NCBI GenBank assembly: GCA_963728475.1
Contig: CAVSKL010000003.1
Span: 744,001-808,000 of the forward strand
From: CAVSKL01 sp963728475 [NCBI: Candidatus Eiseniibacteriota bacterium]
GTDB lineage: Bacteria > Eisenbacteria > RBG-16-71-46 > JABDJR01
Direction of reading: 5' to 3'
DNA: 64,000 bases
Below the pieces are notes generated by a model that was given only the letters and a program-made list of their open reading frames with translations, searched no databases and was not told the DNA's origin. Positions within the stretch are counted from its first letter, which is position 1. Every line of letters begins with the position of its first letter. Below, piece after piece: positions 1-64,000 of this stretch. Position numbers and translations under genes: made by a program.

Positions 1-1
1 G

Positions 2-226
2 TTCAGGACGTTGCGTGCCGTGCGGTTCCTGTTCGTTGGACCCATGCTCCTGGCGATGCTGTTCGTGATCAACCTCATGACCTCGCCGGGACACTGGTGG
101 GTGCAGTGGGCGGCGCTGGGGATCGGGATCGCGTGGGTCATCAGCCTCTTCCGGGTGCTGAGCGCGCTGGTTCTGGCCGGAGGCTTGGTGGCGCTCCTCG
201 CCTACTTCCGCAAGCAGCAGCGTTGA
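2..226 (+). CDS. 2TM-type small membrane protein, 3' end
   Basis: The reading frame is open from the left edge and ends at TGA 224-226, so only the last 70-75 residues are seen. Two hydrophobic segments are visible (about residues 6-24 and 30-66 counted from the TTG at 11), joined by an SPGHWW turn and followed by the basic tail RKQQR. The order hydrophobic helix, Trp-rich turn, hydrophobic helix resembles the 2TM domain often found at the C-terminus of sensor kinases or as a stand-alone small protein. TTG 11 is a possible start but has no evident ribosome binding site, so the gene probably begins upstream. Function unknown. Confidence 0.5.
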   Translation, partial: FRTLRAVRFLFVGPMLLAMLFVINLMTSPGHWWVQWAALGIGIAWVISLFRVLSALVLAGGLVALLAYFRKQQR

Positions 227-286
227 TCCGCCCCGTCCCGCTTCGAGGGCGCCCCGCCGCGCGAGAGAGCCGGAGCGCCGCCGGCC

Positions 287-2155
287 TCAGTCCCCGCGAT
301 GCCCCAGCACCGCGTGGACCGTCATCTCCTTCCCGTCCCGGATGAGCACGATCTCCACGTCGTCCCCGGGCTTGTGGGCGCGGAGCGCGTAGGTGTAGTC
401 GTAGAGGTTGTCGATCTTTCTGCCCCCGAAGCGCACCACCACGTCGCCGCCCCGGATCCCCGCCTTCTCCGCCGGCCCCCCCGGGGTCACCCCCGAGAGC
501 ATGGCCCCGCCCTCGTAGTCGCCGAAGTCGGGAATGGTGCCCAGATACGGCCCGTAGCCGCCGCCCCCGCCGCTCCCATGGGGGCCCGCCGAGTCCTCGG
601 CCGCCTTGGCGAACTCGACCCTCGCGTCCCGGTCGGCAAGGTCGAGCGTCGTCGCATAGACCGCGCGGGTGACCTCGGCGATCCCCTCCGGATCGATCTT
701 CCACCAGTCGTCCGACGGCTTGTGGTAGTCCTCGTGCAGGCCGCTGAAGAAGAAGAGCACCGGCACGTTCTTGGCGTAGAACGAGGTGTGGTCGCTGGCG
801 CCGTAGCCGCTCTTGCTGGTGGCGATGGTGAGCGGCGACTCCTCGTCGACCCGCCGGATGAGCGGCGCGAACTCGGGCGAGGTCGCGATACCGCCCACGG
901 TGATCCGGTCGTCCTTGGGCCGGCCCACCATGTCCATGTTGATCATGGCTTGCACCGTGGTGAGCGGCACCGGCGGGTGCTCGGCCAGGTAGGCGGAGCC
1001 CAGAAGCCCCAGCTCCTCGCCGCTGAACGCGGCGAACACCAGGGTCCGGCGGGTGGGGCCGGTCCTGCCGAATACCCGGGCCAGCTCCATGAGCGCCGAG
1101 GTCCCGGAGGCGTTGTCGTCGGCGCCGTTGTGGATCTCGCCGATCTTGTCGGGGGCGAGCGAGCTCGAGTTGCCGCGTCCGAGGTGGTCGTAGTGGGCGC
1201 CCAGGATGAGCGCTCCGGCGTTCGGATCGGTCCCCGGGAGCATCCCCACCACGTTCTCGGTGGAGCGGCGGTCCTTGGCCACGTCCACCGAGAGGGCGAC
1301 CGTCTCCCCGTCCAGGGGCCGGGACCGGGGCCGGAGGTCCTTGTCCACCGACGCAGTCCACTCGCGCACGTTGATCCCCGCCCGGGCCAGCATGGCCTCG
1401 GCCACCGCATGCTTGACGTGGAGGGCGAGGAGGCCCCCGCCCCCGATCCCTTCCGCGCCGTCCAGCCGGGTCAACTTGTCCTCGGCGTAGCCCTCGCTCC
1501 CGGGTCCGGTGAACACCAGGAGCGCCGCCGCCTCGTGTTCGCGCGCGTTCATCGCCTTGGACCGGAAGAGCGCGTGCTGGGTCCAGGAGGTTCCATTGAA
1601 CACGCTGGTGCTGTCGTTCTGCTGGGGTTCGTGGCGGAGGGCCAGCACCACCTTCCCCCTCACGTCGAGATCCTTGTAGTCGTCGTAGCCCGCCTCATCG
1701 TCGGTGATGCCGTAGCCCGCGAACACCACCGGGGCCTCCACCGCGCCGCTGTCGCTGAAGCCGAAGGGTTCGAAGTCCTCCTTCAACTCGAGCGCCCCGA
1801 GCCCGGGGACCCCCTTCACCACCATCTCGTTCCCCTCGCCCAGGCGCACTCCGACGGTGGCCTCGTAGTGCTGGAACCAGGTCCCGTCGTCGCCGGCGGG
1901 GGAGAGCCCCGCCGCCTTGAACCCGGCGGCAATGTATCGCGCCGAGGCCTCGGCCCCCGGGGTGCCGGTCATCCGGCCCTCGCGGGCGTCGTCGGCCAGC
2001 CACTTCACCGACTGCATCAGCGAGTCCGGGGAGACGAGAAGACCCCCGGAAGCGGGGGCCGCCGCCGGCGCCGGCGCGGCGGGGAGGGCGGTGAAGCACA
2101 GCGCCCCGCCGGCGACGAGGGCGGCGGAGGCCAGGGACCGGATGGAAAAGCGCAT
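287..2155 (-). CDS. Secreted M28 family aminopeptidase with PA and PDZ domains
   Basis: A 622-residue exported zinc peptidase. The N-terminus carries a signal peptide (basic MRFSIRS, a hydrophobic core, an Ala/Pro-rich cleavage region to about residue 40). A PA-type insert (about 140-220, APVVFAGYG...VRGKVVL) precedes the M28 catalytic domain. Its metal and catalytic residues are all present: His in GAHYDH (about 320), Asp in NGADDNASG (about 342), Glu-Glu in SGEELG (about 378), Asp in NMDMVGR and His in HEDYHKPSDD (about 475). A PDZ domain forms the C-terminus (about 535-620). ATG 2155 was chosen because the signal peptide starts there; the frame is open 31 codons further upstream. The role is probably N-terminal amino acid removal in periplasmic or extracellular peptide use. 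It is a single gene, divergent from the next one. Confidence 0.93.
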   Translation of the reverse strand: MRFSIRSLASAALVAGGALCFTALPAAPAPAAAPASGGLLVSPDSLMQSVKWLADDAREGRMTGTPGAEASARYIAAGFKAAGLSPAGDDGTWFQHYEATVGVRLGEGNEMVVKGVPGLGALELKEDFEPFGFSDSGAVEAPVVFAGYGITDDEAGYDDYKDLDVRGKVVLALRHEPQQNDSTSVFNGTSWTQHALFRSKAMNAREHEAAALLVFTGPGSEGYAEDKLTRLDGAEGIGGGGLLALHVKHAVAEAMLARAGINVREWTASVDKDLRPRSRPLDGETVALSVDVAKDRRSTENVVGMLPGTDPNAGALILGAHYDHLGRGNSSSLAPDKIGEIHNGADDNASGTSALMELARVFGRTGPTRRTLVFAAFSGEELGLLGSAYLAEHPPVPLTTVQAMINMDMVGRPKDDRITVGGIATSPEFAPLIRRVDEESPLTIATSKSGYGASDHTSFYAKNVPVLFFFSGLHEDYHKPSDDWWKIDPEGIAEVTRAVYATTLDLADRDARVEFAKAAEDSAGPHGSGGGGGYGPYLGTIPDFGDYEGGAMLSGVTPGGPAEKAGIRGGDVVVRFGGRKIDNLYDYTYALRAHKPGDDVEIVLIRDGKEMTVHAVLGHRGD

Positions 2156-2411
2156 GGGATGGAACCTCGTTCTGTGGTGGCGTGCCCGGTGCGGGCGGCG
2201 TTCGGTCCGGGTATCCTGGGGCGCGGTGGGGCCCCCGGCGCCAGGCATTTTAATCGAAACCGGATATCCAGATTATTGATCCCGGGCATCCGCGGAAACC
2301 CGACCGTTTTCGGCTAGAATCTACCTGCCCGATGATAGACCGGATCCGGCCCGGGTGGCCGGGGCCGGTTTTTCAAGGGGCTGCCGGCGGTATCAAAGGG
2401 AGTGCATCCAC

Positions 2412-2837
2412 ATGATCCAGAACCAGGAAGATCCCCGGGTCGCCGCCGCCCTCGCCCGTTGCCGGGAGACGATCCCCGCCGCCGTCCCCCTCCTCGATCT
2501 CGCCGGTTCCCACCCCGACGGCTACGAATTCCGGCCGGACCGGTCCGATTTCGAGTTCGCCGCCTTGCGCGAGGTGGACGGCCGGCCCAACCGGGCCATG
2601 CTCAAGATCTTCACCATCGCCGACGGCCCCCTCCGGGGGCAGGCCGCGGTCTTCTTCTACAAGCGGAGCCAGGTGCCGTTCAGCCGCGACCGCTTCTCCT
2701 ACGGGGTGGTCACCCTCCCCCCCGGGGCCGGCCCCGGCGAGGTCGCCGGCTGGCTCGACTTCGCCTCGGGCGGGTTCGATCCCGAAGCCCGCCCCAGCCG
2801 GCTCCGCCTCGCCTTCACCTTCACCGTGCCCGATTAG
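2412..2837 (+). CDS. Hypothetical protein, upstream partner of a radical SAM gene
   Basis: A 141-residue soluble protein with no signal peptide or membrane segment. The start is ATG 2412 because AAAGGGAG lies nine bases upstream; an earlier in-frame GTG at 2355 would add 19 unlikely residues. The N-terminal half is acidic and helical (DPRVAAALARCRETIP), followed by a beta-rich region with two symmetrical phrases (AAVFFYKRSQVPFSRD and LRLAFTFTVPD). I do not recognise the family. It ends 15 bases before the radical SAM gene at 2853 and is probably co-transcribed with it, which suggests a substrate, chaperone or partner role, but this is inference only. A TAGAAT -10-like hexamer at 2315-2320 could drive the pair. 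Confidence 0.75.
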   Translation: MIQNQEDPRVAAALARCRETIPAAVPLLDLAGSHPDGYEFRPDRSDFEFAALREVDGRPNRAMLKIFTIADGPLRGQAAVFFYKRSQVPFSRDRFSYGVVTLPPGAGPGEVAGWLDFASGGFDPEARPSRLRLAFTFTVPD

Positions 2838-2852
2838 ACCGGAGGATCCCCC

Positions 2853-4172
2853 ATGTCCCAGCGTCTGAACCCCGGCGAACTGGAAATCGACCTCTTCTGC
2901 AAGGGCTTCCGGATCGACGCGAGCTGCACCCTCGGCGAGGACGGGCGGCTCCTGACCCGGACCCGGGCCGGGCTGGGGAGCGGGCTCGAGATCGTGATCC
3001 CCGGCGACCTCAAGGATCTCTGGATGAACGTCCCGGTGGAGGAGGACTTCGTCTACGACTCCCCCTACGTGCTGGTCAAGCAGGGGGCGGCCTATGCGGT
3101 GCGCGACGACCGGAACCGCGAGGACTACGAGGTCCGGATCCCCTCCGAGCCGGAGTGGTACACCGCCTCCACCTCGCGGGGGACCCCCATGCACAAGGTG
3201 GGGGTGCTCCAGGGGACCTACCTCGGGATCTACATCTCCAACTCCTGCGCCTTCTGGTACCACTCGCCGAGCCTGGGCTGCAAGTTCTGCACCACCGGGC
3301 TCAACGTGGGGGTGAACGAGGCGGCGGAGAAGGACCTGGGGGACGTGGTGGAGGTGGCGCGGGCGGCCAAGGAGGAGTCGGGAGTGACCTTCGTCCACTT
3401 CAACTCCGGCTACTCGGGCAAGGACAAGGGCCTGGATGCGGCCGCCCCCTACGTGAAGGCGATGAAGGAACAGGTGGGGGTGCTGACCGGCTTGCAGGTG
3501 ACGCCGAGCCCCAACCTGTGGAAGTACGACTGGCTCACGGACTGCGGGGTCGACCACTTCTCCTTCTGCTACGAGTTCCAGAACCCGGCCTTCTTCGCCG
3601 AGCTCCTTCCCGGGAAGGAAAAGCTCCTCGGCCAGCGCACCTTCTTCAACGCCATCGAGTACACCGCGAAGAGGATGGGCAAGGGCCGGGTTTCGGGCGA
3701 GATCATCGCCGGCGTGGAGCCGATCGAGGACACGCTCAAGGCCATCGACTACATCACCGGGATGGGGGCGTTTCCCACCGTGTGCATCTTCCGCCCCACC
3801 ATCGGCGCGGAGATGGAGCGCTACCCCTCCCCTTCCTACGAGGACATGCGAGGGGTGATGGAGTACATGTGGGACGCCTGCCGGCGGAACGGCATCCCCA
3901 TCGGGGTGACTCCGGGGATCGAGGTGAGCCTCATCGTCTCCCCCGACGACGCCCGCTACCTGCCCAGACGCGACCTGAAGTGGCGGGCCTACGAGTTGAA
4001 GCTCGCGGCGATGCGGCTGGGAGCGAAGCCGATCTTCGCCCGGGAACTCCGTCCGCGCCGGACCTCCGGGGATCCCGCCCGCTATCCCGAGGGCTCGCCG
4101 GAGCCGGTGGCCCCCATGTCCGGCGAGGCCGAGCTGCTCGCCGCCCGGGCGGGGGTGGGCGCCGCGCGCTGA
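2853..4172 (+). CDS. Radical SAM protein with atypical C-x10-C-x2-C cluster motif
   Basis: A 439-residue cytosolic enzyme starting at ATG 2853 behind GGAGGATCCCCC. It lies 15 bases after the preceding small gene. Residues 120-148 have the beta1-loop look of a radical SAM barrel (LGIYISNSC...LGCKFCTTG), but the three cysteines C132, C143 and C146 are spaced C-x10-C-x2-C instead of C-x3-C-x2-C. Downstream barrel strands are recognisable (VTFVHFNSGY, GVLTGLQVTPSP, GVDHFSFCYEF, GRVSGEIIAGVEPIEDT, FPTVCIFRPTIG), resembling the biotin synthase/lipoyl synthase-type fold. The first 110 residues form an extra domain of unknown role and the C-terminal 30 residues are Pro/Ala-rich. The family is known to cleave S-adenosylmethionine with a 4Fe-4S cluster; the substrate here is unknown. 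Confidence 0.85.
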   Translation: MSQRLNPGELEIDLFCKGFRIDASCTLGEDGRLLTRTRAGLGSGLEIVIPGDLKDLWMNVPVEEDFVYDSPYVLVKQGAAYAVRDDRNREDYEVRIPSEPEWYTASTSRGTPMHKVGVLQGTYLGIYISNSCAFWYHSPSLGCKFCTTGLNVGVNEAAEKDLGDVVEVARAAKEESGVTFVHFNSGYSGKDKGLDAAAPYVKAMKEQVGVLTGLQVTPSPNLWKYDWLTDCGVDHFSFCYEFQNPAFFAELLPGKEKLLGQRTFFNAIEYTAKRMGKGRVSGEIIAGVEPIEDTLKAIDYITGMGAFPTVCIFRPTIGAEMERYPSPSYEDMRGVMEYMWDACRRNGIPIGVTPGIEVSLIVSPDDARYLPRRDLKWRAYELKLAAMRLGAKPIFARELRPRRTSGDPARYPEGSPEPVAPMSGEAELLAARAGVGAAR

Positions 4173-4237
4173 CCCCGGAGGCCGCCCGCCTCCGGGATTG
4201 ACGGCGCCTTCACGAAGTGACAGAGTCGGATTCCGTC

Positions 4238-6913
4238 ATGCGTCCCGTCTTTCCCCCGGCTTCACGGACGGTTTGGCCGCGCCTCGCCCCGTTCCTCGCC
4301 CTGCTCACGGCGGTTCTGTGCGCCGTGCCGGCGGCGTGGGCACAGGGGCCTCGGCCCGCCCCCTCCTTCGCCGCTCCCGGCCTCCCCCCCCACTACGACC
4401 GGATCCGCGACTACGACGTGATCCACACCGTTCTCCGGGTGCGCTTCGACTGGGAGCGGCGGGCGGTGTCGGGGACGGTCGTCCACCGGCTGACCCCGTT
4501 CCGGGACGGTCTCACCGTGCTCGATTTCGACCAGCACCGCATGCGCTTCGACCGGATGCGGCTCCTGGACGGGCCCGATCTCCAGTGGCGCGCCGCCGGC
4601 GACACCCTCGCGGTGGAGCTGGACCGGGCCTACTCCCGGGGCGAGACCCTCTCGGTGGCGATCACCTACGAAGCGGTGAACCCCCCCGAGGGCCTCTACT
4701 TCAACGAGCCGGACAAGGACTATCCCGACCGCCCCCGCCAGGTCTGGACCCAGGGGGAACAGGACGAGAACCACTTCTGGTTCCCCTGCTACGACGCGCT
4801 CAACGACCGCATGACCACCGAGGAATACGTCACCGCCGACGACGGCTACACCGTGATCGGGAACGGCATCCTGGCCGGCACCCGGAAGAACGGCGACGGC
4901 ACCTCCGAGTGGCATTACCGTCAGGACGTTCCCGCGCCCACCTATCTGATCTCGCTGGTGGTGGGGAAGTACGAGGCGTACGAGAGCGAGTGGGACGGGA
5001 TCCAGGTCCTGTCCTACGTGCGGCCGTCCCTCCGGGCCCAGGCCCCGCTCGCCTTCGGGCGCACCGCCGAGATGATCCGCCTCTTCAGCGAGCGGACCGG
5101 GGTACGCTATCCCTACCCGGTTTACCGTCAGACCGAGGTCGCGGACTTCCTCTTCGGCGGCATGGAGAACATCACCGCCACCACCCTCACCGCGCGCACC
5201 CTGCATCCGGAGAGCGTGGCCCCGGCCTACGACAGCGACGACCTGGTCTCGCACGAGCTCGCCCACCAGTGGTGGGGCGACTACTGCACCACCGGGAACT
5301 GGTCGAACCTCTGGCTCAACGAGGGTTTCGCGGCCTACTTCGAGTCCTTGTGGTGGGAGTTCTCCGGGGACAGCCTCCGCGCCCAGTGGACCCGGATCCA
5401 CGACCTGGACGAGTATCTCCGCTCCGACCGCGGCGGGCGGCGCCCCCTGGTCACCCGCTACTACGACACCTCCGAGGATCTCTTCGACGCCGTCTCCTAC
5501 GAGAAGGGCGCGCTGGTCCTCCACATGATCCGGGAGCGGGTGGGAGACGCGGCGTTCTGGAAGGGGCTCCGGATCTACGCGGACCGGCACGGAGCCTCGG
5601 ACGTGGAGAGCGGCGACCTTCGCGAGGCGATGGCGGCGGCGGGCGGCATTGCCCTCGACCGTTTCTTCGACCAGTGGGTCTTCCACGGCGGGCACCCCGA
5701 GTTCCGGGCCTCGTGGGACTGGGACGGCCGGTCGAAGCTGGTCCATCTCGTGCTTTCCCAGACCCAGAAGACCGACGACCTCACCCCGCTTTTCGCGATC
5801 GACGTGGACGTGGACCTGACCGGCGAGGGGTGGCACCGCCGGGTGGTGGTGCGGAGCGAACGCGAGCGCGGCGACTTCTACCTCCCCGCCCCGTCCCGGC
5901 CCGAGCTGGTGGAGCTGGATCGGGACGGGAAGCTGATCAAGACCCTGACCTTCGACAAGTCCACCGGGGAATACGTCCGGCAGCTCCGTTCGCCCGCTCT
6001 CCCCTCCCGGGTGGCCGCGGCCCGGGCGCTGGGGGAGCGGCGGGACGAGTCGGCGGTTCCGGCCCTGGCCGCGGCCCTGGCCGATACCGCCGGGTTCTGG
6101 GGGCTGCGGGGCGAGGCGGCCGGGGCCCTGGGCAGGATCGGGGGCGACGCCGCCCGGGATGCCCTCCTGGCCGGGCTCGACCGTGCTCCGGCCCGGGCGC
6201 GGGGGGACGTGGCCGAGACGCTGGGAAACTTCCACGAGAAGCGGGTGGTGGAGCGGCTCCGGTCGGCGGCGCTCGGCGATCCCATCCCCCAGGTCTCCGA
6301 GGGCGCGGTGAAGGGGCTGGGCGCGCTCGGCCGGGCGGGGGTGGACGGCGCCTACGACGCCCTCGTCGCCGCCTCCGGGCGCGACAGCTGGAACGACACC
6401 GTCCGGAACGCGGCGGTGGGGGCGTTCCGCACCGACAAGGACGTGCGGGCCCTGGACACGGTGGAGCGCTACACCCGCCCGGGGGTCGCGATGCGGACCC
6501 GGGAGTCGGCGCTCAGGACCCTCGGCGTTCTCGGGGCGGAACTCGAGCCCAAGGACCCCCGCGAGAAGGCCGCGCGGGAGATCCTCACCGCCGCCCTCGC
6601 CGACCCCTTCCTCCGGATCCGCGAATCGGCGGTGGCGGGGCTGAAAAGCCTGGGCGATCCCGCCGCCGCCGATGCCCTGGACCGGGCGGCGGCCGCCGAC
6701 GACGACCGGGGGATGCGGAGCGCCGCCGCCGAGGCCTCGGAGTCGGTGCGTGGCGGCGGGGAGAAGAGCACCGTGGCCGGCATCCGGAAGGATCTGGACC
6801 GGCTGCGGGAGTCGAACGCGTCCCTGAAGGACGAGATCCGACGGCTGGAGAGCCGGATCCAGAACGGGGAGGGATCCGCCCCGGCGGAGCACAAGGACCG
6901 GACCGACCGGTAG
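4238..6913 (+). CDS. Secreted M1 family aminopeptidase with HEAT repeats
   Basis: An 891-residue exported metallopeptidase. A signal peptide (VWPRLAPFLALLTAVLCAV..AWA) ends near residue 35. The M1 core shows the exopeptidase motif GGMEN (about 308-312) and the zinc site HELAHQWWGD with H339, E340, H343 and E362 (NEGFA). Residues about 590-860 are four or five HEAT-like repeats with alternating Ala/Leu helices (for example RVAAARALGERRDESAVPAL). The last 40 residues are a charged coiled coil (LDRLRESNASLKDEIRRLE). ATG 4238 is preferred; GTG 4217 is in frame but puts polar residues ahead of the signal. TTGACG 4198-4203 may be a -35. It converges with the next gene, 17 bases away. It probably trims peptides in the periplasm together with the M28 enzyme. 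Confidence 0.93.
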   Translation: MRPVFPPASRTVWPRLAPFLALLTAVLCAVPAAWAQGPRPAPSFAAPGLPPHYDRIRDYDVIHTVLRVRFDWERRAVSGTVVHRLTPFRDGLTVLDFDQHRMRFDRMRLLDGPDLQWRAAGDTLAVELDRAYSRGETLSVAITYEAVNPPEGLYFNEPDKDYPDRPRQVWTQGEQDENHFWFPCYDALNDRMTTEEYVTADDGYTVIGNGILAGTRKNGDGTSEWHYRQDVPAPTYLISLVVGKYEAYESEWDGIQVLSYVRPSLRAQAPLAFGRTAEMIRLFSERTGVRYPYPVYRQTEVADFLFGGMENITATTLTARTLHPESVAPAYDSDDLVSHELAHQWWGDYCTTGNWSNLWLNEGFAAYFESLWWEFSGDSLRAQWTRIHDLDEYLRSDRGGRRPLVTRYYDTSEDLFDAVSYEKGALVLHMIRERVGDAAFWKGLRIYADRHGASDVESGDLREAMAAAGGIALDRFFDQWVFHGGHPEFRASWDWDGRSKLVHLVLSQTQKTDDLTPLFAIDVDVDLTGEGWHRRVVVRSERERGDFYLPAPSRPELVELDRDGKLIKTLTFDKSTGEYVRQLRSPALPSRVAAARALGERRDESAVPALAAALADTAGFWGLRGEAAGALGRIGGDAARDALLAGLDRAPARARGDVAETLGNFHEKRVVERLRSAALGDPIPQVSEGAVKGLGALGRAGVDGAYDALVAASGRDSWNDTVRNAAVGAFRTDKDVRALDTVERYTRPGVAMRTRESALRTLGVLGAELEPKDPREKAAREILTAALADPFLRIRESAVAGLKSLGDPAAADALDRAAAADDDRGMRSAAAEASESVRGGGEKSTVAGIRKDLDRLRESNASLKDEIRRLESRIQNGEGSAPAEHKDRTDR

Positions 6914-6930
6914 CTCCGGGGGCGGCGCGG

Positions 6931-7788
6931 TCACCAGCGGCCGCGCAGGCGCTCCTTGGCGGGAAGGATCTCCAGGCAGGTGGTCCACCATCCGCTGAGG
7001 ATGGTCTCCACGAACTCCGCGGGGAGCCGCTCGTCGCGCATCTCCCGGGCAAGCCGCCGGTGGTCGTACTCCACCGGCACGAACTCCGTCCGCCATCCCC
7101 GCGTGGGGTCCGCCTCCAGCACCGTGTACCAGACCCGGGTAGTGCCGTCGTTCTCGGGACGGCCCAGGACCCCCACGTTCACGAACCCGCGCCCGTCGGC
7201 CAGCCGGCGCTCCCACTTGATCCCGGTGTGGGTGCCGAGCAGCAGGGCCACCTCCGCCGCGTCCAGGAAGTTGCGCAAGAGGCCGTCGGGGGTGCCGCTC
7301 TCCCACAGGAACTCGTTGGTCCGTCGCGGGGAGCCGTGGCAGGTGAGAACTTCGGCGGTTCCCAGCCGGAAGCGGTAGGCGGGTGGGAGCGACCCCAGCC
7401 AGCGCTTGTTCACCTCCGAGGTGTTGGCGAAGGTGTAGTCGTAGGAAATCTGGGCGAACCGGTTGTCGCGGGGGTCGGTGTAGCCGCACCCGCAGTCGTC
7501 GAGCCCCCCCGAGACCGAGACGTCGTAGTTGCCGCGCATCGTCCGTACCCCGTGGTCGCGGATGAGCGGGAACACCCGGTCGGGATACGGCCCGAACCCG
7601 CCGAGGTCGCCCAGGCAGAACACCGCCTCCGCCCCGCGCCGGCGCGCGTCGTCGAGGGCGGCGGCCAGGGCCAGGTGGTTGTTGTAGATCCCGCCGAACA
7701 CCGCGACCCGCCGGAAGGCGCCGGGCAGGCGCTCGGCCCCTTCCACCGCGCCGAGGACGCGTTCCCGGAACGGGGAGGAGGAACTCAC
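6931..7788 (-). CDS. Calcineurin-like metallophosphoesterase, non-canonical metal motif
   Basis: A 285-residue protein starting at GTG 7788, two bases after the stop of the upstream radical SAM gene, so translation is coupled. The fold of a calcineurin-like phosphoesterase is clear from CLGDLGGFGPYPDRV, RGNYD, LTCHGSPRR and GTHTGIKW. The first motif reads VFGGIYNNHLAL where the usual form is SDIHGN, so the expected metal-binding Asp and His are Gly33 and Tyr35; the GNHD His is also Tyr. A Cys-rich insert (DDCGCGYTDPRDN) follows. Because several positions change together while the rest is well kept, I read this as a distinct subfamily rather than a decayed gene. Substrate unknown; the pairing with a radical SAM enzyme is probably functional. 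Confidence 0.85.
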   Translation of the reverse strand: MSSSSPFRERVLGAVEGAERLPGAFRRVAVFGGIYNNHLALAAALDDARRRGAEAVFCLGDLGGFGPYPDRVFPLIRDHGVRTMRGNYDVSVSGGLDDCGCGYTDPRDNRFAQISYDYTFANTSEVNKRWLGSLPPAYRFRLGTAEVLTCHGSPRRTNEFLWESGTPDGLLRNFLDAAEVALLLGTHTGIKWERRLADGRGFVNVGVLGRPENDGTTRVWYTVLEADPTRGWRTEFVPVEYDHRRLAREMRDERLPAEFVETILSGWWTTCLEILPAKERLRGRW

Positions 7789-7790
7789 GG

Positions 7791-8702
7791 TCAGTAGTTC
7801 CCGCAGGTCATGCCCGTGTCGTAGCAGGTCCGGCAGGCGTGGTGGGTGAGCGGGACCGGCCCGAGGCCCGCGGCCAGGGAGCCGTGCCCGGTCAGCGCCA
7901 CCCGCTTCCCGACCAGGATGGGGCAGGCGTAGATCCCCTGGGCGGTGACCACCCGGGTCTCGGCGCACTGCAGGAGGAGCGGATCCATGCCTTCCAGCAT
8001 CGACCCGGTCACCGGGCCTCCCTCGGCGGGATCCTCGAGCTTCCCGGTGTGGAAGACGGGGAGCACCTTGAGCCGGGGCCGCTTCATCCCTGCGTCCCGG
8101 AGCACGGCCAGGAACCGGTCGTAGACCCGCCCCGGCCCGGGATCGGCGTCCGGCCCCAGCAGGTACTCGGTCGCGGTCACGATGGGGAGGAGACCTGCCC
8201 CCTCCAGTCGCAGCAGGGCCCGGAGAGCCTTGGCGTGGGCGCCGGGGCCTCGGACGGCGTCGTTGCGGCCGGGGTCGGGGTGGTCCATGCTCACCCGCAC
8301 TTCCAGCGAATAGCGCGAGGCGGCCGCGATCTCCCCCAGCGCCCCGGCGATCCGCTCGGTGACGAGGGTACCGTTGGTGAGCACGGTGGCGGGAGCGACG
8401 GCGAGGGCGTCCCCCAGGATCGGAACCATCTCGCGGTGGAGGAAGGGCTCCCCGCCGGTGAAGTAGACCTCCTTCACCCCCAGCGCCTCCGCCTCGCGGA
8501 GATAGACCGCGATCGTCGCGCGGTCCAGGAACGCCATGGCGTCGTTCCGGGGGGAGGAGTCGACCAGGCAGTGGGTGCACTCCAGATTGCAGAGCAGTCC
8601 GGTCACCTGGAACCAGATCGAGTTCAGGCGCTGGAGAGGGAGGCGGGCCGGCCGGTCCGGCCGGGGGGCCGTTTGAAGATCGGTCAACGTGTTCTGGCTC
8701 AT
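7791..8702 (-). CDS. Radical SAM protein with SPASM-like C-terminus
   Basis: A 303-residue enzyme. CNLECTHC near residue 50 is the canonical C-x3-C-x2-C site for the SAM-cleaving 4Fe-4S cluster, followed by the SAM-binding phrase YFTGGEPFLH and a TNGTL strand. The C-terminal third has six more cysteines (CAETR, YACPIL, ACRTCYDTGMTC), typical of an auxiliary cluster domain of the SPASM/twitch type used in peptide, protein or cofactor modification. ATG 8702 starts the protein just before a polar leader; an upstream in-frame start would add 14 basic residues. It forms a two-gene unit with the downstream metallophosphoesterase. Substrate not identifiable from sequence; no short precursor peptide gene is evident next to it. 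Confidence 0.85.
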   Translation of the reverse strand: MSQNTLTDLQTAPRPDRPARLPLQRLNSIWFQVTGLLCNLECTHCLVDSSPRNDAMAFLDRATIAVYLREAEALGVKEVYFTGGEPFLHREMVPILGDALAVAPATVLTNGTLVTERIAGALGEIAAASRYSLEVRVSMDHPDPGRNDAVRGPGAHAKALRALLRLEGAGLLPIVTATEYLLGPDADPGPGRVYDRFLAVLRDAGMKRPRLKVLPVFHTGKLEDPAEGGPVTGSMLEGMDPLLLQCAETRVVTAQGIYACPILVGKRVALTGHGSLAAGLGPVPLTHHACRTCYDTGMTCGNY

Positions 8703-8880
8703 ACGGAAACGAGTACGAAAGGACGCCCGAAGTGGGACAGACAAGGATACCGGTCGGCGCCGGACCCGGTCGACGGGAAAAGGCCCCCGGGGGCAGTGGG
8801 GGAGAAGGGGCGCCCCCCGGCCGCGGCCGGCTCGGGAACCGGCCCGGCGGGTCCGCCGTCCGCCTCCGTCCGCCCGCTCC

Positions 8881-8910
8881 TTGACACCGGTGCCGTCCGG
8901 GACCTAGCCT
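8881..8910 (+). promoter_or_regulatory. Promoter of first large exported protein
   Basis: TTGACA at 8881-8886 is a perfect -35 hexamer, with an 18-base spacer and TAGCCT at 8905-8910. The same layout, including the preceding GGACC and a downstream CGGGCTTGA, occurs ahead of the paralogous gene at 11480. Confidence 0.65.
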
Positions 8911-8943
8911 CCTACTGGTCGGGCTTGAAGTCGGGTGGCAAGA

Positions 8944-11349
8944 ATGATGAACGGAATCAGAGTTCCGGCTCCGCGCCCGCTCCTCCTCCGTACTCCTGCC
9001 CCGGTTCTCCTGCTCGCCGCCGCGCTGGCCACGATCCTTCCGGTCGAAGCGTCCGCGCACGAGTCCGGCCTGGAGCGCCCCCTCGCCTTCGGGCGGGACG
9101 AGTCGAGCTTCTACGGGATCGCTGAGCCGAACCTCTTCGTTCACGACGCGGGGCTCCTCCGGCTCCAGATCACCAACGTGGGGATCGTGGGGAATCCGTT
9201 CTCCTCCCGGTTTTCCGCCGAATGGCGGGGGAACGAGTACCTGTACCTGGGCGGACTCTGGATCGGGGCGATCGGCAAGGACTCCGTGCCCCACGTATCG
9301 ACCGCCGACTCCTTCGAGCTTCGGCCCGAGATCGCCCCGGCGTGGACGATCTACCGGTCCTACCAGGGTGCGCCGGGGGGAAACCGGGTGGGGGACGGGG
9401 GGTACTGCTCCGCCGACGACGACCACGACGGCTGCTCGGGTGCCGACGTGGTCGACCCCGCGCTCATCGACGAGGACTTCCAGAACGGCCTGGACGACGA
9501 CGGGGACGGGCAGGTCGACGAGGACTTCGAGGCCCTGGGCCAGCAGATGTTCTCCTGCTCTTACCGCGACGACGCCCCGGAAGTGCTCGCCCAGGAACCC
9601 GGTCACTTCCCGCTGGGCATCCTGGTGCGGCAGCGCTCGATCCAGTGGTCCGGGGCGGGGGCCGAGGGGTTCGTCGGGTTCGATTACCGCGTGGAGAACG
9701 TGGGAGACCAGCGCCTGCATCAGGTGTTCCTCGGTCTCTACACCGACGCCGACATCGGCCCCAAGACCGCCCCGGACTACGGATCCGACGACCTGGTGGG
9801 TTGGGCGTGTATCGACACTGCCTTCACCGATTCTAATCTGCCCGGCGCCTGCGCCTCCCGCGACGCCTCGGTCGACGCCGCCTACATGTGGGACGCCGCG
9901 GCCTCGGGCCGGGTCCCGGGGGTGATCGGGACCGCCATTCTCGGCCATGCCACCGATCCCGTCGGATTCCAGGCTCCGGCGGCGGTCGGGATCACCACCC
10001 TGGCCTGGTTCACCGGATCGGACCGGAGTCCCGGGCCCGCGAACGACGAGGAGCGCTTCGCGCTCCTGAACTCCAGGAGCCGGCCCCGGTCCGACGCCTC
10101 CGAGCCCGGAGACTACCGGTACGTGGCGGCGGTCGGGCCTTTCCTGCAGCTCGATCCCGGTGAGTCCATGCGGTTCCAGATCGCCTACGTCGTCGGAGAC
10201 GGCCAGGCCGGTTTCCGGGCCGGGGCGGCCCGGGCCAAGCAGGTGTTCGACGGCCGCTACGTGGATGCGGACCAGGATCCCTCCACCGGGGTGCAGGGGA
10301 AGGAAACGTGCATCCACGCCCTCGACAACAACTCGCTGGTGAATTGGGACGATCCCTGCGACACCCTCGCCACCTTCATCGTCATCAAGGGAACGCACTG
10401 CTACTGGGTGGACGGTGACTGCAACCCCTGCACCGGGACCAACGGCGAGGAGACCCCCATCCGCTGGGTCGCCGGGGTGGCACCGCCGGCCCCGAACACC
10501 AACACCGATTCCGGGCCGCGGCCGCTCCCCGACCCGAACCTCTCCGCGTACGTCTCTCCGGCCGGCGACCACCGGGCGATCATCCAGTGGGACGATTCGT
10601 CGGAGCACCGTCCCGATCCGATCACCGGGGTCAACTATTTCCAGGGTTACCGGGTCTGGCGGGCGGATGGCTGGGCCCGTCCGGCGGGCTCGATCGGCCC
10701 CGAGCCGGGGGACTGGATGCAGCTCGTGGAGTTCCGAAGGGACCCGGGCACCGCCGCGGGCCGGGTGACCCGGAACCTCGATGAGGCGCTCTGCCGCGGG
10801 GTTCAGCCCGGGAGCGCGCCCCGACCTTCAGCAGGCTCCGGGGGAGCCCGCTACTACTGCTACAGCGACACCTCGGAGCTGGTAAACGGAAAGGTCTACT
10901 TCTACGCGGTGACCGCGTTCGGCCTCGTCCGCCACCGGAACCCCGGGACCACCTCGTACGACACCACGGAAGTGGCCGGCCTTCCCGCGGCCATCGAGGC
11001 GGCGGCGGTGATCCCGCGATGGGACGCGGCAGCAGGATGCAGCGACGTCCGGGTCGTCCCGAACCCCTACCGGGGGTCCGCGGCCTGGGACCTCGGGCCC
11101 GGTCCGGGAGCCCTCCCCGAGACCAGGATCGCCTTCCGGAACCTGCCCCCGGCGCGCTCCACCATCCGGGTCTTCACGCTGGCCGGGGACCTGGTGGTGG
11201 AGGCGGAGCACGACGGGACCGGCGGCGACGGCACCTGGTTCTGGGACCTGGCCTCGGGAAAGGGGCGGACGGCGGCCAGCGGGCTCTACCTGTATTCGGT
11301 GGAGTATCCGGGCGGCACCTGCCGTGGACGGTTCGCGATCATCCGGTAG
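8944..11349 (+). CDS. Large exported protein with C-terminal FlgD/T9SS-like domain (paralog A)
   Basis: An 801-residue protein with a signal peptide (LLLRTPAPVLLLAAALATILPVEASA, cut at ASA-HE). ATG 8944 or 8947 are both possible; GTG 8935 is less likely. An acidic Ca-binding-like block (DDDHDG, LDDDGDGQVDED; about 155-195) resembles thrombospondin type 3 repeats. Paired cysteines across the middle (CIHALDNN..DPCDT, HCYWVDGDCNPC) suggest disulfides outside the cytoplasm. A fibronectin-like region (about 535-700, GYRVWRADGW) precedes a C-terminal beta domain (VVPNPYRG...IRVFTLAGDLVVEA...ASGLYLYSVEYPGG). The latter has the NP, LAGD and SGLYLY landmarks of FlgD/type IX sorting domains and ends in RGRFAIIR. 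It is clearly paralogous along its whole length to the next gene. Probably a cell-surface or secreted structural protein; function unknown. Confidence 0.88.
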   Translation: MMNGIRVPAPRPLLLRTPAPVLLLAAALATILPVEASAHESGLERPLAFGRDESSFYGIAEPNLFVHDAGLLRLQITNVGIVGNPFSSRFSAEWRGNEYLYLGGLWIGAIGKDSVPHVSTADSFELRPEIAPAWTIYRSYQGAPGGNRVGDGGYCSADDDHDGCSGADVVDPALIDEDFQNGLDDDGDGQVDEDFEALGQQMFSCSYRDDAPEVLAQEPGHFPLGILVRQRSIQWSGAGAEGFVGFDYRVENVGDQRLHQVFLGLYTDADIGPKTAPDYGSDDLVGWACIDTAFTDSNLPGACASRDASVDAAYMWDAAASGRVPGVIGTAILGHATDPVGFQAPAAVGITTLAWFTGSDRSPGPANDEERFALLNSRSRPRSDASEPGDYRYVAAVGPFLQLDPGESMRFQIAYVVGDGQAGFRAGAARAKQVFDGRYVDADQDPSTGVQGKETCIHALDNNSLVNWDDPCDTLATFIVIKGTHCYWVDGDCNPCTGTNGEETPIRWVAGVAPPAPNTNTDSGPRPLPDPNLSAYVSPAGDHRAIIQWDDSSEHRPDPITGVNYFQGYRVWRADGWARPAGSIGPEPGDWMQLVEFRRDPGTAAGRVTRNLDEALCRGVQPGSAPRPSAGSGGARYYCYSDTSELVNGKVYFYAVTAFGLVRHRNPGTTSYDTTEVAGLPAAIEAAAVIPRWDAAAGCSDVRVVPNPYRGSAAWDLGPGPGALPETRIAFRNLPPARSTIRVFTLAGDLVVEAEHDGTGGDGTWFWDLASGKGRTAASGLYLYSVEYPGGTCRGRFAIIR

Positions 11350-11387
11350 GGGAGAGGCCGGGCGCGCGCGGAAGCGCGCTCTACCGG
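11343..11387 (+). terminator. Stem-loop after paralog A
   Basis: CCGGTAG (11343-11349, containing the stop codon) pairs with CTACCGG (11381-11387) and encloses a GCGCGC/GCGCGC stem with a GGAA loop. The T-run afterwards is weak (TGTTTCGG), so this may be an mRNA-stabilising or attenuating structure rather than a full terminator. Confidence 0.4.
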
Positions 11388-11415
11388 TGTTTCGGTGCGA
11401 TTCCGAAGGAATTTC

Positions 11416-11445
11416 TTGACAATCACGGGAACGCGGACCTAGATT
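11416..11445 (+). promoter_or_regulatory. Promoter of second large exported protein
   Basis: TTGACA at 11416-11421, an 18-base spacer and TAGATT at 11440-11445, starting about 35 bases before ATG 11480. The hexamers and flanking GGACC match the promoter at 8881-8910. Confidence 0.7.
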
Positions 11446-11479
11446 CCCTTCGACCGGGCTTGAGAACGGATGAAGCAGC

Positions 11480-13918
11480 ATGTCGCCTGTCATCCGCCTC
11501 GTTCTCCGTCGGCGGTTCCGTCCCGCGTTCCGGATCCCGGCCTGGAGCAGGCTGGGCGTTGCCGTGGCCGGAGCCCTCCTCGTCGCCGCGCCCCCGAGCG
11601 CCTCGGCGCATCGGAGCGACCTGGAGCCGCCCCTGGCTTTCGGCCGCGAGGCATACGGGCTCAATGCGAACCGGCCTCCCCACATCTTCACCCACAACGT
11701 GGGACTCCTGAACCTGCAGATCACCAACCTGGGGATCATCGGGAACCCGTTCGTTCTCGACCTCATCTCCGCGGGGTGGCGGGGAGGCGAGTACCTCTTC
11801 TACTCGGGCCTCTGGATCGGCGCCATCGGCTCTGACTCCGAGCCGCACGTGTCCACCGCCAACCAGCTGGAGCTTCGTCCCGACCTGAGCCCGGTATGGA
11901 CGATCTACCGGTCCTACGAAGGGGTGAAGAACGGGAACCGGCTCGGCGAGGGGGGCTTCTGCACCGCCGACGACGACCACGACGGCTGCTCGGGCGAGAC
12001 GGTTCTCGACGCCGGTCTCATCGACGAGGACTTTCAGAACGGGCTGGACGACGACGGGGACGGCCGGATCGACGAGGACTTCGAGTCCATCGGGCAGCAG
12101 ATGTTCTCCTGCATGTACCGGGACGACACCCCCGAGGCCGTTGCCCAGGTCGCCGACCACGTCCCCCTGGGCATTCTCGTCCGGCAACGCTCCTTCGAGT
12201 GGTCCACCGCCACCATCAACGAGTTCGTCGGCTTCGACTTCCAGATCATCAACACCGGCGACCAGCGGCTGAAGAACGTCTACCTGGGGTTCTTCTCCGA
12301 CTCCGACATCGGGCCCAAGTCCACGCCGAATTTCTGGACCGACGATCTGGTGGGGTGGGCCCACATCGACACCACCGTCACCGACGCGCTCCGGCCGGGG
12401 GCGTGCTCGGTGTTCGACCTCTCCATGGATACCGCCTACATGTGGGACGCCAAGGACGACGGGACCACCATCTCGGGCGGCGACGTCCCCGGCGTGTTCG
12501 GCACCCTGTTCCTGGGCCACACCACCGACGACTCGGGGATCAAGGCTCCCCAGAACGTGGGCCTGACCACCGTGGTCTGGTTCAGTTCCTCCGGCCAGAA
12601 CTCCGACCCCCAGAACGACGACGAGCGCTACGCGCTCCTCGCCTCCGGCAACAAGCCGCAGCGGAACGCGGTCAAGCCCGACGACTACCGTTACGTGGTG
12701 GCGGCCGGCCCCTTCCAGCAGCTCAACCCCGGGGAGTCCCTGAACTTCCAGACCGCCTACGTGATCGGCGAGGGGCAGGACGGCTTCCGGGCCAACGCGG
12801 TCAACGCCCAGCGCGTGTTCAACGGCCGGTTCGTGGACGGCGACCGCGACCCGTCCACCGGCATCAACGGCAAGGAACGCTGCATCCACGCCCTCGACGG
12901 CAACTCCGTGGTGCAGTGGGACGACCCTTGCGACACCCTGCAGACCCAGATCACCTTCAAGGGCACCCGGTGCAACTGGGTGGACGCGGACTGCGATCCC
13001 TGCACCGGGGTCCAGGGCCAGGAGACCGCGATCAAGTGGGTGGGCACCACCGCGCCGCCGCCCCCGAACCTGAACACCGATCCCAACCTCGACCCCATTC
13101 GGGATCCCAACCTGCGGGCGTTCCAACCGGCGGCGGGGGACCACGGAATCCTCCTCCAGTGGGACAACTCCCCGGAACTCCGCAAGGACCCGATCACCGG
13201 GCAGAACCTGTTCGAGGGATACCGGGTGTGGCGGGCGGACAACTGGCAGCGGCCCGAGGGCTCGATCGGCCCCTCTCCCGAGGAGTGGATGAAGATCGCC
13301 GAGTTCCGCAAGGATGCCTCGGCCAATTCGCAGGGCGCCCAGAGCCTTCACGCCATCGAGAACCGGGACGTGGCCGCGGTGGGGCAGACCGACGACGGGA
13401 AGCCGGTGTACCCTATCGGCCGGTACGAGTACGCCGACTCCTCGGGGATCGTCAACGGCAAGGTCTTCTTCTACTCGGTGACCGCGTTCGGCGTGACCAC
13501 CCGGCGGAATCCCGACACCGGGGTGGAGGAGGAAGTGGTGCTGGACGGGCAGCCGTCGGCGGTGGAGGCGGAGGCGGTAGTGCCGCGGTGGAACGCCGCC
13601 CGCGGATGCGACGACGTGAAGGTGGTGCCGAACCCCTACCGGGGGGGCGCCGACTGGGACCTGGTTCCCAGCGACAAGGATCCCACCGGGACCAAGATCG
13701 CGTTCCGGAACCTGCCCCAGGCCGAGTCCACCATCCGGATCTACACCCTGGCCGGGGACCTGGTGATCGAGTCGGTGCACGACGGGACCGGCGGTGACGG
13801 GACCTATTTCTGGAACATGATCACCCGCAACGGTCAGAACGTGACGAGCGGTCTGTATCTGTATTCGGTCGAGTATCCCGGCGGCATCTGCCGCGGGCGC
13901 TTTGCCATCATCCGATGA
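11480..13918 (+). CDS. Large exported protein with C-terminal FlgD/T9SS-like domain (paralog B)
   Basis: An 812-residue paralog of the preceding gene, conserved from the first mature residues (LAFGRE..., LLNLQITNLGIIGNPF) to the last (CRGRFAIIR). The signal peptide ends near SASA-HR (about residue 44). It has the same acidic repeat (ADDDHDGCSG, LDDDGDGRIDEDFE), the same cysteine pairs, the same GYRVWRADNW fibronectin-like segment, and a C-terminal sorting-like domain with VVPNPYRGG, IRIYTLAGDLVIE and TSGLYLYSVEYPGG. Start ATG 11480 has only a weak ribosome site. A PorV-like gene follows 38 bases later, which fits a substrate-plus-shuttle arrangement. In known type IX secretion the C-terminal domain is the export signal; that this applies here is inference. 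Confidence 0.88.
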   Translation: MSPVIRLVLRRRFRPAFRIPAWSRLGVAVAGALLVAAPPSASAHRSDLEPPLAFGREAYGLNANRPPHIFTHNVGLLNLQITNLGIIGNPFVLDLISAGWRGGEYLFYSGLWIGAIGSDSEPHVSTANQLELRPDLSPVWTIYRSYEGVKNGNRLGEGGFCTADDDHDGCSGETVLDAGLIDEDFQNGLDDDGDGRIDEDFESIGQQMFSCMYRDDTPEAVAQVADHVPLGILVRQRSFEWSTATINEFVGFDFQIINTGDQRLKNVYLGFFSDSDIGPKSTPNFWTDDLVGWAHIDTTVTDALRPGACSVFDLSMDTAYMWDAKDDGTTISGGDVPGVFGTLFLGHTTDDSGIKAPQNVGLTTVVWFSSSGQNSDPQNDDERYALLASGNKPQRNAVKPDDYRYVVAAGPFQQLNPGESLNFQTAYVIGEGQDGFRANAVNAQRVFNGRFVDGDRDPSTGINGKERCIHALDGNSVVQWDDPCDTLQTQITFKGTRCNWVDADCDPCTGVQGQETAIKWVGTTAPPPPNLNTDPNLDPIRDPNLRAFQPAAGDHGILLQWDNSPELRKDPITGQNLFEGYRVWRADNWQRPEGSIGPSPEEWMKIAEFRKDASANSQGAQSLHAIENRDVAAVGQTDDGKPVYPIGRYEYADSSGIVNGKVFFYSVTAFGVTTRRNPDTGVEEEVVLDGQPSAVEAEAVVPRWNAARGCDDVKVVPNPYRGGADWDLVPSDKDPTGTKIAFRNLPQAESTIRIYTLAGDLVIESVHDGTGGDGTYFWNMITRNGQNVTSGLYLYSVEYPGGICRGRFAIIR

Positions 13919-13956
13919 GGATTTGCCGGAGGATGCGGGCTCAAGGAGGTACTGCG

Positions 13957-14913
13957 GTGAAACGAATGGTGGCGGCGGTCACACTTCTCTGCCTGGCCCC
14001 GGTGGGGTTGATGCCGGGCAAAGCGGAGGCGGCCAAGTTCTTCGAGAAGGTCGGCACCTACGACGGCCAGTTTCTGAAGATCCCGATCGGGGCGCGGGCC
14101 ACCGGGATGGGGGCGGCGTTCGTGGCGGTGGCCGACGACGCGTCGGCGGTGTACTGGAACCCGGCGGGGGTGGCGCGCCTGCAGGGGAACATCATCTCGG
14201 TGAACCACATCAACTGGCCGGCGGACGTGAACCTGACCCAGGGGGCGTACGTGTTCAGCCTGGGGTTCCTGCCGGGGATGCTGGCGTTCCACGCCCGGTC
14301 CCTGTACGTGGGGAGCATGGCCCGGACCACGGTGTACAAGCCGGATGGAGACGGGACGTATTTCGACGCGGGGTACACCGCGTTCGGGGTGACCTACGCC
14401 CGGTCGCTGACCGACAAGTTCTCGGTGGGGGTGAGCGCGAACCTGGTGCACGCGGGCCTGGACAACCTGTCCGCCAACGCGCTCTCGTTCGACGTGGGGA
14501 CCCTCTACGACACCGGGTTCCGGTCGTTGAAGATCGGGATGGAGATCCAGAACATGGGGTCGGAGCTGTCGTACATCGACAAGTCGAAGGCGTCGAAGCT
14601 GCCGATCCTGTTCCGGGTGGGGGCGTCGATGAACATGCTGCAGAGCCTGGACCACAAGATCCTGACCACGGCGGAGTTCAGCCATCCCCCGGACAACAAC
14701 GAGCGGTTGAACGCGGGGCTGGAGTACGGGTTCAAGGACTTCTTCTTCCTGCGCGGAGGATACAACTTCGGTTACGACGCCGAGTCGTTCAGCGCGGGGG
14801 TGGGAGTGAACTTCCCGACGTCGCTCTCCTCCGAGACCCGGTTCGACTACTCCTACACGGACATGGCCGACCTCTCCGGCGCACACCGCTTCTCGCTGGA
14901 GATCGGATTCTAA
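13957..14913 (+). CDS. PorV/PorQ (UPF0164)-like outer membrane beta-barrel protein
   Basis: A 318-residue protein. GTG 13957 is chosen because AAGGAGGT sits six bases upstream and a signal peptide follows at once (VKRMVAAVTLLCLAPVG..AEA). The mature start IPIGARATGMGAAFVAVADDASAVYWNPAG is the hallmark of the PorV/PorQ family, which fold as 14-stranded barrels. Alternating strands run to the end (GLEYGFKDFFFLRGGYNFGY) and the chain stops on Phe, as expected for Bam-inserted barrels. In type IX secretion PorV carries substrates by their C-terminal domain to the attachment machinery. The gene directly follows two exported paralogs with such domains and is ended by a clear terminator. No other Por/Gld/Spr genes are in the window. 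Confidence 0.88.
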   Translation: MKRMVAAVTLLCLAPVGLMPGKAEAAKFFEKVGTYDGQFLKIPIGARATGMGAAFVAVADDASAVYWNPAGVARLQGNIISVNHINWPADVNLTQGAYVFSLGFLPGMLAFHARSLYVGSMARTTVYKPDGDGTYFDAGYTAFGVTYARSLTDKFSVGVSANLVHAGLDNLSANALSFDVGTLYDTGFRSLKIGMEIQNMGSELSYIDKSKASKLPILFRVGASMNMLQSLDHKILTTAEFSHPPDNNERLNAGLEYGFKDFFFLRGGYNFGYDAESFSAGVGVNFPTSLSSETRFDYSYTDMADLSGAHRFSLEIGF

Positions 14914-14915
14914 CC

Positions 14916-14937
14916 GCCGGTCGGGAGACCGGCTTTT
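14916..14937 (+). terminator. Rho-independent terminator after PorV-like gene
   Basis: Perfect 7-bp stem GCCGGTC (14916-14922) / GACCGGC (14927-14933) with a GGGA loop, followed by TTTT. It separates the exported-protein cluster from the convergent phosphatase gene. Confidence 0.85.
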
Positions 14938-14947
14938 CGACGGGCTG

Positions 14948-16570
14948 CTATCCCCGCTTCAGCACCACCAGGGTGAGGTCGTCGCGGGCGTGGCTCTCCC
15001 CGCGAAAGCTGGAGACGTCGGCAAGCAGCGCGTCGGCCAGGCTGTCCGGGGTGTCCACGTCGCGGCGCGAACAGGCGGCATCGAAGAACGCCTGCATCTG
15101 TCCCTCGTCGTACTGGGCGCCGGTGGGGTTCTCGGTCTCGGGAATGCCGTCGCTGAACACCAGGAGCGAGCTTCCCTTCGCGAGCACCGTCTCCTCCTCG
15201 GTCCGCGTCATGCCGGCGATGAGGGCGACCGGGGTGCCGGTGGGCTCCAGCGTCCGCACCCCGTCCTCGTCCAGGATGAGCGGCGGACAGTGGCCGGCGT
15301 TGACGTAGCGGAGCCGCCCCTCGGCGGGCTCGAGGATCCCGGCAAACAGGGTGAGGAACTGCCCCGGCTCCACGTGGGCCTCCAGGTGCCGCTCCAGGCG
15401 GGTGACCAGGTCCAGCGGATCCCCGCACTCGTCCTCCAGGATCTGCAGGCTGGCCATCACGCTCGACATGAGGAGCGCCGCCCCGATCCCCTTGCCGCTG
15501 ATGTCGCCGAGCACGATCCAGAGCCGCCCCTGGGGGCAGGCGCGGACGTCGAACAGGTCGCCCCCCACCTCGTAGCAGGGGGTCTGGTGGGTGAACACCG
15601 AGTAGCCGGGCGGAGAGGTGATGTCGTGGGGAAGCAGGTTCTGCTGGATGCGGGCCGCGATCCCCAGCTCCTGCTGGAGCCGTTCCCGCTCCCGCTCCGA
15701 CTCCTCCAGACGGATGTTGGTCATCTTCACCGCGGTCATGTTGGCGAGCAGCGTCAAGAGCCGCAGGTCGTCGGCGGTGTAGGTCACCCCGGGAATGCGC
15801 GAGTCCACGTAGATCGCCCCCAGCACCCGGTCGTTGTCGAAGAGGGGGGCGCCCATGGCGCCCTGGATCCCGGCGGAGACGATGCTGGCGGTGGGGGAGA
15901 AGTCCTGGGCGGCGTCGGCGGTCAAAAACGAGCGCCCCTCGTTCAGCACCTGCTTCAGCATGGTCAGGCTCATCCGGAGCGGCTCGTCGGGTGAGGCCCC
16001 GTGCACCCGGGCGGCCAGCGGCTCTCCGATCACCCCGTGCTCTCCCGCCGCCATCAGGATCACCCGGCTGGCCCGGATGAACCGCTCCAGGAGGTCCAGC
16101 ATCCCTTCGTAAAGCTCCTGCTCCCCGGTGGGGCGGCTGAGGAGCTGCCCGGCTTCGTGAACCGCGGCCAGCACCGCCTCGGACCGCTTCTTGGTGCTCT
16201 CCTCGCGGATCTCCCGGACCGAGGTGGTCATGGTGACCATCGTCCCCTCGGGGGCGAAGCGGGCGAGATCGGTGGTCTCCTGCCCCTGCAGCACCAGGTT
16301 GGCGTGGCCGATCCGGACCTGGTCGCCCGGCTTGAGCTCGGTTTCGCCCTCCAGGCGGTTCCCGTTCACGTAGGTCCCGTTCATGCTCCCGAGGTCGCGG
16401 AGGATGACCCGGTCGTTCTCGAGCTCGACCTCGGCATGACGGCGCGAGACCGCGTTGTCGGCCAGGTGAACCGCGCAGTCGGAGCTGCGCCCCACCACGT
16501 GGAGTCCGGATTGAAGCTGGAAGCGGAGCGGGTTGGCGCCCAGGCGCCCGGCGAGCACGAAGCGAAGCAT
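14948..16570 (-). CDS. FHA-GAF-PP2C (SpoIIE/RsbU-type) serine phosphatase
   Basis: A 540-residue cytosolic signalling protein with no membrane segment. Residues 1-95 are an FHA domain (VVGRSSDCAVHL, VSRRHAEVE, DLGSMNGTYVNG), which binds phosphothreonine. Residues about 150-300 form a GAF sensor domain (MGAPLFDNDRVLGAIYVD). A short coiled coil (ESERERERLQQELGIAARIQ) leads to a PP2C-like phosphatase (about 330-540). The metal-binding acids are present: GGDLFD, LGDISGKG and ARDDLTLVVL. In known systems such proteins dephosphorylate anti-anti-sigma factors; no anti-sigma or antagonist gene is adjacent, so its target is elsewhere. It stands alone, convergent with the PorV-like gene and divergent from queG. 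Confidence 0.92.
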   Translation of the reverse strand: MLRFVLAGRLGANPLRFQLQSGLHVVGRSSDCAVHLADNAVSRRHAEVELENDRVILRDLGSMNGTYVNGNRLEGETELKPGDQVRIGHANLVLQGQETTDLARFAPEGTMVTMTTSVREIREESTKKRSEAVLAAVHEAGQLLSRPTGEQELYEGMLDLLERFIRASRVILMAAGEHGVIGEPLAARVHGASPDEPLRMSLTMLKQVLNEGRSFLTADAAQDFSPTASIVSAGIQGAMGAPLFDNDRVLGAIYVDSRIPGVTYTADDLRLLTLLANMTAVKMTNIRLEESERERERLQQELGIAARIQQNLLPHDITSPPGYSVFTHQTPCYEVGGDLFDVRACPQGRLWIVLGDISGKGIGAALLMSSVMASLQILEDECGDPLDLVTRLERHLEAHVEPGQFLTLFAGILEPAEGRLRYVNAGHCPPLILDEDGVRTLEPTGTPVALIAGMTRTEEETVLAKGSSLLVFSDGIPETENPTGAQYDEGQMQAFFDAACSRRDVDTPDSLADALLADVSSFRGESHARDDLTLVVLKRG

Positions 16571-16634
16571 GAGGTTCCTCCGGGGAATTGCGGATGATCT
16601 TAACCCATGCCGGAAGGACCGGCGACCGCTTCGC

Positions 16635-16640
16635 TATACT
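16635..16640 (+). promoter_or_regulatory. -10 element of queG, possibly leaderless
   Basis: TATACT ends nine bases before ATG 16649, so a transcript starting at the usual distance would begin at or next to the start codon. No Shine-Dalgarno sequence is seen ahead of the ATG. The -35 is not recognisable. Confidence 0.45.
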
Positions 16641-16648
16641 CGGATCCC

Positions 16649-17695
16649 ATGGATCGCCTGAAACTGAGCGCCCAGGCCAAGTTCCTGGCCCGGGAAGCGG
16701 GGTTCGACGAGGCCGGCATCGCCGTTCTCGACCCGCTCCGGGCCACGCCCGAGGCCGGCCGGTTCACCCGCTGGCTGGCCCGGGGACGCCACGGAGCCAT
16801 GGCCTACCTGGCCCGCGACCCGGAACGCCGGCTGGATCCGGGGCGGGTCCTCCCCGGGGCCCGCTCCATCCTCTGTGTGGCCCTCAACTACTGGCGGCCG
16901 CGGGAAGAGGCGGCGCCGGCCCCCGGGACCGGACGGGTGGCCCGCTATGCCCGGGGCCGGGACTACCACAAGGTCTTCGCCGCCCGGCTCAAGGACCTGG
17001 AGCGGAGGCTGGGGGAGGCGTTTCCCGGCGTCCGCACCCGCCGTTACGTGGACACCGGCCCCGTGCTGGAGAAGCTCTGGGCGGAGCGGGCGGGGCTGGG
17101 ATGGCGGGGCAAGCACACCAACCTGGTGAGCCGGACCCGGGGATCGTGGCTGCTGCTGGGGGAGGTGCTGCTCGACCTCGAGCTTCACCCCGACGAGCCC
17201 GGGGGGGACCATTGCGGCACCTGCACCCGCTGCATCGACGCCTGTCCCACCGGGGCCATCACCGGACCCTACCGCCTGGACGCCCGGCTCTGCATCAGCT
17301 ACCTCACCATCGAACTTCGCGGCTCGATCCCGGTCGAGCTTCGGCCCCTGATCGGCGACCGGGTATTCGGATGCGACGACTGCCTGGAGGTCTGTCCGTG
17401 GAACCGCTTCGCGGCCGAGGCGCGGGAGGCCGGCTTCCGGCCGCGGCCGGGAAGCGCCGCTCCGCTCCTGGTCGAGCTGGTGGGGATGAGCGAGGCGGCG
17501 TTCCTGGCCCGGTTCGCCGGCACCCCGGTCATGCGGGCCAAGCGCGAGGGACTGGCCCGGAACGCGTGCGTGGCCCTGGGCAACACCGGGGGCCCCGGGG
17601 CGCGCGAGGCGCTCGCCGCGGCCCGGGAGGATCCCTCGCCGGTGGTCCGGGAGCACGCGGCGTGGGCGCTCGAGCGGCTCGCCGCCGGACCCTGA
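16649..17695 (+). CDS. queG: Epoxyqueuosine reductase QueG
   Basis: A 348-residue enzyme that reduces epoxyqueuosine to queuosine in tRNA wobble position 34, using cobalamin and two 4Fe-4S clusters. The ferredoxin motifs are intact: CGTCTRCIDACPTGAI (about 190-206) and CDDCLEVCPWN (about 247-257). The N-terminal half carries the family phrases (LARGRHGAMAYLAR, ILCVALNY, YHKVFAARL, DTGPVLEK). The last 50 residues are HEAT-like (NACVALGNTGGPGAREALAA), as in the C-terminal domain of the family. The length is close to the usual 350-380. ATG 16649 fits the family N-terminus; an earlier in-frame ATG at 16607 lies upstream of the putative -10. Single gene. Confidence 0.95.
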   Translation: MDRLKLSAQAKFLAREAGFDEAGIAVLDPLRATPEAGRFTRWLARGRHGAMAYLARDPERRLDPGRVLPGARSILCVALNYWRPREEAAPAPGTGRVARYARGRDYHKVFAARLKDLERRLGEAFPGVRTRRYVDTGPVLEKLWAERAGLGWRGKHTNLVSRTRGSWLLLGEVLLDLELHPDEPGGDHCGTCTRCIDACPTGAITGPYRLDARLCISYLTIELRGSIPVELRPLIGDRVFGCDDCLEVCPWNRFAAEAREAGFRPRPGSAAPLLVELVGMSEAAFLARFAGTPVMRAKREGLARNACVALGNTGGPGAREALAAAREDPSPVVREHAAWALERLAAGP

Positions 17696-17783
17696 GCGGC
17701 CGGCTTTTCTCTCCGGCCTTCCGGCTACCCGGTTGTAAACGCCGGTCAGCCGGCGCGGGGGGGAACGGAGCGGAGCGGCCCGG

Positions 17784-18203
17784 TCACTCCCCCCAGACGT
17801 GCACGGTGAGACGGCGCGTGTGCGGGCGCCGCCGGTGCTCGAACAGGTAGAGTCCCTGCCAGGTCCCCAGCCCCAGGCGCCCGTCGGTCACCGGGATCAG
17901 TTCCGAGGTCGAGGTGAGCGCGGCCCGGATGTGGCTCGGCATGTCGTCGGGCCCCTCCGCGGTGTGGCGATGCTCGGGGTCGCCGTCGGGAACCGCCCGC
18001 TCGAACCAGCGCTCCAGGTCGCCGCGCGCGGAGGGGTCCGCGTTCTCCTGGATCACCAGGCTCGCCGAGGTGTGGTGGACGAAGACCAGGCAGAGCCCGG
18101 TATGGATGCCCGAGCGTTCCACCACCTGGGCCACCCGGCCGGAGACGTCGTGGAGTCCGCGGCCCCCGGGAGATACGTTCAGCGCCTCCTGATGCTGCCT
18201 CAT
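17784..18203 (-). CDS. yjbQ: YjbQ family (UPF0047) protein
   Basis: A 139-residue protein matching the small YjbQ/UPF0047 family, which forms trimers and has weak thiamine phosphate synthase activity in E. coli. The conserved pocket residues are visible: HHTSASLVIQENADP, HTAEGPDDMPSHI and LGTWQGLYLFEHR. The length matches the family. Its ATG overlaps the TGA of the upstream membrane-protein gene by four bases, so the two are translationally coupled. The true physiological role of the family is uncertain. Confidence 0.92.
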   Translation of the reverse strand: MRQHQEALNVSPGGRGLHDVSGRVAQVVERSGIHTGLCLVFVHHTSASLVIQENADPSARGDLERWFERAVPDGDPEHRHTAEGPDDMPSHIRAALTSTSELIPVTDGRLGLGTWQGLYLFEHRRRPHTRRLTVHVWGE

Positions 18204-19255
18204 TGGACCGGCGTGCCGCCCGGGGCCGGCGGCGGATCCGGGGGTGGGCCTCCGGGAGGGAGCCCTGCCGCGGCGGGACCCGGGGAGGCCGGTCCGGCGG
18301 GCGGCGGTCCCAGGCCGAGGTCGGGTCCGGCGGGCAGCGGCCCCAGTACCCGATACCGTTCGCCGAACTGGGCCAGGAACTCCAGGCTATACGACCGGTA
18401 GGTGACGTGGACCGGGAGGAGCGCGACGGTGCCGACGTAGGGGATCGCCAGGAGGACCAGCCCCACGCAGCAGGTGGCGATCCCCAGCGCGGCCGCCGCC
18501 GCCATCACCGCGATCCACCCGGCCAGGACCACGATGCCGTAGAGGAGGAAGTAGCCGGGCTGCTCGCGGAAGAGGCCCAGGAACATGCCCCAGGCCGCGG
18601 TAGCGGTGAGGTTGTAGCGGTACATCATCGGGACCACGAAGTCGTCCAGGAAGAGGATCACGTAGCTCACCGGGATCAGGACGATCAGGAGCATCCCCAC
18701 CAGGGTCAGCACCGCGCCGCCGGCGAAGAGGCTCGAGACCCGGAGGGTGGCCATGATCCCCGAGGTGATCACCAGCGGAATCACGATCGCCAGGATCACC
18801 AGCATCACCGCGATCAGGAACACCAGCCGCCAGAGGAAAAGCGAGTCCCCCAGGCGGGAAAAGCGGTGCCAGGGCCCGGTCACCCTCGACCGCCCGTGGA
18901 CCACGTTGTCGAGGAACATGAACTTGCCCCGGGAGCCCACCCAGAGCAGGACCACCACCGCTGCGAGCCCGGCGAGGCCCGCGAACAGCACCAGCGCCAG
19001 GATGCCGGCCTCGCGCTGGAGATGCTGGATGGTTGCGGCGGCGCCCTCCAGGGCGCGGGCGCCCCGTCCCGGCCGGAGGCCCAGGTCGATGCTCCCTCCC
19101 GAGCCGTGGCCGCCGGCCAGGCTCGCGATCCAGGCGGTGAAGCCGAGGACGAACCAGAAGCCCAGGTTGAACGGACGGAAGAGCAGGACCCGGGCGCGAT
19201 TCCAGGCCGCGGTGAGCGGCGGCCAGTACGAGATGTTCACGTTTCCCCCCCGCAT
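18200..19255 (-). CDS. Multi-pass integral membrane protein (DUF7544-like)
   Basis: A 351-residue protein with about six hydrophobic helices (LGFWFVLGFTAWIASLAG; ILALVLFAGLAGLAAVVVLL; a long stretch about 145-215 forming two helices; YFLLYGIVVLAGWIAVMAAA; CCVGLVLLAIPYVGTVALLP). A soluble loop with GKFMFLDNVVHGRSRV lies between them. The C-terminal 55 residues are Pro/Gly/Ala-rich and probably disordered. ATG 19255 is annotated; GTG 19240 behind GGGGGGA is an alternative. The pattern resembles membrane proteins of unknown function in diverse bacteria (DUF7544 or DUF4013-like). Coupled to yjbQ downstream. Confidence 0.8.
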   Translation of the reverse strand: MRGGNVNISYWPPLTAAWNRARVLLFRPFNLGFWFVLGFTAWIASLAGGHGSGGSIDLGLRPGRGARALEGAAATIQHLQREAGILALVLFAGLAGLAAVVVLLWVGSRGKFMFLDNVVHGRSRVTGPWHRFSRLGDSLFLWRLVFLIAVMLVILAIVIPLVITSGIMATLRVSSLFAGGAVLTLVGMLLIVLIPVSYVILFLDDFVVPMMYRYNLTATAAWGMFLGLFREQPGYFLLYGIVVLAGWIAVMAAAAALGIATCCVGLVLLAIPYVGTVALLPVHVTYRSYSLEFLAQFGERYRVLGPLPAGPDLGLGPPPAGPASPGPAAAGLPPGGPPPDPPPAPGGTPVQ

Positions 19256-19306
19256 CCGAACCCGTTCCCCGGTTCCGCCCGGCGGCGGAGCGAGCCGGGG
19301 CGCGGA

Positions 19307-20818
19307 TCAGAGTCCGTAGAGCGGCTCGAACTTGCCCCGCAAGTAACGCGAAAAGGGCTCCGGCGAGAGCTTGGCGCCGCTGGCCTTCTCCACGATCTCC
19401 GACGCCGACATCGCGCGCCCCTTCCGGTGCACGTTTTCCACCAGCCAGTCGGTGAGCGGGGTGAGCTTCCCCTTCTCGAACCCGGCCTCCAGGCCGGGGA
19501 TGTCCCGCCTGGCCGCCTCGAAGAGCTGCGCCGCGTAGAGGTTCCCCAGGGAGTAGGTGGGGAAGTAGCCGATGAGCCCGCTCGACCAGTGGATGTCCTG
19601 AAGCACGCCCTGGTCCACGGAGGGGGCGGGAAGACCGAGGTATCGCTTCACCCGGTCGTTCCAGGCGTCGCTCACGTCCTTTACCGCCAGCCGTCCCGAG
19701 GTCAGCTCCCGCTCCAGCTCGAAGCGCAGGATGATGTGGAGGTTGTAGGTGACCTCGTCGGCCTCGATCCGGATGTAGGAGGGGCGCACCCCGTTCACCG
19801 CCAGGAAGAACGCGTCCAGCGGCGTCTTGCCCAGGTTCTCGGGGAAGACCGCCTGCAGGCGGGCATAGAAGTGGTTCCAGAACGGCCGGCCGCGTCCCAC
19901 CATGTTTTCCCACATCCGCGACTGCGACTCGTGCATCCCCAGCGAGGTGGCGGTGCCGAGCGGGGTCCGGCGGAGGGCTTCGGGGAGGTTCTGCTCGTAG
20001 AGGCCGTGTCCGGCCTCATGCATGGTGCCGAAGAGCCCCACGCTGAGGTCCGGCTTGTAGCGGGTGGTGAGCCGGGTGTCCCCGGCGTGGATGCCGCTGG
20101 TGAAGGGATGGTTGGAGAGATCGAGCCGGCCCGCCTCCAGGTCGAAGCCCATGGCCGCCACCACCTCGCGGCCGAACGCGTCCTGGCGGGAAGCGTCGTA
20201 GGGGCCGGCCAGAATGCCCGGGTCCGGTTTCACCGAGGACCCGGTGATCGCCTGGACCAGGGGGATGAGAAAGTCGCGGAGTTCCTCCAGGGTATGGGCG
20301 ACGTCGCTCACCCGGCTCCCCGGCTCGAACTCGTCCATCAGCGCCTCGTAGGGTTCCTCGCGGTAGCCGATCGCCTCGGCCACCTCGCGCTTGAGCTCGA
20401 TGATCCGGGTGAGGTAGGGGGCGAAGGTCGCGAAGTCCTTGTCGGCGCGAGCCAGCGCCCACACCGCGGTGGACTTCGACTGGAGCTGGGCCAGCGTTCG
20501 CACCAGGTCCGCCGGCACCTTGACTGCGCGGCCGCGGAGCCGGGCCAGCTCGGCGACCTGGTCCCGGACGGTGCCGTCGAGTCCGGCCCCGCCGCCGGTC
20601 AGCGCTTCCAGGTCTTCGCCCAGCGCGGGATCGGTGAGCTTCTCGTGGACGAGTCCGGCCATGGTGGCGATGACGTGGGAACGCCCGTCCACCCCTTTCT
20701 TCGGCATGAAGGTCTCCTGGTCCCAGGCGACCAGCCCTCCTGCGCTCTCCAGGTCGGCCAGCTCGGCCGACCGCTCCAGGACTCGTTTCCAACGCTCGGT
20801 GGGGGAGACGGCACTCAT
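19307..20818 (-). CDS. M32 family metallocarboxypeptidase
   Basis: A 503-residue cytosolic zinc carboxypeptidase (thermostable carboxypeptidase 1/Taq family). The zinc site HEAGH lies near residue 265 in GTMHEAGHGLYEQ. The family motifs HPF in LDLSNHPFTSG, DTRLTTRY, GMHESQSRMWEN (providing the third ligand), IRIEADEVTYNLHI and GYFPTYSLGN are present, and the length is the usual 500. No signal peptide. It removes C-terminal residues from peptides with broad specificity, consistent with the other peptidases in the window. ATG 20818 is preceded by GGAG. Single gene. Confidence 0.95.
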   Translation of the reverse strand: MSAVSPTERWKRVLERSAELADLESAGGLVAWDQETFMPKKGVDGRSHVIATMAGLVHEKLTDPALGEDLEALTGGGAGLDGTVRDQVAELARLRGRAVKVPADLVRTLAQLQSKSTAVWALARADKDFATFAPYLTRIIELKREVAEAIGYREEPYEALMDEFEPGSRVSDVAHTLEELRDFLIPLVQAITGSSVKPDPGILAGPYDASRQDAFGREVVAAMGFDLEAGRLDLSNHPFTSGIHAGDTRLTTRYKPDLSVGLFGTMHEAGHGLYEQNLPEALRRTPLGTATSLGMHESQSRMWENMVGRGRPFWNHFYARLQAVFPENLGKTPLDAFFLAVNGVRPSYIRIEADEVTYNLHIILRFELERELTSGRLAVKDVSDAWNDRVKRYLGLPAPSVDQGVLQDIHWSSGLIGYFPTYSLGNLYAAQLFEAARRDIPGLEAGFEKGKLTPLTDWLVENVHRKGRAMSASEIVEKASGAKLSPEPFSRYLRGKFEPLYGL

Positions 20819-20906
20819 GATGGCTCCTTGGTCGTTTTCCGGGTGCGGGGGGCGACGCGGAGCCGCGATTCTATCGGTTGGGCGGGGTCCAGGTCGACCC
20901 CCCGGC

Positions 20907-21410
20907 TCATCGCCCCGGGTCGTCGCCGGGATCGACGGCGGGGCCGGGAGCGGTGATCGCGGGTCCGGCCCCCACCGGGAGCCCGCTCAGCGCGGGATCG
21001 AGGCGGTAGAGCATGAGATAGACCACCACTCCGGTCACCGACACGTACATCCACACCGGCCAGGTCCAGCGCGCGATCCGCCGGTGGCGGGCGTAGCGCC
21101 GGCGGAGGCCTCGGGTGAGGGTGATGAGCACCAGGGGCACCAGCGCCGCCGCCAGCACGGTGTGGGTGCCCAGGATTCCCAGATACAACCCGCGAATCCA
21201 TCCCTGGGTATGGAAGCGGTTGGTGCCGGCCAGGAAGTGATAGGTGAGGTAGCCGGCCAGAAACAGGATCGAGGTGGTGAAGGCTCCCAGCATGCAGGTC
21301 CGGTGGGCGGCGATGCGCCGGTGCCGGATGAAGTAGTAGCCGGCCAGAAGCCATACCCCGGCCAGGGCGTTGAGGACGGCGTTGACCTCGGGCAGCCGGG
21401 CGGGGAACAT
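20907..21410 (-). CDS. DUF420 family membrane protein
   Basis: A 167-residue protein with four membrane helices (LNALAGVWLLAGYYFI; MLGAFTTSILFLAGYLTYHFL; GILGTHTVLAAALVPLVLITL; WPVWMYVSVTGVVVYLMLY). Conserved histidines (RRIAAHR, YHFLAG, GTHTVLA, RHRRIAR) match the DUF420/YozB family, which in Bacillus and others accompanies cytochrome oxidase assembly genes and may handle haem or copper. It is the last gene of the operon; its ATG shares one base with the stop of the SCO1 gene (TGATG). The C-terminus after the last helix is Pro/Gly/Asp-rich. The function in oxidase assembly is inferred from family and context. Confidence 0.9.
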   Translation of the reverse strand: MFPARLPEVNAVLNALAGVWLLAGYYFIRHRRIAAHRTCMLGAFTTSILFLAGYLTYHFLAGTNRFHTQGWIRGLYLGILGTHTVLAAALVPLVLITLTRGLRRRYARHRRIARWTWPVWMYVSVTGVVVYLMLYRLDPALSGLPVGAGPAITAPGPAVDPGDDPGR

Positions 21411-22027
21411 CAGGCGCCGCCGCGGGCCGCCAGCCTCCGGGCGTCGGCGGCCAGCCTGGCCATCGCGTCCCGGTCCAGCGCGTCGTAGTAGCCGCGGATG
21501 GTCCCGGAGCCGTCCACCAGCACGATCCGCTGGCTGTGGAGCGTGGGCTCCCGCTCGCTTCCCGCGCTGTCCTGGACCGCCAGGTGGAAGCCCCGGGTGA
21601 CCAGGTCCCGCATGACCGCCTTCTCGCCGGTGAGGAAGATCCAGTCGCCGGGGTCGGCCCCGTGCTCCTGGCCGTAGGCCGCGAGCACCGGCGGGGTGTC
21701 GAAGCCGGGATCCACCGTGAACGACACCAGCTTCCAGCCCGAGGTCCCCTTCAGCTCGTCCTGGAGGGCGGCCATCCGCTGGGCGAGCATGGGGCAGAGC
21801 CCCCGGCAGCGGGTGTACATGAAGTCCGCCATCCATACCGTTCCCTCGAGGTCCGCGCGCCGGACCGAGGCCCCGGTCTCGCGGGTCAGCGTGAAGTCCG
21901 GAGCCGGACCCAGGTCGTCGAGGGGCGCCCCCTTGGGCCGGAGCATGGACACCGCGGCCACCGCTCCCACCGCCAGGATCCCGGTGACCAGGATGGCCCA
22001 GATGAGGCCGTCCCGGCGGGCGCTCAC
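21410..22027 (-). CDS. SCO1/SenC family copper chaperone for cytochrome c oxidase
   Basis: A 205-residue membrane-anchored thioredoxin-fold protein. One N-terminal helix (GLIWAILVTGILAVGAVAAV) anchors the domain outside the membrane. The copper site is complete: C-x3-C in YTRCRGLCPM and the distal His in TLHSQRIVLVD. Other family marks are PDFTLTRETG and SFTVDPGFDTP. It delivers copper to the CuA site of cytochrome oxidase subunit II or reduces its cysteines. GTG 22027 starts the gene, overlapping the TGA of the ABC permease (GTGA). The spacing and overlaps place it in the ctaA-ctaB operon. Confidence 0.94.
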   Translation of the reverse strand: MSARRDGLIWAILVTGILAVGAVAAVSMLRPKGAPLDDLGPAPDFTLTRETGASVRRADLEGTVWMADFMYTRCRGLCPMLAQRMAALQDELKGTSGWKLVSFTVDPGFDTPPVLAAYGQEHGADPGDWIFLTGEKAVMRDLVTRGFHLAVQDSAGSEREPTLHSQRIVLVDGSGTIRGYYDALDRDAMARLAADARRLAARGGA

Positions 22028-22806
22028 TGGAGGTCCCCCCGGGTGGTTCCACGGGCCACCCACGAGGCGGCGGCGTAGAACACCGCGGCGAAGGCCAGCG
22101 ACACCACCACCGCCGGAGCCAGCCCCGGCAGGCCGGCCAGGCCCGGATCCCCGGGGAAGAGGATGCGGCGGAGCGAGGTCACGCCGTAGGTGAGCGGGTT
22201 GATCCGGATAAGCCATCGCATCCACACCGAGGCCCCGGCGGGGGGGAAGAGCGCTCCGGAGAGGAGCCACATCGGGATCATGAGGAAGTTCATGATCGCG
22301 TGGAATCCCTGGATGGACTGCATGCGCCAGGCGATCACGAACCCGAGCCCGGTGAGCGCGATCCCCAGCACCGCCAGCATCCCCAGCGCTCCCAGCAGCG
22401 TGGCCGCGGTGAAGTGCACCCCCACCGTGGGAGCCAGGGCGAGAAAGATCACCGCCTGGATGAAGGCGAGGAACGCCCCTCCCAGTATCTTTCCCAGCAC
22501 CACCACGCTCCGCGGCACCGGCGCCACCAGCACCGACTGGAGGAAGCCCTCCTTGCGGTCCTCGATGATGGAGATGGTGGAGAAGATCGCGGTGAAGAGC
22601 AGGATCAGCACCACCATCCCCGGGAAGAGGTAGGGAAGGTAGTGGCTGTCGCCGGTGGACGGGCGGAACGAGCGCCCCACCCCCGAGCCGAGCAGGATCC
22701 AGAAGAGGAGCGGAGTGCCGATCGCTCCCACCACCCGGTTGGGCTGGCGAAGAAAGCGCACCACCTCGCGGCGCCAGAGGGTGATCGCGGGCAGGAAGAA
22801 CGTCAT
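22024..22806 (-). CDS. ABC-2 type transporter permease
   Basis: A 260-residue permease with six hydrophobic segments (IGTPLLFWILLGSGVG; YLFPGMVVLILLFTAIFSTI; FLAFIQAVIFLALAPTVGV; LGALGMLAVLGIALTGLGFVI; IMNFLMIPMWLLSGALFPP; APAVVVSLAFAAVFYAAASWV). It has the ABC-2 signature phrases EDRKEGFLQSVLVAPVPR and LIRINPLTYGV. The start ATG overlaps the ATPase stop (ATGA) and the stop overlaps the SCO1 start. Its place between haem A synthesis and SCO1 genes suggests an exporter needed for oxidase biogenesis, as seen in similar operons of other phyla; the substrate is unknown. Confidence 0.93.
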   Translation of the reverse strand: MTFFLPAITLWRREVVRFLRQPNRVVGAIGTPLLFWILLGSGVGRSFRPSTGDSHYLPYLFPGMVVLILLFTAIFSTISIIEDRKEGFLQSVLVAPVPRSVVVLGKILGGAFLAFIQAVIFLALAPTVGVHFTAATLLGALGMLAVLGIALTGLGFVIAWRMQSIQGFHAIMNFLMIPMWLLSGALFPPAGASVWMRWLIRINPLTYGVTSLRRILFPGDPGLAGLPGLAPAVVVSLAFAAVFYAAASWVARGTTRGDLQ

Positions 22807-23828
22807 CGCCGGCGCCTCCCGCCGCGGCGGGCCGCTTCCCGGAGCGCTTCCGCCTCGGCCTCGGCCTCCTCGAACCGGAGCCCGGTGAGATGGATGAACA
22901 CGTCCTCCAGGGTGGGCTTGCCCACCGACACCGAGTCGATGCGGCCGGGGAATGCCTCCACCAGCTCGGTCACGAACCGGTGGCCCTCGCGTTTCTCGAT
23001 CCGCACCCGACCGCCCACCACGGCGGTGGCGAGGCCGAAGCGGCGGCCGATCTCGCCGGCCAGCGCCTCGGGATCGGCGGTTTCGACGATGACCACGTCT
23101 CCCCCCACCCGGTCCTTGAGCGCGGCCGGGGTGTCGAGGGCGACCAGGAGCCCCTGGTTGAGGAGCGCCAGGCGGTCGCACACCTCGGCCTCGTCCATGA
23201 GGTGGGTGGTGAAGATGATCGAAACCCCCCCGTCCCGGAGATCCTTCAGGTGCGCCCACATGTCGCGGCGGGCGCCGGGATCGAGCCCGGTGGAGGGCTC
23301 GTCCAGGATGAGGAGCCGCGGCCGGTGGATGAGGGCCTTGGCGATCTCCAGCCGCCGGCGCATCCCCCCCGAGAACTGCGAGACCCGTTCGGAGGCGCGG
23401 TCGGCCAGCCCCGCCCCCTCCAGCAGCTCGGCCATGCGGCGGGTGAGGTCCGCCCCGTGGATCCCGTAGAGGTGGCCCTGATGGAGCAGGTTCTCGCGGG
23501 CGGTGAGCATGGGGTCGAGGCTCGGGGACTGGAACACCACCCCCATCCCGCGGCGGGCGGCCACCAGGTCGCGCCGGGGGTCGCGGTCGAAGAGGCGCAC
23601 CGTGCCCTCGGTGGCGGGAATCATGGTGGAGAGGATGCGGAAGAGGGTGCTCTTTCCCCCTCCGTTGGGCCCGAGGACCCCGAACACCTCGCCCGCGAGC
23701 ACGGTGAAGGAGATGCCGCGGAGCGCCTCGCGGCTCCCATAGCGGTGCTTGAGGTCGGCGACCTCGATCACCGGTCGGGCGCCGCCGGGGGCGGGCGCGT
23801 CGGAAGCGGGGGACGGGGATGCATGCAT
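22803..23828 (-). CDS. ABC transporter ATP-binding protein
   Basis: A 341-residue ATPase partner of the ABC-2 permease. Walker A GPNGGGKST (about 53-61; Gly replaces the usual Ala/Ser), Q-loop FQSPSLDP, signature SQFSGGMRRRLEIA, Walker B LLILDEPSTGLDP and the H-loop TTHLMDEA are all present. The C-terminal DUF4162-like region (about 245-320) is followed by an Ala/Glu/Arg-rich tail (EEAEAEAEALREAARR). The N-terminal 18 residues are Pro/Ala-rich. It begins 16 bases after ctaB and overlaps the permease gene by four bases. Confidence 0.95.
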   Translation of the reverse strand: MHASPSPASDAPAPGGARPVIEVADLKHRYGSREALRGISFTVLAGEVFGVLGPNGGGKSTLFRILSTMIPATEGTVRLFDRDPRRDLVAARRGMGVVFQSPSLDPMLTARENLLHQGHLYGIHGADLTRRMAELLEGAGLADRASERVSQFSGGMRRRLEIAKALIHRPRLLILDEPSTGLDPGARRDMWAHLKDLRDGGVSIIFTTHLMDEAEVCDRLALLNQGLLVALDTPAALKDRVGGDVVIVETADPEALAGEIGRRFGLATAVVGGRVRIEKREGHRFVTELVEAFPGRIDSVSVGKPTLEDVFIHLTGLRFEEAEAEAEALREAARRGGRRRR

Positions 23829-23844
23829 GGGGAGCGGCTCCGGA

Positions 23845-24744
23845 CTAGTGGGGGAGTTTGTCGATCATCATCAGCACCAGCAACGCCGGAAGATAGACGA
23901 TCGATCCCAGGAACAGCCATCGCGCCCTGGGGTCGGCGGGGCGCCGCGCCATCCACAGGCTCAACCCCCCGTAGCCGAGAGCCAGGAGCAACGCGCCGTA
24001 GAAGTACACGCTTCCGGTCATGCCCAGAAGCGTGGGGGTGAGGCTGACCGGGGCCAGCGCCACCGCGCTCAGCGCCACGTGGCGGCCGGTGAGCAGGCCA
24101 CCGGGGTCGATCACCGGGAGCATCTGGAAGCCGCCGCGGGCGTAGTCCTCGCGGAGCATCCAGGCGATGGCCAGGAAGTGCGGCACCTGCCACAGGAAGA
24201 CGATCAGGAAGAGCACCCAGGCCTCGCGGGAAAGCCCCCCCGCGGCCGCGGCCCAGCCTCCCACCGGCGGCAGCGCCCCCGGAATCGCCCCCACCAGGGT
24301 GTTGAGGGTGCTCTTGCGCTTGAGCGGGGTGTAGACGAAGACGTAGGTGGCCAGCGTCGCCCCGGCCAGGGCCCCGGTCACCAGGTTGAGAAGCAGCGTG
24401 GTGTAGACGATTCCGCCCAGGCCCAGCACGGTCCCGAACGCCAGCGCGCTCCCCGCCGAGACCCGCCCGGCGGGAACCGGACGGTTCCGGGTGCGGAGCA
24501 TCCGGGCGTCGGCATCCCGCTCCCGCACCTGGTTCAGCACGCTGGCCCCCGAGGCCACCAGCGCGGTCCCGATCATGGTGTGGATGAGCCCCCACGGGGC
24601 GAGCCCGGCGCGGCTGGCCATGAAGTAGCCCACCGCCGCCGTCAGCACCACCAGGAGGGTGATGCGGGGTTTGGTCAGCTCGACGTAGTCGGCGACCGAC
24701 GACGCGCGTAGCTCCGCCCCTCCGACCGCGACCGAATTCTTCAC
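23845..24744 (-). CDS. ctaB: Protoheme IX farnesyltransferase (haem O synthase)
   Basis: A 299-residue UbiA-superfamily prenyltransferase with about eight or nine membrane helices. It attaches a farnesyl group to haem B, giving haem O. The two polyprenyl-diphosphate binding motifs are visible: NQVRERDADARMLRTRNRP (family NxxxDxxxD/RT-RP) and the loop around FLWQVPHFLAIAWMLREDYARGG. YTPLKRKSTLNTLVGAIPGALPP is a further signature. The ATG overlaps the TGA of ctaA by four bases, as expected for the pair acting in sequence on haem. Confidence 0.96.
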   Translation of the reverse strand: MKNSVAVGGAELRASSVADYVELTKPRITLLVVLTAAVGYFMASRAGLAPWGLIHTMIGTALVASGASVLNQVRERDADARMLRTRNRPVPAGRVSAGSALAFGTVLGLGGIVYTTLLLNLVTGALAGATLATYVFVYTPLKRKSTLNTLVGAIPGALPPVGGWAAAAGGLSREAWVLFLIVFLWQVPHFLAIAWMLREDYARGGFQMLPVIDPGGLLTGRHVALSAVALAPVSLTPTLLGMTGSVYFYGALLLALGYGGLSLWMARRPADPRARWLFLGSIVYLPALLVLMMIDKLPH

Positions 24745-25736
24745 GCCGTGGCCTTCCCGAACCCGGCCGCGCCCTCGCGGGTGTACAGGGTCTCGGACCC
24801 GGAGTGGGGGAGCCGCATCGCTCTCCAGCTGCGGGCGGTGAGGACGAGGCTGGTGGCCAAAAGGAGCGCCCCGGTGACCACGTGGGCGGTGGTCACGTCC
24901 ACCCGGCGCTGGGTCCAGATGATGAGCCCGCCGAGCAGGATCTGCACCGTGACCAGGATGAGCATGCCGATGGCGGGGCTCGCGAACTCGGCGCGTTTCC
25001 CCGCGGTGCGGAGCGTGCTGACCGAGGCCCCGACCACCGCGATCAGCGCGGCCAGCGCCCCCACCCGGTGGGCGAAGTGGACCGCGATCTCGGGCGTGAA
25101 CACCGACGGGACCAGGCCGCCGTTCACCAGCGGGAAGGTGGGGATCACCAGCCCCGCGTTCATGTGCCGCATCACCGCGCCCAGCACGAGCTGGACGTAG
25201 ATGACGGCGGTGGCGATCGTGGTCCAGACCGGGAGGTGCGAGTCCGAGGCCTCGGGCATGTGCACGCCGTCGTTCCAGCCCGGGCTCAAGGCCAGCGCCA
25301 TGAAGACCGTGAGCATGAAGAAGGCCTGGGCCAGGCAGGCGTGGGCGGCCGACGTCCAGACCGGCAGATGGAGGAGCACGGTGAGCCCCCCCAGCACCCC
25401 CTGCACGATCACCAGCCCCACCGCGAACCAGCCGAGCTTGCGCATCCAGGATCGGGGGTCGCGAACCCAGATCCAGACCGCCAGGATCACGGTGAGGAGC
25501 CCGATCAGGGTGGCCACCATGCGGTGGCCGTGCTCGAACAAGACCCCGCCCCGCATCGGGGGCATGACCTGCCCGAAGGAGAGCGGCCAGTCCGGGACAG
25601 AGAGGCCGGAGCCGGTGCTGGTGACCAGGGCTCCGGCGACGAGAAGGAGGATCACCGCCCCCGCGGTGAGCTGGGCGAAGCGGTAGAGCAGGGTCCGGGT
25701 GCCGGGGGAGCCCCGGCGGCTTTCATCGAGGTTCAT
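24741..25736 (-). CDS. ctaA: Haem A synthase (COX15/CtaA)
   Basis: A 331-residue membrane enzyme converting haem O to haem A. Eight hydrophobic helices are arranged in two similar halves, each with conserved histidines: FEHGHRMVATLIG, SAAHACLAQAFF, HFAHRVGALAAL and TTAHVVTGALLL. The N-terminus TSTGSGLSVPDWPLSFGQ and the phrase MRHMNAGL match the proteobacterial/FCB type (VMRHxxAGLACPDWPL-like). ATG 25736 is used because the first helix follows after 25 residues. It is the first gene of the six-gene operon down to 20907. A Fur-like site lies about 190 bases upstream. Confidence 0.95.
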   Translation of the reverse strand: MNLDESRRGSPGTRTLLYRFAQLTAGAVILLLVAGALVTSTGSGLSVPDWPLSFGQVMPPMRGGVLFEHGHRMVATLIGLLTVILAVWIWVRDPRSWMRKLGWFAVGLVIVQGVLGGLTVLLHLPVWTSAAHACLAQAFFMLTVFMALALSPGWNDGVHMPEASDSHLPVWTTIATAVIYVQLVLGAVMRHMNAGLVIPTFPLVNGGLVPSVFTPEIAVHFAHRVGALAALIAVVGASVSTLRTAGKRAEFASPAIGMLILVTVQILLGGLIIWTQRRVDVTTAHVVTGALLLATSLVLTARSWRAMRLPHSGSETLYTREGAAGFGKATA

Positions 25737-26058
25737 GGCACCTTGGGTCAATCCGGGACCGGAGGATGAACGAATTCGACGACAACGGTGAACAACCGGC
25801 GATTGTAGCACGGTCGCTCCCGGGCGGCACCCCCGGGGCCCCGATGGTAAGTCCTCCCCGGGAAAGGAGTTCCGGACCCCGGGCCCGGGGCGCGGGCGGC
25901 CGGGGGGTCCATCCATTTCCGCGATAACGATTATCTACTGCGGAGAGGGGTTTCCCGGGCTAGATTGAGCCTGACCCCCGCCGCCGGCCCCCGGGGCCAC
26001 TCTTTGAGGAGGCGCGTTCAGGGGATTTGGTTACCGGGTATCGACGTGGAACCGGCGG
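25737..26058. other. Divergent intergenic region ctaA / NHL gene
   Basis: 322 bases between two divergent genes. It holds a Fur-like inverted repeat (25923-25935), a TAGATT -10-like hexamer (25961-25966), and a GAGGAGG ribosome-site-like run (26005-26011) directly after an in-frame TGA. The ctaA-proximal half is GC-rich and shows no clear promoter to me. Confidence 0.6.
25923..25935. promoter_or_regulatory. Fur-family-like operator
   Basis: GATAACGATTATC is an exact inverted repeat (GATAA, CGA spacer, TTATC) and resembles half of the known Fur box made of GATAAT/ATTATC units. It stands out in a very GC-rich background and lies 25 bases before the TAGATT -10 of the NHL gene, where a repressor would cover the -35. 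Confidence 0.45.
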
Positions 26059-26859
26059 ATTGCGCCGGCGGTTCTCCTGCTCCTGCCGCTCCTCCTTCCC
26101 TCCTTCGCCTCGGCCCAGGCGCTTCCTCCGGTGGCCATGGGCGCCCCCGTGGGCGAGTTCGGGTCCTCCGGCTCCAGGGACGGCCAGTTCTCGAACCCCA
26201 CCGACGTCGAGGTCACCTCCACCGGCCGCATGTTCGTCTCGGACACCGGAAACGACCGGATCGAGGCGTTCAGCCTCGACGGCGACTTCCTGTTCGCATT
26301 CGGGACCCCGGGCAGCGGGGATTCCCAGTTCGCGGGCCCCACCTACCTGGGCGCGCCCTGGGCGGGCAACTCCCTCTACGTCTCCGATCCCGGCAACCAC
26401 CGCGTCCAGAAGTTCACCCTGGACGGCGCCTTCGTGACCGCGTTCGGGAGCGAGGGCTCCGGGCCCGGGCAGTTCGAGGTCCCTTCCGGCATCTCGTCGT
26501 CGACCGACGGGGTGCTGGTGGCCGACGCGGCGCTGGGACGGGCGCAGGCGTTCGACGCGGCCGGCAACTACCTCTCCACCCCCCTGACCGGCCTCGACGA
26601 GCCCCGGGGGATGTCCGTCGACGGGCGGTTCATGGAGGCGGGGAGCGGGTACGTGAACGGAATGAACTTCGGTCCCACTCCGGGCGCGAACGCCACCCAG
26701 GGCACGGCGCTGGGTCCGCTGGACCACCCCACCGAAGGCTACCTGGGTTGCTGCTACTGGTACGTGCTCTCCGACACCGGGAACGACCGGCTGGTGGTGT
26801 GGCTCATCGGGGATCCGGTCGGGCGAACCACCTGGGGCTCCCTCAAGACCCGGTACTGA
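26059..26859 (+). CDS. Exported NHL-repeat protein, start codon unclear
   Basis: The frame encodes a typical signal peptide (IAPAVLLLLPLLLPSFASAQ) directly ahead of ATG 26131, so that ATG is internal. Upstream of it the frame has no ATG, GTG or TTG back to the TGA at 26005. Candidate starts are ATT 26059 or GTA 26038 (one base from GTG, giving V-S-T-W-N-R-R). The mature part is a partial NHL beta-propeller with about three or four blades, each GxFGS.G...GQF..P.....S.G...VSDTGNDRI or similar (about 30-180 from ATT). The C-terminal 60 residues return to a SDTGNDRLVVW blade. Four blades are fewer than the usual six. Probably a periplasmic binding or scaffold protein. Confidence 0.75.
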   Translation: MAPAVLLLLPLLLPSFASAQALPPVAMGAPVGEFGSSGSRDGQFSNPTDVEVTSTGRMFVSDTGNDRIEAFSLDGDFLFAFGTPGSGDSQFAGPTYLGAPWAGNSLYVSDPGNHRVQKFTLDGAFVTAFGSEGSGPGQFEVPSGISSSTDGVLVADAALGRAQAFDAAGNYLSTPLTGLDEPRGMSVDGRFMEAGSGYVNGMNFGPTPGANATQGTALGPLDHPTEGYLGCCYWYVLSDTGNDRLVVWLIGDPVGRTTWGSLKTRY

Positions 26860-27214
26860 CCGTCGCGGGCCCGTGAACGGATTCGCAGGGGATGCGAGCC
26901 CGCGATTGCGCCCTTCCGGCGACCCGAGCGCCGTGGTATGGTCTGTCGCGATGAGCATCGGGGTGGGTCCCGCGCGCGGGGGCCCCGGGATCAGGTCCGA
27001 AGAGTCGAGCCCCTGGAAGGCTCCTCTTCCCCGGTGGCAGGCCCAGACCCGAGGACCGAACCGGGTCGCAACCGAACATCCCGCGGAGGGCGACGCGCCG
27101 CGAGCGCTCATGCCTCCGGGTTGGAGCGCGGTCGTAAGGACGCGCGTCAAGCGGGGTGCCGCCGACGATGGCGGGGGAGGTGTCTGCCTGTGAATAGTAG
27201 TATGTGCCTGAGGA

Positions 27215-27248
27215 GCCCGTTCTAGACCGGTAACGGTCTGGAACGGGC
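27215..27248 (+). repeat. 15-bp inverted repeat hairpin
   Basis: Arm GCCCGTTCTAGACCG (27215-27229), GTAA loop, arm CGGTCTGGAACGGGC (27234-27248). The arms pair over all 15 positions with one T-G wobble. It stands 11 bases ahead of the terminator stem, suggesting paired RNA structures. Confidence 0.8.
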
Positions 27249-27259
27249 ATCTTCGGAAT

Positions 27260-27299
27260 CAGGGCCGGGGGACATGTCCCGCGGCCCTGTTTCTTTTTC
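27260..27299 (+). terminator. Rho-independent terminator
   Basis: Stem CAGGGCCG (27260-27267) / CGGCCCTG (27282-27289) with an inner palindrome GGGACATGTCCC, followed by TTTCTTTTT. It ends transcription 120 bases before the patatin gene. Confidence 0.85.
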
Positions 27300-27422
27300 C
27301 TGGGGGCGCGGCCCCGTTCCACCCCGGTTGACTCCCGGCGGCCTCGAGTCGAAGCTCGATGGAGCCCGGACACGCCCGGCCGGCCCCCCCGGACGTGCCG
27401 CGGCCTCTGGGAAGGTGGCACG

Positions 27423-29831
27423 GTGCTTCAGTCCGGACTCCATAACCCCGTCCGAGGCCTCGGATGGATGCTGGGGGTGCTGGCGCTCCTGGCCGCCGCT
27501 CCCGCCGGGAACGCCGCCCCTCTCCCCGGGTCGGCCGCGGTCGCCGGCGGCCCCGCGCGGGCCTCGGTCCCGCCGCCGGCCGCCGGCCCCGCCTCCGGCA
27601 CCACCGCCGCGGCCCCGGTCGCCCGGACTCCGCCTCCCCATCCCTGGACCCCCGCGCCCCCGCCGGTGGACCTCCTCGAGCCGGTCCGCCCGTTCCCGAG
27701 TCCGCCCCGGTTCGCCCTGGTCCTGAGCGGGGGCGGAGCGCGCGGCTTTTCCCACATCGGCGTCCTGCGGGCGTTCGAGGAGGCCGGGATCGCCCCCGAC
27801 CTGGTGATCGGATGCAGCATGGGGGCGGTGATCGGCGGGCTCTACGCCTGCGGCTACTCGCCGGCGGAGCTGGACTCGGTGATGCGGGGCGTGGACTGGT
27901 CGAGCTTCTTCTCCGGCGCGGTGCGGCGGCAGTACGCGGGGGTGGCCCAGGAGCTGTCCGCCGTGCCCGGCCTCTTCACCGTGGGCTTCGGCGGGGCGGG
28001 AACGCTGGAGGTCAACCAGTCCCTGGCCAGCAGCGCGGGCGCCGAAGATCTCTACACCCGGCTCACCCTCAGCTCGGAGTACCTGGCCGGGGGTAACTTC
28101 GACCGGCTGGCCATGCCCTTCCGCGCCGCCGCCACCGATCTTCGGACCGGAACCCTCGTCCTTCTCGACCGCGGCGGGCTGGGACGCGCTCTGGCCGCCA
28201 GCTCCGCGGTGCCGCTGGTGTTCCGGCCGGTGGGGATCGACAGCCTGTGGCTGGTCGACGGGGGGGTGATCGACAACTTCCCGGTGTTCGCGGCCCGGGA
28301 GACCGGGGCGCGATTCGTGGTGGGAGTGGACGCGGCCAAACCGCTCCGGCCGGAACCCTCGTTCCTGGGGCCGGTGACGGTGGCGTTCCGGACCTTCGAG
28401 ATCCTGAGCCAGCAGACCAAGGACCGGAGCAACGACATGGCCGACGTGATCGTGACCCCGGAGCTGGGCCCGGTGCCCACCACCTCCTTCGACCGCGCGG
28501 ACTCCCTGGTCGCCGCCGGCTACCGGGCCGGGCAGGCGGCGGTGCCCCGCATCCTGGCCGTGCTGGATTCGCTGGGGGTGCCCCGGGAGAGCCTGCGGGA
28601 GAACCTGGAGGCGCGCCGGGCCTTCCGCGTCCGTGCCCGGGACGCGCTTCAGGGAAAGCGCATCGGGAAGATCTCCGTGGACGGGCTCCGTCGCTACGAG
28701 CCGAAGGTCGTGCTCCAGGAGCTCGCCTTCGCCACCGGGGACCGCTGGGACATGGGCCGGGCGATGGAGAGCCTGGGGAACGTGGACGCGACCGACCGCT
28801 TCCGCTACGTGCGCCTGGAGCTGCGGCCCTACCGCGGGGACGGGCTGGAAGCGGTTTTTCACGTGGCCGAGAATCCGGTCATCCACACCGGCCTCGGGGT
28901 CCGGGTGGAAAGCGACCGGGGCTGGGAAGCGCGGCTCCGGTTCGAGAACACCAACGTATGGCGCACCGGGAGCACCGGCACCGTGGATCTCATGGGAGGG
29001 GAGACCCGCCAGTTCGCGTCGCTGGAAGCGCGGACGCCGTACCTGCTCCCGCGGCGCTGGACCCAGCGGAGCCGGGCCTACGGTTTCTTCGACCAGCTCC
29101 CGCGCTACACCGGGGCCGGCCGCGCCGCCGGCGCCGTCCACCTCCGCCGGATCGGGTTCGACTTCCCCCGCCTCGGGTACCTGCTCGGCCGGAGGGGCCT
29201 GATCGAGGCCGGCTACCGCCGCGAGTGGACCCGGACCGGCCCCTTCCGCCGCCAGGGGATCGCGGGGGGGGAGGACGACTTGAGCTCCCTCGCGCTGTCC
29301 GGCTATTACCTCCGCTCCGGCGGGGTGCCTCAGGGGACGGTGCGGGTGGACGCCTCCGCCGAGGTCGAGTGGGGATTCCGCGCCCTCGGCGGGGACGCCG
29401 CGTTCTTCCGTTACGACGCGCACCTCGCCGGCCAGCGCCCGGCCCCGCTGGTTCCGGGCTCGATGGGGGCCACCTTCGACGCCGGCGTGCACGACCGCCC
29501 GCTTCCCGCCGCTCTCCAGTACCGGCTCGGCGGTCCGGGAAGCCTGGCCGGGCTTCACCGGGACGAACTCCTCGGCAACGTTCTCGTCCGGGGAGGGCTG
29601 TTCCACGAGTCGCCGCTGGTGGGGCCGGTCAACCTGCGGATCGGCGTCGATCTGGGCGGGGTATGGAGGCAACGCCGCGACGTGCGGCTCGCCGGGCTCC
29701 GGGCCGGGCTCGGCGCCGGGATCCGCATCAACCTCCCCGCCGGTCCCCTGGCCGTGGATTACGGCCACACCGCCGGGGGCCGCGACCTCTGGACGGCCTC
29801 CCTGGGCTACGCCTTCCGCCGGCCGCGCTGA
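27423..29831 (+). CDS. Patatin-like phospholipase fused to Omp85 barrel (type Vd autotransporter)
   Basis: About 800 residues, exported. GTG 27423 is the first start; ATG 27468 also leaves a signal peptide (LGVLALLAAAPAGNA). After a Pro/Ala linker, a patatin domain (about 95-400) has the oxyanion loop GGGARGFSHIG, the nucleophile motif GCSMG (Ser near 131) and the catalytic Asp in DGGVIDNFPV (about 279). A POTRA-like unit follows (RIGKISVDGLRRYEPKVVLQEL...FRYVRLELR, about 415-490). A 16-strand Omp85-type barrel fills the rest (surface-antigen region, ending GRDLWTASLGYAFRRPR). This is the PlpD/FplA type Vd architecture: a lipase moved to the surface by its own barrel. Substrate specificity unknown. 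Confidence 0.93.
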   Translation: MLQSGLHNPVRGLGWMLGVLALLAAAPAGNAAPLPGSAAVAGGPARASVPPPAAGPASGTTAAAPVARTPPPHPWTPAPPPVDLLEPVRPFPSPPRFALVLSGGGARGFSHIGVLRAFEEAGIAPDLVIGCSMGAVIGGLYACGYSPAELDSVMRGVDWSSFFSGAVRRQYAGVAQELSAVPGLFTVGFGGAGTLEVNQSLASSAGAEDLYTRLTLSSEYLAGGNFDRLAMPFRAAATDLRTGTLVLLDRGGLGRALAASSAVPLVFRPVGIDSLWLVDGGVIDNFPVFAARETGARFVVGVDAAKPLRPEPSFLGPVTVAFRTFEILSQQTKDRSNDMADVIVTPELGPVPTTSFDRADSLVAAGYRAGQAAVPRILAVLDSLGVPRESLRENLEARRAFRVRARDALQGKRIGKISVDGLRRYEPKVVLQELAFATGDRWDMGRAMESLGNVDATDRFRYVRLELRPYRGDGLEAVFHVAENPVIHTGLGVRVESDRGWEARLRFENTNVWRTGSTGTVDLMGGETRQFASLEARTPYLLPRRWTQRSRAYGFFDQLPRYTGAGRAAGAVHLRRIGFDFPRLGYLLGRRGLIEAGYRREWTRTGPFRRQGIAGGEDDLSSLALSGYYLRSGGVPQGTVRVDASAEVEWGFRALGGDAAFFRYDAHLAGQRPAPLVPGSMGATFDAGVHDRPLPAALQYRLGGPGSLAGLHRDELLGNVLVRGGLFHESPLVGPVNLRIGVDLGGVWRQRRDVRLAGLRAGLGAGIRINLPAGPLAVDYGHTAGGRDLWTASLGYAFRRPR

Positions 29832-29901
29832 AGGCCGCGGGCGGGGGGGCGCGGGGAGTCCCGCGCCACGCCCCGGGGGCGCGCGGAAACGGCCGAGCCC
29901 G

Positions 29902-29907
29902 TATAAT
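29902..29907 (+). promoter_or_regulatory. -10 hexamer ahead of TPR-gluzincin gene
   Basis: A perfect TATAAT 55 bases before the GTG start, in a 70% GC region. No good -35 is visible 16-18 bases upstream. Confidence 0.5.
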
Positions 29908-29961
29908 CCCGCTTCGACCCGCCCCCCGTTGATACGGCCGCCGCAGGCCGAGGAGAACTCC

Positions 29962-32661
29962 GTGAATCGCACGCGTCAGCCGGCCGCCGCGCTTGCGGCG
30001 ACCTTCCTCATGGTCGCGACGACCCTCGCCGCCCCTCCCCTCGCCGGCGCCGCCGACGAACTCTTCGGCCCCGTCCGGGCCCGGGTGACCGAGGCCTCGG
30101 CGGAACTGGACCATGCGCGGGGGGCGCGGATGCGCGCTCCGCTCCTGCTGGAGACCGGCGCCCACGACGAGGCGGCCGGGCTCGTCCCCGAGCTGCTCAA
30201 AGCGGGGGTGCCGGGGAGGATCCTGGCCGCGAGAACGCTCCTCGCGGTCTCCGATTACGCCGCCCTCCGCCCGGTGCTGGAGGGGCTGGCCGCCGACGCC
30301 CCCCAAGACCCCGGGGTGCGCGACCTGTTGTACCGCTGGTGGGCGGTCGAGGACGACCTGGCCCGGGTCGACTCCACCCGGAAGGCGCGGGAAGCGGCGG
30401 GGGACCAGACCTTCCCCGACCGCCTGGCCGCGGCGCGGATCCGGGCCATGCTGCTCGACAACGAAGGGGCGAAGACCGGCTACCAGGACGCGCTCGGCCA
30501 CGCCGCGGATGCCGCCGACAGCGCCCGCGCGCTCCGGGGCCTCGGCGATGCCGAGTACCAGCTCCGGGACTACGACGGCGCCCTCTCCGACCTCACCACC
30601 GCGCTCGCGCTCTCCGGCCCGGACCCCGACCTTCTCATGAGCGCGGGCGAGACCCTCATCCGGCTGGGGCGGACCGACGAGGCCATCGACGCCGCCGAGC
30701 TGGCGGTGAAGATCGCGCCTTACCACGAGCGCGCCCACTACTACCTGGGAAACGGCTACGCGCGGAAGAACTACACCCAGCTCTTCGCCGCCTACCCCGG
30801 CGCGTTCGCGGACTCGGCGGGGACGGCGGCGCTCCACGCCGCGGACTCGCTCCTCGCCGCCGGGCATCCCGAGGAGGCGCGCGCGGGCTACCGCGCCGTC
30901 GCCGGCGCTCACCCGGGCTGGGCCGACGTGTGGACGCGGCTCGGCTCCATGGACTGGGACGAGGGGCGCTACGAGGACGCGCGCGCGGAGTTCGGGCGCT
31001 CGCTCGCCGATTGCCCCGAGTACGGGCGCGCCCACAATGGGATGGCCAAGGCGCTGGAGGCGGAACGGCTCGAGATCGAGGTGCATCTCCCCGGCTACGA
31101 GACCGCCTTCGCCGCCGCTCCCATGCCCGACGTCCCCGGCATCGAGACCTTCGTGGAGAACTGGAAGTCGCTGAGCCCGCGCCACCGGAAGCGGGTGGCG
31201 CTCTCGATCGCCCCCTGGAAGCGGTTCATCCCGGTGCTGGTCGCCTCCGGCGAGACTTACTACATCAAGCCGCTCTACGAGCTGCTTTCGGAGACTCCCG
31301 GGCAGGAAGTCCTGCGGGATCAGCGGATCAGCTACGACTCGCGGCTCTGGGACGACGTCCGAGGCTGCGGCGGATACCACACGGTGACCGGGGTGGAGGA
31401 CGTTGAGCGCACCGTCCACGACCGCTACAACACCGTGCTTCACGAGCTGACCCACCAGGTCCACGGGGTGCTCCCGGCCGAGCGCAAGCGGGCGATCCAG
31501 GAACTCTACCGGCGGGCCAAGGAACGCGACGACAAGACCGGCGACGCCTTCCTCTCGCGCTATGCCGGAGGGAGCGTGTGGGAGTACTTCGCCGAGGGGG
31601 CCAACTCCTACGAGTCGCCGCGCCGCGACGATTACGACACCCGGGACATCGTGAAGGAGCGGCTCCAGGAGAAGGATCCGGACCTGGAACGGCTGGTGGT
31701 CGAGATCATGAACCGGGCCGGTGTGGACAGCTGCTACGCCGTGGGTTTCACCAACCGCGGGGACGACCAGCTGGAGCGGGGCGACGCCGACGCCGCCATC
31801 GCCTCCTATGGGAAAGCGCTGGAGCGCTCGCCGGGAGAGGAGACCGCCACCGGTTCCCTCATCTACGCGCTGGAGGTGGCGGGCCGTACCGGCCCGGCCC
31901 TGGACCTGGCCGGGAAGTCGGTGGCGGCCGACCGGAAGAGCGCCTCCCTCGTGCTCCGGCACGCCGACGCGCTCTGGCACGGGGGGCGCGGGCTGGACGC
32001 GGCCATCGATGCGCTCCGGCGCGGGCGCGGCGAGGTGCGGGAGGAGGAGCGCTACCAGGTGGACCTCGCCCTGGGCCGCCTGCTCTGGACCCAGGGGGAT
32101 GCGGCGGGGGCGGAGGCCGCCTATCGCCGGGTCCTCGGATACCAGAGCGACAGCCCCGAGGGGTTATGGGGCCTGGCTTCGGCCTTAGCGCTGGGCGGGG
32201 AGCAGGACTCCGCCTGGGTCCGCTACGAGGCGGCGGTGCGGATCCGGACCGGGGTGGTGGACCTCCGCAACGACTATGCCCGGGACCTGTTGAACTCGGG
32301 CAGGGTGGAGCGGGCGCAGCAGGAGATCCAGGCCGCGCTCCTGCTCGATCCCGAGGACCCGACCACGCTGGCGTTGGAGGGGTGGGCCGAGTTGGAGACC
32401 GGCGACGCCCAGGCCGCGCTGGCCACCTGCGAGAAGGCGGTGGCGCTCGCCCCCTGGTGCGACCTCGCGGTGATCACCAAGGCCCGCGCCCAGGCCGCGC
32501 GGGGGGACGCCGGGGGGGCCCGGGCCACCGCCGCCCCGCTCCGGGAGCGGATCTCCGGCGGCGCCCCCCCCGGCTACGTCTACCGGGAGAAGTGGGGGCG
32601 CTACGACGAGATCCATACCCTGCCGGCGGTGGAGCGCTCGCTCCTGGCCGGGGTCGAGTAG
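29962..32661 (+). CDS. Exported TPR protein with embedded HEXXH gluzincin-like peptidase
   Basis: An 899-residue protein starting at GTG 29962 behind GAGGAG. The signal peptide (ALAATFLMVATTLAAPPLAGA) ends near residue 28. TPR-like helical repeats cover about 30-370 (for example LRGLGDAEYQLRDYDGALSDL) and 570-870 (FTNRGDDQLERGDADAAIASY). Between them lies a peptidase-like domain: HELTHQVH (H494, E495, H498) and, 43-47 residues later, WEYFAEGANSY with E541 and E545 as possible third ligand. That order resembles the M34/Pro-Pro endopeptidase type of gluzincin. The sandwich of TPR arms around a peptidase is unusual. It is followed after five bases by a gamma-glutamyltransferase gene, so both may serve peptide breakdown in the periplasm. 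Confidence 0.82.
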   Translation: MNRTRQPAAALAATFLMVATTLAAPPLAGAADELFGPVRARVTEASAELDHARGARMRAPLLLETGAHDEAAGLVPELLKAGVPGRILAARTLLAVSDYAALRPVLEGLAADAPQDPGVRDLLYRWWAVEDDLARVDSTRKAREAAGDQTFPDRLAAARIRAMLLDNEGAKTGYQDALGHAADAADSARALRGLGDAEYQLRDYDGALSDLTTALALSGPDPDLLMSAGETLIRLGRTDEAIDAAELAVKIAPYHERAHYYLGNGYARKNYTQLFAAYPGAFADSAGTAALHAADSLLAAGHPEEARAGYRAVAGAHPGWADVWTRLGSMDWDEGRYEDARAEFGRSLADCPEYGRAHNGMAKALEAERLEIEVHLPGYETAFAAAPMPDVPGIETFVENWKSLSPRHRKRVALSIAPWKRFIPVLVASGETYYIKPLYELLSETPGQEVLRDQRISYDSRLWDDVRGCGGYHTVTGVEDVERTVHDRYNTVLHELTHQVHGVLPAERKRAIQELYRRAKERDDKTGDAFLSRYAGGSVWEYFAEGANSYESPRRDDYDTRDIVKERLQEKDPDLERLVVEIMNRAGVDSCYAVGFTNRGDDQLERGDADAAIASYGKALERSPGEETATGSLIYALEVAGRTGPALDLAGKSVAADRKSASLVLRHADALWHGGRGLDAAIDALRRGRGEVREEERYQVDLALGRLLWTQGDAAGAEAAYRRVLGYQSDSPEGLWGLASALALGGEQDSAWVRYEAAVRIRTGVVDLRNDYARDLLNSGRVERAQQEIQAALLLDPEDPTTLALEGWAELETGDAQAALATCEKAVALAPWCDLAVITKARAQAARGDAGGARATAAPLRERISGGAPPGYVYREKWGRYDEIHTLPAVERSLLAGVE

Positions 32662-32666
32662 CCGGA

Positions 32667-34274
32667 GTGGCCCGGACCGCGCGGGATCCGGGGGGCGTCC
32701 CCACCGACCGCACCGTGTACGGCCGCCGCGGGGCCTGCGCCACCTCGCATCCGCTGGCGGTGGAGGCGGGGCTCGGCATCCTCCGCGCGGGGGGGAGCGC
32801 GGTGGACGCGGCGGTGGCGATGGCGGCGGCGCTGACCGTGGTGGAGCCCACCAGCAACGGCCTCGGCTCCGACGCTTTCGCCCTGGTGTGGGCGGAGGGA
32901 CGGCTCCACGGCCTGAACGGCAGCGGCCGGTCGCCGGCCTCGCTCTCCGAATCGGCGGCCCGCGCGGCGGGGGGCGGCCGGATGCCGGTCCGAGGCTGGC
33001 TCCCGGTCACCGTGCCGGGCGCGGTGGCGGCCTGGCGCGATCTTCATGAGCGTTTCGGGCGGCTGAAGTTCGAGGACGTGCTGCGCCCGGCGGTGGACCT
33101 GGCCTATTCCGGGCACCCGGTGGCGCCGGTGGTGGCGTATTTCTGGGAGCGCTCCGCGCGCGTATTCGGCGAGTTGCCCGAACCCGAGTTCGCGGGGTGG
33201 GGGCCGGCCTTCCTCCGGAACGGCCGGGCTCCCCGGGCGGGGGAGCTGGTCCGGTTGCCCGGACACGCCCGCACCCTGGCCCGGATCGCGCGCTCGAAGG
33301 GAGAGGACTTCTACACCGGCGGCCTGGCGCGGGCGATCGCGCGCTTCGCCGCCGGAACCGGGGGGCTCCTCACCGCCGGGGACCTGGCCGCCCACCGGAG
33401 CGAGTGGGTGGAGCCGCTCTCGGCGCCCTATCGCGACGCGGAACTCTGGGAGATTCCCCCGAACGGGCAGGGGATCGTGGCCCTGGCCGCGCTCCGGATC
33501 CTGGACGGGTTTCCCGCGGGCGGGTCGTGGGACGACCCCGAAGCGGTGCATCGCTCGGTGGAGGCGGTCAAGCTCGCCTTCGCCGACGCGCGGTCGCACG
33601 TCGCCGACCCCGAACACATGCGGGTTTCCCCCGAGGCGATGCTGGCGCCGGACTACGCGGCCTCGAGGCGGGGGCTCATCGGCCCCCGGGCCGAGCTCCG
33701 CGCGAGCGGCCTCCCCCGCGACCACGGCACCGTGTTCCTCGCCGCCGCCGACGCCGGCGGCATGATGGTGAGCTACATCCAGTCCAACTACATGGGATTC
33801 GGGTCGGGGGTTACGGTGCCGGGGACCGGGATCGCGCTCCAGAACCGCGGCGCCGGTTTCGTCCTGGAACCCGGCCATCCGAATTGCGTGGCCGGAGGCA
33901 AGCGCCCCTTTCACACCATCATTCCCGGGTTCCTCACCCGGAACGGTGTGCCGTGGGGGCCGGTGGGGGTGATGGGGGGGCACATGCAGCCCCAAGGCCA
34001 CCTCCAGGTGGCGCGGGCGCTGGTGGACTTCGGGCTCCCGCCCCAGACCGCGCTCGACCTTCCCCGCTGGCAGTGGACCGACGGGCTGGAGGTGGAGGCG
34101 GAGTCGGCGATGCCCCCGGCGGTGCTGGACCTGCTTCGGGAGCGCGGCCACCAGCTCTCCGTGACCGGTGATCCCTCCCCGTTCGGGCGGGGGCAGATCA
34201 TTCTTCGCGACGCGGCGGGCGTCTACGCGGTGGGCAGCGACCGGCGCGCCGACGGGCGCGCGGCGGCGTACTGA
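32667..34274 (+). CDS. Gamma-glutamyltransferase family protein
   Basis: A 535-residue Ntn-hydrolase homolog. GTG 32667 is behind CCGGAG, five bases after the preceding stop. Family motifs are visible: ATSHPLAVEAGLGILRAGGSAVDAAVA near the N-terminus, VTVPGAVAAW, PNGQGIVAL and SYIQSNYMGFGSG. T355 in DHGTVFL is the expected autocleavage nucleophile at the start of the small subunit; the next residue is Val where the E. coli enzyme has Thr. No signal peptide is evident, so it may be cytosolic. It hydrolyses gamma-glutamyl compounds such as glutathione, or acts as a related acylase. The last gene of the pair precedes a membrane protein by three bases. Confidence 0.9.
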   Translation: MARTARDPGGVPTDRTVYGRRGACATSHPLAVEAGLGILRAGGSAVDAAVAMAAALTVVEPTSNGLGSDAFALVWAEGRLHGLNGSGRSPASLSESAARAAGGGRMPVRGWLPVTVPGAVAAWRDLHERFGRLKFEDVLRPAVDLAYSGHPVAPVVAYFWERSARVFGELPEPEFAGWGPAFLRNGRAPRAGELVRLPGHARTLARIARSKGEDFYTGGLARAIARFAAGTGGLLTAGDLAAHRSEWVEPLSAPYRDAELWEIPPNGQGIVALAALRILDGFPAGGSWDDPEAVHRSVEAVKLAFADARSHVADPEHMRVSPEAMLAPDYAASRRGLIGPRAELRASGLPRDHGTVFLAAADAGGMMVSYIQSNYMGFGSGVTVPGTGIALQNRGAGFVLEPGHPNCVAGGKRPFHTIIPGFLTRNGVPWGPVGVMGGHMQPQGHLQVARALVDFGLPPQTALDLPRWQWTDGLEVEAESAMPPAVLDLLRERGHQLSVTGDPSPFGRGQIILRDAAGVYAVGSDRRADGRAAAY

Positions 34275-34277
34275 GCG

Positions 34278-35111
34278 GTGCGATTCATCGACGGCTGGGG
34301 CGGCAAGATGGCGCTGGCGGCGGTCTCGCTCCTGGCCACCACCGCGCTCGCCGGCTACCAGCGCCGGACCGGACCCACCTGGCCGGTGGCGGTGAATGCG
34401 ACGGTGGCGGGAACGCAGGTGTCCGGACATCTTCCGCGCACCCATCCCGGCCGGGGCGGGGCCCGGCTGGAACTCACCGCACCCGCCCCGGTCGCCGGCG
34501 AGGTGCGCTGGCGGCGGTATCCCAGCGCCGATCCCTGGAGCGCCCTGGCCATGACCCGGGACGGCGACCGACTCTCCGCCACCCTTCCGCATCTCCCGCC
34601 GGCGGGCAAGCTCGAGTACAGCGTGCGGCTCCGGGCCGGCGGCGAGTCGGTGGTGGCGCCGGCGCCGGGGGCGGCGGTGGTCCGCTACCGCGGCGACGTC
34701 CCCTCCGGAATCCTGCTTCCGCACATCCTGTTCATGTTCCTGGCCCTGCTCCTGGCCGTGCGCGCGGGGCTGGGGGCGGCGCTCGGGGAGCTTCGGACCG
34801 CCCGGTTCGTTCCCTGGACTCTGGCCCTCCTGGTGCCGGGAGGACTGGTTCTGGGACCGCTGGTCCAGAAGCTCGCGTTCGGGGCGTACTGGACCGGATG
34901 GCCGTTCGGCGAGGACTGGACCGACAACAAGACCCTGGTCGCGGTTCTGGTATGGGGGGCGGCGTGGTGGCTGGCCCGCCGGCGCCCCCGTCGCGAGGCC
35001 GCGGTGGTGGCGGGGGCGGCCGCGGTCATGATCGGGGTGTATCTCGTCCCCCACAGCATGAACGGAAGCGAGCTCGACTGGTCGGCGGTTCCGGCGGAGA
35101 CCGCGCGCTGA
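34278..35111 (+). CDS. Conserved integral membrane protein
   Basis: A 277-residue protein starting at GTG 34278, three bases after the previous stop. An N-terminal helix (MALAAVSLLATTALAGY) leads to a periplasmic domain (about 35-140). Four helices follow (ILLPHILFMFLALLLAV; WTLALLVPGGLVLGPLV; TLVAVLVWGAAWWLA; AVVAGAAAVMIGVYLVPHS). The phrases GPLVQKLAFGAYWTGWPFGEDWTDNK and PHSMNGSELDW look strongly conserved and recall an unnamed family found in Bacteroidota and relatives. Function unknown. The IS element begins immediately after its stop codon. Confidence 0.8.
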   Translation: MRFIDGWGGKMALAAVSLLATTALAGYQRRTGPTWPVAVNATVAGTQVSGHLPRTHPGRGGARLELTAPAPVAGEVRWRRYPSADPWSALAMTRDGDRLSATLPHLPPAGKLEYSVRLRAGGESVVAPAPGAAVVRYRGDVPSGILLPHILFMFLALLLAVRAGLGAALGELRTARFVPWTLALLVPGGLVLGPLVQKLAFGAYWTGWPFGEDWTDNKTLVAVLVWGAAWWLARRRPRREAAVVAGAAAVMIGVYLVPHSMNGSELDWSAVPAETAR

Positions 35112-35112
35112 T

Positions 35113-35123
35113 ATGGATTGACC
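35113..35123. repeat. Left inverted repeat of IS
   Basis: ATGGATTGACC, the exact reverse complement of 36612-36622. Confidence 0.85.
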
Positions 35124-35411
35124 CGTCAAGGGTTACTTTCGCGTCAGGTTCAGGGGGGCACCGGGTTCTGGGCCCCCCTGTTTCTGTAGCACGACTCCTG
35201 GAGCCAGCGGGCCATCGGGACCTTCCTTCGACGGTCGATCCCTCTGATATTCGTGGGTTGGGTACCACCGGTCATCGTTCCGTCAGGGAGCTGCCTCGGT
35301 CTAGTGTCGTGCATACCGAAGGCGGCGCACATAGCGCTAACGAGGGTTCTCCCCGATCCGTGGCCGCGATGACCCGCTGACCTCAGAAGTCGCAACCGAG
35401 TGTCCCCCCGC
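35124..35411 (-). ncRNA. Probable IS guide RNA (bridge RNA/seekRNA) region
   Basis: The non-coding 3' end of the element. In IS1111-type elements this position is known to encode the RNA that guides target and donor recognition. A 9-bp hairpin (CAGGGGGGC 35151-35159, GCCCCCCTG 35172-35180) is visible, with other weaker repeats. RNA ends and guide loops cannot be fixed from one copy. Confidence 0.5.
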
Positions 35412-36533
35412 CTACCTGCTGGTCCCGACGGTGGACGGCTGCACCAGGCACGCCGTGGCCCAGAGGAAGCCGAGCAACTCCCGGGCGATCGCGGTGATCA
35501 CCTTGTTGTGGTGTTTCCCGCGGGCGGTTAGCTTTCGGTACCGCCCGCACAGCCGCACCTGCGCCTTCCACGCGATCTCCTGGACCGCGTCCGGTTGTCC
35601 TTCCAGACGCTTTCGAAGAACGGCCGTACGCCGAGCGGGATGGCGGTAGGCCCAAGCCGCCTCGACCAGGCACCGGCGCACGTGGGCATTACCCGTCTTG
35701 GTGATCGATCCGGTGCGGTGGGTCTGACCCGTGGCCATCAGCGAGGGCACCAACCCGACGAACCCCATGACCTCCCGGGCCTTGGTGAACCGCGTCAGGT
35801 CGCCCAACTCCGCAACAGTGGTCGAGGCCGTGATCAACGACACCCCGCGATGGGCGCTCAACGCGTTCACCACCGGGGCCATCGACCACTGCGGCACCAA
35901 CTCCCGGATCTGACCAGCCAGCCGGGTCACGCGCCTGCCCGCCTCCTCGGTCGCCTTCAGGTACTCCTCCAGACAGAGCTGCTGCGCCGGGTGAGAGAAC
36001 GTCTGCTCCTGGATCCACCGCAGGTGGGAGGCCGTCCAGTGGGATCGACCCCCATACCGCCGGCCGTGGCGCAGAAGGAACGAGCCGAGCCGTTGCCGCG
36101 CCCGGGTCTCGGCGTACTTCGCGTCCTCCCGGGATCGGGTCAGGTCCCGCATCGCCTCGCTCTCGGGATCCGGGACCCACACCGCGGTCAATTCCCCGGC
36201 CCGATGAAGCCGGGCCAGGGTCGCCGCATCCCGCCGATCGTTCTTGATCCGGTCCCCCGGACGACGAGGCATCTTCGACGGCGCCACCACGATGCACTCC
36301 GCGCCCAGCGACGTCAGGTGCCGGTGCGTCGCGTAGCCGCAGGGGCCCGCCTCCACCGCGAAGCTCAGGTCCCGGGGACGCCCCAGCTTTCGCACCAGCT
36401 TGGTCAGCGCTTCCGGAGTGTTGGCAATGACCCCTTGATCCCGAACTTCGCCCCGGCGGCCCAGCTCGGCTACCGCCACGGCAAGGCTGTCCTTCGCTTC
36501 ATCCAGCCCGACAAACAAGGTAGACTTCCTCAT
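35412..36533 (-). CDS. IS110-family DEDD transposase
   Basis: A 373-residue recombinase. The RuvC-like DEDD catalytic acids are D11 (FVGLDEAKD), E61 (FAVEAGPCGY), D99 and D102 (IKNDRRDAATLARL). The C-terminal transposase_20 domain has GVSLITASTTVAELGDLTRF, MGFVGLVPS and THRTGSITKTGNAHVRR, which includes the conserved Ser of the family. ATG 36533 follows GGAGGGTCGGTC. The gene is full length with no frameshift or stop, so the element may be active. It catalyses site-specific, RNA-guided excision and insertion. Confidence 0.94.
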   Translation of the reverse strand: MRKSTLFVGLDEAKDSLAVAVAELGRRGEVRDQGVIANTPEALTKLVRKLGRPRDLSFAVEAGPCGYATHRHLTSLGAECIVVAPSKMPRRPGDRIKNDRRDAATLARLHRAGELTAVWVPDPESEAMRDLTRSREDAKYAETRARQRLGSFLLRHGRRYGGRSHWTASHLRWIQEQTFSHPAQQLCLEEYLKATEEAGRRVTRLAGQIRELVPQWSMAPVVNALSAHRGVSLITASTTVAELGDLTRFTKAREVMGFVGLVPSLMATGQTHRTGSITKTGNAHVRRCLVEAAWAYRHPARRTAVLRKRLEGQPDAVQEIAWKAQVRLCGRYRKLTARGKHHNKVITAIARELLGFLWATACLVQPSTVGTSR

Positions 36534-36574
36534 GACCGACCCTCCGTAGGTGGCTCTGCGCCACGGTTGGTTTC

Positions 36575-36609
36575 CCCATCCGCAGCGTAACCCACGGCTT
36601 GCGGATGGG
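36575..36609. repeat. Stem-loop at the transposase-proximal end of the IS
   Basis: CCCATCCGC (36575-36583) and GCGGATGGG (36601-36609) form a 9-bp stem that extends by AGC/GCT past a one-base bulge. It lies between the transposase start and the right inverted repeat. Confidence 0.7.
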
Positions 36610-36611
36610 TC

Positions 36612-36622
36612 GGTCAATCCAT
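36612..36622. repeat. Right inverted repeat of IS
   Basis: GGTCAATCCAT, the exact reverse complement of 35113-35123. Confidence 0.85.
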
Positions 36623-36749
36623 GATGTCTAGCCCTCCGTCGATCAGCCGGATCCGGCGCGGTGGGGCTCCGGACACGGCCGGATCCCGTTTGCCGGGGGC
36701 GGCCAGGGGAGCCGGACGGGAAGCGCCCGGTCCCCGGAAAGGATCGCGG

Positions 36750-37529
36750 ATGGCGGATCGCATGCCGGCGGTCTTCGTGGGGCACGGCAACCCCCTGAAC
36801 GCGCTCTCGGACAACGACTGGACCCGCGCCTGGCGGGCGCTGGGGGCGGCGATTCCCCGGCCCCGGGCGGTGCTGGCGGTCTCCGCCCACTGGTACCTCC
36901 CCGGCCGGGCGGTGACCGCCATGGCCGTCCCGCGCACCATCCACGACTTCGGCGGGTTTCCCCGCGAGCTCTACCGGGTGGGCTATCCCGCCCCCGGCGA
37001 CCCGGAGCTGGCGGAGCGGGTGCGCGCCCTGTTCGCCCCCGATCCGGTGGCCGCCGACCTCCGCTGGGGCCTGGACCACGGGACGTGGTCGGTGTTGGTG
37101 CACCTGCTCCCCGGCGCCGACGTCCCGGTGGTGCAGCTCTCCATCGACGAGACCCGGGGGCCGGCGTCCCACCACGAGGCCGGCCGCCGCCTGGCCCCGC
37201 TCCGCGACGAGGGGGTGTTGATCCTGGGAAGCGGCAACCTGGTCCACAACCTGCACGCCTATGCGTGGGGGCGGCACGCGGTGGAGCCCTACGACTGGGC
37301 GGTGCGGTTCGAGACGCGGGCCCGGGAACTGGTGGCCGCCGGCGACCACGGGCCGCTGGTGGACTACGAGTCGCTGGGGCCGGACGCGGTCCTCTCGGCC
37401 CCGACCCCCGACCACTACCTCCCGCTCCTCTACGTGCTGGGCGCGGCCGCGCCCGGCGACCCGGTCACCTTCCCGGTCGAGGGGTTCGACGGGGGCTCCA
37501 TCTCCATGCTCTCGATCCGGGTGGGCTAG
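36750..37529 (+). CDS. DODA-type extradiol ring-opening dioxygenase (YgiD-like)
   Basis: A 259-residue protein of the class III extradiol dioxygenase family, close to E. coli YgiD (4,5-DOPA dioxygenase). ATG 36750 is preceded by GGAAAGGA; an upstream open stretch is Pro/Arg-rich and not part of the family. Metal and active-site histidines are visible: VGHGNPLNAL, VSAHWY, TIHDFGGFP, GLDHGTWSVL and GSGNLVHNLHAY. The C-terminus PTPDHYLPLLYVLG is typical. The enzyme opens catechol-type rings with non-haem iron or zinc; the natural substrate is unknown. Single gene next to the IS. Confidence 0.93.
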   Translation: MADRMPAVFVGHGNPLNALSDNDWTRAWRALGAAIPRPRAVLAVSAHWYLPGRAVTAMAVPRTIHDFGGFPRELYRVGYPAPGDPELAERVRALFAPDPVAADLRWGLDHGTWSVLVHLLPGADVPVVQLSIDETRGPASHHEAGRRLAPLRDEGVLILGSGNLVHNLHAYAWGRHAVEPYDWAVRFETRARELVAAGDHGPLVDYESLGPDAVLSAPTPDHYLPLLYVLGAAAPGDPVTFPVEGFDGGSISMLSIRVG

Positions 37530-37595
37530 GGCGGGCTTCCCGGGGAAACGTCCGGCCTTCCCGCGTTCCGCGGAACCCGAGCGAGCCCTGCCGGG

Positions 37596-38435
37596 TCAGA
37601 GGCCGGCCGCCTCCCCGGCGGTCTCCGCGGCCTTGGCCTCGATCACCCGCGGATGCGGCGGGATGAACAGGCCCAGCACCAGCCCGACCAGGAACCCGCC
37701 CACGTGCCCCAGGTAGTCGAAGTTCAGGATGGCCGGGAGCACCAGGATCACGAAGAGCGGCGCGTACACCCGGCGGGTCTTCCACCGCTGCCGGAAGGTG
37801 AAGAGCCGGTAGCGGCGGATGAGGAACGTGGCCACGCACCCGGCCAGGCCGAACACCGCCCCCGACGCCCCCACGCTCAGCGGCGGCCCGGGGTGCCCGT
37901 AGTACGAGATCGCCATTCCCCCGGCCCCGGTCAGGAAGTACGCGGCCACCGTCCACCGGCGTCCCATCAAGAACTCCACCGTCCCGGAGGTCACCAGGAG
38001 CGCCACCATGTTGCTGAGGAGATGCTTGGGCCCGGCGTGGAGGAAGATCGTCACCGCCCACCACCACACCTGCCCGTGCTCGTGGACCGCGTACCACCAG
38101 CCGGTGGCCCACCCCGAGAGCGCCCGCAGGTACTCGGTCCGGAACGCCACCATGAGCGCCGCGCTCACCACCAGGTTCACCAGGATCAGGACCTCGGTAG
38201 AGGAGAACCCGCGGCGGGGGAACACCACGTCCCGTAAGCCGGGGAGAGGTGGCCCCTCCGCCGGCGCCTGGGGGAGCAGGGCGCGCCGGTACTCGAGGAG
38301 GTCGCCGGCCCGGATCCAGCCGCGTCCCTCCACCAGCACCTCGGCCTGGGGGGGAATGCGCCCATCCTGGACCCAGATGGCCCACTCCTCCGGCTCCAAC
38401 CGGATCACCTCGTCGCCCAGCCTTACGCCGATCAT
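37596..38435 (-). CDS. Rhomboid family intramembrane serine protease
   Basis: A 279-residue membrane protease. The N-terminal 60 residues look like a GYF_2-type module (EEWAIWVQDGRIPPQAEVLVEGRGW). A core of six or seven helices follows. The catalytic Ser191 is in VGASGAVFGL and His244 in YLGHVGGFLVGL; FLHAGPKHLLSNM gives the loop histidine and Asn. It cleaves membrane-anchored substrates within the bilayer. The GYF_2 part may recruit substrates. Single gene, divergent from the sugar transporter. Confidence 0.94.
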   Translation of the reverse strand: MIGVRLGDEVIRLEPEEWAIWVQDGRIPPQAEVLVEGRGWIRAGDLLEYRRALLPQAPAEGPPLPGLRDVVFPRRGFSSTEVLILVNLVVSAALMVAFRTEYLRALSGWATGWWYAVHEHGQVWWWAVTIFLHAGPKHLLSNMVALLVTSGTVEFLMGRRWTVAAYFLTGAGGMAISYYGHPGPPLSVGASGAVFGLAGCVATFLIRRYRLFTFRQRWKTRRVYAPLFVILVLPAILNFDYLGHVGGFLVGLVLGLFIPPHPRVIEAKAAETAGEAAGL

Positions 38436-38628
38436 CGCTCCGATTCTATCAGCCGCCGCCGCGTCCGGGCCGGTTTGCCCTGGCGGGCCGTCCCGGCTAG
38501 GATCGGAAACGCGGGCCCCGGCGCCCGCCCATCATGCAACCGTCGTTCCGAAGGATGGCGATCGTGTCACAAGCATTGGACCCGGCCCGGGCGCCGGCGT
38601 GGCCGCGGACCGGGAAGTCATAGCCCCC

Positions 38629-39963
38629 GTGCGACCGGGACTCCCCGCCGGCCGCCTCCGGCCGCTTCGCGCGATCCCATGGGCGGCGGTCCTGATGGTG
38701 CTCGCCGGTTGCGGCGGCCCCCGGGAGCAGGGGACCGTCGTCACCTTCCCCGGCAGTGCGGTCGGCGCCGAGGCCTCGGTGCTGCATCGCCAGCTCGTCC
38801 GGTTCATGCAGCTCAACCCCGGCATCCGCGTGGAGGAGCGCCGGACTCCCGACGCCGCCGACCAGCGGCACCAGCTCTACGTCCAGTGGCTGAACGCGGG
38901 GGCGAGCGAGCCCGACATTCTCCAGCTCGACGTGATCTGGACCCCGGAGTTCGCGGCGGCGGGGTGGATCCTCCCCCTGGATCGTTTCGGCCCCGACCGC
39001 GGCGCGTACTTTCCCGCCGCGGTCCGGGCCGACACCTGGCGCGGCACGCTCTACGCGATCCCCTGGTTCGTGGACGTGGGCATGCTCTACTGGCGGACGG
39101 ACCTCCTCGACCATCCCCCCGCCACCTTCGACGAGCTCGAGGCCCAGGCGAAGCGCGCCATGGCCGGGGGGGGCCTTCCCTACGGCTTCGTGTGGCAGGG
39201 GGCGCGCTACGAGGGGCTGGTCACCGTGTTCGAGGAGTTCCTGGGGGGGTACGGAGGCGCGATCCTGGATGCGGGCGGGCGGGTCACGGTGGATTCGCCG
39301 CCGGCGATCCGCGCCCTCACCGAGATGAACGCGCTCATCCGCCGCGACGGCGTCACCCCCGAGGCCGCGCTCACCTGGCACGAGGAGGAGACCCGCTTCG
39401 CCTTCCAGAACGGCCGGGCGGTGTTCCTGCGCAACTGGCCCTACGCCTACCCGCTCATGGAGGACTCCACCAAGTCGCATGTCGCGGGGAAGTTCGCGGT
39501 GGCGCCCATGCCCGCGGCCCCCGGGGGTGAGCCCACCGCGGCCCTGGGGGGCTCCCAGCTCGCGGTCAACGCCCACAGCCGGCACCCGGAGGCGGCCTGG
39601 AAGGTGATCGAGTACCTCAGCCGGCCCGAGCAGATGCTGGAGCGGGCGCGGGTGGCCGGCCAGTATCCCTCGCGGGCCGCGCTCTATGACGATCCCCGGC
39701 TGGCAGCCGCCCTTCCGGTCCCTCCCGCGGAGGCGCGCCGGGTGATCGAGGCGGCCCGGCCCCGCCCGGTGACTCCGGTCTACACCCAGCTTTCGGAGAT
39801 GCTCCAGATCCAGCTCCACCGCGCGCTCACCGGGCAGGCCGACCCCGCCTCGGCCCTCCGCGAGGCCGCCGGGGAGATGCGGGACCTGCTCCACCGGGTC
39901 GGGCTGGCGCCCGACTCCACCGCGGCCGGCGCGCGGGGAGCGGGTGGGGAGACCTCGCGATGA
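38629..39963 (+). CDS. Sugar ABC transporter, substrate-binding lipoprotein
   Basis: About 444 residues from GTG 38629; the start is uncertain because the frame is open upstream and no strong ribosome site is seen. The lipobox LAGC (C28) follows a hydrophobic stretch, so this is a lipid-anchored periplasmic protein. The family 1 binding-protein fold is shown by QLYVQWLNAGASEPDILQLDVIWTPEFA, GTLYAIPWFVDVGMLYWRTDLL and FQNGRAVFLRNWPYAY, as in trehalose/maltose-binding proteins. Its stop overlaps the first permease gene (ATGA). It probably binds a di- or oligosaccharide. Confidence 0.9.
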   Translation: MRPGLPAGRLRPLRAIPWAAVLMVLAGCGGPREQGTVVTFPGSAVGAEASVLHRQLVRFMQLNPGIRVEERRTPDAADQRHQLYVQWLNAGASEPDILQLDVIWTPEFAAAGWILPLDRFGPDRGAYFPAAVRADTWRGTLYAIPWFVDVGMLYWRTDLLDHPPATFDELEAQAKRAMAGGGLPYGFVWQGARYEGLVTVFEEFLGGYGGAILDAGGRVTVDSPPAIRALTEMNALIRRDGVTPEAALTWHEEETRFAFQNGRAVFLRNWPYAYPLMEDSTKSHVAGKFAVAPMPAAPGGEPTAALGGSQLAVNAHSRHPEAAWKVIEYLSRPEQMLERARVAGQYPSRAALYDDPRLAAALPVPPAEARRVIEAARPRPVTPVYTQLSEMLQIQLHRALTGQADPASALREAAGEMRDLLHRVGLAPDSTAAGARGAGGETSR

Positions 39964-40889
39964 CCGGCTCCGGCGGGGGCGGCGCCCCCAACGCGCTCCG
40001 GAGGTCCGAGACCCGGTTGGCCTGGGCGCTGATCCTTCCCGCGGTGGCGGTGATCGCGCTGGTGGCGCTGTTTCCGCTCCTGTGGGCGGGGTGGGAGTCG
40101 CTTCACGTCCATGACCTGCGGATGCCCTGGCGCGGGTACCCGTTCGTAGGCTTCCAGAACTACCTGGAAGCCTTCCGCACCCCGCGGTTCCGGGAGTCGC
40201 TGGCCCACACCGCGGGGTTCGCGGTAGTGAGCGTGGGTCTGGAGATGGGGTTGGGGCTCTTCCTTGCCCTTGCCCTCAACCGCGCCTATCGCGGCCGGGG
40301 GCTGGTGCGGATGGCGGTCCTGGTCCCGTGGGCGATTCCCACCGTGGTCTCGGCCCTTCTCTGGCGGTTCCTGTTCGAGAGCCGGGCCGGGGTGGTGAAC
40401 GCGATCCTGGGCGACCTCCATCTCGTGCACGGGTCGTTCGTCTGGTTCTCGCATCCCTGGGCGGCGTGGGTGCCGGTGGTGCTCGCCGACGCCTGGAAGA
40501 TGACGCCGTTCGTGACGCTGTTGCTGCTCGCCGGCCTCCAGAACATCGACGAGACGCTCTACGAGGCGGCCCGGGTGGACGGGGCGGGGGCGTGGACGCT
40601 CCTCGTGCGGATCACCCTGCCGCTCCTGAAGCCGGCGATCCTGGTGGCGCTCGTCTTCCGGACCCTGGACGCCTTCCGGGTCTTCGACCTGGTCTACGTG
40701 CTCACCGGCGGAGGGCCGGGCACCGCCACCGAGCCGGTGGCGCTCTACACCTTTGACTCGCTGCTCCAGAACCTGCGCTTCGGCTACGGGTCGGCGCTGG
40801 CGGTGATCGTGTTCCTGGTCACCTTCGCGCTGGCCCTGGCCTACGTGCGGGTCCTGGGGGCGGGGCTCACCGGGGAGCCGGAGCGATGA
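39960..40889 (+). CDS. Sugar ABC transporter permease (MalF/UgpA type)
   Basis: A 309-residue permease with six helices and the cytoplasmic EAA loop EAARVDGAGAWTLLVRITLP that contacts the ATPase. N-terminal phrases (LAWALILPAVAVIALVALFPLLW, SFVWF, VLVPWAIPTVVSALLWRFLF) are typical of the carbohydrate uptake 1 family. The start ATG overlaps the lipoprotein stop and its TGA overlaps the next start, so the three genes are coupled. Confidence 0.95.
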   Translation: MTGSGGGGAPNALRRSETRLAWALILPAVAVIALVALFPLLWAGWESLHVHDLRMPWRGYPFVGFQNYLEAFRTPRFRESLAHTAGFAVVSVGLEMGLGLFLALALNRAYRGRGLVRMAVLVPWAIPTVVSALLWRFLFESRAGVVNAILGDLHLVHGSFVWFSHPWAAWVPVVLADAWKMTPFVTLLLLAGLQNIDETLYEAARVDGAGAWTLLVRITLPLLKPAILVALVFRTLDAFRVFDLVYVLTGGGPGTATEPVALYTFDSLLQNLRFGYGSALAVIVFLVTFALALAYVRVLGAGLTGEPER

Positions 40890-41695
40890 GCCGGCGCGCG
40901 GGGTGGATCGTGCTCGGGGCGCTGGTGGCCGCGATTCTGTTTCCGTTCTACTGGGCGCTGGTCTCCTCGCTCACCCCCGAGTCGATGCTCTTCCGCCGCC
41001 CGTCGGTGGTGCCGTCGCACCTCACCCTGGAGAACTACCGGACGCTGTTCGCCGGGCGCCGGTTCTGGTTTCCCATCCGGAACTCGCTGGTGGTGGCGGG
41101 AGCGACCACGCTGCTCTCGGTGACGCTGGGAGCCTTCTGCGCCTACGCGGTGGCGCGGCTTCGATTCCGGGGGAAGAGGCCGGTGCTGGCCGGGATCCTG
41201 GCCGTGACCATGTTCCCCCAGATCTCGATCGTATCGCCGCTCTACCTGCTGCTCCGCGCGCTCCACCTCATCGACACCTACCCCGGGCTGGTGCTTCCCT
41301 ACATGACCTTCGCCATGCCGCTCACGGTGTGGCTCCTGGTGGGTTTCTTCCGCCAGCTTCCCGCGGAGCTGGAGGAGGCGGCGATGATCGACGGCGCGAG
41401 CCGGCTCCGCACCTTCTGGGAAGTGATCCTTCCCCTTTCGATCCCGGGACTCGCCACCACCGCCATCCTCACCTTCGTCTATTCATGGAACGAGTTCCTG
41501 TTCGCGCTGGCGTTCACCCTGGGCCCGGAACGCCAGACGGTGCCGGTGGCGATCGCGCTCTTCCGCGGCCAGTACCAGGTGCCGTGGGGCGAGATCCTGG
41601 CCGCCGCGGTGGTGGCCACCTTCCCGGTAGCGGTCCTGGTGCTCCTCTTCCAGCGGCGGATCGTGCAGGGGCTGACCTCGGGGTCGGTCAAGTGA
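40886..41695 (+). CDS. Sugar ABC transporter permease (MalG type)
   Basis: A 269-residue permease, partner of the preceding one. Six helices, the EAA loop EEAAMIDGASRLRTFWEVILP and the family phrase YSWNEFLFALAFT are present. The operon ends here without an ATP-binding subunit; such importers often use a shared MsmK/UgpC-like ATPase encoded elsewhere. Confidence 0.95.
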   Translation: MSRRAGWIVLGALVAAILFPFYWALVSSLTPESMLFRRPSVVPSHLTLENYRTLFAGRRFWFPIRNSLVVAGATTLLSVTLGAFCAYAVARLRFRGKRPVLAGILAVTMFPQISIVSPLYLLLRALHLIDTYPGLVLPYMTFAMPLTVWLLVGFFRQLPAELEEAAMIDGASRLRTFWEVILPLSIPGLATTAILTFVYSWNEFLFALAFTLGPERQTVPVAIALFRGQYQVPWGEILAAAVVATFPVAVLVLLFQRRIVQGLTSGSVK

Positions 41696-41759
41696 CCGGG
41701 CCCGGGCGAAGGATTCCGAGACGGTGAAGGAACCGGCGGTACCGCCCCGCGAGGTGGAG

Positions 41760-41765
41760 TAGAAT
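41760..41765 (+). promoter_or_regulatory. -10 element of SGNH hydrolase gene, probably leaderless
   Basis: TAGAAT ends six bases before ATG 41772, which would place the transcript start at the start codon. No Shine-Dalgarno sequence fits between them. Confidence 0.5.
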
Positions 41766-41771
41766 ACCCGG

Positions 41772-43703
41772 ATGCATAACCCCGGACGCACCCTCGCCGC
41801 CTGCATCGTCGCGCTCTCCCTCTTAGCCGCCGCCGGGGCCTCGGGCCAGGACCGGAGCGTTCTGGAGGAGCGGGGCGCGCCGCGGCCCGGCGCCAACCTG
41901 GCGCCCTTGACCCTCCCCGCGGGATTCGCCCATCCCCGGATCCTGTTGGCCGGGGACAGCTGGGCCCAGTACATGTGGGACGACGGCTCCCACAACGACA
42001 TCCTCGACAAGTTCGGCCAGGCCGACAAGACCGCCCTCAGCCGGTCGCTCGGCTCCGATCCCGGTCCCGGCTACTCCGGGCCGGAGTATGCGATCTCGGG
42101 AAGCGAGGCCCGCCAGTGGGTGGACACCGCGAACTATCCCTGGGTCGCCAACATGACCGCCGCGCTCCGGGCCAACCCCACCATCGACTACGTGATGCTG
42201 AGCATCGACGGCAACGACGTCCTGGCCGGGAAGTCCGACGGGGGCTGGTACAAGGACATGGACCTGGACGCGCCCGGCGCCGAAGACTCGCTGTTCGCGC
42301 GCATCCACCGCGACACCGACGCCATCATCGACTCCGCGCTGGCGGTGCGGCCGGAGTTGAAGGTGCTCCTCTCGAGCTACGACTATCCCAACTTCAACGT
42401 GGGTTTCTGGTGCTTCGTCTACGCCTGTCCCGAGCGCAAGAACCTGAGCCGCGATCCCACCAACGACTTGATCACCGACCAGGAGCTGAACGGGATGATC
42501 GTGACCGCGGAGACCCGGAGGATGGCGTGGGTCAACGCGCTCCCACGCGCTCTCTACGACGACGGGGTAGGGCTCACGCACTACTGGTACGGGGACGGGC
42601 AGAGCGCGGCGCTCACCCTGCCCTTCCCGGGCCAGTCGCCTCCCGACTACCTGCCGTTCCCGGGCGGGAACCCGCTCCGCCCCACCCTCCGGTCGAACTT
42701 CCGGGTGCCCAACGGGATCGACGCCGATCCGATACACCTGAATTTTGACCCTTATCAGTACAAAATTACGAACCAAGTGGAGACGACGTTCTTCCCCGCT
42801 TTCCGCGGGGTGCCCACCGCCACCTTCCAGGCCGCCGGGGGCGGGATGGACGGATGGACCGACGGCGCCTCCACCGGCACCGGAGCGATCCGGGTGGGGG
42901 ACACCGGGGCCGCCCTGGTGGACGGGATCGTCACCTTCGATACCTCGGCCATTCCGGACGGGGCCGCGGTGACCGGGGCCGCCTTCTATCTCGTCCGGCA
43001 GACCGCGGCCGGAACCTCGCCCTTCGCCGGCGGCGCCCTCGGCCTTCCCGCGGTGGACGTGGCGAGCGGAACCTTCGGCGCCCCCGCGGTGGAGGCGGGG
43101 GACGCGACCGCCCCCGCCGGCGCGGTGGACGCGGGGACCGCGGTGGGCTCGGCCAAGGCCAACGGCTACGCGGTGCGGGTGGAACTCTCCGCGGCCGGGA
43201 TCGCGGCCTTGAATCTCCAGGGGCTCACCCAGTTCCGGCTCCGGTTCCCGGCACCGGACGCCGACGGCACCGCCGACTACGCCGCGTTCTATACTGGGGA
43301 TGCCGGCCCGCCTCCGGTGAGCGCGGCCAAACCCACCCTGGCCGACTACATGGGAAGCTACCGGCCGTTCCTGGACGTGACCTACAGCGTGCCCACCGGG
43401 GTGGCCGACGGTTCGGGCATTCCCGCTCCCCGGATCTTCCAGAACTCCCCCAACCCGTTCGGGCCGTCGACGTCGATCGCGTTCGCGCTCCCCGCGCGCG
43501 CGCCGGCGCGGATCGAGGTGTTCGACGTGGCCGGCCGGCGGGTGCGCGCGCTCCTCGACGCGACCATGGACGCCGGTCCCCATGCCGCGACCTGGGACGG
43601 GCGCGATGATGCGGGCTCCCGGGTGGCGGCCGGGGTCTACCTGGCCCGGCTCACCGCGCTCGGCCGTTCCTCCACCGTGCGCATGGTGGTGCTCGACCGG
43701 TAG
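41772..43703 (+). CDS. Exported SGNH hydrolase with DNRLRE and C-terminal sorting-like domain
   Basis: A 643-residue secreted protein. The signal peptide (LAACIVALSLLAAAGASG) is cut near residue 25. An SGNH/GDSL-type domain (about 50-335) has S63 in LAGDSW, the GND block in SIDGNDVL, and D319/H322 in DADPIHLN as a likely catalytic dyad. A DNRLRE-like beta domain follows (about 345-540, AIRVGDTGAALVDGIVTFDTSAI). The C-terminal 90 residues form a FlgD/type IX-like module (NSPNPFGPSTSIAFALP, VFDVAGRRVRALLD, VAAGVYLARLT, ending MVVLDR). It probably acts as an extracellular esterase or lipase. A short AT-rich patch (42739-42779) marks the join between the hydrolase and beta domains. Confidence 0.88.
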   Translation: MHNPGRTLAACIVALSLLAAAGASGQDRSVLEERGAPRPGANLAPLTLPAGFAHPRILLAGDSWAQYMWDDGSHNDILDKFGQADKTALSRSLGSDPGPGYSGPEYAISGSEARQWVDTANYPWVANMTAALRANPTIDYVMLSIDGNDVLAGKSDGGWYKDMDLDAPGAEDSLFARIHRDTDAIIDSALAVRPELKVLLSSYDYPNFNVGFWCFVYACPERKNLSRDPTNDLITDQELNGMIVTAETRRMAWVNALPRALYDDGVGLTHYWYGDGQSAALTLPFPGQSPPDYLPFPGGNPLRPTLRSNFRVPNGIDADPIHLNFDPYQYKITNQVETTFFPAFRGVPTATFQAAGGGMDGWTDGASTGTGAIRVGDTGAALVDGIVTFDTSAIPDGAAVTGAAFYLVRQTAAGTSPFAGGALGLPAVDVASGTFGAPAVEAGDATAPAGAVDAGTAVGSAKANGYAVRVELSAAGIAALNLQGLTQFRLRFPAPDADGTADYAAFYTGDAGPPPVSAAKPTLADYMGSYRPFLDVTYSVPTGVADGSGIPAPRIFQNSPNPFGPSTSIAFALPARAPARIEVFDVAGRRVRALLDATMDAGPHAATWDGRDDAGSRVAAGVYLARLTALGRSSTVRMVVLDR

Positions 43704-43753
43704 CTCCGGCGGGCCGGGGAGAGGGCGGTCTGGCCGGTTCCGGGACCCGGGAT

Positions 43754-43759
43754 TAGAAT
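43754..43759 (+). promoter_or_regulatory. -10 element ahead of amidase gene
   Basis: TAGAAT, the same hexamer as at 2315 and 41760, 90 bases before ATG 43850. No clear -35. Confidence 0.4.
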
Positions 43760-43849
43760 GCCCGAGGCCTCGGTCCGGGAGCGGACCGTCCGGAGCGCGG
43801 CGCGCAGGCGGCGCCGGGCACCATCACCCCCCAACCCACGAGGAGCGCC

Positions 43850-45532
43850 ATGGCGGGCAAGAACGGATCACGCGATCGCGCCGGCATGAGCCGGAGGAAT
43901 TTTCTTCAGAAGGCCGCGGCGGGAGGGGCGGTGTTCGCCGCCGGGCCCACCATGGCCTTCGCCGCGCCCGCCGGCGGGGGCGGCGCGGGGTCCGGTTCCG
44001 GATCCGGCGCGGCGCCCCCCTTCGACCTGGAGGAGACCACGGTGGCCGGGCTCCAGGAGCAGATGCGGCGCGGGGGCACTTCGCGCGAGATCACCCGCAA
44101 GTACATGGTGCGGATCGACGCCATGAACGAGCAGGGAGCCGATCTTCGCCACGTGATCGAGCTGAACCCAGAGGCGCTGGCCATCGCCGAGGCCCTCGAC
44201 CAGGAGAGGAAGCAGAAGGGCGTGCGAGGGCCGCTTCACGGGATCCCGGTCCTGATCAAGGACAACATCGCCACCGCCGACCGCATGCAGACCACCGCGG
44301 GGTCGCTGGCCCTGGCCGGCGCGGCGCCGCCGCGGGACTCGTTCGTGGCGAAGAAGCTCCGCGAGGCGGGAGCGGTGATCCTGGGGAAGGCGAACCTGAG
44401 CGAGTGGGCCAACTTTCGCTCCACCCATTCCTCGAGCGGCTGGAGCGCCCGGGGGGGCCAGGCCCGCAATCCCTACGCGCTCGACCGCAATCCCTGCGGG
44501 TCCAGCTCGGGATCGGGAGCGGGGGTGTCGGCCAACTTGTGCGCGGTCGCGGTGGGGACCGAGACCGACGGCTCGGTGGTCTGCCCCTCCGCCACCAACG
44601 GCGTGGTCGGAATCAAGCCCACCCTGGGGCTGGTGAGCCGCTCGGGGATCGTGCCCATCTCCCACACCCAGGACACCGCCGGCCCCATGGCACGGACGGT
44701 AACCGACGCGGCGATCCTGCTCGGCGCCCTGGCCGGCGCCGATCCCGACGATCCCGCCACCGGGGCATCGGCCGGACACGTGGAGGCCGATTACACCAAG
44801 TATCTTGACGCGGGTGGACTCCGCGGCGCGCGGATCGGGGTGGCGCGGGAGAAGTTCTTCGGCTATTCCGACAAGGCCGACCGGGTGATCGAGGCCGCGC
44901 TGAAGGACCTGTCGCGGCTGGGGGCGACGGTGGTCGATCCCGCGAACATTCCCCACGCCGGCGAATACGACGACGCCGAGTTCGACGTGCTTCTCTACGA
45001 GTTCAAGGCGGACCTGGAGAAGTACTTCCGGGAGTGGGCGCCTTCCGGCGCGGTGAAGACGCTCCAGGACGTGATCGACTTCAACGAGCGGAACCGGACG
45101 TCCGAGCTCCGGTACTTCGGACAGGAGATCATGGTCATGGCCCAGGAGAAGGGGCCGCTCACCGACCAGGCGTACCTCGACGCGCTGGCCAAGTGCGGCA
45201 AGCTCTCCCGCGACGAGGGGCTGGACGCCCTGTTCAACGAGCAGCGCCTGGACGCGGTGGTGATGCCCACCGGCGGTCCCGCCTGGACCACCGACCTGGT
45301 GAACGGCGACCACTACTCCGGCGGGAGCTCCACTCCGGCCGCGGTCTCGGGCTACCCCAGCATCACCGTCCCCGCGGGATTCGTGTTCGGGTTGCCGATC
45401 GGGCTCTCGTTCGTGGGGCGGGCGTGGAGCGAGCCGGTGCTGCTCCGGTTGGCGTTCGCCTACGAGCAGGGAACCCACCACCGGCGGCCACCCAGGTTCC
45501 TGCCCAGCGCGGACCTGACCCTGCCGGGGTAG
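43850..45532 (+). CDS. Tat-exported amidase (amidase signature family)
   Basis: A 560-residue enzyme. A twin-arginine signal is visible at the N-terminus (SRRNFLQKAAAGGAVFAAG) and is followed by a Gly/Ser linker, so the folded enzyme acts in the periplasm. The Ser-cisSer-Lys triad is present: K137 in VLIKDNIAT, the cis-Ser in GSSSGSGAG, and S242 in GTETDGSVV. The remaining family core runs to the C-terminus (GLPIGLSFVGRAWSEPVLLRLAFAYEQ). ATG 43850 sits behind GAGGAG. The length fits exported amidases of this family, which hydrolyse small amides or peptide amides; the exact substrate is unknown. Convergent with the HNH gene. Confidence 0.94.
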   Translation: MAGKNGSRDRAGMSRRNFLQKAAAGGAVFAAGPTMAFAAPAGGGGAGSGSGSGAAPPFDLEETTVAGLQEQMRRGGTSREITRKYMVRIDAMNEQGADLRHVIELNPEALAIAEALDQERKQKGVRGPLHGIPVLIKDNIATADRMQTTAGSLALAGAAPPRDSFVAKKLREAGAVILGKANLSEWANFRSTHSSSGWSARGGQARNPYALDRNPCGSSSGSGAGVSANLCAVAVGTETDGSVVCPSATNGVVGIKPTLGLVSRSGIVPISHTQDTAGPMARTVTDAAILLGALAGADPDDPATGASAGHVEADYTKYLDAGGLRGARIGVAREKFFGYSDKADRVIEAALKDLSRLGATVVDPANIPHAGEYDDAEFDVLLYEFKADLEKYFREWAPSGAVKTLQDVIDFNERNRTSELRYFGQEIMVMAQEKGPLTDQAYLDALAKCGKLSRDEGLDALFNEQRLDAVVMPTGGPAWTTDLVNGDHYSGGSSTPAAVSGYPSITVPAGFVFGLPIGLSFVGRAWSEPVLLRLAFAYEQGTHHRRPPRFLPSADLTLPG

Positions 45533-45612
45533 GGGCTTCGGCTCCCCTCCTTGCGTCCACCGGGGAGGGCGGTCGCAGCTCTTCAAGACACGGGGAGTAT
45601 GGAGGCAGCGGA

Positions 45613-45625
45613 GATTTCCCCGGGA
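45613..45625. repeat. Degenerate copy of the TTTCCCCGGGGAAA palindrome
   Basis: TTTCCCCGGGAAG, the left half intact and the right half altered. It lies between the amidase and HNH genes. The mirror variant CTTCCCGGGGAAA occurs alone at about 37547-37559. Confidence 0.6.
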
Positions 45626-45731
45626 AGACGCCAGGCGACGGGCGCACGAGGCCGGTCGATTCGGGTTGATATCAAGGGCGCGACGGCTCGGGCCGGGTCG
45701 GAAACAGCGCTCACCGCTCCTGTGCTTGCAT

Positions 45732-47039
45732 TCAAGAGAATCTGCTCTCGGAACCGAACGGCCATGATCTGCCGGCCGCTCGCCTTGGCGGCGCCGGCGG
45801 TGGAAATTTCCCCGGGGAAATCTCCGGCTGTTCCGGGAAGAACCCCAGCACTTGGGCCGCTTTGCTTTCCGCGAGCCGGTGGAGCGCGGCGTGGCATCCC
45901 GAGCAGAGCGTGATCAGGTTGTCCGGATCGTTGCTCCCGCCCCGCTCCCGGGGCCGGCGATGGTGCACCTCCAGGAACCGCGCGCTCCCGCATCCGGGCG
46001 CCCGGCAGCGGTGGCGGTCCCGGGCCAGGACCTGCCGGCGGACCGGCTCGGGGACGGCGGCTCGGTTTCGCTCTCCGGGCCGGTGGATGCGTCCGTCGCA
46101 GAGGGCGGCGGCGAGGATGGCGCGGCTTACCGCCAGCTCGCCGCGGCCGGTGGCCACCGAGGCCGACCCGCACTCCTCGCAGGCGTGGATCACGACCTGG
46201 GTAGGCCGGTCGTTTCCCCGGGGAAACGCCTTGGCCCGATCCGGGGTACCGCGCGGCCCGCCGCCCGCCGCTTGGGCCCGCGCTTGCATCTGCGCCTGGG
46301 CCGGGGCTTGGGCTTGGGCTTGGGCTTGGGCCTGGGTTTGCGCCTGCGCCTGGGCCAGCGCGTCCAGGGCTTCGAGCAGGAGCCGGTTCCGCGCCCCCCT
46401 CGCCCCCGCCTTCCGCAGCCGCTCCAGGAGCGCCTCGTAGCGGGCGTACTCGGCCGGCGAGAGCCGGAAGCTCACGGTCTGCGGGGTTTCGACCGGTTCG
46501 CGTTCCAGAACGGGCGGATTCACGCCTGGGGCGCGATCGCCGCCGGTGCCGGTGCCGGCGGCGCCGGGCGGGCCGGGATTCAAGACGGCCGGCGCCGGGA
46601 GTTCCCCCTGCCCCGGATGGTCCCTTCGCGACCGGTCCCGGGACCGCGCCCGCGCGATCCGGCCCTCCAGCTTCCGCCGGCTGACGGCACGGGCCTCCTG
46701 GATCCACTTCCCCTCGGTCTCGGCAGTAGCCACCCGGGCCACCTCCCGGGCCTTGGTCCAGGGCAGTTCCCCATCGGAGACCGCCCTCCGGAGCCCGGGG
46801 AGCGTCTCCAGCGCGCCGCAGAGCCGGAGCAGCTGCGCGGTGCGGGGCTTGGAGAAGCCGAGGGCTTCGCCGGCATAGGCGTAGATGGAACCGTAACCCA
46901 GCTCCCGGTAGAGCCGGCGGTTCAGGACGTCGGTGAAGAACAGGACGATGTTCCGCTCCTCGGCCCGCTGGACGCGGACCGATTCGCGAAGGCGCGCGTC
47001 CACCTCGCGCGCGGAAAGGCCGGGCCGGAACGAAGGCAT
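45732..47039 (-). CDS. HNH endonuclease domain protein (DUF222-like)
   Basis: A 435-residue protein. ATG 47039 is preferred to 47054 because GGAGGA lies eight bases ahead of it. The N-terminal domain (about 1-150) is helical (GYGSIYAYAGEALGFSKPRTAQLLRL, WTKAREVARVA), as in DUF222/13E12-type HNH proteins. A linker holds an Ala-Gln repeat (about 228-260, AQAQAQ units). The C-terminal HNH domain has CRAPGC, EVHHRRPRERGG, NLITLCSGCHAALH, with the expected Cys pairs and the HH catalytic step. It is expected to be a DNA nuclease. Perfect palindromes with core TTTCCCCGGGGAAA lie inside its own gene (two) and upstream. Probably mobile or defence-related; the function is not known. Confidence 0.88.
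   Translation of the reverse strand: MPSFRPGLSAREVDARLRESVRVQRAEERNIVLFFTDVLNRRLYRELGYGSIYAYAGEALGFSKPRTAQLLRLCGALETLPGLRRAVSDGELPWTKAREVARVATAETEGKWIQEARAVSRRKLEGRIARARSRDRSRRDHPGQGELPAPAVLNPGPPGAAGTGTGGDRAPGVNPPVLEREPVETPQTVSFRLSPAEYARYEALLERLRKAGARGARNRLLLEALDALAQAQAQTQAQAQAQAQAPAQAQMQARAQAAGGGPRGTPDRAKAFPRGNDRPTQVVIHACEECGSASVATGRGELAVSRAILAAALCDGRIHRPGERNRAAVPEPVRRQVLARDRHRCRAPGCGSARFLEVHHRRPRERGGSNDPDNLITLCSGCHAALHRLAESKAAQVLGFFPEQPEISPGKFPPPAPPRRAAGRSWPFGSESRFS
45806..45821. repeat. Palindrome copy 1 (core TTTCCCCGGGGAAA)
   Basis: ATTTCCCCGGGGAAAT, a perfect 16-bp palindrome within the 3' end of the HNH gene, encoding part of EISPGKFP. Confidence 0.9.
46211..46228. repeat. Palindrome copy 2 (core TTTCCCCGGGGAAA)
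   Basis: CGTTTCCCCGGGGAAACG, a perfect 18-bp palindrome inside the HNH gene between the Ala-Gln linker and the HNH domain. Confidence 0.9.
46288..46362. repeat. Hexanucleotide repeat coding the Ala-Gln linker
   Basis: Tandem GGGCTT/GGGCCT-type hexamers on the plus strand give (Ala-Gln)n in the HNH protein. Such a tract can expand or shrink by whole codon pairs without a frameshift. Confidence 0.75.
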
Positions 47040-47087
47040 GATGAAGTCCTCCATGGGCGAGGACGGGGGAAGTGAAGCAATAGTTCT

Positions 47088-47116
47088 ATTGTAGTGCGCG
47101 CGAACCAGACAGTCAA
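47088..47116 (-). promoter_or_regulatory. Strong sigma-70-type promoter of HNH gene
   Basis: Read on the minus strand: TTGACT (47116-47111), a 17-base spacer and TACAAT (47093-47088). It is the best consensus promoter in the window and lies about 45 bases before ATG 47039. Confidence 0.75.
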
Positions 47117-47227
47117 GTTAAATATTTGTGAATAATCAAGTTGGGATCACCGATCCGGATCATGGACGAGCCAAGGCACCCATGATATTAACCCGTCTGA
47201 CGCCAATATCACGCACCCATCGGAAAC

Positions 47228-47245
47228 GGTTTCCCCGGGGAAACC
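47228..47245. repeat. Palindrome copy 3 (core TTTCCCCGGGGAAA)
   Basis: GGTTTCCCCGGGGAAACC, a perfect 18-bp palindrome upstream of the HNH promoter. Confidence 0.9.
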
Positions 47246-47370
47246 CGCGCCCGGGTCGCCGGACGCCGGCGCGTCGCGACTCCCGCCGGCCGCCGCCGGC
47301 ATGGTCTGGGAGGAGAAGTCGCATCGACGCCGCGGGCGAACCGCGGACGGCGGCCGCCACCCGGCGTCCT

Positions 47371-47460
47371 CCCGATCCGCCCGCGCCCCCCGCACCACCA
47401 TGGCGACCCCCCGATCCGCCCGCGCGCCCCGCACCACCATGGCGACCCCCCGGCCCACCC
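47371..47460. repeat. 39-bp minisatellite, about 2.3 copies
   Basis: A 39-base unit begins at 47371 and 47410 with nearly identical sequence (CCCGATCCGCCCGCG...), then degenerates from 47449. The period is 13 codons, so every minus-strand frame stays open through it. Confidence 0.7.
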
Positions 47461-47509
47461 GCGCGCCCCCCGGTGACGAGAGGCCCCGGACCACGGCGAC
47501 CCCCCGCCG

Positions 47510-48472
47510 TCACCGCACTCCGCCCAGCTCCTGCATTCGCGCCAGGCGCCCGGGCTCGCCCTCCCGAAACCAGGGGTCCTGCGAGAGCACCGCGTAGGCC
47601 TTGGCGAAGTGGGGCGTGGCCTCGGACGGACGGCCCAAAGCGGTGAGGCACTCGCCGAGTTCCTCCTCCACGTAGCCGTCCTCGGCCCCGGCCGCCTCCA
47701 GGTCGGAAGCGAGCGCTTCCTGCTCGGCCAGCGCCTCCCGCACCCGGCCCAGGCTCCGGTGCGTCCGCGCCACGCACCAGCGGGCGACCCGGATCTGCTC
47801 CGGGGTCCCGTGCTCGCGGCGGAAGGCCAGGGCCTTTTCGAACAAGGCCAGCGCGCGCTGGTACGCGCCGCTCTGGTGGTAGGTCCAGCCCAGGTTGTTG
47901 TAGAGCGATCCCAGCCACCCGCGCGCCCGCTCGCTCGAGGACGACTCCGCCAGCGCCATCGCACGCTCGTTCCAGGCCACCGAGGAGTCGCCCGTCTCCA
48001 CGATGCCCAGCATGTGCGCCGCGTCCACCGCGTAGAAATCCAGGCTGTCCGCGCGGGCGGCCGCCCACGCCCCCAGGAACAGCGGCTTCGCCCGCTCCGG
48101 CTCGCGGGAGGAGTTGTACACCCGGCCGCGCTCCAGCAGGTACCGCACCCGGGCCACCGGGGTGCGCTCGGAGAGCAGGCCTTCCGCCTCGTCGAGGGTG
48201 CGATGGGCGTGGTCGAACCGGCGCTGGAGCCCCTCGGTGCGGGCGATCTGGGTCAGGAGCTGCGCCAGCGCGTCCGGGTCGCCGGCGGCGCGGGCCCGGG
48301 GCAATAACTCCCGGAAGCGGGCCTCGGTGGAGTCCGGATGGTCGTAGTTCCACCAGGAGTCGAAGTTCGGAAGGGCGCCGGGCGCCGGGGTCTCCGCCAT
48401 GACGGGTCCTCCGCTCAGAAGCGCGAGCGACAGCAGGCCGCGCGCGACCCGGGGGCCACCGCGAAGGCGCAC
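47510..48472 (-). CDS. Exported TPR protein, last gene of the 2-oxo acid dehydrogenase operon
   Basis: A 320-residue protein starting at GTG 48472, three bases after the lipA stop. The N-terminus VARGLLSLALLSGGPVMA looks like a weak signal peptide. The rest consists of about six TPR-like helix pairs (for example YNNLGWTYHQSGAYQRALALFEKALAF and ECLTALGRPSEATPHFAKAY). It is not a known part of lipoate metabolism. Close spacing suggests it is co-transcribed with lipB-lipA, but the functional link is unknown. The same frame stays open after its stop into the downstream minisatellite. Confidence 0.8.
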   Translation of the reverse strand: MRLRGGPRVARGLLSLALLSGGPVMAETPAPGALPNFDSWWNYDHPDSTEARFRELLPRARAAGDPDALAQLLTQIARTEGLQRRFDHAHRTLDEAEGLLSERTPVARVRYLLERGRVYNSSREPERAKPLFLGAWAAARADSLDFYAVDAAHMLGIVETGDSSVAWNERAMALAESSSSERARGWLGSLYNNLGWTYHQSGAYQRALALFEKALAFRREHGTPEQIRVARWCVARTHRSLGRVREALAEQEALASDLEAAGAEDGYVEEELGECLTALGRPSEATPHFAKAYAVLSQDPWFREGEPGRLARMQELGGVR

Positions 48473-48475
48473 CGG

Positions 48476-49399
48476 TCAGGACCCGGCCGGCGCCGTCGAA
48501 CGGGCGGCCAGAAGCCGCTCCATGGCCTCGGTGGCTCGCCCCGCGTGGTAGGAGGATCGCACCAGCGGCCCCGCCTCCACGTAGACGAACCCCATCTCCA
48601 TCCCCGCGTCGTGGACGGCGCGGAACTCCTCCGGGGTCCAGTAGCGCTCGATCGCCAGGTGTTTCCTCGAAGGCTGGAGATACTGCCCCACGGTGAAGAT
48701 GTCCACGTCGGCGGTTCGGAGGTCGCCCATGAGCGCCAGCACCTCGTCGTGGGTCTCGCCCAGGCCGGCCATGATCCCCGACTTGGTGGCCTTGATGCGC
48801 GTGCCGCGCGCCTTGGCCGCCCGGGCCAGCAATTCCATGGACCGCTCGTAGACCGCGTAGGGGCGCACCCGGCGATAGAGCCGCTTCACGCACTCGGTGT
48901 TGTGGGAGAGCACGTCGGGACGGGCGTCGAGGAGGGTCTCCAGCGCGTCCCAGTCCCCCTGGAGGTCGCTGATCAGCACCTCCACCCGGCACTCCGGCCG
49001 CCGCTCCCGGATGGCCTCGATGGTCCGGGCGAAGTGGGCGGCGCCGCCGTCGGGGAGGTCGTCCCGGTTCACCTGGGTGATCACCGCGTGCTCGAGCCCC
49101 AGCGCCGCTACCGCCTCGGCCACACGGCGGGGCTCTTCGGGATCGAGATACCCCGGCTGCCCCTTCTCCACGTTGCAGAACATGCAGCGGCGGGTGCAGA
49201 CGTCGCCCATGACCATGAAGGTCGCGGTCTTCTCCCGCCCCCAGCACTCGAAGATGTTGGGGCACCGCGCTTCCTCGCACACCGTGTTGAGATGCAACCC
49301 CTTCACCAGGGATTTCACCTCGCGGTAGGCGTCGGTGTTGTTGAGCTGGATCTTGATCCACTCCGGCCGCCGCGCGGCCGGACCCTCCTTGCCCTTCAC
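48476..49399 (-). CDS. lipA: Lipoyl synthase
   Basis: A 307-residue radical SAM enzyme that inserts two sulfur atoms into protein-bound octanoyl groups. Both clusters are recognisable: CEEARCPNIFECWG (auxiliary cluster, sulfur donor) and CTRRCMFCNV (radical SAM cluster). VNRDDLPDGGAAHFA, LSHNTECVKRLY, KSGIMAGLGET and the C-terminal RSSYHAG match the family. GTG 49399 overlaps the lipB stop (GTGA) and has AAAGGAG eight bases ahead. It acts directly after LipB on the E2 protein encoded in the same operon. Confidence 0.97.
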   Translation of the reverse strand: MKGKEGPAARRPEWIKIQLNNTDAYREVKSLVKGLHLNTVCEEARCPNIFECWGREKTATFMVMGDVCTRRCMFCNVEKGQPGYLDPEEPRRVAEAVAALGLEHAVITQVNRDDLPDGGAAHFARTIEAIRERRPECRVEVLISDLQGDWDALETLLDARPDVLSHNTECVKRLYRRVRPYAVYERSMELLARAAKARGTRIKATKSGIMAGLGETHDEVLALMGDLRTADVDIFTVGQYLQPSRKHLAIERYWTPEEFRAVHDAGMEMGFVYVEAGPLVRSSYHAGRATEAMERLLAARSTAPAGS

Positions 49400-50157
49400 G
49401 CTTCTCCTTTCGCGCCGCCGCGCCCGGCCGGCGCCGCCGCGTCTCCGGCGGCGGCCCGTCCCACCGCGTCCCCGCCCGAGGCCCGGGCGGGCTCCGGAGG
49501 CCCCGTCCACGCCACCTCCCGGTCGAAGATCGCGGCGAAGTGGCCGGCGAACAGGCGCCCGGCGGCCTCCAGCGACGGCGGCGAGGCCATGAGCCGTTCC
49601 ATGCTGGTCACCCCGTGGGTGCGGATCCCGCAGGGGACGATGGTGTTGAAGTGCTCCAGGTTGGTGGTGACGTTCAGCGCGAAGCCGTGGCTGGTGACCC
49701 AGCGGGAGATGCGCACCCCGATCGCCGCCACCTTCTCCCCCCGCACCCACACCCCGGTCATGCCCTGAATGCGTCCGCCGGAGATCCCGTAACCGGCAAG
49801 GGTGCGGATCAGCGCCTCTTCCAGGCCGCGGACGTACTTCCAGACGTCCTTGCGGTCCGGGGCCAGGTTCACGATGGGATAGCCCACCAGCTGGCCGGGC
49901 CCGTGGTAGGTCACGTCGCCTCCGCGCCCGCACGAGGAGACCTGGATCCCCAGCCGCTGAAGCGCCTCCGCCGAGGCGACCACGTTCTCGCCGTGGGCGT
50001 TCCGGCCCAGGGTGATCACCGGATCGTGCTCCAGGAGGAAGAGCGCCTCCCGGGCGCGCCCCTCCCGGACCGCGGCCACCCGCTCCTCCTGGAGCGAGAG
50101 CCCGGCCGCGTAGTCCACCCGGCCCCGGTAGGAGGCCTCGATCACGCGCGGTTCCAT
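49396..50157 (-). CDS. lipB: Octanoyltransferase
   Basis: A 253-residue enzyme that transfers octanoate from acyl carrier protein to lipoyl domains. The Cys-Lys pair is present: C176 in TIVPCGI and K142 in RGEKVAAIG. RGGDVTYHGPGQLVGYPI is the substrate pocket signature. The C-terminal 30 residues are an Ala/Gly/Pro tail not needed for the fold. It starts 18 bases after the E2 gene, so E2 and its modifying enzymes are produced together. Confidence 0.96.
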   Translation of the reverse strand: MEPRVIEASYRGRVDYAAGLSLQEERVAAVREGRAREALFLLEHDPVITLGRNAHGENVVASAEALQRLGIQVSSCGRGGDVTYHGPGQLVGYPIVNLAPDRKDVWKYVRGLEEALIRTLAGYGISGGRIQGMTGVWVRGEKVAAIGVRISRWVTSHGFALNVTTNLEHFNTIVPCGIRTHGVTSMERLMASPPSLEAAGRLFAGHFAAIFDREVAWTGPPEPARASGGDAVGRAAAGDAAAPAGRGGAKGEA

Positions 50158-50175
50158 GGCTGGATTCTACACCCG

Positions 50176-51645
50176 CTACTGGATGTTCCCGGACTCGATG
50201 AACTTCTTCACGTGGGCCATGAACATCTCCGCCATGGCGCCGTCCACCAGCCGGTGATCGTAGGAGAGCGAGAGGTAGCACCGGTGCCGGATGGCGATGG
50301 CGTCGTCGATCACCACCGGCCGCTTCTCGATCGCCCCCACCCCCAGGATCGCCACCTGGGGCTGGTTGATGATGGGAGTGCCGCCGAGCCCGCCGTAGAC
50401 CCCCGGGTTGGTGATCGAGAAGGTGCCGCGCTGGACCTCGTCGGGGGAGAGCTTCTTGGTCCGGGCCCGTTCACCCAGGTCGTTCACCGCCCGCGCCAGA
50501 CCCAGGAGATTCCGTTCGTCGGCATTGCGGATCACCGGCACGATCAGCCCCTTCCCCCCCTCCAGCGCCACCGCGATCCCGACGTTGATCTCCTTCTTGA
50601 ACACGATCCGCTCGCCCATCACCGCGGCGTTCAGATACGGGAACTTCTGGAGCCCGTCCACGATCGCCCGGATGATGAACGGCATGTAAGTGAGCTTCAC
50701 CCCCTTCTCGGCGAATCCGGCCTTGAGCTCGCGCCGCTCCCGCGCCACCGCCTCGAAATCCACGTCGAAGAAGGACGACACGTGGGCGGAGACGGTCTGG
50801 GAATACACCATGTGGTCGGCGATCTTCTTCCGCATGACCGACATCGGCTGGATCTCCACCGGCTCCCCCTCCACGTAGGGGGGGATGTGGAGATCGGGCA
50901 CGAACACCGCCCCCTCGACCGGGGCCGCCGCCGGCGTGGGCGCGGGGGCGGACGGGCGCGCGGGGGCGGCCTCGGCCGTCCTCGGGCCGGTCTCGAGGTA
51001 TTCCAGGATGTCTTTCTTGGTCACCCGGCCGGAAATGCCGGTCCCCTCGACCTCGGCCAGATCCACGTCGTGCTCCTGGGCGATCTTCCGGACGACCGGC
51101 GAGGAGCGCACCTGCCGAAGCTCCTCGGGGGAGTAGCGGTCGTAGGGCTTCTCCAGCTGGCGCCGGCCGTTTCCGCCGCCGCCGCCCTCCGCCCGCTCGG
51201 TCCGGGGAACGGGCCGGGACTCCGCCGCCGGTTGCGGCGCGGACGCGGGCTCCGGCTTCGGCTCCGGAGCGGGAGCGGTCTCCCGGGGCGCGGGGGCCTC
51301 GGCCTTCGCCGACGGGGCCTCGGTCCGGGACGCCGGCGCCTCCTCCTGCGGTTTGGAGGCCTCCTCGGGAGCGGGCGCGGCGCCCCCTCCACCCGCGGCG
51401 GCCTCCCCCGAGGCCCCGATCCGCCCCACCACCGTGTTCACCGCCACCGTCTCGCCCTCGCCGTGGACGATCTCGGTCAGGGTGCCGGCGGCGGGGGCGG
51501 GGATCTCGGCGTCCACCTTGTCGGTGGAGATCTCGAAGAGCGGTTCGTCGCGCTCCACGGTGTCGCCGACCTTCTTGAGCCACTTGGTGATGGTCCCCTC
51601 GGCGAGCGACTCGCCCATCTGGGGCATGATGACGTCCTGAGCCAT
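50176..51645 (-). CDS. 2-oxo acid dehydrogenase E2 (dihydrolipoyl acyltransferase)
   Basis: A 489-residue acyltransferase core protein. One lipoyl domain (1-77) carries the modified Lys in ISTDKVDAEI. A Pro/Ala/Glu linker (about 80-160) is followed by a peripheral subunit-binding domain (about 165-210, SSPVVRKIAQEHDVDLAEVEGTG). The catalytic domain (about 250-489) ends with SLSYDHRLVDGAMA, with the HxxxDG active site. It moves the acyl group from E1 to coenzyme A. Sequence alone does not separate pyruvate from branched-chain oxo acid specificity; the alpha/beta type of E1 fits both. 13 bases separate it from the E1 beta gene. Confidence 0.94.
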   Translation of the reverse strand: MAQDVIMPQMGESLAEGTITKWLKKVGDTVERDEPLFEISTDKVDAEIPAPAAGTLTEIVHGEGETVAVNTVVGRIGASGEAAAGGGGAAPAPEEASKPQEEAPASRTEAPSAKAEAPAPRETAPAPEPKPEPASAPQPAAESRPVPRTERAEGGGGGNGRRQLEKPYDRYSPEELRQVRSSPVVRKIAQEHDVDLAEVEGTGISGRVTKKDILEYLETGPRTAEAAPARPSAPAPTPAAAPVEGAVFVPDLHIPPYVEGEPVEIQPMSVMRKKIADHMVYSQTVSAHVSSFFDVDFEAVARERRELKAGFAEKGVKLTYMPFIIRAIVDGLQKFPYLNAAVMGERIVFKKEINVGIAVALEGGKGLIVPVIRNADERNLLGLARAVNDLGERARTKKLSPDEVQRGTFSITNPGVYGGLGGTPIINQPQVAILGVGAIEKRPVVIDDAIAIRHRCYLSLSYDHRLVDGAMAEMFMAHVKKFIESGNIQ

Positions 51646-51658
51646 GGTCTTGCCTCCG

Positions 51659-52636
51659 TCAGTAGGCCGCGAGCTTGCGGGCGGCGTTGATGATGATGCC
51701 GGTGCCGGGCATAAAGAAGTCCTCCAGGGGCGGACTGTAGGGGACCGGGGTGTCCAGGCTTCCCACCCGGAGGACGGGGGCGTCCAGGTATTCGAACGCC
51801 TTCTCCGCCACCCGTGCCGCCAGCTCCGCTCCCACCCCGCCGGTGAGGGTGGCCTCGTGGACCACCAGCACCTTGCCGGTCTTGCGCGCGGTGGCGAGCA
51901 GCGTCTCCTCGTCGAGGGGGGACAGGGTCCGGAGATCCACGACCTCGGCCGAGATGCCGGCGGGGGCGAGCCGCTCCGCCGCCTCCAGCGACCGGTGGAC
52001 CATGCTCCCGTAGGTCACGATCGAGAGATCCGTGCCGGGGCGGCGGACCGCCGCCTTCCCGATCGGGATGAGGATCTCCTCGTCCCCCGGGAGGTCCTCC
52101 TTCACCCGCCGGTAGAGGTATTTGTGCTCCAGGTAGAGAACGGGGTCGTCGTCGCGGATCGCGCTCTTCAAGAGTCCCTTGGCGTCCCGGGCGGTGGCGG
52201 GGGCCACGATCTTGAGCCCGGGGGTGTGGAAGAAGTACGCCTCCACGTTCCGACTGTGGAAGGGGCCGCCGCGCACCCCGCCCCCGGCGGGTCCGCGCAG
52301 CACCATCGGCATGGAGAGCCCGGTGCGGTAGCGGCCGGTGGCGATGAAGTTGGTGATGGCGTCGAAGGCGCAGGCGATGAAGTCGATGAACTGGAATTCC
52401 ACCACCGGGCGGAACCCCATGATCGCCGCTCCCGCCGCCGCCCCGGTGAACCCGGTCTCGGCGAGGGGGGTGTCCAGCACCCGGTCGGGTCCGAACCGGT
52501 CCTTGAGCCCGCTGGTGGTCCCGAACGCCCCGCCGTAGGTGCCCACGTCCTCCCCGATCAACAGCACCCGTTCGTCGCGCTCCATCTCCTCGAACAGCGC
52601 GCTCCGGACCGCTTCCAGGTACGACGTCTCGGTCAT
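51659..52636 (-). CDS. 2-oxo acid dehydrogenase E1 beta subunit
   Basis: A 325-residue transketolase-like pyrimidine-binding subunit. Family phrases are ALFEEMERDERVLLIGEDVGTYGGAFG (with the Glu that activates thiamine diphosphate nearby), DTPLAETGFTGAAAGAAIMGFRPV, and the C-terminal ETLLATARKTGKVLVVHEA. Its ATG overlaps the E1 alpha stop (ATGA). With E1 alpha it forms an alpha2beta2 decarboxylase. Confidence 0.95.
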   Translation of the reverse strand: MTETSYLEAVRSALFEEMERDERVLLIGEDVGTYGGAFGTTSGLKDRFGPDRVLDTPLAETGFTGAAAGAAIMGFRPVVEFQFIDFIACAFDAITNFIATGRYRTGLSMPMVLRGPAGGGVRGGPFHSRNVEAYFFHTPGLKIVAPATARDAKGLLKSAIRDDDPVLYLEHKYLYRRVKEDLPGDEEILIPIGKAAVRRPGTDLSIVTYGSMVHRSLEAAERLAPAGISAEVVDLRTLSPLDEETLLATARKTGKVLVVHEATLTGGVGAELAARVAEKAFEYLDAPVLRVGSLDTPVPYSPPLEDFFMPGTGIIINAARKLAAY

Positions 52637-53739
52637 CGCCCGTCCTCCCCGCGGTAGGGGGCGAGGGTGTCCGCCGCCCGCGGCGGATCGGCGAAGACGT
52701 TCTCGAGCGCGACCTCCGGCTCCGGAAGCGGCGACGCCTGGGCCGCGTCCACCTCCGCCTCCAGCTCCGCCCGGATCTCCGCGTCCATCAGGTCAAGGGA
52801 CTCGCGGGTGGCGTGGCCGGCCTCGAGGAGGAACGCGGTGAACCGGTCGACCGGGTCGTTGTGCTCCGCCCACGCCTCGATCTCGCCGGGGGGAACGTAC
52901 TTCTGGGTGTCGTGCTCGGCGTGTCCCTTCCGCCGGTAGGTCGTGACCTCGACCAGGGTCGGGCCCTCCCCGGCGACCGCCCGCGCCCGCGCCGCGCGAA
53001 CCGCGTCGTAGACCGCGAGGGGGTCGTTCCCGTCCACCGTCACCCCCGCCAGCCCCAGGCCCGCCGCCTTGTCCGCGATGTGGGCGACCGCCATCTGGTG
53101 GGCGGTGGGGGTGGAGTAGGCGTAGCCGTTGTTCTCGGCCACCACGATGAGGGGAAGCCTCCACACCGCCGCCAGGTTCATGCCCTCGTAGAAGGCGCCG
53201 GTGGAGGTGCCGCCGTCCCCGATCCAGGTGAGCCCCACCCGGTCCTCCCGGCGGAGCTTGAAGCTGAGCGCGACCCCGGCCAGGACCGGGATCACCTCGC
53301 CCAGCATGCTGATGGGGGTGAGGACGCCCTTCTCGACCGGATTCCCGAAGTGGACGTTCAGGTCTTTCCCGCCGGTGGGGCCGCCGGAGCGGGCCATGTA
53401 CTGCATGAGCACGTCCCGCGGCCGGTAGCCCTTCATGAGCACCGCCCCCATGTTCCGGATGAGGGGGGCGATCACGTCCCGGTCTTCGAGCGCATAGGCC
53501 GCCCCCACCGTCTCCGCCTCCTGCCCGAGGCTCCGGTAGAGGCCTCCCACCACCTGGTTCTGGCGGTAGAGGTTCACCAGGCGTTCCTCCAGCCGCCGGG
53601 TGAGGAGCATCCAGCGGTGGATTTCCAGGAGCCGCCCGGGAGCGAGCGCGGCCGACGGGCGCCCCGCGTCCGCCTTGGCGGCCCCGCGAACCCCGCGCCG
53701 CCCCCGCCCGCCGGTTTCAGATGTGGATGCTTTCGCCAT
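52633..53739 (-). CDS. 2-oxo acid dehydrogenase E1 alpha subunit
   Basis: A 368-residue thiamine diphosphate-binding subunit. The cofactor motif is complete: GDGGTSTGAFYEGMNLAAVWRLPLIVVAENN (about 175-205, GDG to NN). RSLGQEAETVGAAYAL and the phosphorylation-loop-like KGHAEHDTQKY are also present. The N-terminal 28 residues are basic and overlap the end of the E3 gene by 23 bases; a GGAG seven bases ahead supports ATG 53739. The specificity could be pyruvate, acetoin or branched-chain oxo acids. It is followed by E1 beta with a four-base overlap. Confidence 0.93.
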   Translation of the reverse strand: MAKASTSETGGRGRRGVRGAAKADAGRPSAALAPGRLLEIHRWMLLTRRLEERLVNLYRQNQVVGGLYRSLGQEAETVGAAYALEDRDVIAPLIRNMGAVLMKGYRPRDVLMQYMARSGGPTGGKDLNVHFGNPVEKGVLTPISMLGEVIPVLAGVALSFKLRREDRVGLTWIGDGGTSTGAFYEGMNLAAVWRLPLIVVAENNGYAYSTPTAHQMAVAHIADKAAGLGLAGVTVDGNDPLAVYDAVRAARARAVAGEGPTLVEVTTYRRKGHAEHDTQKYVPPGEIEAWAEHNDPVDRFTAFLLEAGHATRESLDLMDAEIRAELEAEVDAAQASPLPEPEVALENVFADPPRAADTLAPYRGEDGR

Positions 53740-55126
53740 GCAGGTTCTCCGCCGCCTCCATCACCGCTTCCGAGAGCGTGGGATGGGGATGGATGGCCCG
53801 GAACATCTCCTTCACCGTGGTCTCGAGCGTCATCCCCACCACCGCTTCCGCGATGAGCTCGGTGGCCTTGTAGCCGATGATGTGCACCCCCAGCACCTCA
53901 TCGTAGCGCGCATCGGCCACGATCTTGACCAGGCCGGTCTGGTGGTTGCCGATCATCGCCTTGGAGTTGTGGGTGAAGGGGAACTTGCCCACCTTCACGT
54001 CGTAGCCGGACTCGCGCGCCTTGGCCTCGGTGTAGCCCACCGAAGCCACCTCGGGTTCGCAGTAGATCGCGTTCGGCACCGTCTCGTAGCGGATGGGGCG
54101 GACGTCGAGCCCCGCCATGTGCTCCACCGCCAGGATCCCCTCCTTGGAGGCCAGGTGCGCGAGCCCCTGGGTGGGAACCAGGTCGCCGATGGCGTAGACC
54201 CCCGGCTCGGCGGTGCGCATGAACGCATCCACCGGCACGAACCCGCCCCGGTCGGGACGGATGCCGGTCGTCTCCAGGCCGACGTCCCCGGAGATCGCGC
54301 CCCGCCCCACCGCCACCAGGAGCACCTCGGTCTCCAGCGTCTCGTCCTCCCCCCCGGCGGAGGCCACCGCCACCCTCACGCCGGCGTCGGTCACTTCGGC
54401 CCCCTTCACCGTGACCCCGGCCCGGGCATCGATCCCGCGTTTCCCGAAGGCGGCGGTGAGGGCCTCGCTCAAGTCCGCGTCCTCGTTGGGGATGAGGCGG
54501 GGGAGCGCCTCCAGCAACACCACCTTGGACCCGAAGGAGTGGTAGATGGAGGCGAACTCGCTCCCCACCGCGCCGGAGCCGATGACGACGAGCGACTTGG
54601 GCACCTCCGGAAGCCCCAGCGCCTCGTCCGAGGTGATGACGCGCTTCCCGTCACGCTCCAGGAAGGGGAGCATCTTGGGATAGGAGCCGGTGGCCAGGAG
54701 CACGTTCTTCGCGCGCAGGGTCTCGTTTCCGCCGGCGCTCAGCTCCACCGCGACCGTCCCCGCGCCCTGGAGCCGGCCGTGCCCCTCGTAGACGTCGATC
54801 GCCCCCTTCTTCATGAGGGCCTTGACCGCGCCGGTGAGCCGGCGCACCACCTTGGTCTTTTCCTCCATCGTCTTCTTCCAGTCGACCTCGATCCCCGGCG
54901 ACTTCAGGCCGTAGCGCCCCATGCCGCGGAACTCGTCGAGGAGGGTGGCGGCCTGGAGGAGGAACTTGGTGGGGATGCAGCCGCGGAGAAGGCAGGTCCC
55001 TCCCAGCGCCTTATCGCGCTCGACCACCGCCGTCCGGAGCCCCAGCTGGGAAGCGCGCACTGCGGCCACGTACCCCCCCGGTCCCGCCCCGATGATCACC
55101 ACGTCGTAGTCGCGTTCTTCCGCCAC
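53717..55126 (-). CDS. lpdA: Dihydrolipoamide dehydrogenase (E3)
   Basis: A 469-residue flavoprotein that reoxidises dihydrolipoamide with NAD. The FAD motif VVIIGAGPGGYVAA starts at residue 9; the redox disulfide is in GGTCLLRGCIPTK; the NAD-binding motif is VVIGSGAVGSEFASI (about 180); the C-terminal base lies in HPHPTLSEA. GTG 55126 follows AAAGGAG at 8 bases, and fits the family length; upstream open codons are out of family. It is the first gene of the operon. Its promoter must lie in the 230 bases shared with the divergent TetR gene. Confidence 0.96.
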   Translation of the reverse strand: MAEERDYDVVIIGAGPGGYVAAVRASQLGLRTAVVERDKALGGTCLLRGCIPTKFLLQAATLLDEFRGMGRYGLKSPGIEVDWKKTMEEKTKVVRRLTGAVKALMKKGAIDVYEGHGRLQGAGTVAVELSAGGNETLRAKNVLLATGSYPKMLPFLERDGKRVITSDEALGLPEVPKSLVVIGSGAVGSEFASIYHSFGSKVVLLEALPRLIPNEDADLSEALTAAFGKRGIDARAGVTVKGAEVTDAGVRVAVASAGGEDETLETEVLLVAVGRGAISGDVGLETTGIRPDRGGFVPVDAFMRTAEPGVYAIGDLVPTQGLAHLASKEGILAVEHMAGLDVRPIRYETVPNAIYCEPEVASVGYTEAKARESGYDVKVGKFPFTHNSKAMIGNHQTGLVKIVADARYDEVLGVHIIGYKATELIAEAVVGMTLETTVKEMFRAIHPHPTLSEAVMEAAENLHGESIHI

Positions 55127-55297
55127 CGTTCGTCTCCTTTGCGTCGTCGGAGGCCGGACCGGGATGATCCGGTGCCCGGAGCCCCGGTTTCGAGCGGGTT
55201 CGGGGTCCGGGGGGCCAATGGGATCGAAAAGGGGGCGGCGCCCGGCAAAAAAGACGAAGCGCCCCGGAAAACGCGAGCTTACTCCGCACTCGGGGGG

Positions 55298-55326
55298 TTG
55301 ACAAGGCGAACCACCGGAGGTAAGTA
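55298..55326 (+). promoter_or_regulatory. Promoter of TetR gene
   Basis: TTGACA (55298-55303), a 17-base spacer and TAAGTA (55321-55326). The -10 is inside the operator, so the regulator can repress itself. Confidence 0.65.
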
Positions 55327-55340
55327 AAGTTTTACTAACC
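55319..55340. promoter_or_regulatory. TetR-type operator
   Basis: A 22-bp near-perfect inverted repeat with arms GGTAAGTAAAG and TTTTACTAACC. Nine of eleven positions are symmetrical. It is AT-rich in a GC-rich region and overlaps the -10 of the TetR gene. Confidence 0.8.
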
Positions 55341-55358
55341 TGAACCCGGGAGGCTCGC

Positions 55359-55925
55359 ATGGCCGGCACGGAACGCGCCGAGGACCGCATCCGGCGTGCG
55401 GCGGTGGAACTCATGGCCCGCAAAGGGGTGGCCGGGACCACCACCCAGGACATCGCCCGCCGGGCCCATTGCTCGCAGGCGGCCATCTACAAGTACTGGG
55501 ACGGGAAGGAGACGCTGGCCCGGGAGCTTTTCGACGGGGCGCAGACCCGGCTCATCGAGGGGATGGAGGCGGGGGCCCGGGGGGTGAAGGAAGGGGGCGA
55601 ACCGGTCCTGGGCGCTCTTCTGGGGCTCTTGCTCTTCGCCCGCTCCCACCCCGCCGACTACGCCTTCCTCTTCCACGTCTTCCACTCCGACTACGCGCGG
55701 TGGCTGGTCGATCACCCCAAGCCCCGGGACGTGGTGCTGCGCGAGCTGACCGCCGGCGCCGCCGCCGGCCGGCTCCAGCCCGGAAACCCCAGCGCCAAGG
55801 CGGCCATGCTGCTCGGCATGGCCATCCGCCTGGCCTTCTTCGAGCGGCAGAATCTCATCGAGGGGGGGAGCGCCGCCGCCGAGGAAGCGCTCTGGCTCGG
55901 CGCCGCCGCGGTCCTGGAGAACTGA
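55359..55925 (+). CDS. TetR family transcriptional regulator
   Basis: A 188-residue repressor. The N-terminal helix-turn-helix (about 8-53) reads DRIRRAAVELMARKG...TTQDIARRAHCSQAAIYKYWDGKETLARELF, the canonical TetR signature. The C-terminal ligand domain (about 60-188) is helical and not assigned to a ligand class. ATG 55359 follows GGGAGG. It is divergent from the 2-oxo acid dehydrogenase operon and probably controls both that operon and itself through the operator at 55319-55340; this is inference from the arrangement. A fatty-acyl or acyl-CoA ligand would make sense but is not shown. Confidence 0.93.
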   Translation: MAGTERAEDRIRRAAVELMARKGVAGTTTQDIARRAHCSQAAIYKYWDGKETLARELFDGAQTRLIEGMEAGARGVKEGGEPVLGALLGLLLFARSHPADYAFLFHVFHSDYARWLVDHPKPRDVVLRELTAGAAAGRLQPGNPSAKAAMLLGMAIRLAFFERQNLIEGGSAAAEEALWLGAAAVLEN

Positions 55926-56257
55926 CCGGACGGGGTTGTGGAAAACTCTGCAACACAATGTTGAATTGGTGATTAAGGCATGGCCCGTCTCCCTCCGGCC
56001 CTTCTCCGGGGAACCAGCCCCTTCCTGGCCGGGGTATGATCAGGTCTCCGGGACCGGCACGAGCGATGCGCGGCCGGCCCGATCGGGTTGATTCCCGGCA
56101 TCGCGCGATGCCAGGATCGGAGGCTCTCGGGCGCGCCGCTCCCGCTTGGTGGGGGCCCGGCACCGTCCGCCCGAGGCCTCGGCGGATGCCGCACGACCCG
56201 TCCGCCAATCGCCGGCTACCGTCGCGGCCGGCACTGTGAGGAAGGAACACACGCAAC
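55926..56257. other. Intergenic region TetR / rhodanese
   Basis: 332 bases without a convincing gene. It contains a single DnaA-box-like TGTGGAAAA (55938-55946), a small inverted repeat CAACA/TGTTG just downstream, a TATGAT hexamer (56035-56040) and a perfect 16-bp palindrome GGCATCGCGCGATGCC (56097-56112). Confidence 0.55.
56097..56112. repeat. 16-bp palindrome upstream of rhodanese gene
   Basis: GGCATCGCGCGATGCC, perfect dyad, about 145 bases before ATG 56258; possible operator or RNA hairpin. Confidence 0.5.
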
Positions 56258-56665
56258 ATGCATTCTCGCCCTTCTGACAGCAACGGGTCCTGGTGGGCAA
56301 ACGACTGGAAGGGAACCAACCGGTTGAACACGGACAAGGTGGATGCCTGGGAGATCACCCCCCTCGAGCTGCGCCGGCGCCTGGACCTGGGGGAGCCCCT
56401 GGTTCTGGTGGACGTGCGCGAGTCCTGGGAGGTGAACCTGGCTTCGATCCCCGGGTCGCTGGTTATCCCCTTGAACGAGATCGAGTACCGGGCCGAGGAG
56501 GAACTCGACCCCCTGGACGACATCGTGTTGATCTGCCACCACGGCATCCGCAGCATGGAGGCGGCCCTGGTGCTGTGGGATCTGGGCTACGAGCACGTGA
56601 TGAGTCTGGCCGGGGGCATCGACCGCTGGACCACCCAGGTCGATCCGTCGCTCAACCGTTATTGA
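56258..56665 (+). CDS. Rhodanese-like sulfurtransferase
   Basis: A 135-residue single-domain rhodanese. The catalytic Cys93 lies in LICHHGIRSMEA, and the fold marks LVLVDVRESWEVNLASIPGS and SLAGGIDRWTTQVD are clear. The first 25 residues (SWWANDWKGTNRLN) are not part of the domain and may be a docking tail. ATG 56258 is behind AGGAAGGA. It carries persulfide sulfur; the partner is unknown. The loop CHHGIR is of the GlpE/thiosulfate type. Confidence 0.93.
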   Translation: MHSRPSDSNGSWWANDWKGTNRLNTDKVDAWEITPLELRRRLDLGEPLVLVDVRESWEVNLASIPGSLVIPLNEIEYRAEEELDPLDDIVLICHHGIRSMEAALVLWDLGYEHVMSLAGGIDRWTTQVDPSLNRY

Positions 56666-56791
56666 ACCAATCGCCGGGGCGGCGGATCCCCGCCGCCGCC
56701 CGTCGCGTTTCCGTCTCCGGCTCCGTTTCCCGCCAGGCGGTCGCGCCGTGAGGGATTACCGGCCGGAGACCCCCGATCGAGGGAGGCTCTG

Positions 56792-57424
56792 ATGGGTTTC
56801 ATGCGGGACGACGTGAGGTCATGGCTCCGGGGGCTGGCCGAGGTGCCGGAAGACCCGGTGCTGGAGGCGATGCACGCGGAGGCCGCCGAGCGCGGCTTTC
56901 CCATCGTGGGCCCCGAGGTGGGCCGGCTCCTCTTCCAGTCGGCCGTGCTCACCGGGGCCCGGCGGGTGTTCGAGATGGGCTCGGGCTTCGGATACTCCAC
57001 CCTCTGGTTCGCCCGGGGGATGGGCCCGGAGGGGCGCGTCTACCACACCGACGGCGACCCCGCCAACACCGCCCGCGCCCGCGACTACCTGGACCGGGCC
57101 GGGCTCCTGGACCGGGTGGTCTTCACCACCGGCGACGCCCGGGAGATCCTCCGGCGCACCCCCGGCGAGTTCGACGTCATCTTCATGGACATCGACAAGC
57201 ACCAGTACCCCGACGGGTACCGGGCGCTCCGGGACCGGGTGCGGCCGGGAGGCCTGGTGATCGTGGACAACCTGGTCTGGAGCGGGCGGGTGGCCGAGGG
57301 GCTCACCGATCCCGATACCGAGGGCGCCCGCGAGTATCTCCGTCTCATGTGGAACGACCCCGACTTCGTGTCCAGCCTCATGCCGGTCCGGGACGGGGTG
57401 GGCCTGAGCCTCCGCCGGCCATGA
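56792..57424 (+). CDS. Class I SAM-dependent O-methyltransferase
   Basis: A 210-residue cytosolic methyltransferase of the catechol/caffeoyl-CoA O-methyltransferase type. The SAM-binding glycine loop FEMGSGFGYSTLWFA (about 59-73), the acidic residue in YHTDGDP, and the metal-binding FMDIDKHQYPDGY and IVDNLVWSG match the family. ATG 56792 follows GGGAGG. Its TGA overlaps the ATG of the alanine racemase gene, so the two are co-translated. The acceptor is unknown. Confidence 0.93.
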   Translation: MGFMRDDVRSWLRGLAEVPEDPVLEAMHAEAAERGFPIVGPEVGRLLFQSAVLTGARRVFEMGSGFGYSTLWFARGMGPEGRVYHTDGDPANTARARDYLDRAGLLDRVVFTTGDAREILRRTPGEFDVIFMDIDKHQYPDGYRALRDRVRPGGLVIVDNLVWSGRVAEGLTDPDTEGAREYLRLMWNDPDFVSSLMPVRDGVGLSLRRP

Positions 57425-58602
57425 CCGACGGCCGGTCGCGACCCGCCCGCGGAGCGCTCACCTGGGTCGAGATCGACACCGCGCTCCTCGTCTCCAACCT
57501 CCACGCCTTCCGCCGCCGGCTGGGCACCGGGGTGGAACTCGCCCACGTGGTCAAGTCCAACGCCTACGGCCACGGGCTCACCCTGGTGGCGCGCGAGGAC
57601 GAGGCCTCGGGGATCGTGCACCGGCTTGCCGTGATCTCGGTGGAGGAGCTGGCCCGCATCCGCGACGCCGGGGTCAGGCTCCCGGTCCTGCTCCTGGGCT
57701 ACGTTCCGCCGTCCGCGGCCGAGGCGGTGGTGGATGCCGAGGGGAGTCCGGTGGTGTTCAACCGGGAGTCGCTCTCGGCGCTTTCCCGGGCCGCCTCCGA
57801 ACGCGGGCGCGAGATCAACGTGCACCTCAAGGTCGAGACGGGCACGCACCGGTACGGGATCGCCGGGGACGAACTCCTGGACTACGTGGAGATGGTGCGC
57901 CGGCTGCCCGGCCTCCGGCTGGAGGGGCTGACCACCCACTTCGCCAACATCGAGGACACCACCGACCACAGCTTCGCCGGGGAGCAACTCGAGCGCTTCC
58001 GGGCCGCGGTGGACCGGGTCCGCGCCACGGGGGTCGAGGTCCCCGTGCCGCACGCGGCCTGCTCCGCCGCCACCATCCTCTTTCCCGAATCCCATTTCGC
58101 CATGGCCCGGGTGGGGATCTCCTCCTACGGAATCTGGCCCAGCAAGGAGACCCGGGTCTCCTCGCAGCACGTCGAGGGGGCGGACCTCGATCTCCAGCCG
58201 GTGCTCAGCTGGAAGACCCGGGTGGGGCAGGTCAAGCGGGTTCCCGCCGGCGGCTACGTGGGCTACGGCTGCACCTGGCGGGCCCCGGTGGAGAGCCGGA
58301 TCGCGGTCCTGCCGGTCGGATACGCCGACGGGTACGACCGGGGGCTCAGCAACGTGGGCCACGTGCTCATCCGGGGCGTGCGCGCTCCCATCCGGGGGCG
58401 GGTCTGCATGAACGTGACCATGGTGGACGTTACCCATCTCCCGGAGGCGGCGCTGGAGGACGAGGTGGTGCTGATCGGTTCGCAGGGGGACGAGCGCATC
58501 GGGGCGGCCGACCTCGCCGGATGGTGCGGCACCATCGCCTACGAGATCGTGGCCCGGATCGCCGAGCACCTGCCCCGGGTCCGGGTCCAGAACCCATCCT
58601 GA
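57421..58602 (+). CDS. alr: Alanine racemase
   Basis: A 393-residue PLP enzyme that interconverts L- and D-alanine for peptidoglycan. Lys45 in VVKSNAYGHG holds the cofactor and Tyr282 in GYGCTW is the second catalytic base. Further marks are HLKVETGTHRYGI, YGIWPSKET, LPVGYADGYDRGLSN and GRVCMNVTMVDVT. ATG 57421 overlaps the previous stop by four bases. A terminator follows. It may also act on other amino acids, as broad-specificity racemases exist in the family. Confidence 0.96.
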   Translation: MTDGRSRPARGALTWVEIDTALLVSNLHAFRRRLGTGVELAHVVKSNAYGHGLTLVAREDEASGIVHRLAVISVEELARIRDAGVRLPVLLLGYVPPSAAEAVVDAEGSPVVFNRESLSALSRAASERGREINVHLKVETGTHRYGIAGDELLDYVEMVRRLPGLRLEGLTTHFANIEDTTDHSFAGEQLERFRAAVDRVRATGVEVPVPHAACSAATILFPESHFAMARVGISSYGIWPSKETRVSSQHVEGADLDLQPVLSWKTRVGQVKRVPAGGYVGYGCTWRAPVESRIAVLPVGYADGYDRGLSNVGHVLIRGVRAPIRGRVCMNVTMVDVTHLPEAALEDEVVLIGSQGDERIGAADLAGWCGTIAYEIVARIAEHLPRVRVQNPS

Positions 58603-58640
58603 CCCGGCGCTCCGGGTAAGGCGGGTCTTTTTGTCTTTTT
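58601..58640 (+). terminator. Rho-independent terminator after alr
   Basis: Stem ACCCGG/CCGGGT with a CGCT loop, with the alternative GACCCG/CGGGTC stem, followed by TCTTTTTGTCTTTTTT. Confidence 0.8.
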
Positions 58641-58678
58641 TCCTCCATCCCGCCCCTCCCCAGGCCGAAAACCCGGTA

Positions 58679-59119
58679 ATGGACCCTACCGAGACGACCG
58701 GGCCCGGGCCGGAACCCGATGTCATCCTCCTGGTCGAAGACGAGGACGCGGTGCGCGGACTCGCCCGCGAGGTGCTGGAGGAAAGCGGATTCCGCGTCCT
58801 CGAGGCCCACGACGGCGACGAGGCGCTGGCCATCGTGGCCCGTGAGACCGTGATCGATCTCATGGTCACCGATGTGATCATGCCGCGCATGAACGGGCGG
58901 GAGCTGGCCGACCGGGTCCGGTTGGTTCGCCCGGATCTCGCGGTCGTCTTCACCTCCGGCTATCCGGGCGATTCCCTGCTCGAACGGCGGCGGGGGGAGG
59001 ATCCGGTGATCTTCATGGCCAAGCCCTATTCGCCTTTCGATCTCGCCGAGAGAGTCCGGCAGGTCCTCGATTCCCGGCGGGGCTCCGCCCCCGGCGGGGA
59101 GGACCGCTCCGCCGCCTGA
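58679..59119 (+). CDS. Single-domain response regulator receiver protein
   Basis: A 146-residue protein consisting of one receiver domain. The acidic pocket VEDEDAV, the phosphoacceptor D65 in MVTDVIMP, the Thr/Ser in FTSGYPGD and the Lys in FMAKPYSPFDL are all present. It resembles receiver domains fused to hybrid histidine kinases, and may be a stand-alone relay. ATG 58679 is chosen because the family begins there; no kinase gene is adjacent. Confidence 0.9.
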   Translation: MDPTETTGPGPEPDVILLVEDEDAVRGLAREVLEESGFRVLEAHDGDEALAIVARETVIDLMVTDVIMPRMNGRELADRVRLVRPDLAVVFTSGYPGDSLLERRRGEDPVIFMAKPYSPFDLAERVRQVLDSRRGSAPGGEDRSAA

Positions 59120-59147
59120 ATCCCGGCTGCGGCCACCCCGATCGGGG

Positions 59148-59176
59148 CTGACAGGCGCCCCCGGCCCGGCTAAGGT
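59148..59176 (+). promoter_or_regulatory. Promoter of subtilase gene
   Basis: CTGACA (59148-59153), a 17-base spacer and TAAGGT (59171-59176), 45 bases before ATG 59221. Confidence 0.55.
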
Positions 59177-59220
59177 GTCCCTTTACCGCCGCCGCCGTGC
59201 TTTCTCAGGGGGTCCGCCGC

Positions 59221-62136
59221 ATGGTCTTCGTCCGCGCCGCCGTATGCCTGGTCCTTCTCGCGATTCTCTCCGCGCCCGCCTCCGGCTCCGACCTTTCCGC
59301 GCCGGCCGCTCCCTCCCTCGACGACTGGTCGTTCTTGCCCACCGACGTGATCGGGGCGCGCACCTTCCGCCACGACCACCCGGAGTGGGACGGGCGGGGA
59401 GTGGTCATCGGCATCCTTGATACCGGGGTGGACCTCGGCACCGAGGGGCTTCTGCGCACCTCCGACGGCAAGCCCAAGATTCTCGACGCCCGCGACTTCA
59501 CCGGCGAGGGGGACGTCAAGCTCACCGAGGCGGTGCGCGACACCGTGGATGGGCGAGCCTCATTCCGGGACGAAAGCGGCCGGAGGGTGTTCGGGGCGGA
59601 CCGGCTGCCGGCAGTCTCCGCCGACGGGAAGTACCTCCTGGGATTCCTGGAGGAGTCGCAGTACGAGAACAGCCCCGTCCACGACCTCAACGACGACGGC
59701 AAGACCGGGGAACGGTTCGGGGTGCTGGTCTTTCCCGCCCGCGAGGACCCCGCCGACAGCGACTGGGTGGCGCTGGTGGATCTGGACGGGGACGGGAACC
59801 TTGACGACGAGACTCCGGTCCGGTCCTATCACGTGGCCCGCGAGACCCTTCGTTTCCGCTCCGACACCGACCAGCCCAAGCTCCACCGCGAGACCGGCGG
59901 CCTCACCATCTTCCCCCACGAGCGCAAGGTCGAGATCTACGTCGGGGGCGGGGCGCACGGGACGCACGTGGCCGGGATCGCCTCGGGCTACCGGCTGGGC
60001 GGGACCGAGGGCTACGACGGGGTCGCTCCCGGCGCCCAGCTCCTGAGCCTCAAGATCGGCCACAACAGCCTGAGCGGAGGCGCCACCACCACCGGGAGCG
60101 TGAAGAAGGCGCTGGAGTTCGCGGCCAAGTGGTCGAAGGACCACCGCCGGCCGGTGGTGTTCAACATGTCGTTCGGGATCGGGCCCGCCGCCGACGGGGC
60201 CACCGCGGTGGACTCGCTGGTCGACCGGTTTCTCCTGAAGCACCCCGGCCTGGTGTTCGTGACCTCCTGCGGGAACAACGGGCCGGGGACTTCCACCGCC
60301 GGCACGCCCTCCGCCGCCCCCTTCGCCTTCACCACCGGGGCGCTCTTTCCGGCCGGGCTCTCCCGGGAACTCTACGGGGGGGCGCTCCGGCGGGACCTTC
60401 CCTTCCACTTCTCCTCGCGGGGGGGGATCGCGATGAAGCCCGACGCCCTCGCCCCGGGGGCGGCGTCGTCCAGCGTCCCTCCCTACGCCGGGGGCGACGT
60501 GATGTGGGGGACGAGCATGGCCTCGCCCCAGGCCGGCGGCGCCATGGCGCTCCTGGTTTCGGCGGCGATCGCCACGAAAACCCCCTATACCTGGGCCACC
60601 CTCAAGGAGGCGGTGCGCGGGACCGCCAAGCCGCTCGCCGGCTACACCCCGCTCGACCAGGGCGCGGGGGTGATCCAGGTCCCGGCGGCGTGGACGGCGG
60701 CCCAGGGGCTCGCCCCGCGGGTGGGGTCGCCGTTCCTGGCCGCCCGGGTGAGCGCGGAGAGCCCCTTTCCGGACGGCGCCGAGGCCCAGGGAGCCTACTG
60801 GCGGACCGGCGGCGTCTTCCCGGAGCCGCCGGACGGCGACGAGGTCACCGTGACCCCCGCCTTCGCCGATACCGCGAGCCCCGACCGCGACCAGCGCTTC
60901 TATCGCACCTACCGTCTCGAGAGCGACGCCCCCTGGCTGCGGGTGGACCGCGACCGCACCTACCTGAAGAGCGCCGCCGCGCAGAAGTTCACCGTGTTCT
61001 ACGACGCCTCGCGCCTGAAGGAGCCCGGCCTCTACGTGGGGCGGGTGCGCGCCTACGCCGAGGGGGTGGGGGGACCGCGGGTGCCCGAGTGGGAGTCCTG
61101 GCACACGGTGATCGTGCCCTACGAGTTCAACGCCGTGAACGGGTTCCGGCGGTCGTGGACGGGGGAGGGGCTCGAGCCCGGAGGTATCCGCCGCTACTTC
61201 CTCCGCGTCCCCGCGGGAGCGACCAGCCTCACCCTGGACCTCTCGATTCCGGAGGGGAAGCAGGGGCGGGCGCGGCTCATGGTCGACGACCCCCGGTCGA
61301 CCCCCGTGGGAGGCTATCGCGGTTACGCCGAGGCCTCGGACCGCGCGCACGACGTGCTCACGGTGAGCGGAGAGGCGCTCCGGCCGGGCACCTGGGAAGT
61401 GACGGTATTGGCGTCGTACAAGAACGGCTTCGACAGCGCCTACGAGCTCACATCCGAGGTGGAGGCGTTCGGGGTGGAGCCGGATACGGTGCGCACCCTG
61501 GACCTGCCGCAGGGGGAGGCACCGCGGGCCACGGTAACGGTGACCGACCTCTTCGACCGGCGTTTCCGGGGAAGCGCCGAGGGTGCGATCGAGGGCTACC
61601 GGCGCGAGCGGACGGTGACGGTGGACGGCTCCAGCCGCTGGAAGTCGACGTTCCGGATGGGTTCCGATCTCCGGCGGGCGGAGTTCCGGTTCCGGCTTCC
61701 GGCGGACGTCTACAATCGCCTCACGGACTGCTCGGTCCGGATCCTGGACAAGGACGGGAAGACGCTGGCGGGGGATGCGTTCGGGACCAAGGAGCTGACC
61801 CTGGCCCTCGACAATCCCGCCCCCGAGGCCCCGGAGCCCGCGGCCTACACCCTGGAGGTGTGGGGCGGCTTCACCGAGCCCGGAGCCGACTCCCCGTGGA
61901 GCTTTTCCCTCCGCGAGTCCTACCTGGAGAAGTCGCCCGACGCGGTGACGGTGACCCGCGGCGAGCGCGCCGTCTTCGATCTCTGGCCCGGCGCACCCGC
62001 GGAGCTGACGCTTTCGCTGGCCGGGCCGCCGCGAATGGCGCCCGCAGGCACGGTACGCTTCGGCGAGGTGCGCTTTCTGGACGCCCACGACCAGCGGGTG
62101 CGCTTGCGGTTACCGGTGGCGCTCACCGGCTCCTGA
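59221..62136 (+). CDS. Exported S8 subtilase, tripeptidyl-peptidase II-like
   Basis: About 971 residues from ATG 59221; GTG 59197 is also in frame. A signal peptide (VFVRAAVCLVLLAILSAPASG) leads the chain. The catalytic triad is D67 (ILDTGVD), H246 (GAHGTHVAG) and S432 (GTSMASP); the oxyanion Asn lies in TSCGNNGPG. The 179-residue insert between Asp and His, and the long beta-rich C-terminal part (about 520-970), match the tripeptidyl-peptidase II architecture rather than ordinary subtilisins. It probably degrades peptides in the periplasm or outside the cell. Single gene ended by a hairpin. Confidence 0.92.
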   Translation: MVFVRAAVCLVLLAILSAPASGSDLSAPAAPSLDDWSFLPTDVIGARTFRHDHPEWDGRGVVIGILDTGVDLGTEGLLRTSDGKPKILDARDFTGEGDVKLTEAVRDTVDGRASFRDESGRRVFGADRLPAVSADGKYLLGFLEESQYENSPVHDLNDDGKTGERFGVLVFPAREDPADSDWVALVDLDGDGNLDDETPVRSYHVARETLRFRSDTDQPKLHRETGGLTIFPHERKVEIYVGGGAHGTHVAGIASGYRLGGTEGYDGVAPGAQLLSLKIGHNSLSGGATTTGSVKKALEFAAKWSKDHRRPVVFNMSFGIGPAADGATAVDSLVDRFLLKHPGLVFVTSCGNNGPGTSTAGTPSAAPFAFTTGALFPAGLSRELYGGALRRDLPFHFSSRGGIAMKPDALAPGAASSSVPPYAGGDVMWGTSMASPQAGGAMALLVSAAIATKTPYTWATLKEAVRGTAKPLAGYTPLDQGAGVIQVPAAWTAAQGLAPRVGSPFLAARVSAESPFPDGAEAQGAYWRTGGVFPEPPDGDEVTVTPAFADTASPDRDQRFYRTYRLESDAPWLRVDRDRTYLKSAAAQKFTVFYDASRLKEPGLYVGRVRAYAEGVGGPRVPEWESWHTVIVPYEFNAVNGFRRSWTGEGLEPGGIRRYFLRVPAGATSLTLDLSIPEGKQGRARLMVDDPRSTPVGGYRGYAEASDRAHDVLTVSGEALRPGTWEVTVLASYKNGFDSAYELTSEVEAFGVEPDTVRTLDLPQGEAPRATVTVTDLFDRRFRGSAEGAIEGYRRERTVTVDGSSRWKSTFRMGSDLRRAEFRFRLPADVYNRLTDCSVRILDKDGKTLAGDAFGTKELTLALDNPAPEAPEPAAYTLEVWGGFTEPGADSPWSFSLRESYLEKSPDAVTVTRGERAVFDLWPGAPAELTLSLAGPPRMAPAGTVRFGEVRFLDAHDQRVRLRLPVALTGS

Positions 62137-62142
62137 CCGGAG

Positions 62143-62190
62143 CGGCCGGGCCGGGCCGTCTCAAGAATGAGAGGCTCCCGGCCGGGTTTT
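62143..62190 (+). terminator. Long hairpin terminator after subtilase
   Basis: Outer stem CGGCCGGG (62143-62150) / CCCGGCCG (62177-62184), inner stem with TCTCA/TGAGA and an AGAA loop, followed by GGGTTTTGG. Confidence 0.65.
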
Positions 62191-62329
62191 GGTTGGACAG
62201 ACACGCGGATGGGCGCCGACACTGAATGCGAGGGCATGCGGAGACCCCCTGCGCGCGGGACTCCGGAGATGCTTCCTTCCCGGATTGCCGGCGCCGAACG
62301 CGTGTCGTGGGGGTGTTCCTAGGCTGTCT

Positions 62330-62348
62330 GGCGCGCCTTTGGCGCGCC
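62330..62348. repeat. Twin GGCGCGCC palindromes
   Basis: GGCGCGCC (62330-62337) and again (62341-62348) separated by TTT; the two copies can pair into an 8-bp hairpin. Confidence 0.7.
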
Positions 62349-62508
62349 TGGGGGAAAAGCCGACTCGCACCCCGCCCTACGCCGAGGCGCCGGCAGTTCG
62401 CCTTCGCTTCGCCGCCCGGGCGCGTTCCGTCCCCGGGGGCGGAGCCCGCCTCGCCCTCCCTCTTCGGGCGTCGTTTTCCTTCGAATGCGCTCCAACCTCG
62501 ACTTGCGC

Positions 62509-62514
62509 TATAAT
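62509..62514 (+). promoter_or_regulatory. -10 hexamer of FG-GAP gene
   Basis: Perfect TATAAT about 125 bases before ATG 62639; no consensus -35. Confidence 0.5.
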
Positions 62515-62638
62515 GTTGGCCGCCTTCGCCTTTCCCCCGCGGAGGAAGAAACGTCCAACAGGTGGGCTCCTGGAAGGGCCTTACGATGCCGGCCCCGGGG
62601 CGTTCCTCTGCGCGCACTTCTTCCCCAAGGGGCCGCTC

Positions 62639-64000
62639 ATGTCCGTCGCGCGATTCCGGCCGGCCGCAGGGGCCATCCCGGTGGTGCTCCTCGGAGCGGT
62701 CCTGTGCCTGACGGCGCCCCTCTCCGGCACGGCTTCCGCACAGCCCCTCACCACCATCTCCCCCCGCGACTCCACCGACTGGCGCCTGCAATTCCGAACC
62801 GAGGGATGCTACGTCTCCTGCCGGGTCATGAAGAAGGGGGACGACAATCGCTACTGGGTGTTCCAGGGCACCGCGAAGCAGGGAGACTGGAACCAGGAGG
62901 CGCAGATGATTCTGCGCCTGAAGGATTTCGGGATGGACCCGGTCCCGGTAGAGGACGCCGAGTACTGGGCCTGGACCTGGTTCGTGAATAACACGCAGGA
63001 CGCGGACCGGGTGAGAATCCGTGTCGAGGACTCGGAGGGTCGCGGTCTGGCCCTGGCCGCCACGCGATCCCTTTACGACTTCGCCGATGACGTGTTTCCT
63101 ACGCCGGACAGGATTCGGGAGGCCTACACCACCCTTTCGGAAGAACGGAAGTTTCTTGGTTCCCACATGTCCGCGGTCGATACCTTGAGCAATGTATCGG
63201 CGGTGATCGTTTATTTTCAGGCGCCATATCAACAGGAGCTTTGGTTGGGCCCCATATCGTTCGGACCCGCACGCGAAGACTACCACCCGGCCGAGCGCGC
63301 TCCCCTTTCGCGTACCGCTCGCGGGAGGATGCTCTGCGCCGACCTGGACGGCGACGGGGTGCCGGAGGCGCTGACCCCGTGGACGGCCGGCCCCAAGCTC
63401 TGGAGGTACGATCGTGCCCGCCTCGGATTCGAGCCGGTGGCCGGGGCGGCGGATCTGTCCCGGGCCCGGCCGTTCAACCTGATGGTGGCGGGGGATCTGG
63501 ACGGCGACGGGGATCTGGACCTGGTGGCCTCGGATCCGGACGACGAGGTCCTGCACGTTCTCATGAACCGGCGCGACGGCTTTCGCGGGGACACTCTGGA
63601 CGTTCCCCGCCCCGGCCTGGGATCCATCCTCACCGACCTCACCCTGGCCGACGACGATGACGACGGTCGCCTCGACCTGTTCATCGGCTATCACATCATC
63701 GACAAGGATCGGTGCTGCATCCGTCGGGCGCCCGGCCTGCCCGGGGGCGGATTCGGGCCGCCCGTTCCGCTCCGCGGATCCCGCTACGAACTCCTGCACG
63801 GCATCTACCAGATCCAGCTCGCGGACATGAACGGCGACGACGTCGACGACATCGTGACCGCCTCCGGGGGGGAGATCGGGATCGACGTGCTTCCGGGGCT
63901 CGGAGGGGGTCGTTACGGAGACGCACGGAAGGTGAATCCCCTGATCGGCGGAGGATTCACCCGAGGCCTCGTTCTGGCCGACCTGGACGACGACGGTCTT
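62639..64000 (+). CDS. Exported FG-GAP/VCBS-repeat protein, 5' part
   Basis: At least 454 residues, open to the right edge. ATG 62639 starts a signal peptide (AIPVVLLGAVLCLTAPLSGTASA). The first 200 residues form a unique domain (about 35-215) with SPRDSTDWRLQF, two Cys in GCYVSC, and WAWTWFVNNT. From about residue 225, acidic calcium-binding repeats DLDGDGVPEA, DLDGDGDLDLV, DDDDDGRLDLF and DMNGDDVDDIV mark FG-GAP beta-propeller blades. Such proteins are extracellular and bind ligands or surfaces. The C-terminus, which may carry another sorting-like domain, is not in the window. Confidence 0.88.
   Translation, partial: MSVARFRPAAGAIPVVLLGAVLCLTAPLSGTASAQPLTTISPRDSTDWRLQFRTEGCYVSCRVMKKGDDNRYWVFQGTAKQGDWNQEAQMILRLKDFGMDPVPVEDAEYWAWTWFVNNTQDADRVRIRVEDSEGRGLALAATRSLYDFADDVFPTPDRIREAYTTLSEERKFLGSHMSAVDTLSNVSAVIVYFQAPYQQELWLGPISFGPAREDYHPAERAPLSRTARGRMLCADLDGDGVPEALTPWTAGPKLWRYDRARLGFEPVAGAADLSRARPFNLMVAGDLDGDGDLDLVASDPDDEVLHVLMNRRDGFRGDTLDVPRPGLGSILTDLTLADDDDDGRLDLFIGYHIIDKDRCCIRRAPGLPGGGFGPPVPLRGSRYELLHGIYQIQLADMNGDDVDDIVTASGGEIGIDVLPGLGGGRYGDARKVNPLIGGGFTRGLVLADLDDDGL

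Follow-up and report, generated by a model that had tools for sequence, protein, structure and literature searches.

Do two exported proteins and the outer-membrane barrel encoded directly behind them form a dedicated display unit of the type IX kind, or do the three genes belong to more general export traffic? The question is raised by three consecutive forward-strand genes in the window, the 64 kb stretch of DNA from a Candidatus Eiseniibacteriota bacterium that was analyzed here. Judging from sequence comparison, we put the probability at roughly one half that the two paralogs and the barrel are a dedicated substrate-barrel unit of the type IX kind, which would function in the manner of PorZ-PorQ or of the type B substrates with SprF. 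Such a unit would plausibly represent a variant of an established surface-display system because a cultured hot-spring bacterium, Rhodothermus marinus, has a similar pairing.

Two paralogs and a barrel gene

Paralog 1 (8944..11349, + strand) is an exported protein of about 800 amino acids; its ORF is open from 8935 (8935-11349, 804 amino acids), with ATG 8944 as a plausible start. Paralog 2 (11480..13918, + strand, 812 amino acids) has the same architecture, that is, a signal peptide recognized by eye, an acidic block resembling Ca-binding sites, cysteines common to both proteins and an Ig-like C-terminal domain (CTD). Aligned over 781 positions, the two proteins share 59% identity (alignment score 953 bits), so that the full-length paralogy noted in the preliminary description holds, and its label ‘giant' is an overstatement for proteins of about 800 residues. 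All 11 cysteines of paralog 2 align with cysteines of paralog 1, which has 14 in total, and the acidic block (DDDHDGC...IDEDFQNGLDDDGDG..DEDFE) as well as the PNPY, TLAGDLV and SGLYLY landmarks, also pointed out previously, are present in both. Among six segments drawn by us, the acidic block (dN 0.13) and the CTD (dN 0.21) are the most constrained, compared with an overall dN of 0.33. The third-position G+C of the ORFs of paralog 1, paralog 2 and the barrel (0.89, 0.92 and 0.93, respectively) supports the coding status of all three. A fibronectin III domain ahead of the CTD, suggested by eye only, was dropped as a reading, with no Pfam match for residues 541-705 of paralog 2.

The barrel gene (13957..14913, + strand) encodes a protein with a signal peptide, likewise seen by eye. 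The ORF is open from ATG 13915 (13915-14913), but an AAGGAGG site precedes GTG 13957, which suggests that translation starts at this GTG, 38 nt after the stop codon of paralog 2. The protein matches the PorV/PorQ family model NF033709 (PorV_fam) over positions 5-326 of 326 with 199.8 bits (E 8.3e-59; cut-off 90) and Pfam PorV with 36.0 bits (cut-off 27), which bears out the earlier assignment of a PorV/PorQ-type barrel directly behind the paralogs. Its scores with the two equivalog models, 73.9 bits for NF033710 (PorV) and 95.2 bits for NF033711 (PorQ), are far under the respective cut-offs of 250 and 220, and the match to the PorP/SprF model is weak (31.5 bits against a cut-off of 90.55).

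The barrel could also be a FadL-type transporter or a structural porin, with the adjacency of the genes reflecting nothing but a shared pathway. The Toluene_X/FadL model PF03349 scores 29.1 bits, just below the gathering score of 29.7, with the best stretch at residues 62-115, UPF0164 scores 27.1 bits (cut-off 21.4), and PorV itself is described as a FadL homologue in the excerpted text of PMC12578637. The PorV/PorQ family model is nevertheless far ahead of both, and among solved structures, PorV, not FadL, is found at E-values up to 1: a phmmer search of the PDB with the barrel yields a single match, PorV of the SprA complex, and a profile built from two sequences matches PorV with E 4.8e-17, followed by matches with E-values of 0.13 and 0.26. 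The barrel thus groups with PorV/PorQ rather than with FadL, the alternative raised in the preliminary description, and a transporter or porin appears very unlikely.

The C-terminal domains among sorting-domain families

The CTDs of paralog 1 (11026..11346, + strand) and paralog 2 (13595..13915, + strand; VVPNPY...IRIYTLAGDLV...SGLYLYSVEY...GRFAIIR) resemble sorting domains without reaching the thresholds of the established models. Tails of the VVPNPY kind are widespread in FCB genomes. With the type A sorting model TIGR04183 (cut-off 23), the trimmed tails of paralogs 2 and 1 score 18.3 and 16.7 bits, the whole proteins 13.2 and 11.5 bits, and the tail of the homologous Rhodothermus protein 19.0 bits; 13 of 14 control genomes contain weak matches to this model, at E-values up to 1. 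CHU_C scores 12.3 bits for paralog 1 and 16.8 bits for paralog 2 (cut-off 27). The type B sorting model TIGR04131, proposed earlier as a check on these domains, was not returned for the paralogs at E-values up to 1, nor was any other type B model. FlgD_ig (PF13860, gathering score 27) scores 17.8 bits with the tail of paralog 2, nearly the same as TIGR04183, and was not returned by Pfam for the tail of paralog 1 or for the Rhodothermus tail, for which Pfam gives no sorting-domain match at all. A mere FlgD hook domain is therefore the less favored reading of the CTD; the FlgD models of NCBIfam came up only with the two ordinary tails.

In a profile comparison with hhalign, the CTD class of the window is homologous, at 96.9%, to two tails that pass TIGR04183, one of them only when trimmed. 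The description of the CTDs as type IX/FlgD modules is partly supported by this homology, although the paralog tails themselves stay below the cut-offs of both TIGR04183 and FlgD_ig. Against solved structures, the best match of the CTD class profile is PorU, with E 0.033. Two structure predictions, covering paralog 2 and the barrel, were of too low quality for use, with mean pLDDT values of 31.0 and 27.9; the value of 27.9 belongs to the AlphaFold model relevant to the seven-stranded Ig-like fold expected of a type IX CTD.

Among NCBIfam models, all three trimmed tails are matched best by the C-terminus of PorZ (E 4.2e-4 for paralog 1, 3.1e-6 for paralog 2 and 3.5e-5 for the Rhodothermus protein); for the untrimmed proteins, both paralogs and the Rhodothermus one, the E-values are 0.011, 8.4e-5 and 0.0036, so that trimming improved the scores. 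However, the PorZ model gives 26.7 bits to the ordinary type A tail of an FG-GAP protein from R. marinus, compared with 25.9 bits for the best window tail, and because an ordinary tail fits equally well, the PorZ likeness of the paralog tails is only a hint. The likeness to the PorZ-PorQ attachment complex of type IX secretion consists of this preference of the trimmed tails, the higher score of the barrel with PorQ than with PorV, and the partnership of a CTD with a barrel. The differences are that the genes in the window are adjacent, that there are two substrates per barrel, that the NCBIfam profiles detect no PorZ body in the paralogs, and that tails and barrel are both far under the equivalog cut-offs.

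Pairing in Rhodothermus marinus and the type IX context

The R. marinus plasmid pRMAR01 (125 kb, 103 listed features) contains one PorV_fam match and one tblastn location for paralog 2, and the two genes are adjacent: RMAR_RS14115 encodes a large CTD protein (WP_144295523) directly upstream of RMAR_RS14110, the only PorV/PorQ-family gene on the plasmid. The CTD protein is a distant homolog of paralog 2, with four significant, broadly collinear BLASTP blocks; the block at the N-terminal end falls short of significance (E 0.55). The pair differs from the window locus in having a TonB-dependent receptor directly upstream, one substrate instead of two, and three cysteines compared with 11 and 14, with neither of the two cysteines that flank the window CTDs. 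An FG-GAP protein with a tail passing TIGR04183 is also encoded on the plasmid. A similar gene order, TonB receptor, T9SS type A protein and PorV/PorQ family protein, is listed for the R. marinus alginate locus (hypA/hypB of Alg-PUL) in the available part of PMC9530828, the likeness here being one of listed gene order alone. Given the similar pair in R. marinus, the earlier suggestion that the unit is lineage-specific is doubtful. Scans of the genome_contigs and viral_contigs proteins, made with short peptide patterns that can miss relatives, confirmed no relatives of the paralogs or the barrel, and two DNA patterns found 13 and 5 loci in viral_contigs, none of the 18 with a profile match at E-values up to 1. 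Adjacency to a CTD protein as a general habit of PorQ is not borne out by the one Parabacteroides plasmid checked, on which PorQ has no annotated CTD protein next to it.

An alternative with some claim to attention is ordinary type A logic, whereby the barrel would act as a shared PorV that recycles among many substrates of this genome, with cleavage of the CTDs and with the paralogs adjacent by chance. As in the system of PorV with type A substrates, the window CTDs fall into one superfamily with type A tails, and the barrel has PorV as its sole significant solved relative. The PorZ model scores do not separate the two classes of tails; another window protein (41772-43703) has a FlgD_ig/type A-like tail, and no predicted barrel gene adjoins it; and, according to the portion of PMC12618676 considered here, all type A tails of F. 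johnsoniae use one PorV. Conversely, the window tails are under the type A cut-off, the pairing looks dedicated rather than shared, the barrel favors PorQ over PorV, and the pRMAR01 pair together with the substrate-barrel order in the alginate locus argues for dedicated pairing. On balance, the type A alternative appears doubtful. The same portion of PMC12618676 describes type B substrates with cognate barrels downstream (SprB-SprF, Fjoh_3952-Fjoh_3951), the arrangement that the window shares, with the barrel gene coming after that of a surface protein; unlike that system, the window barrel is weak on PorP/SprF, and the window tails have matches to the type A and PorZ models, with none to a type B model.

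Among the 31 distinct window ORFs scanned (17 of the 41 listed ORFs were outside the scan), no type IX core gene exceeds its cut-off. This finding, together with one survey that, in its excerpted text, finds T9SS restricted to Bacteroidetes, where 60 of 97 genomes have it (PMC4793230), speaks for surface export that bypasses the classical type IX machine, with barrel and CTD served by another translocon in this lineage. Absence within a partly scanned 64 kb is, however, weak evidence; the system model of the same survey treats four T9SS components as scattered, and type IX secretion may extend to several FCB phyla, Rhodothermota among them, as stated in the consulted part of PMC11285876. A different translocon is accordingly unlikely.

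A candidate docking mechanism and promoter-like elements

Under the dedicated substrate-barrel reading, both paralogs would be exported by Sec and would cross the outer membrane via a type IX translocon whose genes would lie elsewhere in the genome. The Ig-like CTD would then be taken by the co-encoded barrel, as suggested by the family of the barrel and the recurrence of the pairing. Most likely, although the indications are weak, the protein would stay docked on the barrel instead of being cleaved and released, similarly to PorZ, whose retained CTD binds PorQ in the available text of PMC10202324, and to the type B substrates that are proposed to be held by PorP/SprF barrels. This would place the body, acidic block and numerous cysteines included, on the cell surface. 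The function of such a display might be ligand or glycan capture, a guess prompted by the Rhodothermus pair adjoining a TonB-dependent receptor, once within a locus for alginate use.

The moderately new aspect is the combination of type A-like tails with a PorV/PorQ barrel of their own, as opposed to the single shared PorV of type A substrates in the part of the literature considered (PMC12618676). If the dedicated reading is correct, the rule of dedicated carriers, documented for type B cargo, extends to the PorV/PorQ branch in two bacteria, and the cultured R. marinus offers a test of PorZ-PorQ as one case of a wider docking mechanism. It would be a long shot to propose that, where a lineage has few classical type IX core genes or none, each PorV/PorQ-family barrel serves its own CTD protein in small dedicated display units, which would show how the shared PorV shuttle arose or was reduced.

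Both paralogs have a TTGACA-type promoter-like element of their own. The element of paralog 1 (8881..8910, + strand) consists of TTGACA, an 18 bp spacer and TAGCCT, with a weak second hexamer, and was not listed by the consensus scan for promoters. The element of paralog 2 (11416..11445, + strand; TTGACA, 18 bp, TAGATT) agrees with the consensus at 10 of 12 positions and is the one site in its region, compared with a mean of 0.3 in shuffled versions of that region. TTGACA occurs three times on the forward strand of the window and not on the reverse strand, and the upstream regions of the two paralogs have GGACCTAG and CGGGCTTGA in common.

Gene layout, paralogs and putative promoters

Two paralogous genes (paralog 1, 8944-11349; paralog 2, 11480-13918) and a gene for an outer-membrane barrel protein (suggested GTG start at 13957, end at 14913) lie in succession on the plus strand, flanked on both sides by opposite-strand genes, namely a radical SAM protein gene on the side of paralog 1 (7791-8744, minus strand) and one for an FHA-GAF-SpoIIE protein on the side of the barrel (14948-16570, minus strand). 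The radical SAM protein, with several cysteines near its C-terminus, adjoins a metallophosphoesterase (6931-8744 together, minus strand), divergent from the paralogs. The G+C content of the window is 67-73% in 4-kb steps; no tRNA genes and no Rfam matches at the gathering score were found in the 64 kb.

Each paralog encodes a protein of ~800 amino acids with a signal peptide recognized by eye. The two proteins share 59% identity across 781 aligned positions, and each of the 11 cysteines in paralog 2 has a counterpart in paralog 1. The Nei-Gojobori estimates over 791 aligned codons are dS of 0.73 and dN of 0.33 and, among six segments with boundaries that we drew ourselves, constraint is strongest in an acidic block of Ca-binding-like character (dN 0.13), followed by the Ig-like C-terminal domain (CTD; dN 0.21).

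The hexamer TTGACA occurs three times on the plus strand of the 64-kb window and not at all on the minus strand, and two of these three sites are located 63 and 64 nt upstream of ATG 8944 and ATG 11480, each with TAG..T at 18 bp beyond. The upstream regions of both paralogs also share GGACCTAG and CGGGCTTGA, and these elements are read, from sequence, as a duplicated promoter that would provide each paralog with its own start. A consensus scan returns the paralog 2 site alone, and the second hexamer of the paralog 1 site is poor; the 27-base pattern derived from the two sites matches exactly only at those sites, by construction, and with up to three mismatches at three places, compared with 2.61 expected. 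AAGGAGG precedes the barrel GTG at 13957, and the barrel gene is probably cotranscribed with paralog 2.

The barrel family and the C-terminal domains

The preliminary description placed a PorV-type barrel after the paralogs, and this assignment holds. The protein passes the NCBIfam PorV_fam model (199.8 bits, cut-off 90) and the Pfam models PorV (36.0, cut-off 27) and UPF0164 (27.1, cut-off 21.4), and stays under the cut-offs of NCBIfam PorQ (95.2 bits), PorV (73.9), PorV2 (63.5) and PorP/SprF (31.5) and of Pfam Toluene_X (29.1, cut-off 29.7). In a phmmer search of the Protein Data Bank (E up to 1), the sole match, at E 5.7e-6, was PorV from the SprA complex; a two-sequence profile that includes the Rhodothermus marinus barrel matched PorV at E 4.8e-17, with the next matches at 0.13 and 0.26, and neither search returned a FadL structure.

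The paralog C-termini had been likened to type IX and FlgD modules, but neither trimmed tail (the CTD region searched alone) attains a curated cut-off: paralogs 2 and 1 score, respectively, 18.3 and 16.7 bits against the type A sorting domain TIGR04183 (cut-off 23) and 16.8 and 12.3 bits against CHU_C (cut-off 27), and against FlgD_ig (cut-off 27) paralog 2 scores 17.8 bits and paralog 1 is not returned. Weak TIGR04183 matches (E up to 1) appear in 13 of 14 control genomes, so that such matches mean little on their own. The top NCBIfam match of the trimmed tails is the PorZ C-terminus (E 3.1e-6 for paralog 2, 4.2e-4 for paralog 1 and 3.5e-5 for the Rhodothermus homolog; 8.4e-5, 0.011 and 0.0036 with whole proteins).

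The window holds a second tail type in a 643-amino acid protein (41772-43703, plus strand) with a C-terminal FlgD_ig/type A-like tail (FlgD_ig 36.7 bits, cut-off 27) and no barrel gene called adjacent. This tail (TIGR04183: 26.3 bits trimmed, which passes, and 21.4 as whole protein) and that of an R. marinus FG-GAP protein (27.0 bits, also passing) match PorU best by E-value, along with FlgD models. On the PorZ model, the FG-GAP tail scores 26.7 bits, the best paralog tail 25.9 and the 41772-43703 tail 17.6, so the PorZ likeness of the paralog tails is a ranking and not a class marker. Judging from profile comparison (hhalign 96.9%, E 1.8e-10 in a single comparison; FG-GAP tail matched at E ~2e-7), the paralog-type and ordinary tails are homologous. 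Among solved structures, the class profile comes closest to PorU, at a non-significant E of 0.033.

A similar pair in Rhodothermus

Among 72,556 plasmid records searched with tblastn, paralog 2 (E up to 0.01) matched only R. marinus pRMAR01, via the tail (residues 650-812), and the barrel (E up to 0.001) matched only pRMAR01 and a Parabacteroides PorQ, which has no annotated CTD protein adjacent. On pRMAR01, the paralog 2 homolog WP_144295523 (1132 amino acids) is encoded directly upstream of the PorV/PorQ-family gene WP_012845294, the sole PorV_fam match in the record, and the annotated genes overlap. The chance of such adjacency is estimated at ~1 in 100, from 103 listed features in an incomplete gene table. 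BLASTP aligns paralog 2 with WP_144295523 in four significant blocks (E 3e-15, 2e-9, 4e-9 and 2e-7), broadly collinear and partly overlapping, that reach from paralog 2 residue 230 to its C-terminus; an N-terminal block has E 0.55. Upstream of the Rhodothermus pair lie a TonB-dependent receptor gene and one for an FG-GAP protein; in the window, an open frame running past the end (62189-64000, plus strand) can be seen by eye to contain a signal-like segment as well as DGDGDLD repeats that resemble FG-GAP. The section consulted on an R. marinus alginate locus lists, uncommented, a TonB receptor, a T9SS type A protein and a PorV/PorQ family protein, an order that resembles the window unit as far as the listing goes (PMC9530828).

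A candidate substrate-barrel pair

The observed gene order, barrel family, tail superfamily and similar pair in R. marinus fit a dedicated substrate-barrel pair of the type IX kind, from the PorV/PorQ branch. The CTDs would be bound by the co-encoded barrel, and the paralogs would cross the outer membrane by a type IX route, to be retained and displayed at the surface, where they might capture ligands. In the parts of the literature consulted, PorV loops are bound by CTDs inside SprA (PMC10994853), PorZ retains its CTD and binds PorQ, with the suggestion that cognate PorV-like barrels prevent CTD cleavage (PMC10202324), and type A tails share one PorV, with type B tails using cognate PorP/SprF barrels that are often encoded nearby (PMC12618676). 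In the portion of the open-licence literature covered, we found no account of type A-like cargo being served by PorV/PorQ barrels of its own.

With the tails and the barrel's own PorV hits set aside, 31 distinct window ORFs (24 of the 41 called and 7 others) gave only weak matches to type IX or gliding models. Those closest to core components were PorE in a TPR protein (18.0 bits, cut-off 600) and GldF in an ABC permease (16.1, cut-off 288.5). A whole SprA or PorU gene in the window is unlikely because the NCBIfam models have 2319 and 1095 positions, respectively, compared with 979 amino acids for the longest accepted ORF.

Elsewhere in the window, a rhombosortase match is weak (37596-38435, minus strand; 26.5 bits, cut-off 84), an M1 aminopeptidase with a signal-like start (by eye) is fused to HEAT repeats (4217-6913, plus strand), and a patatin phospholipase domain is followed by an Omp85-type barrel domain (27423-29831, plus strand), an arrangement like that of type V-d-like proteins.
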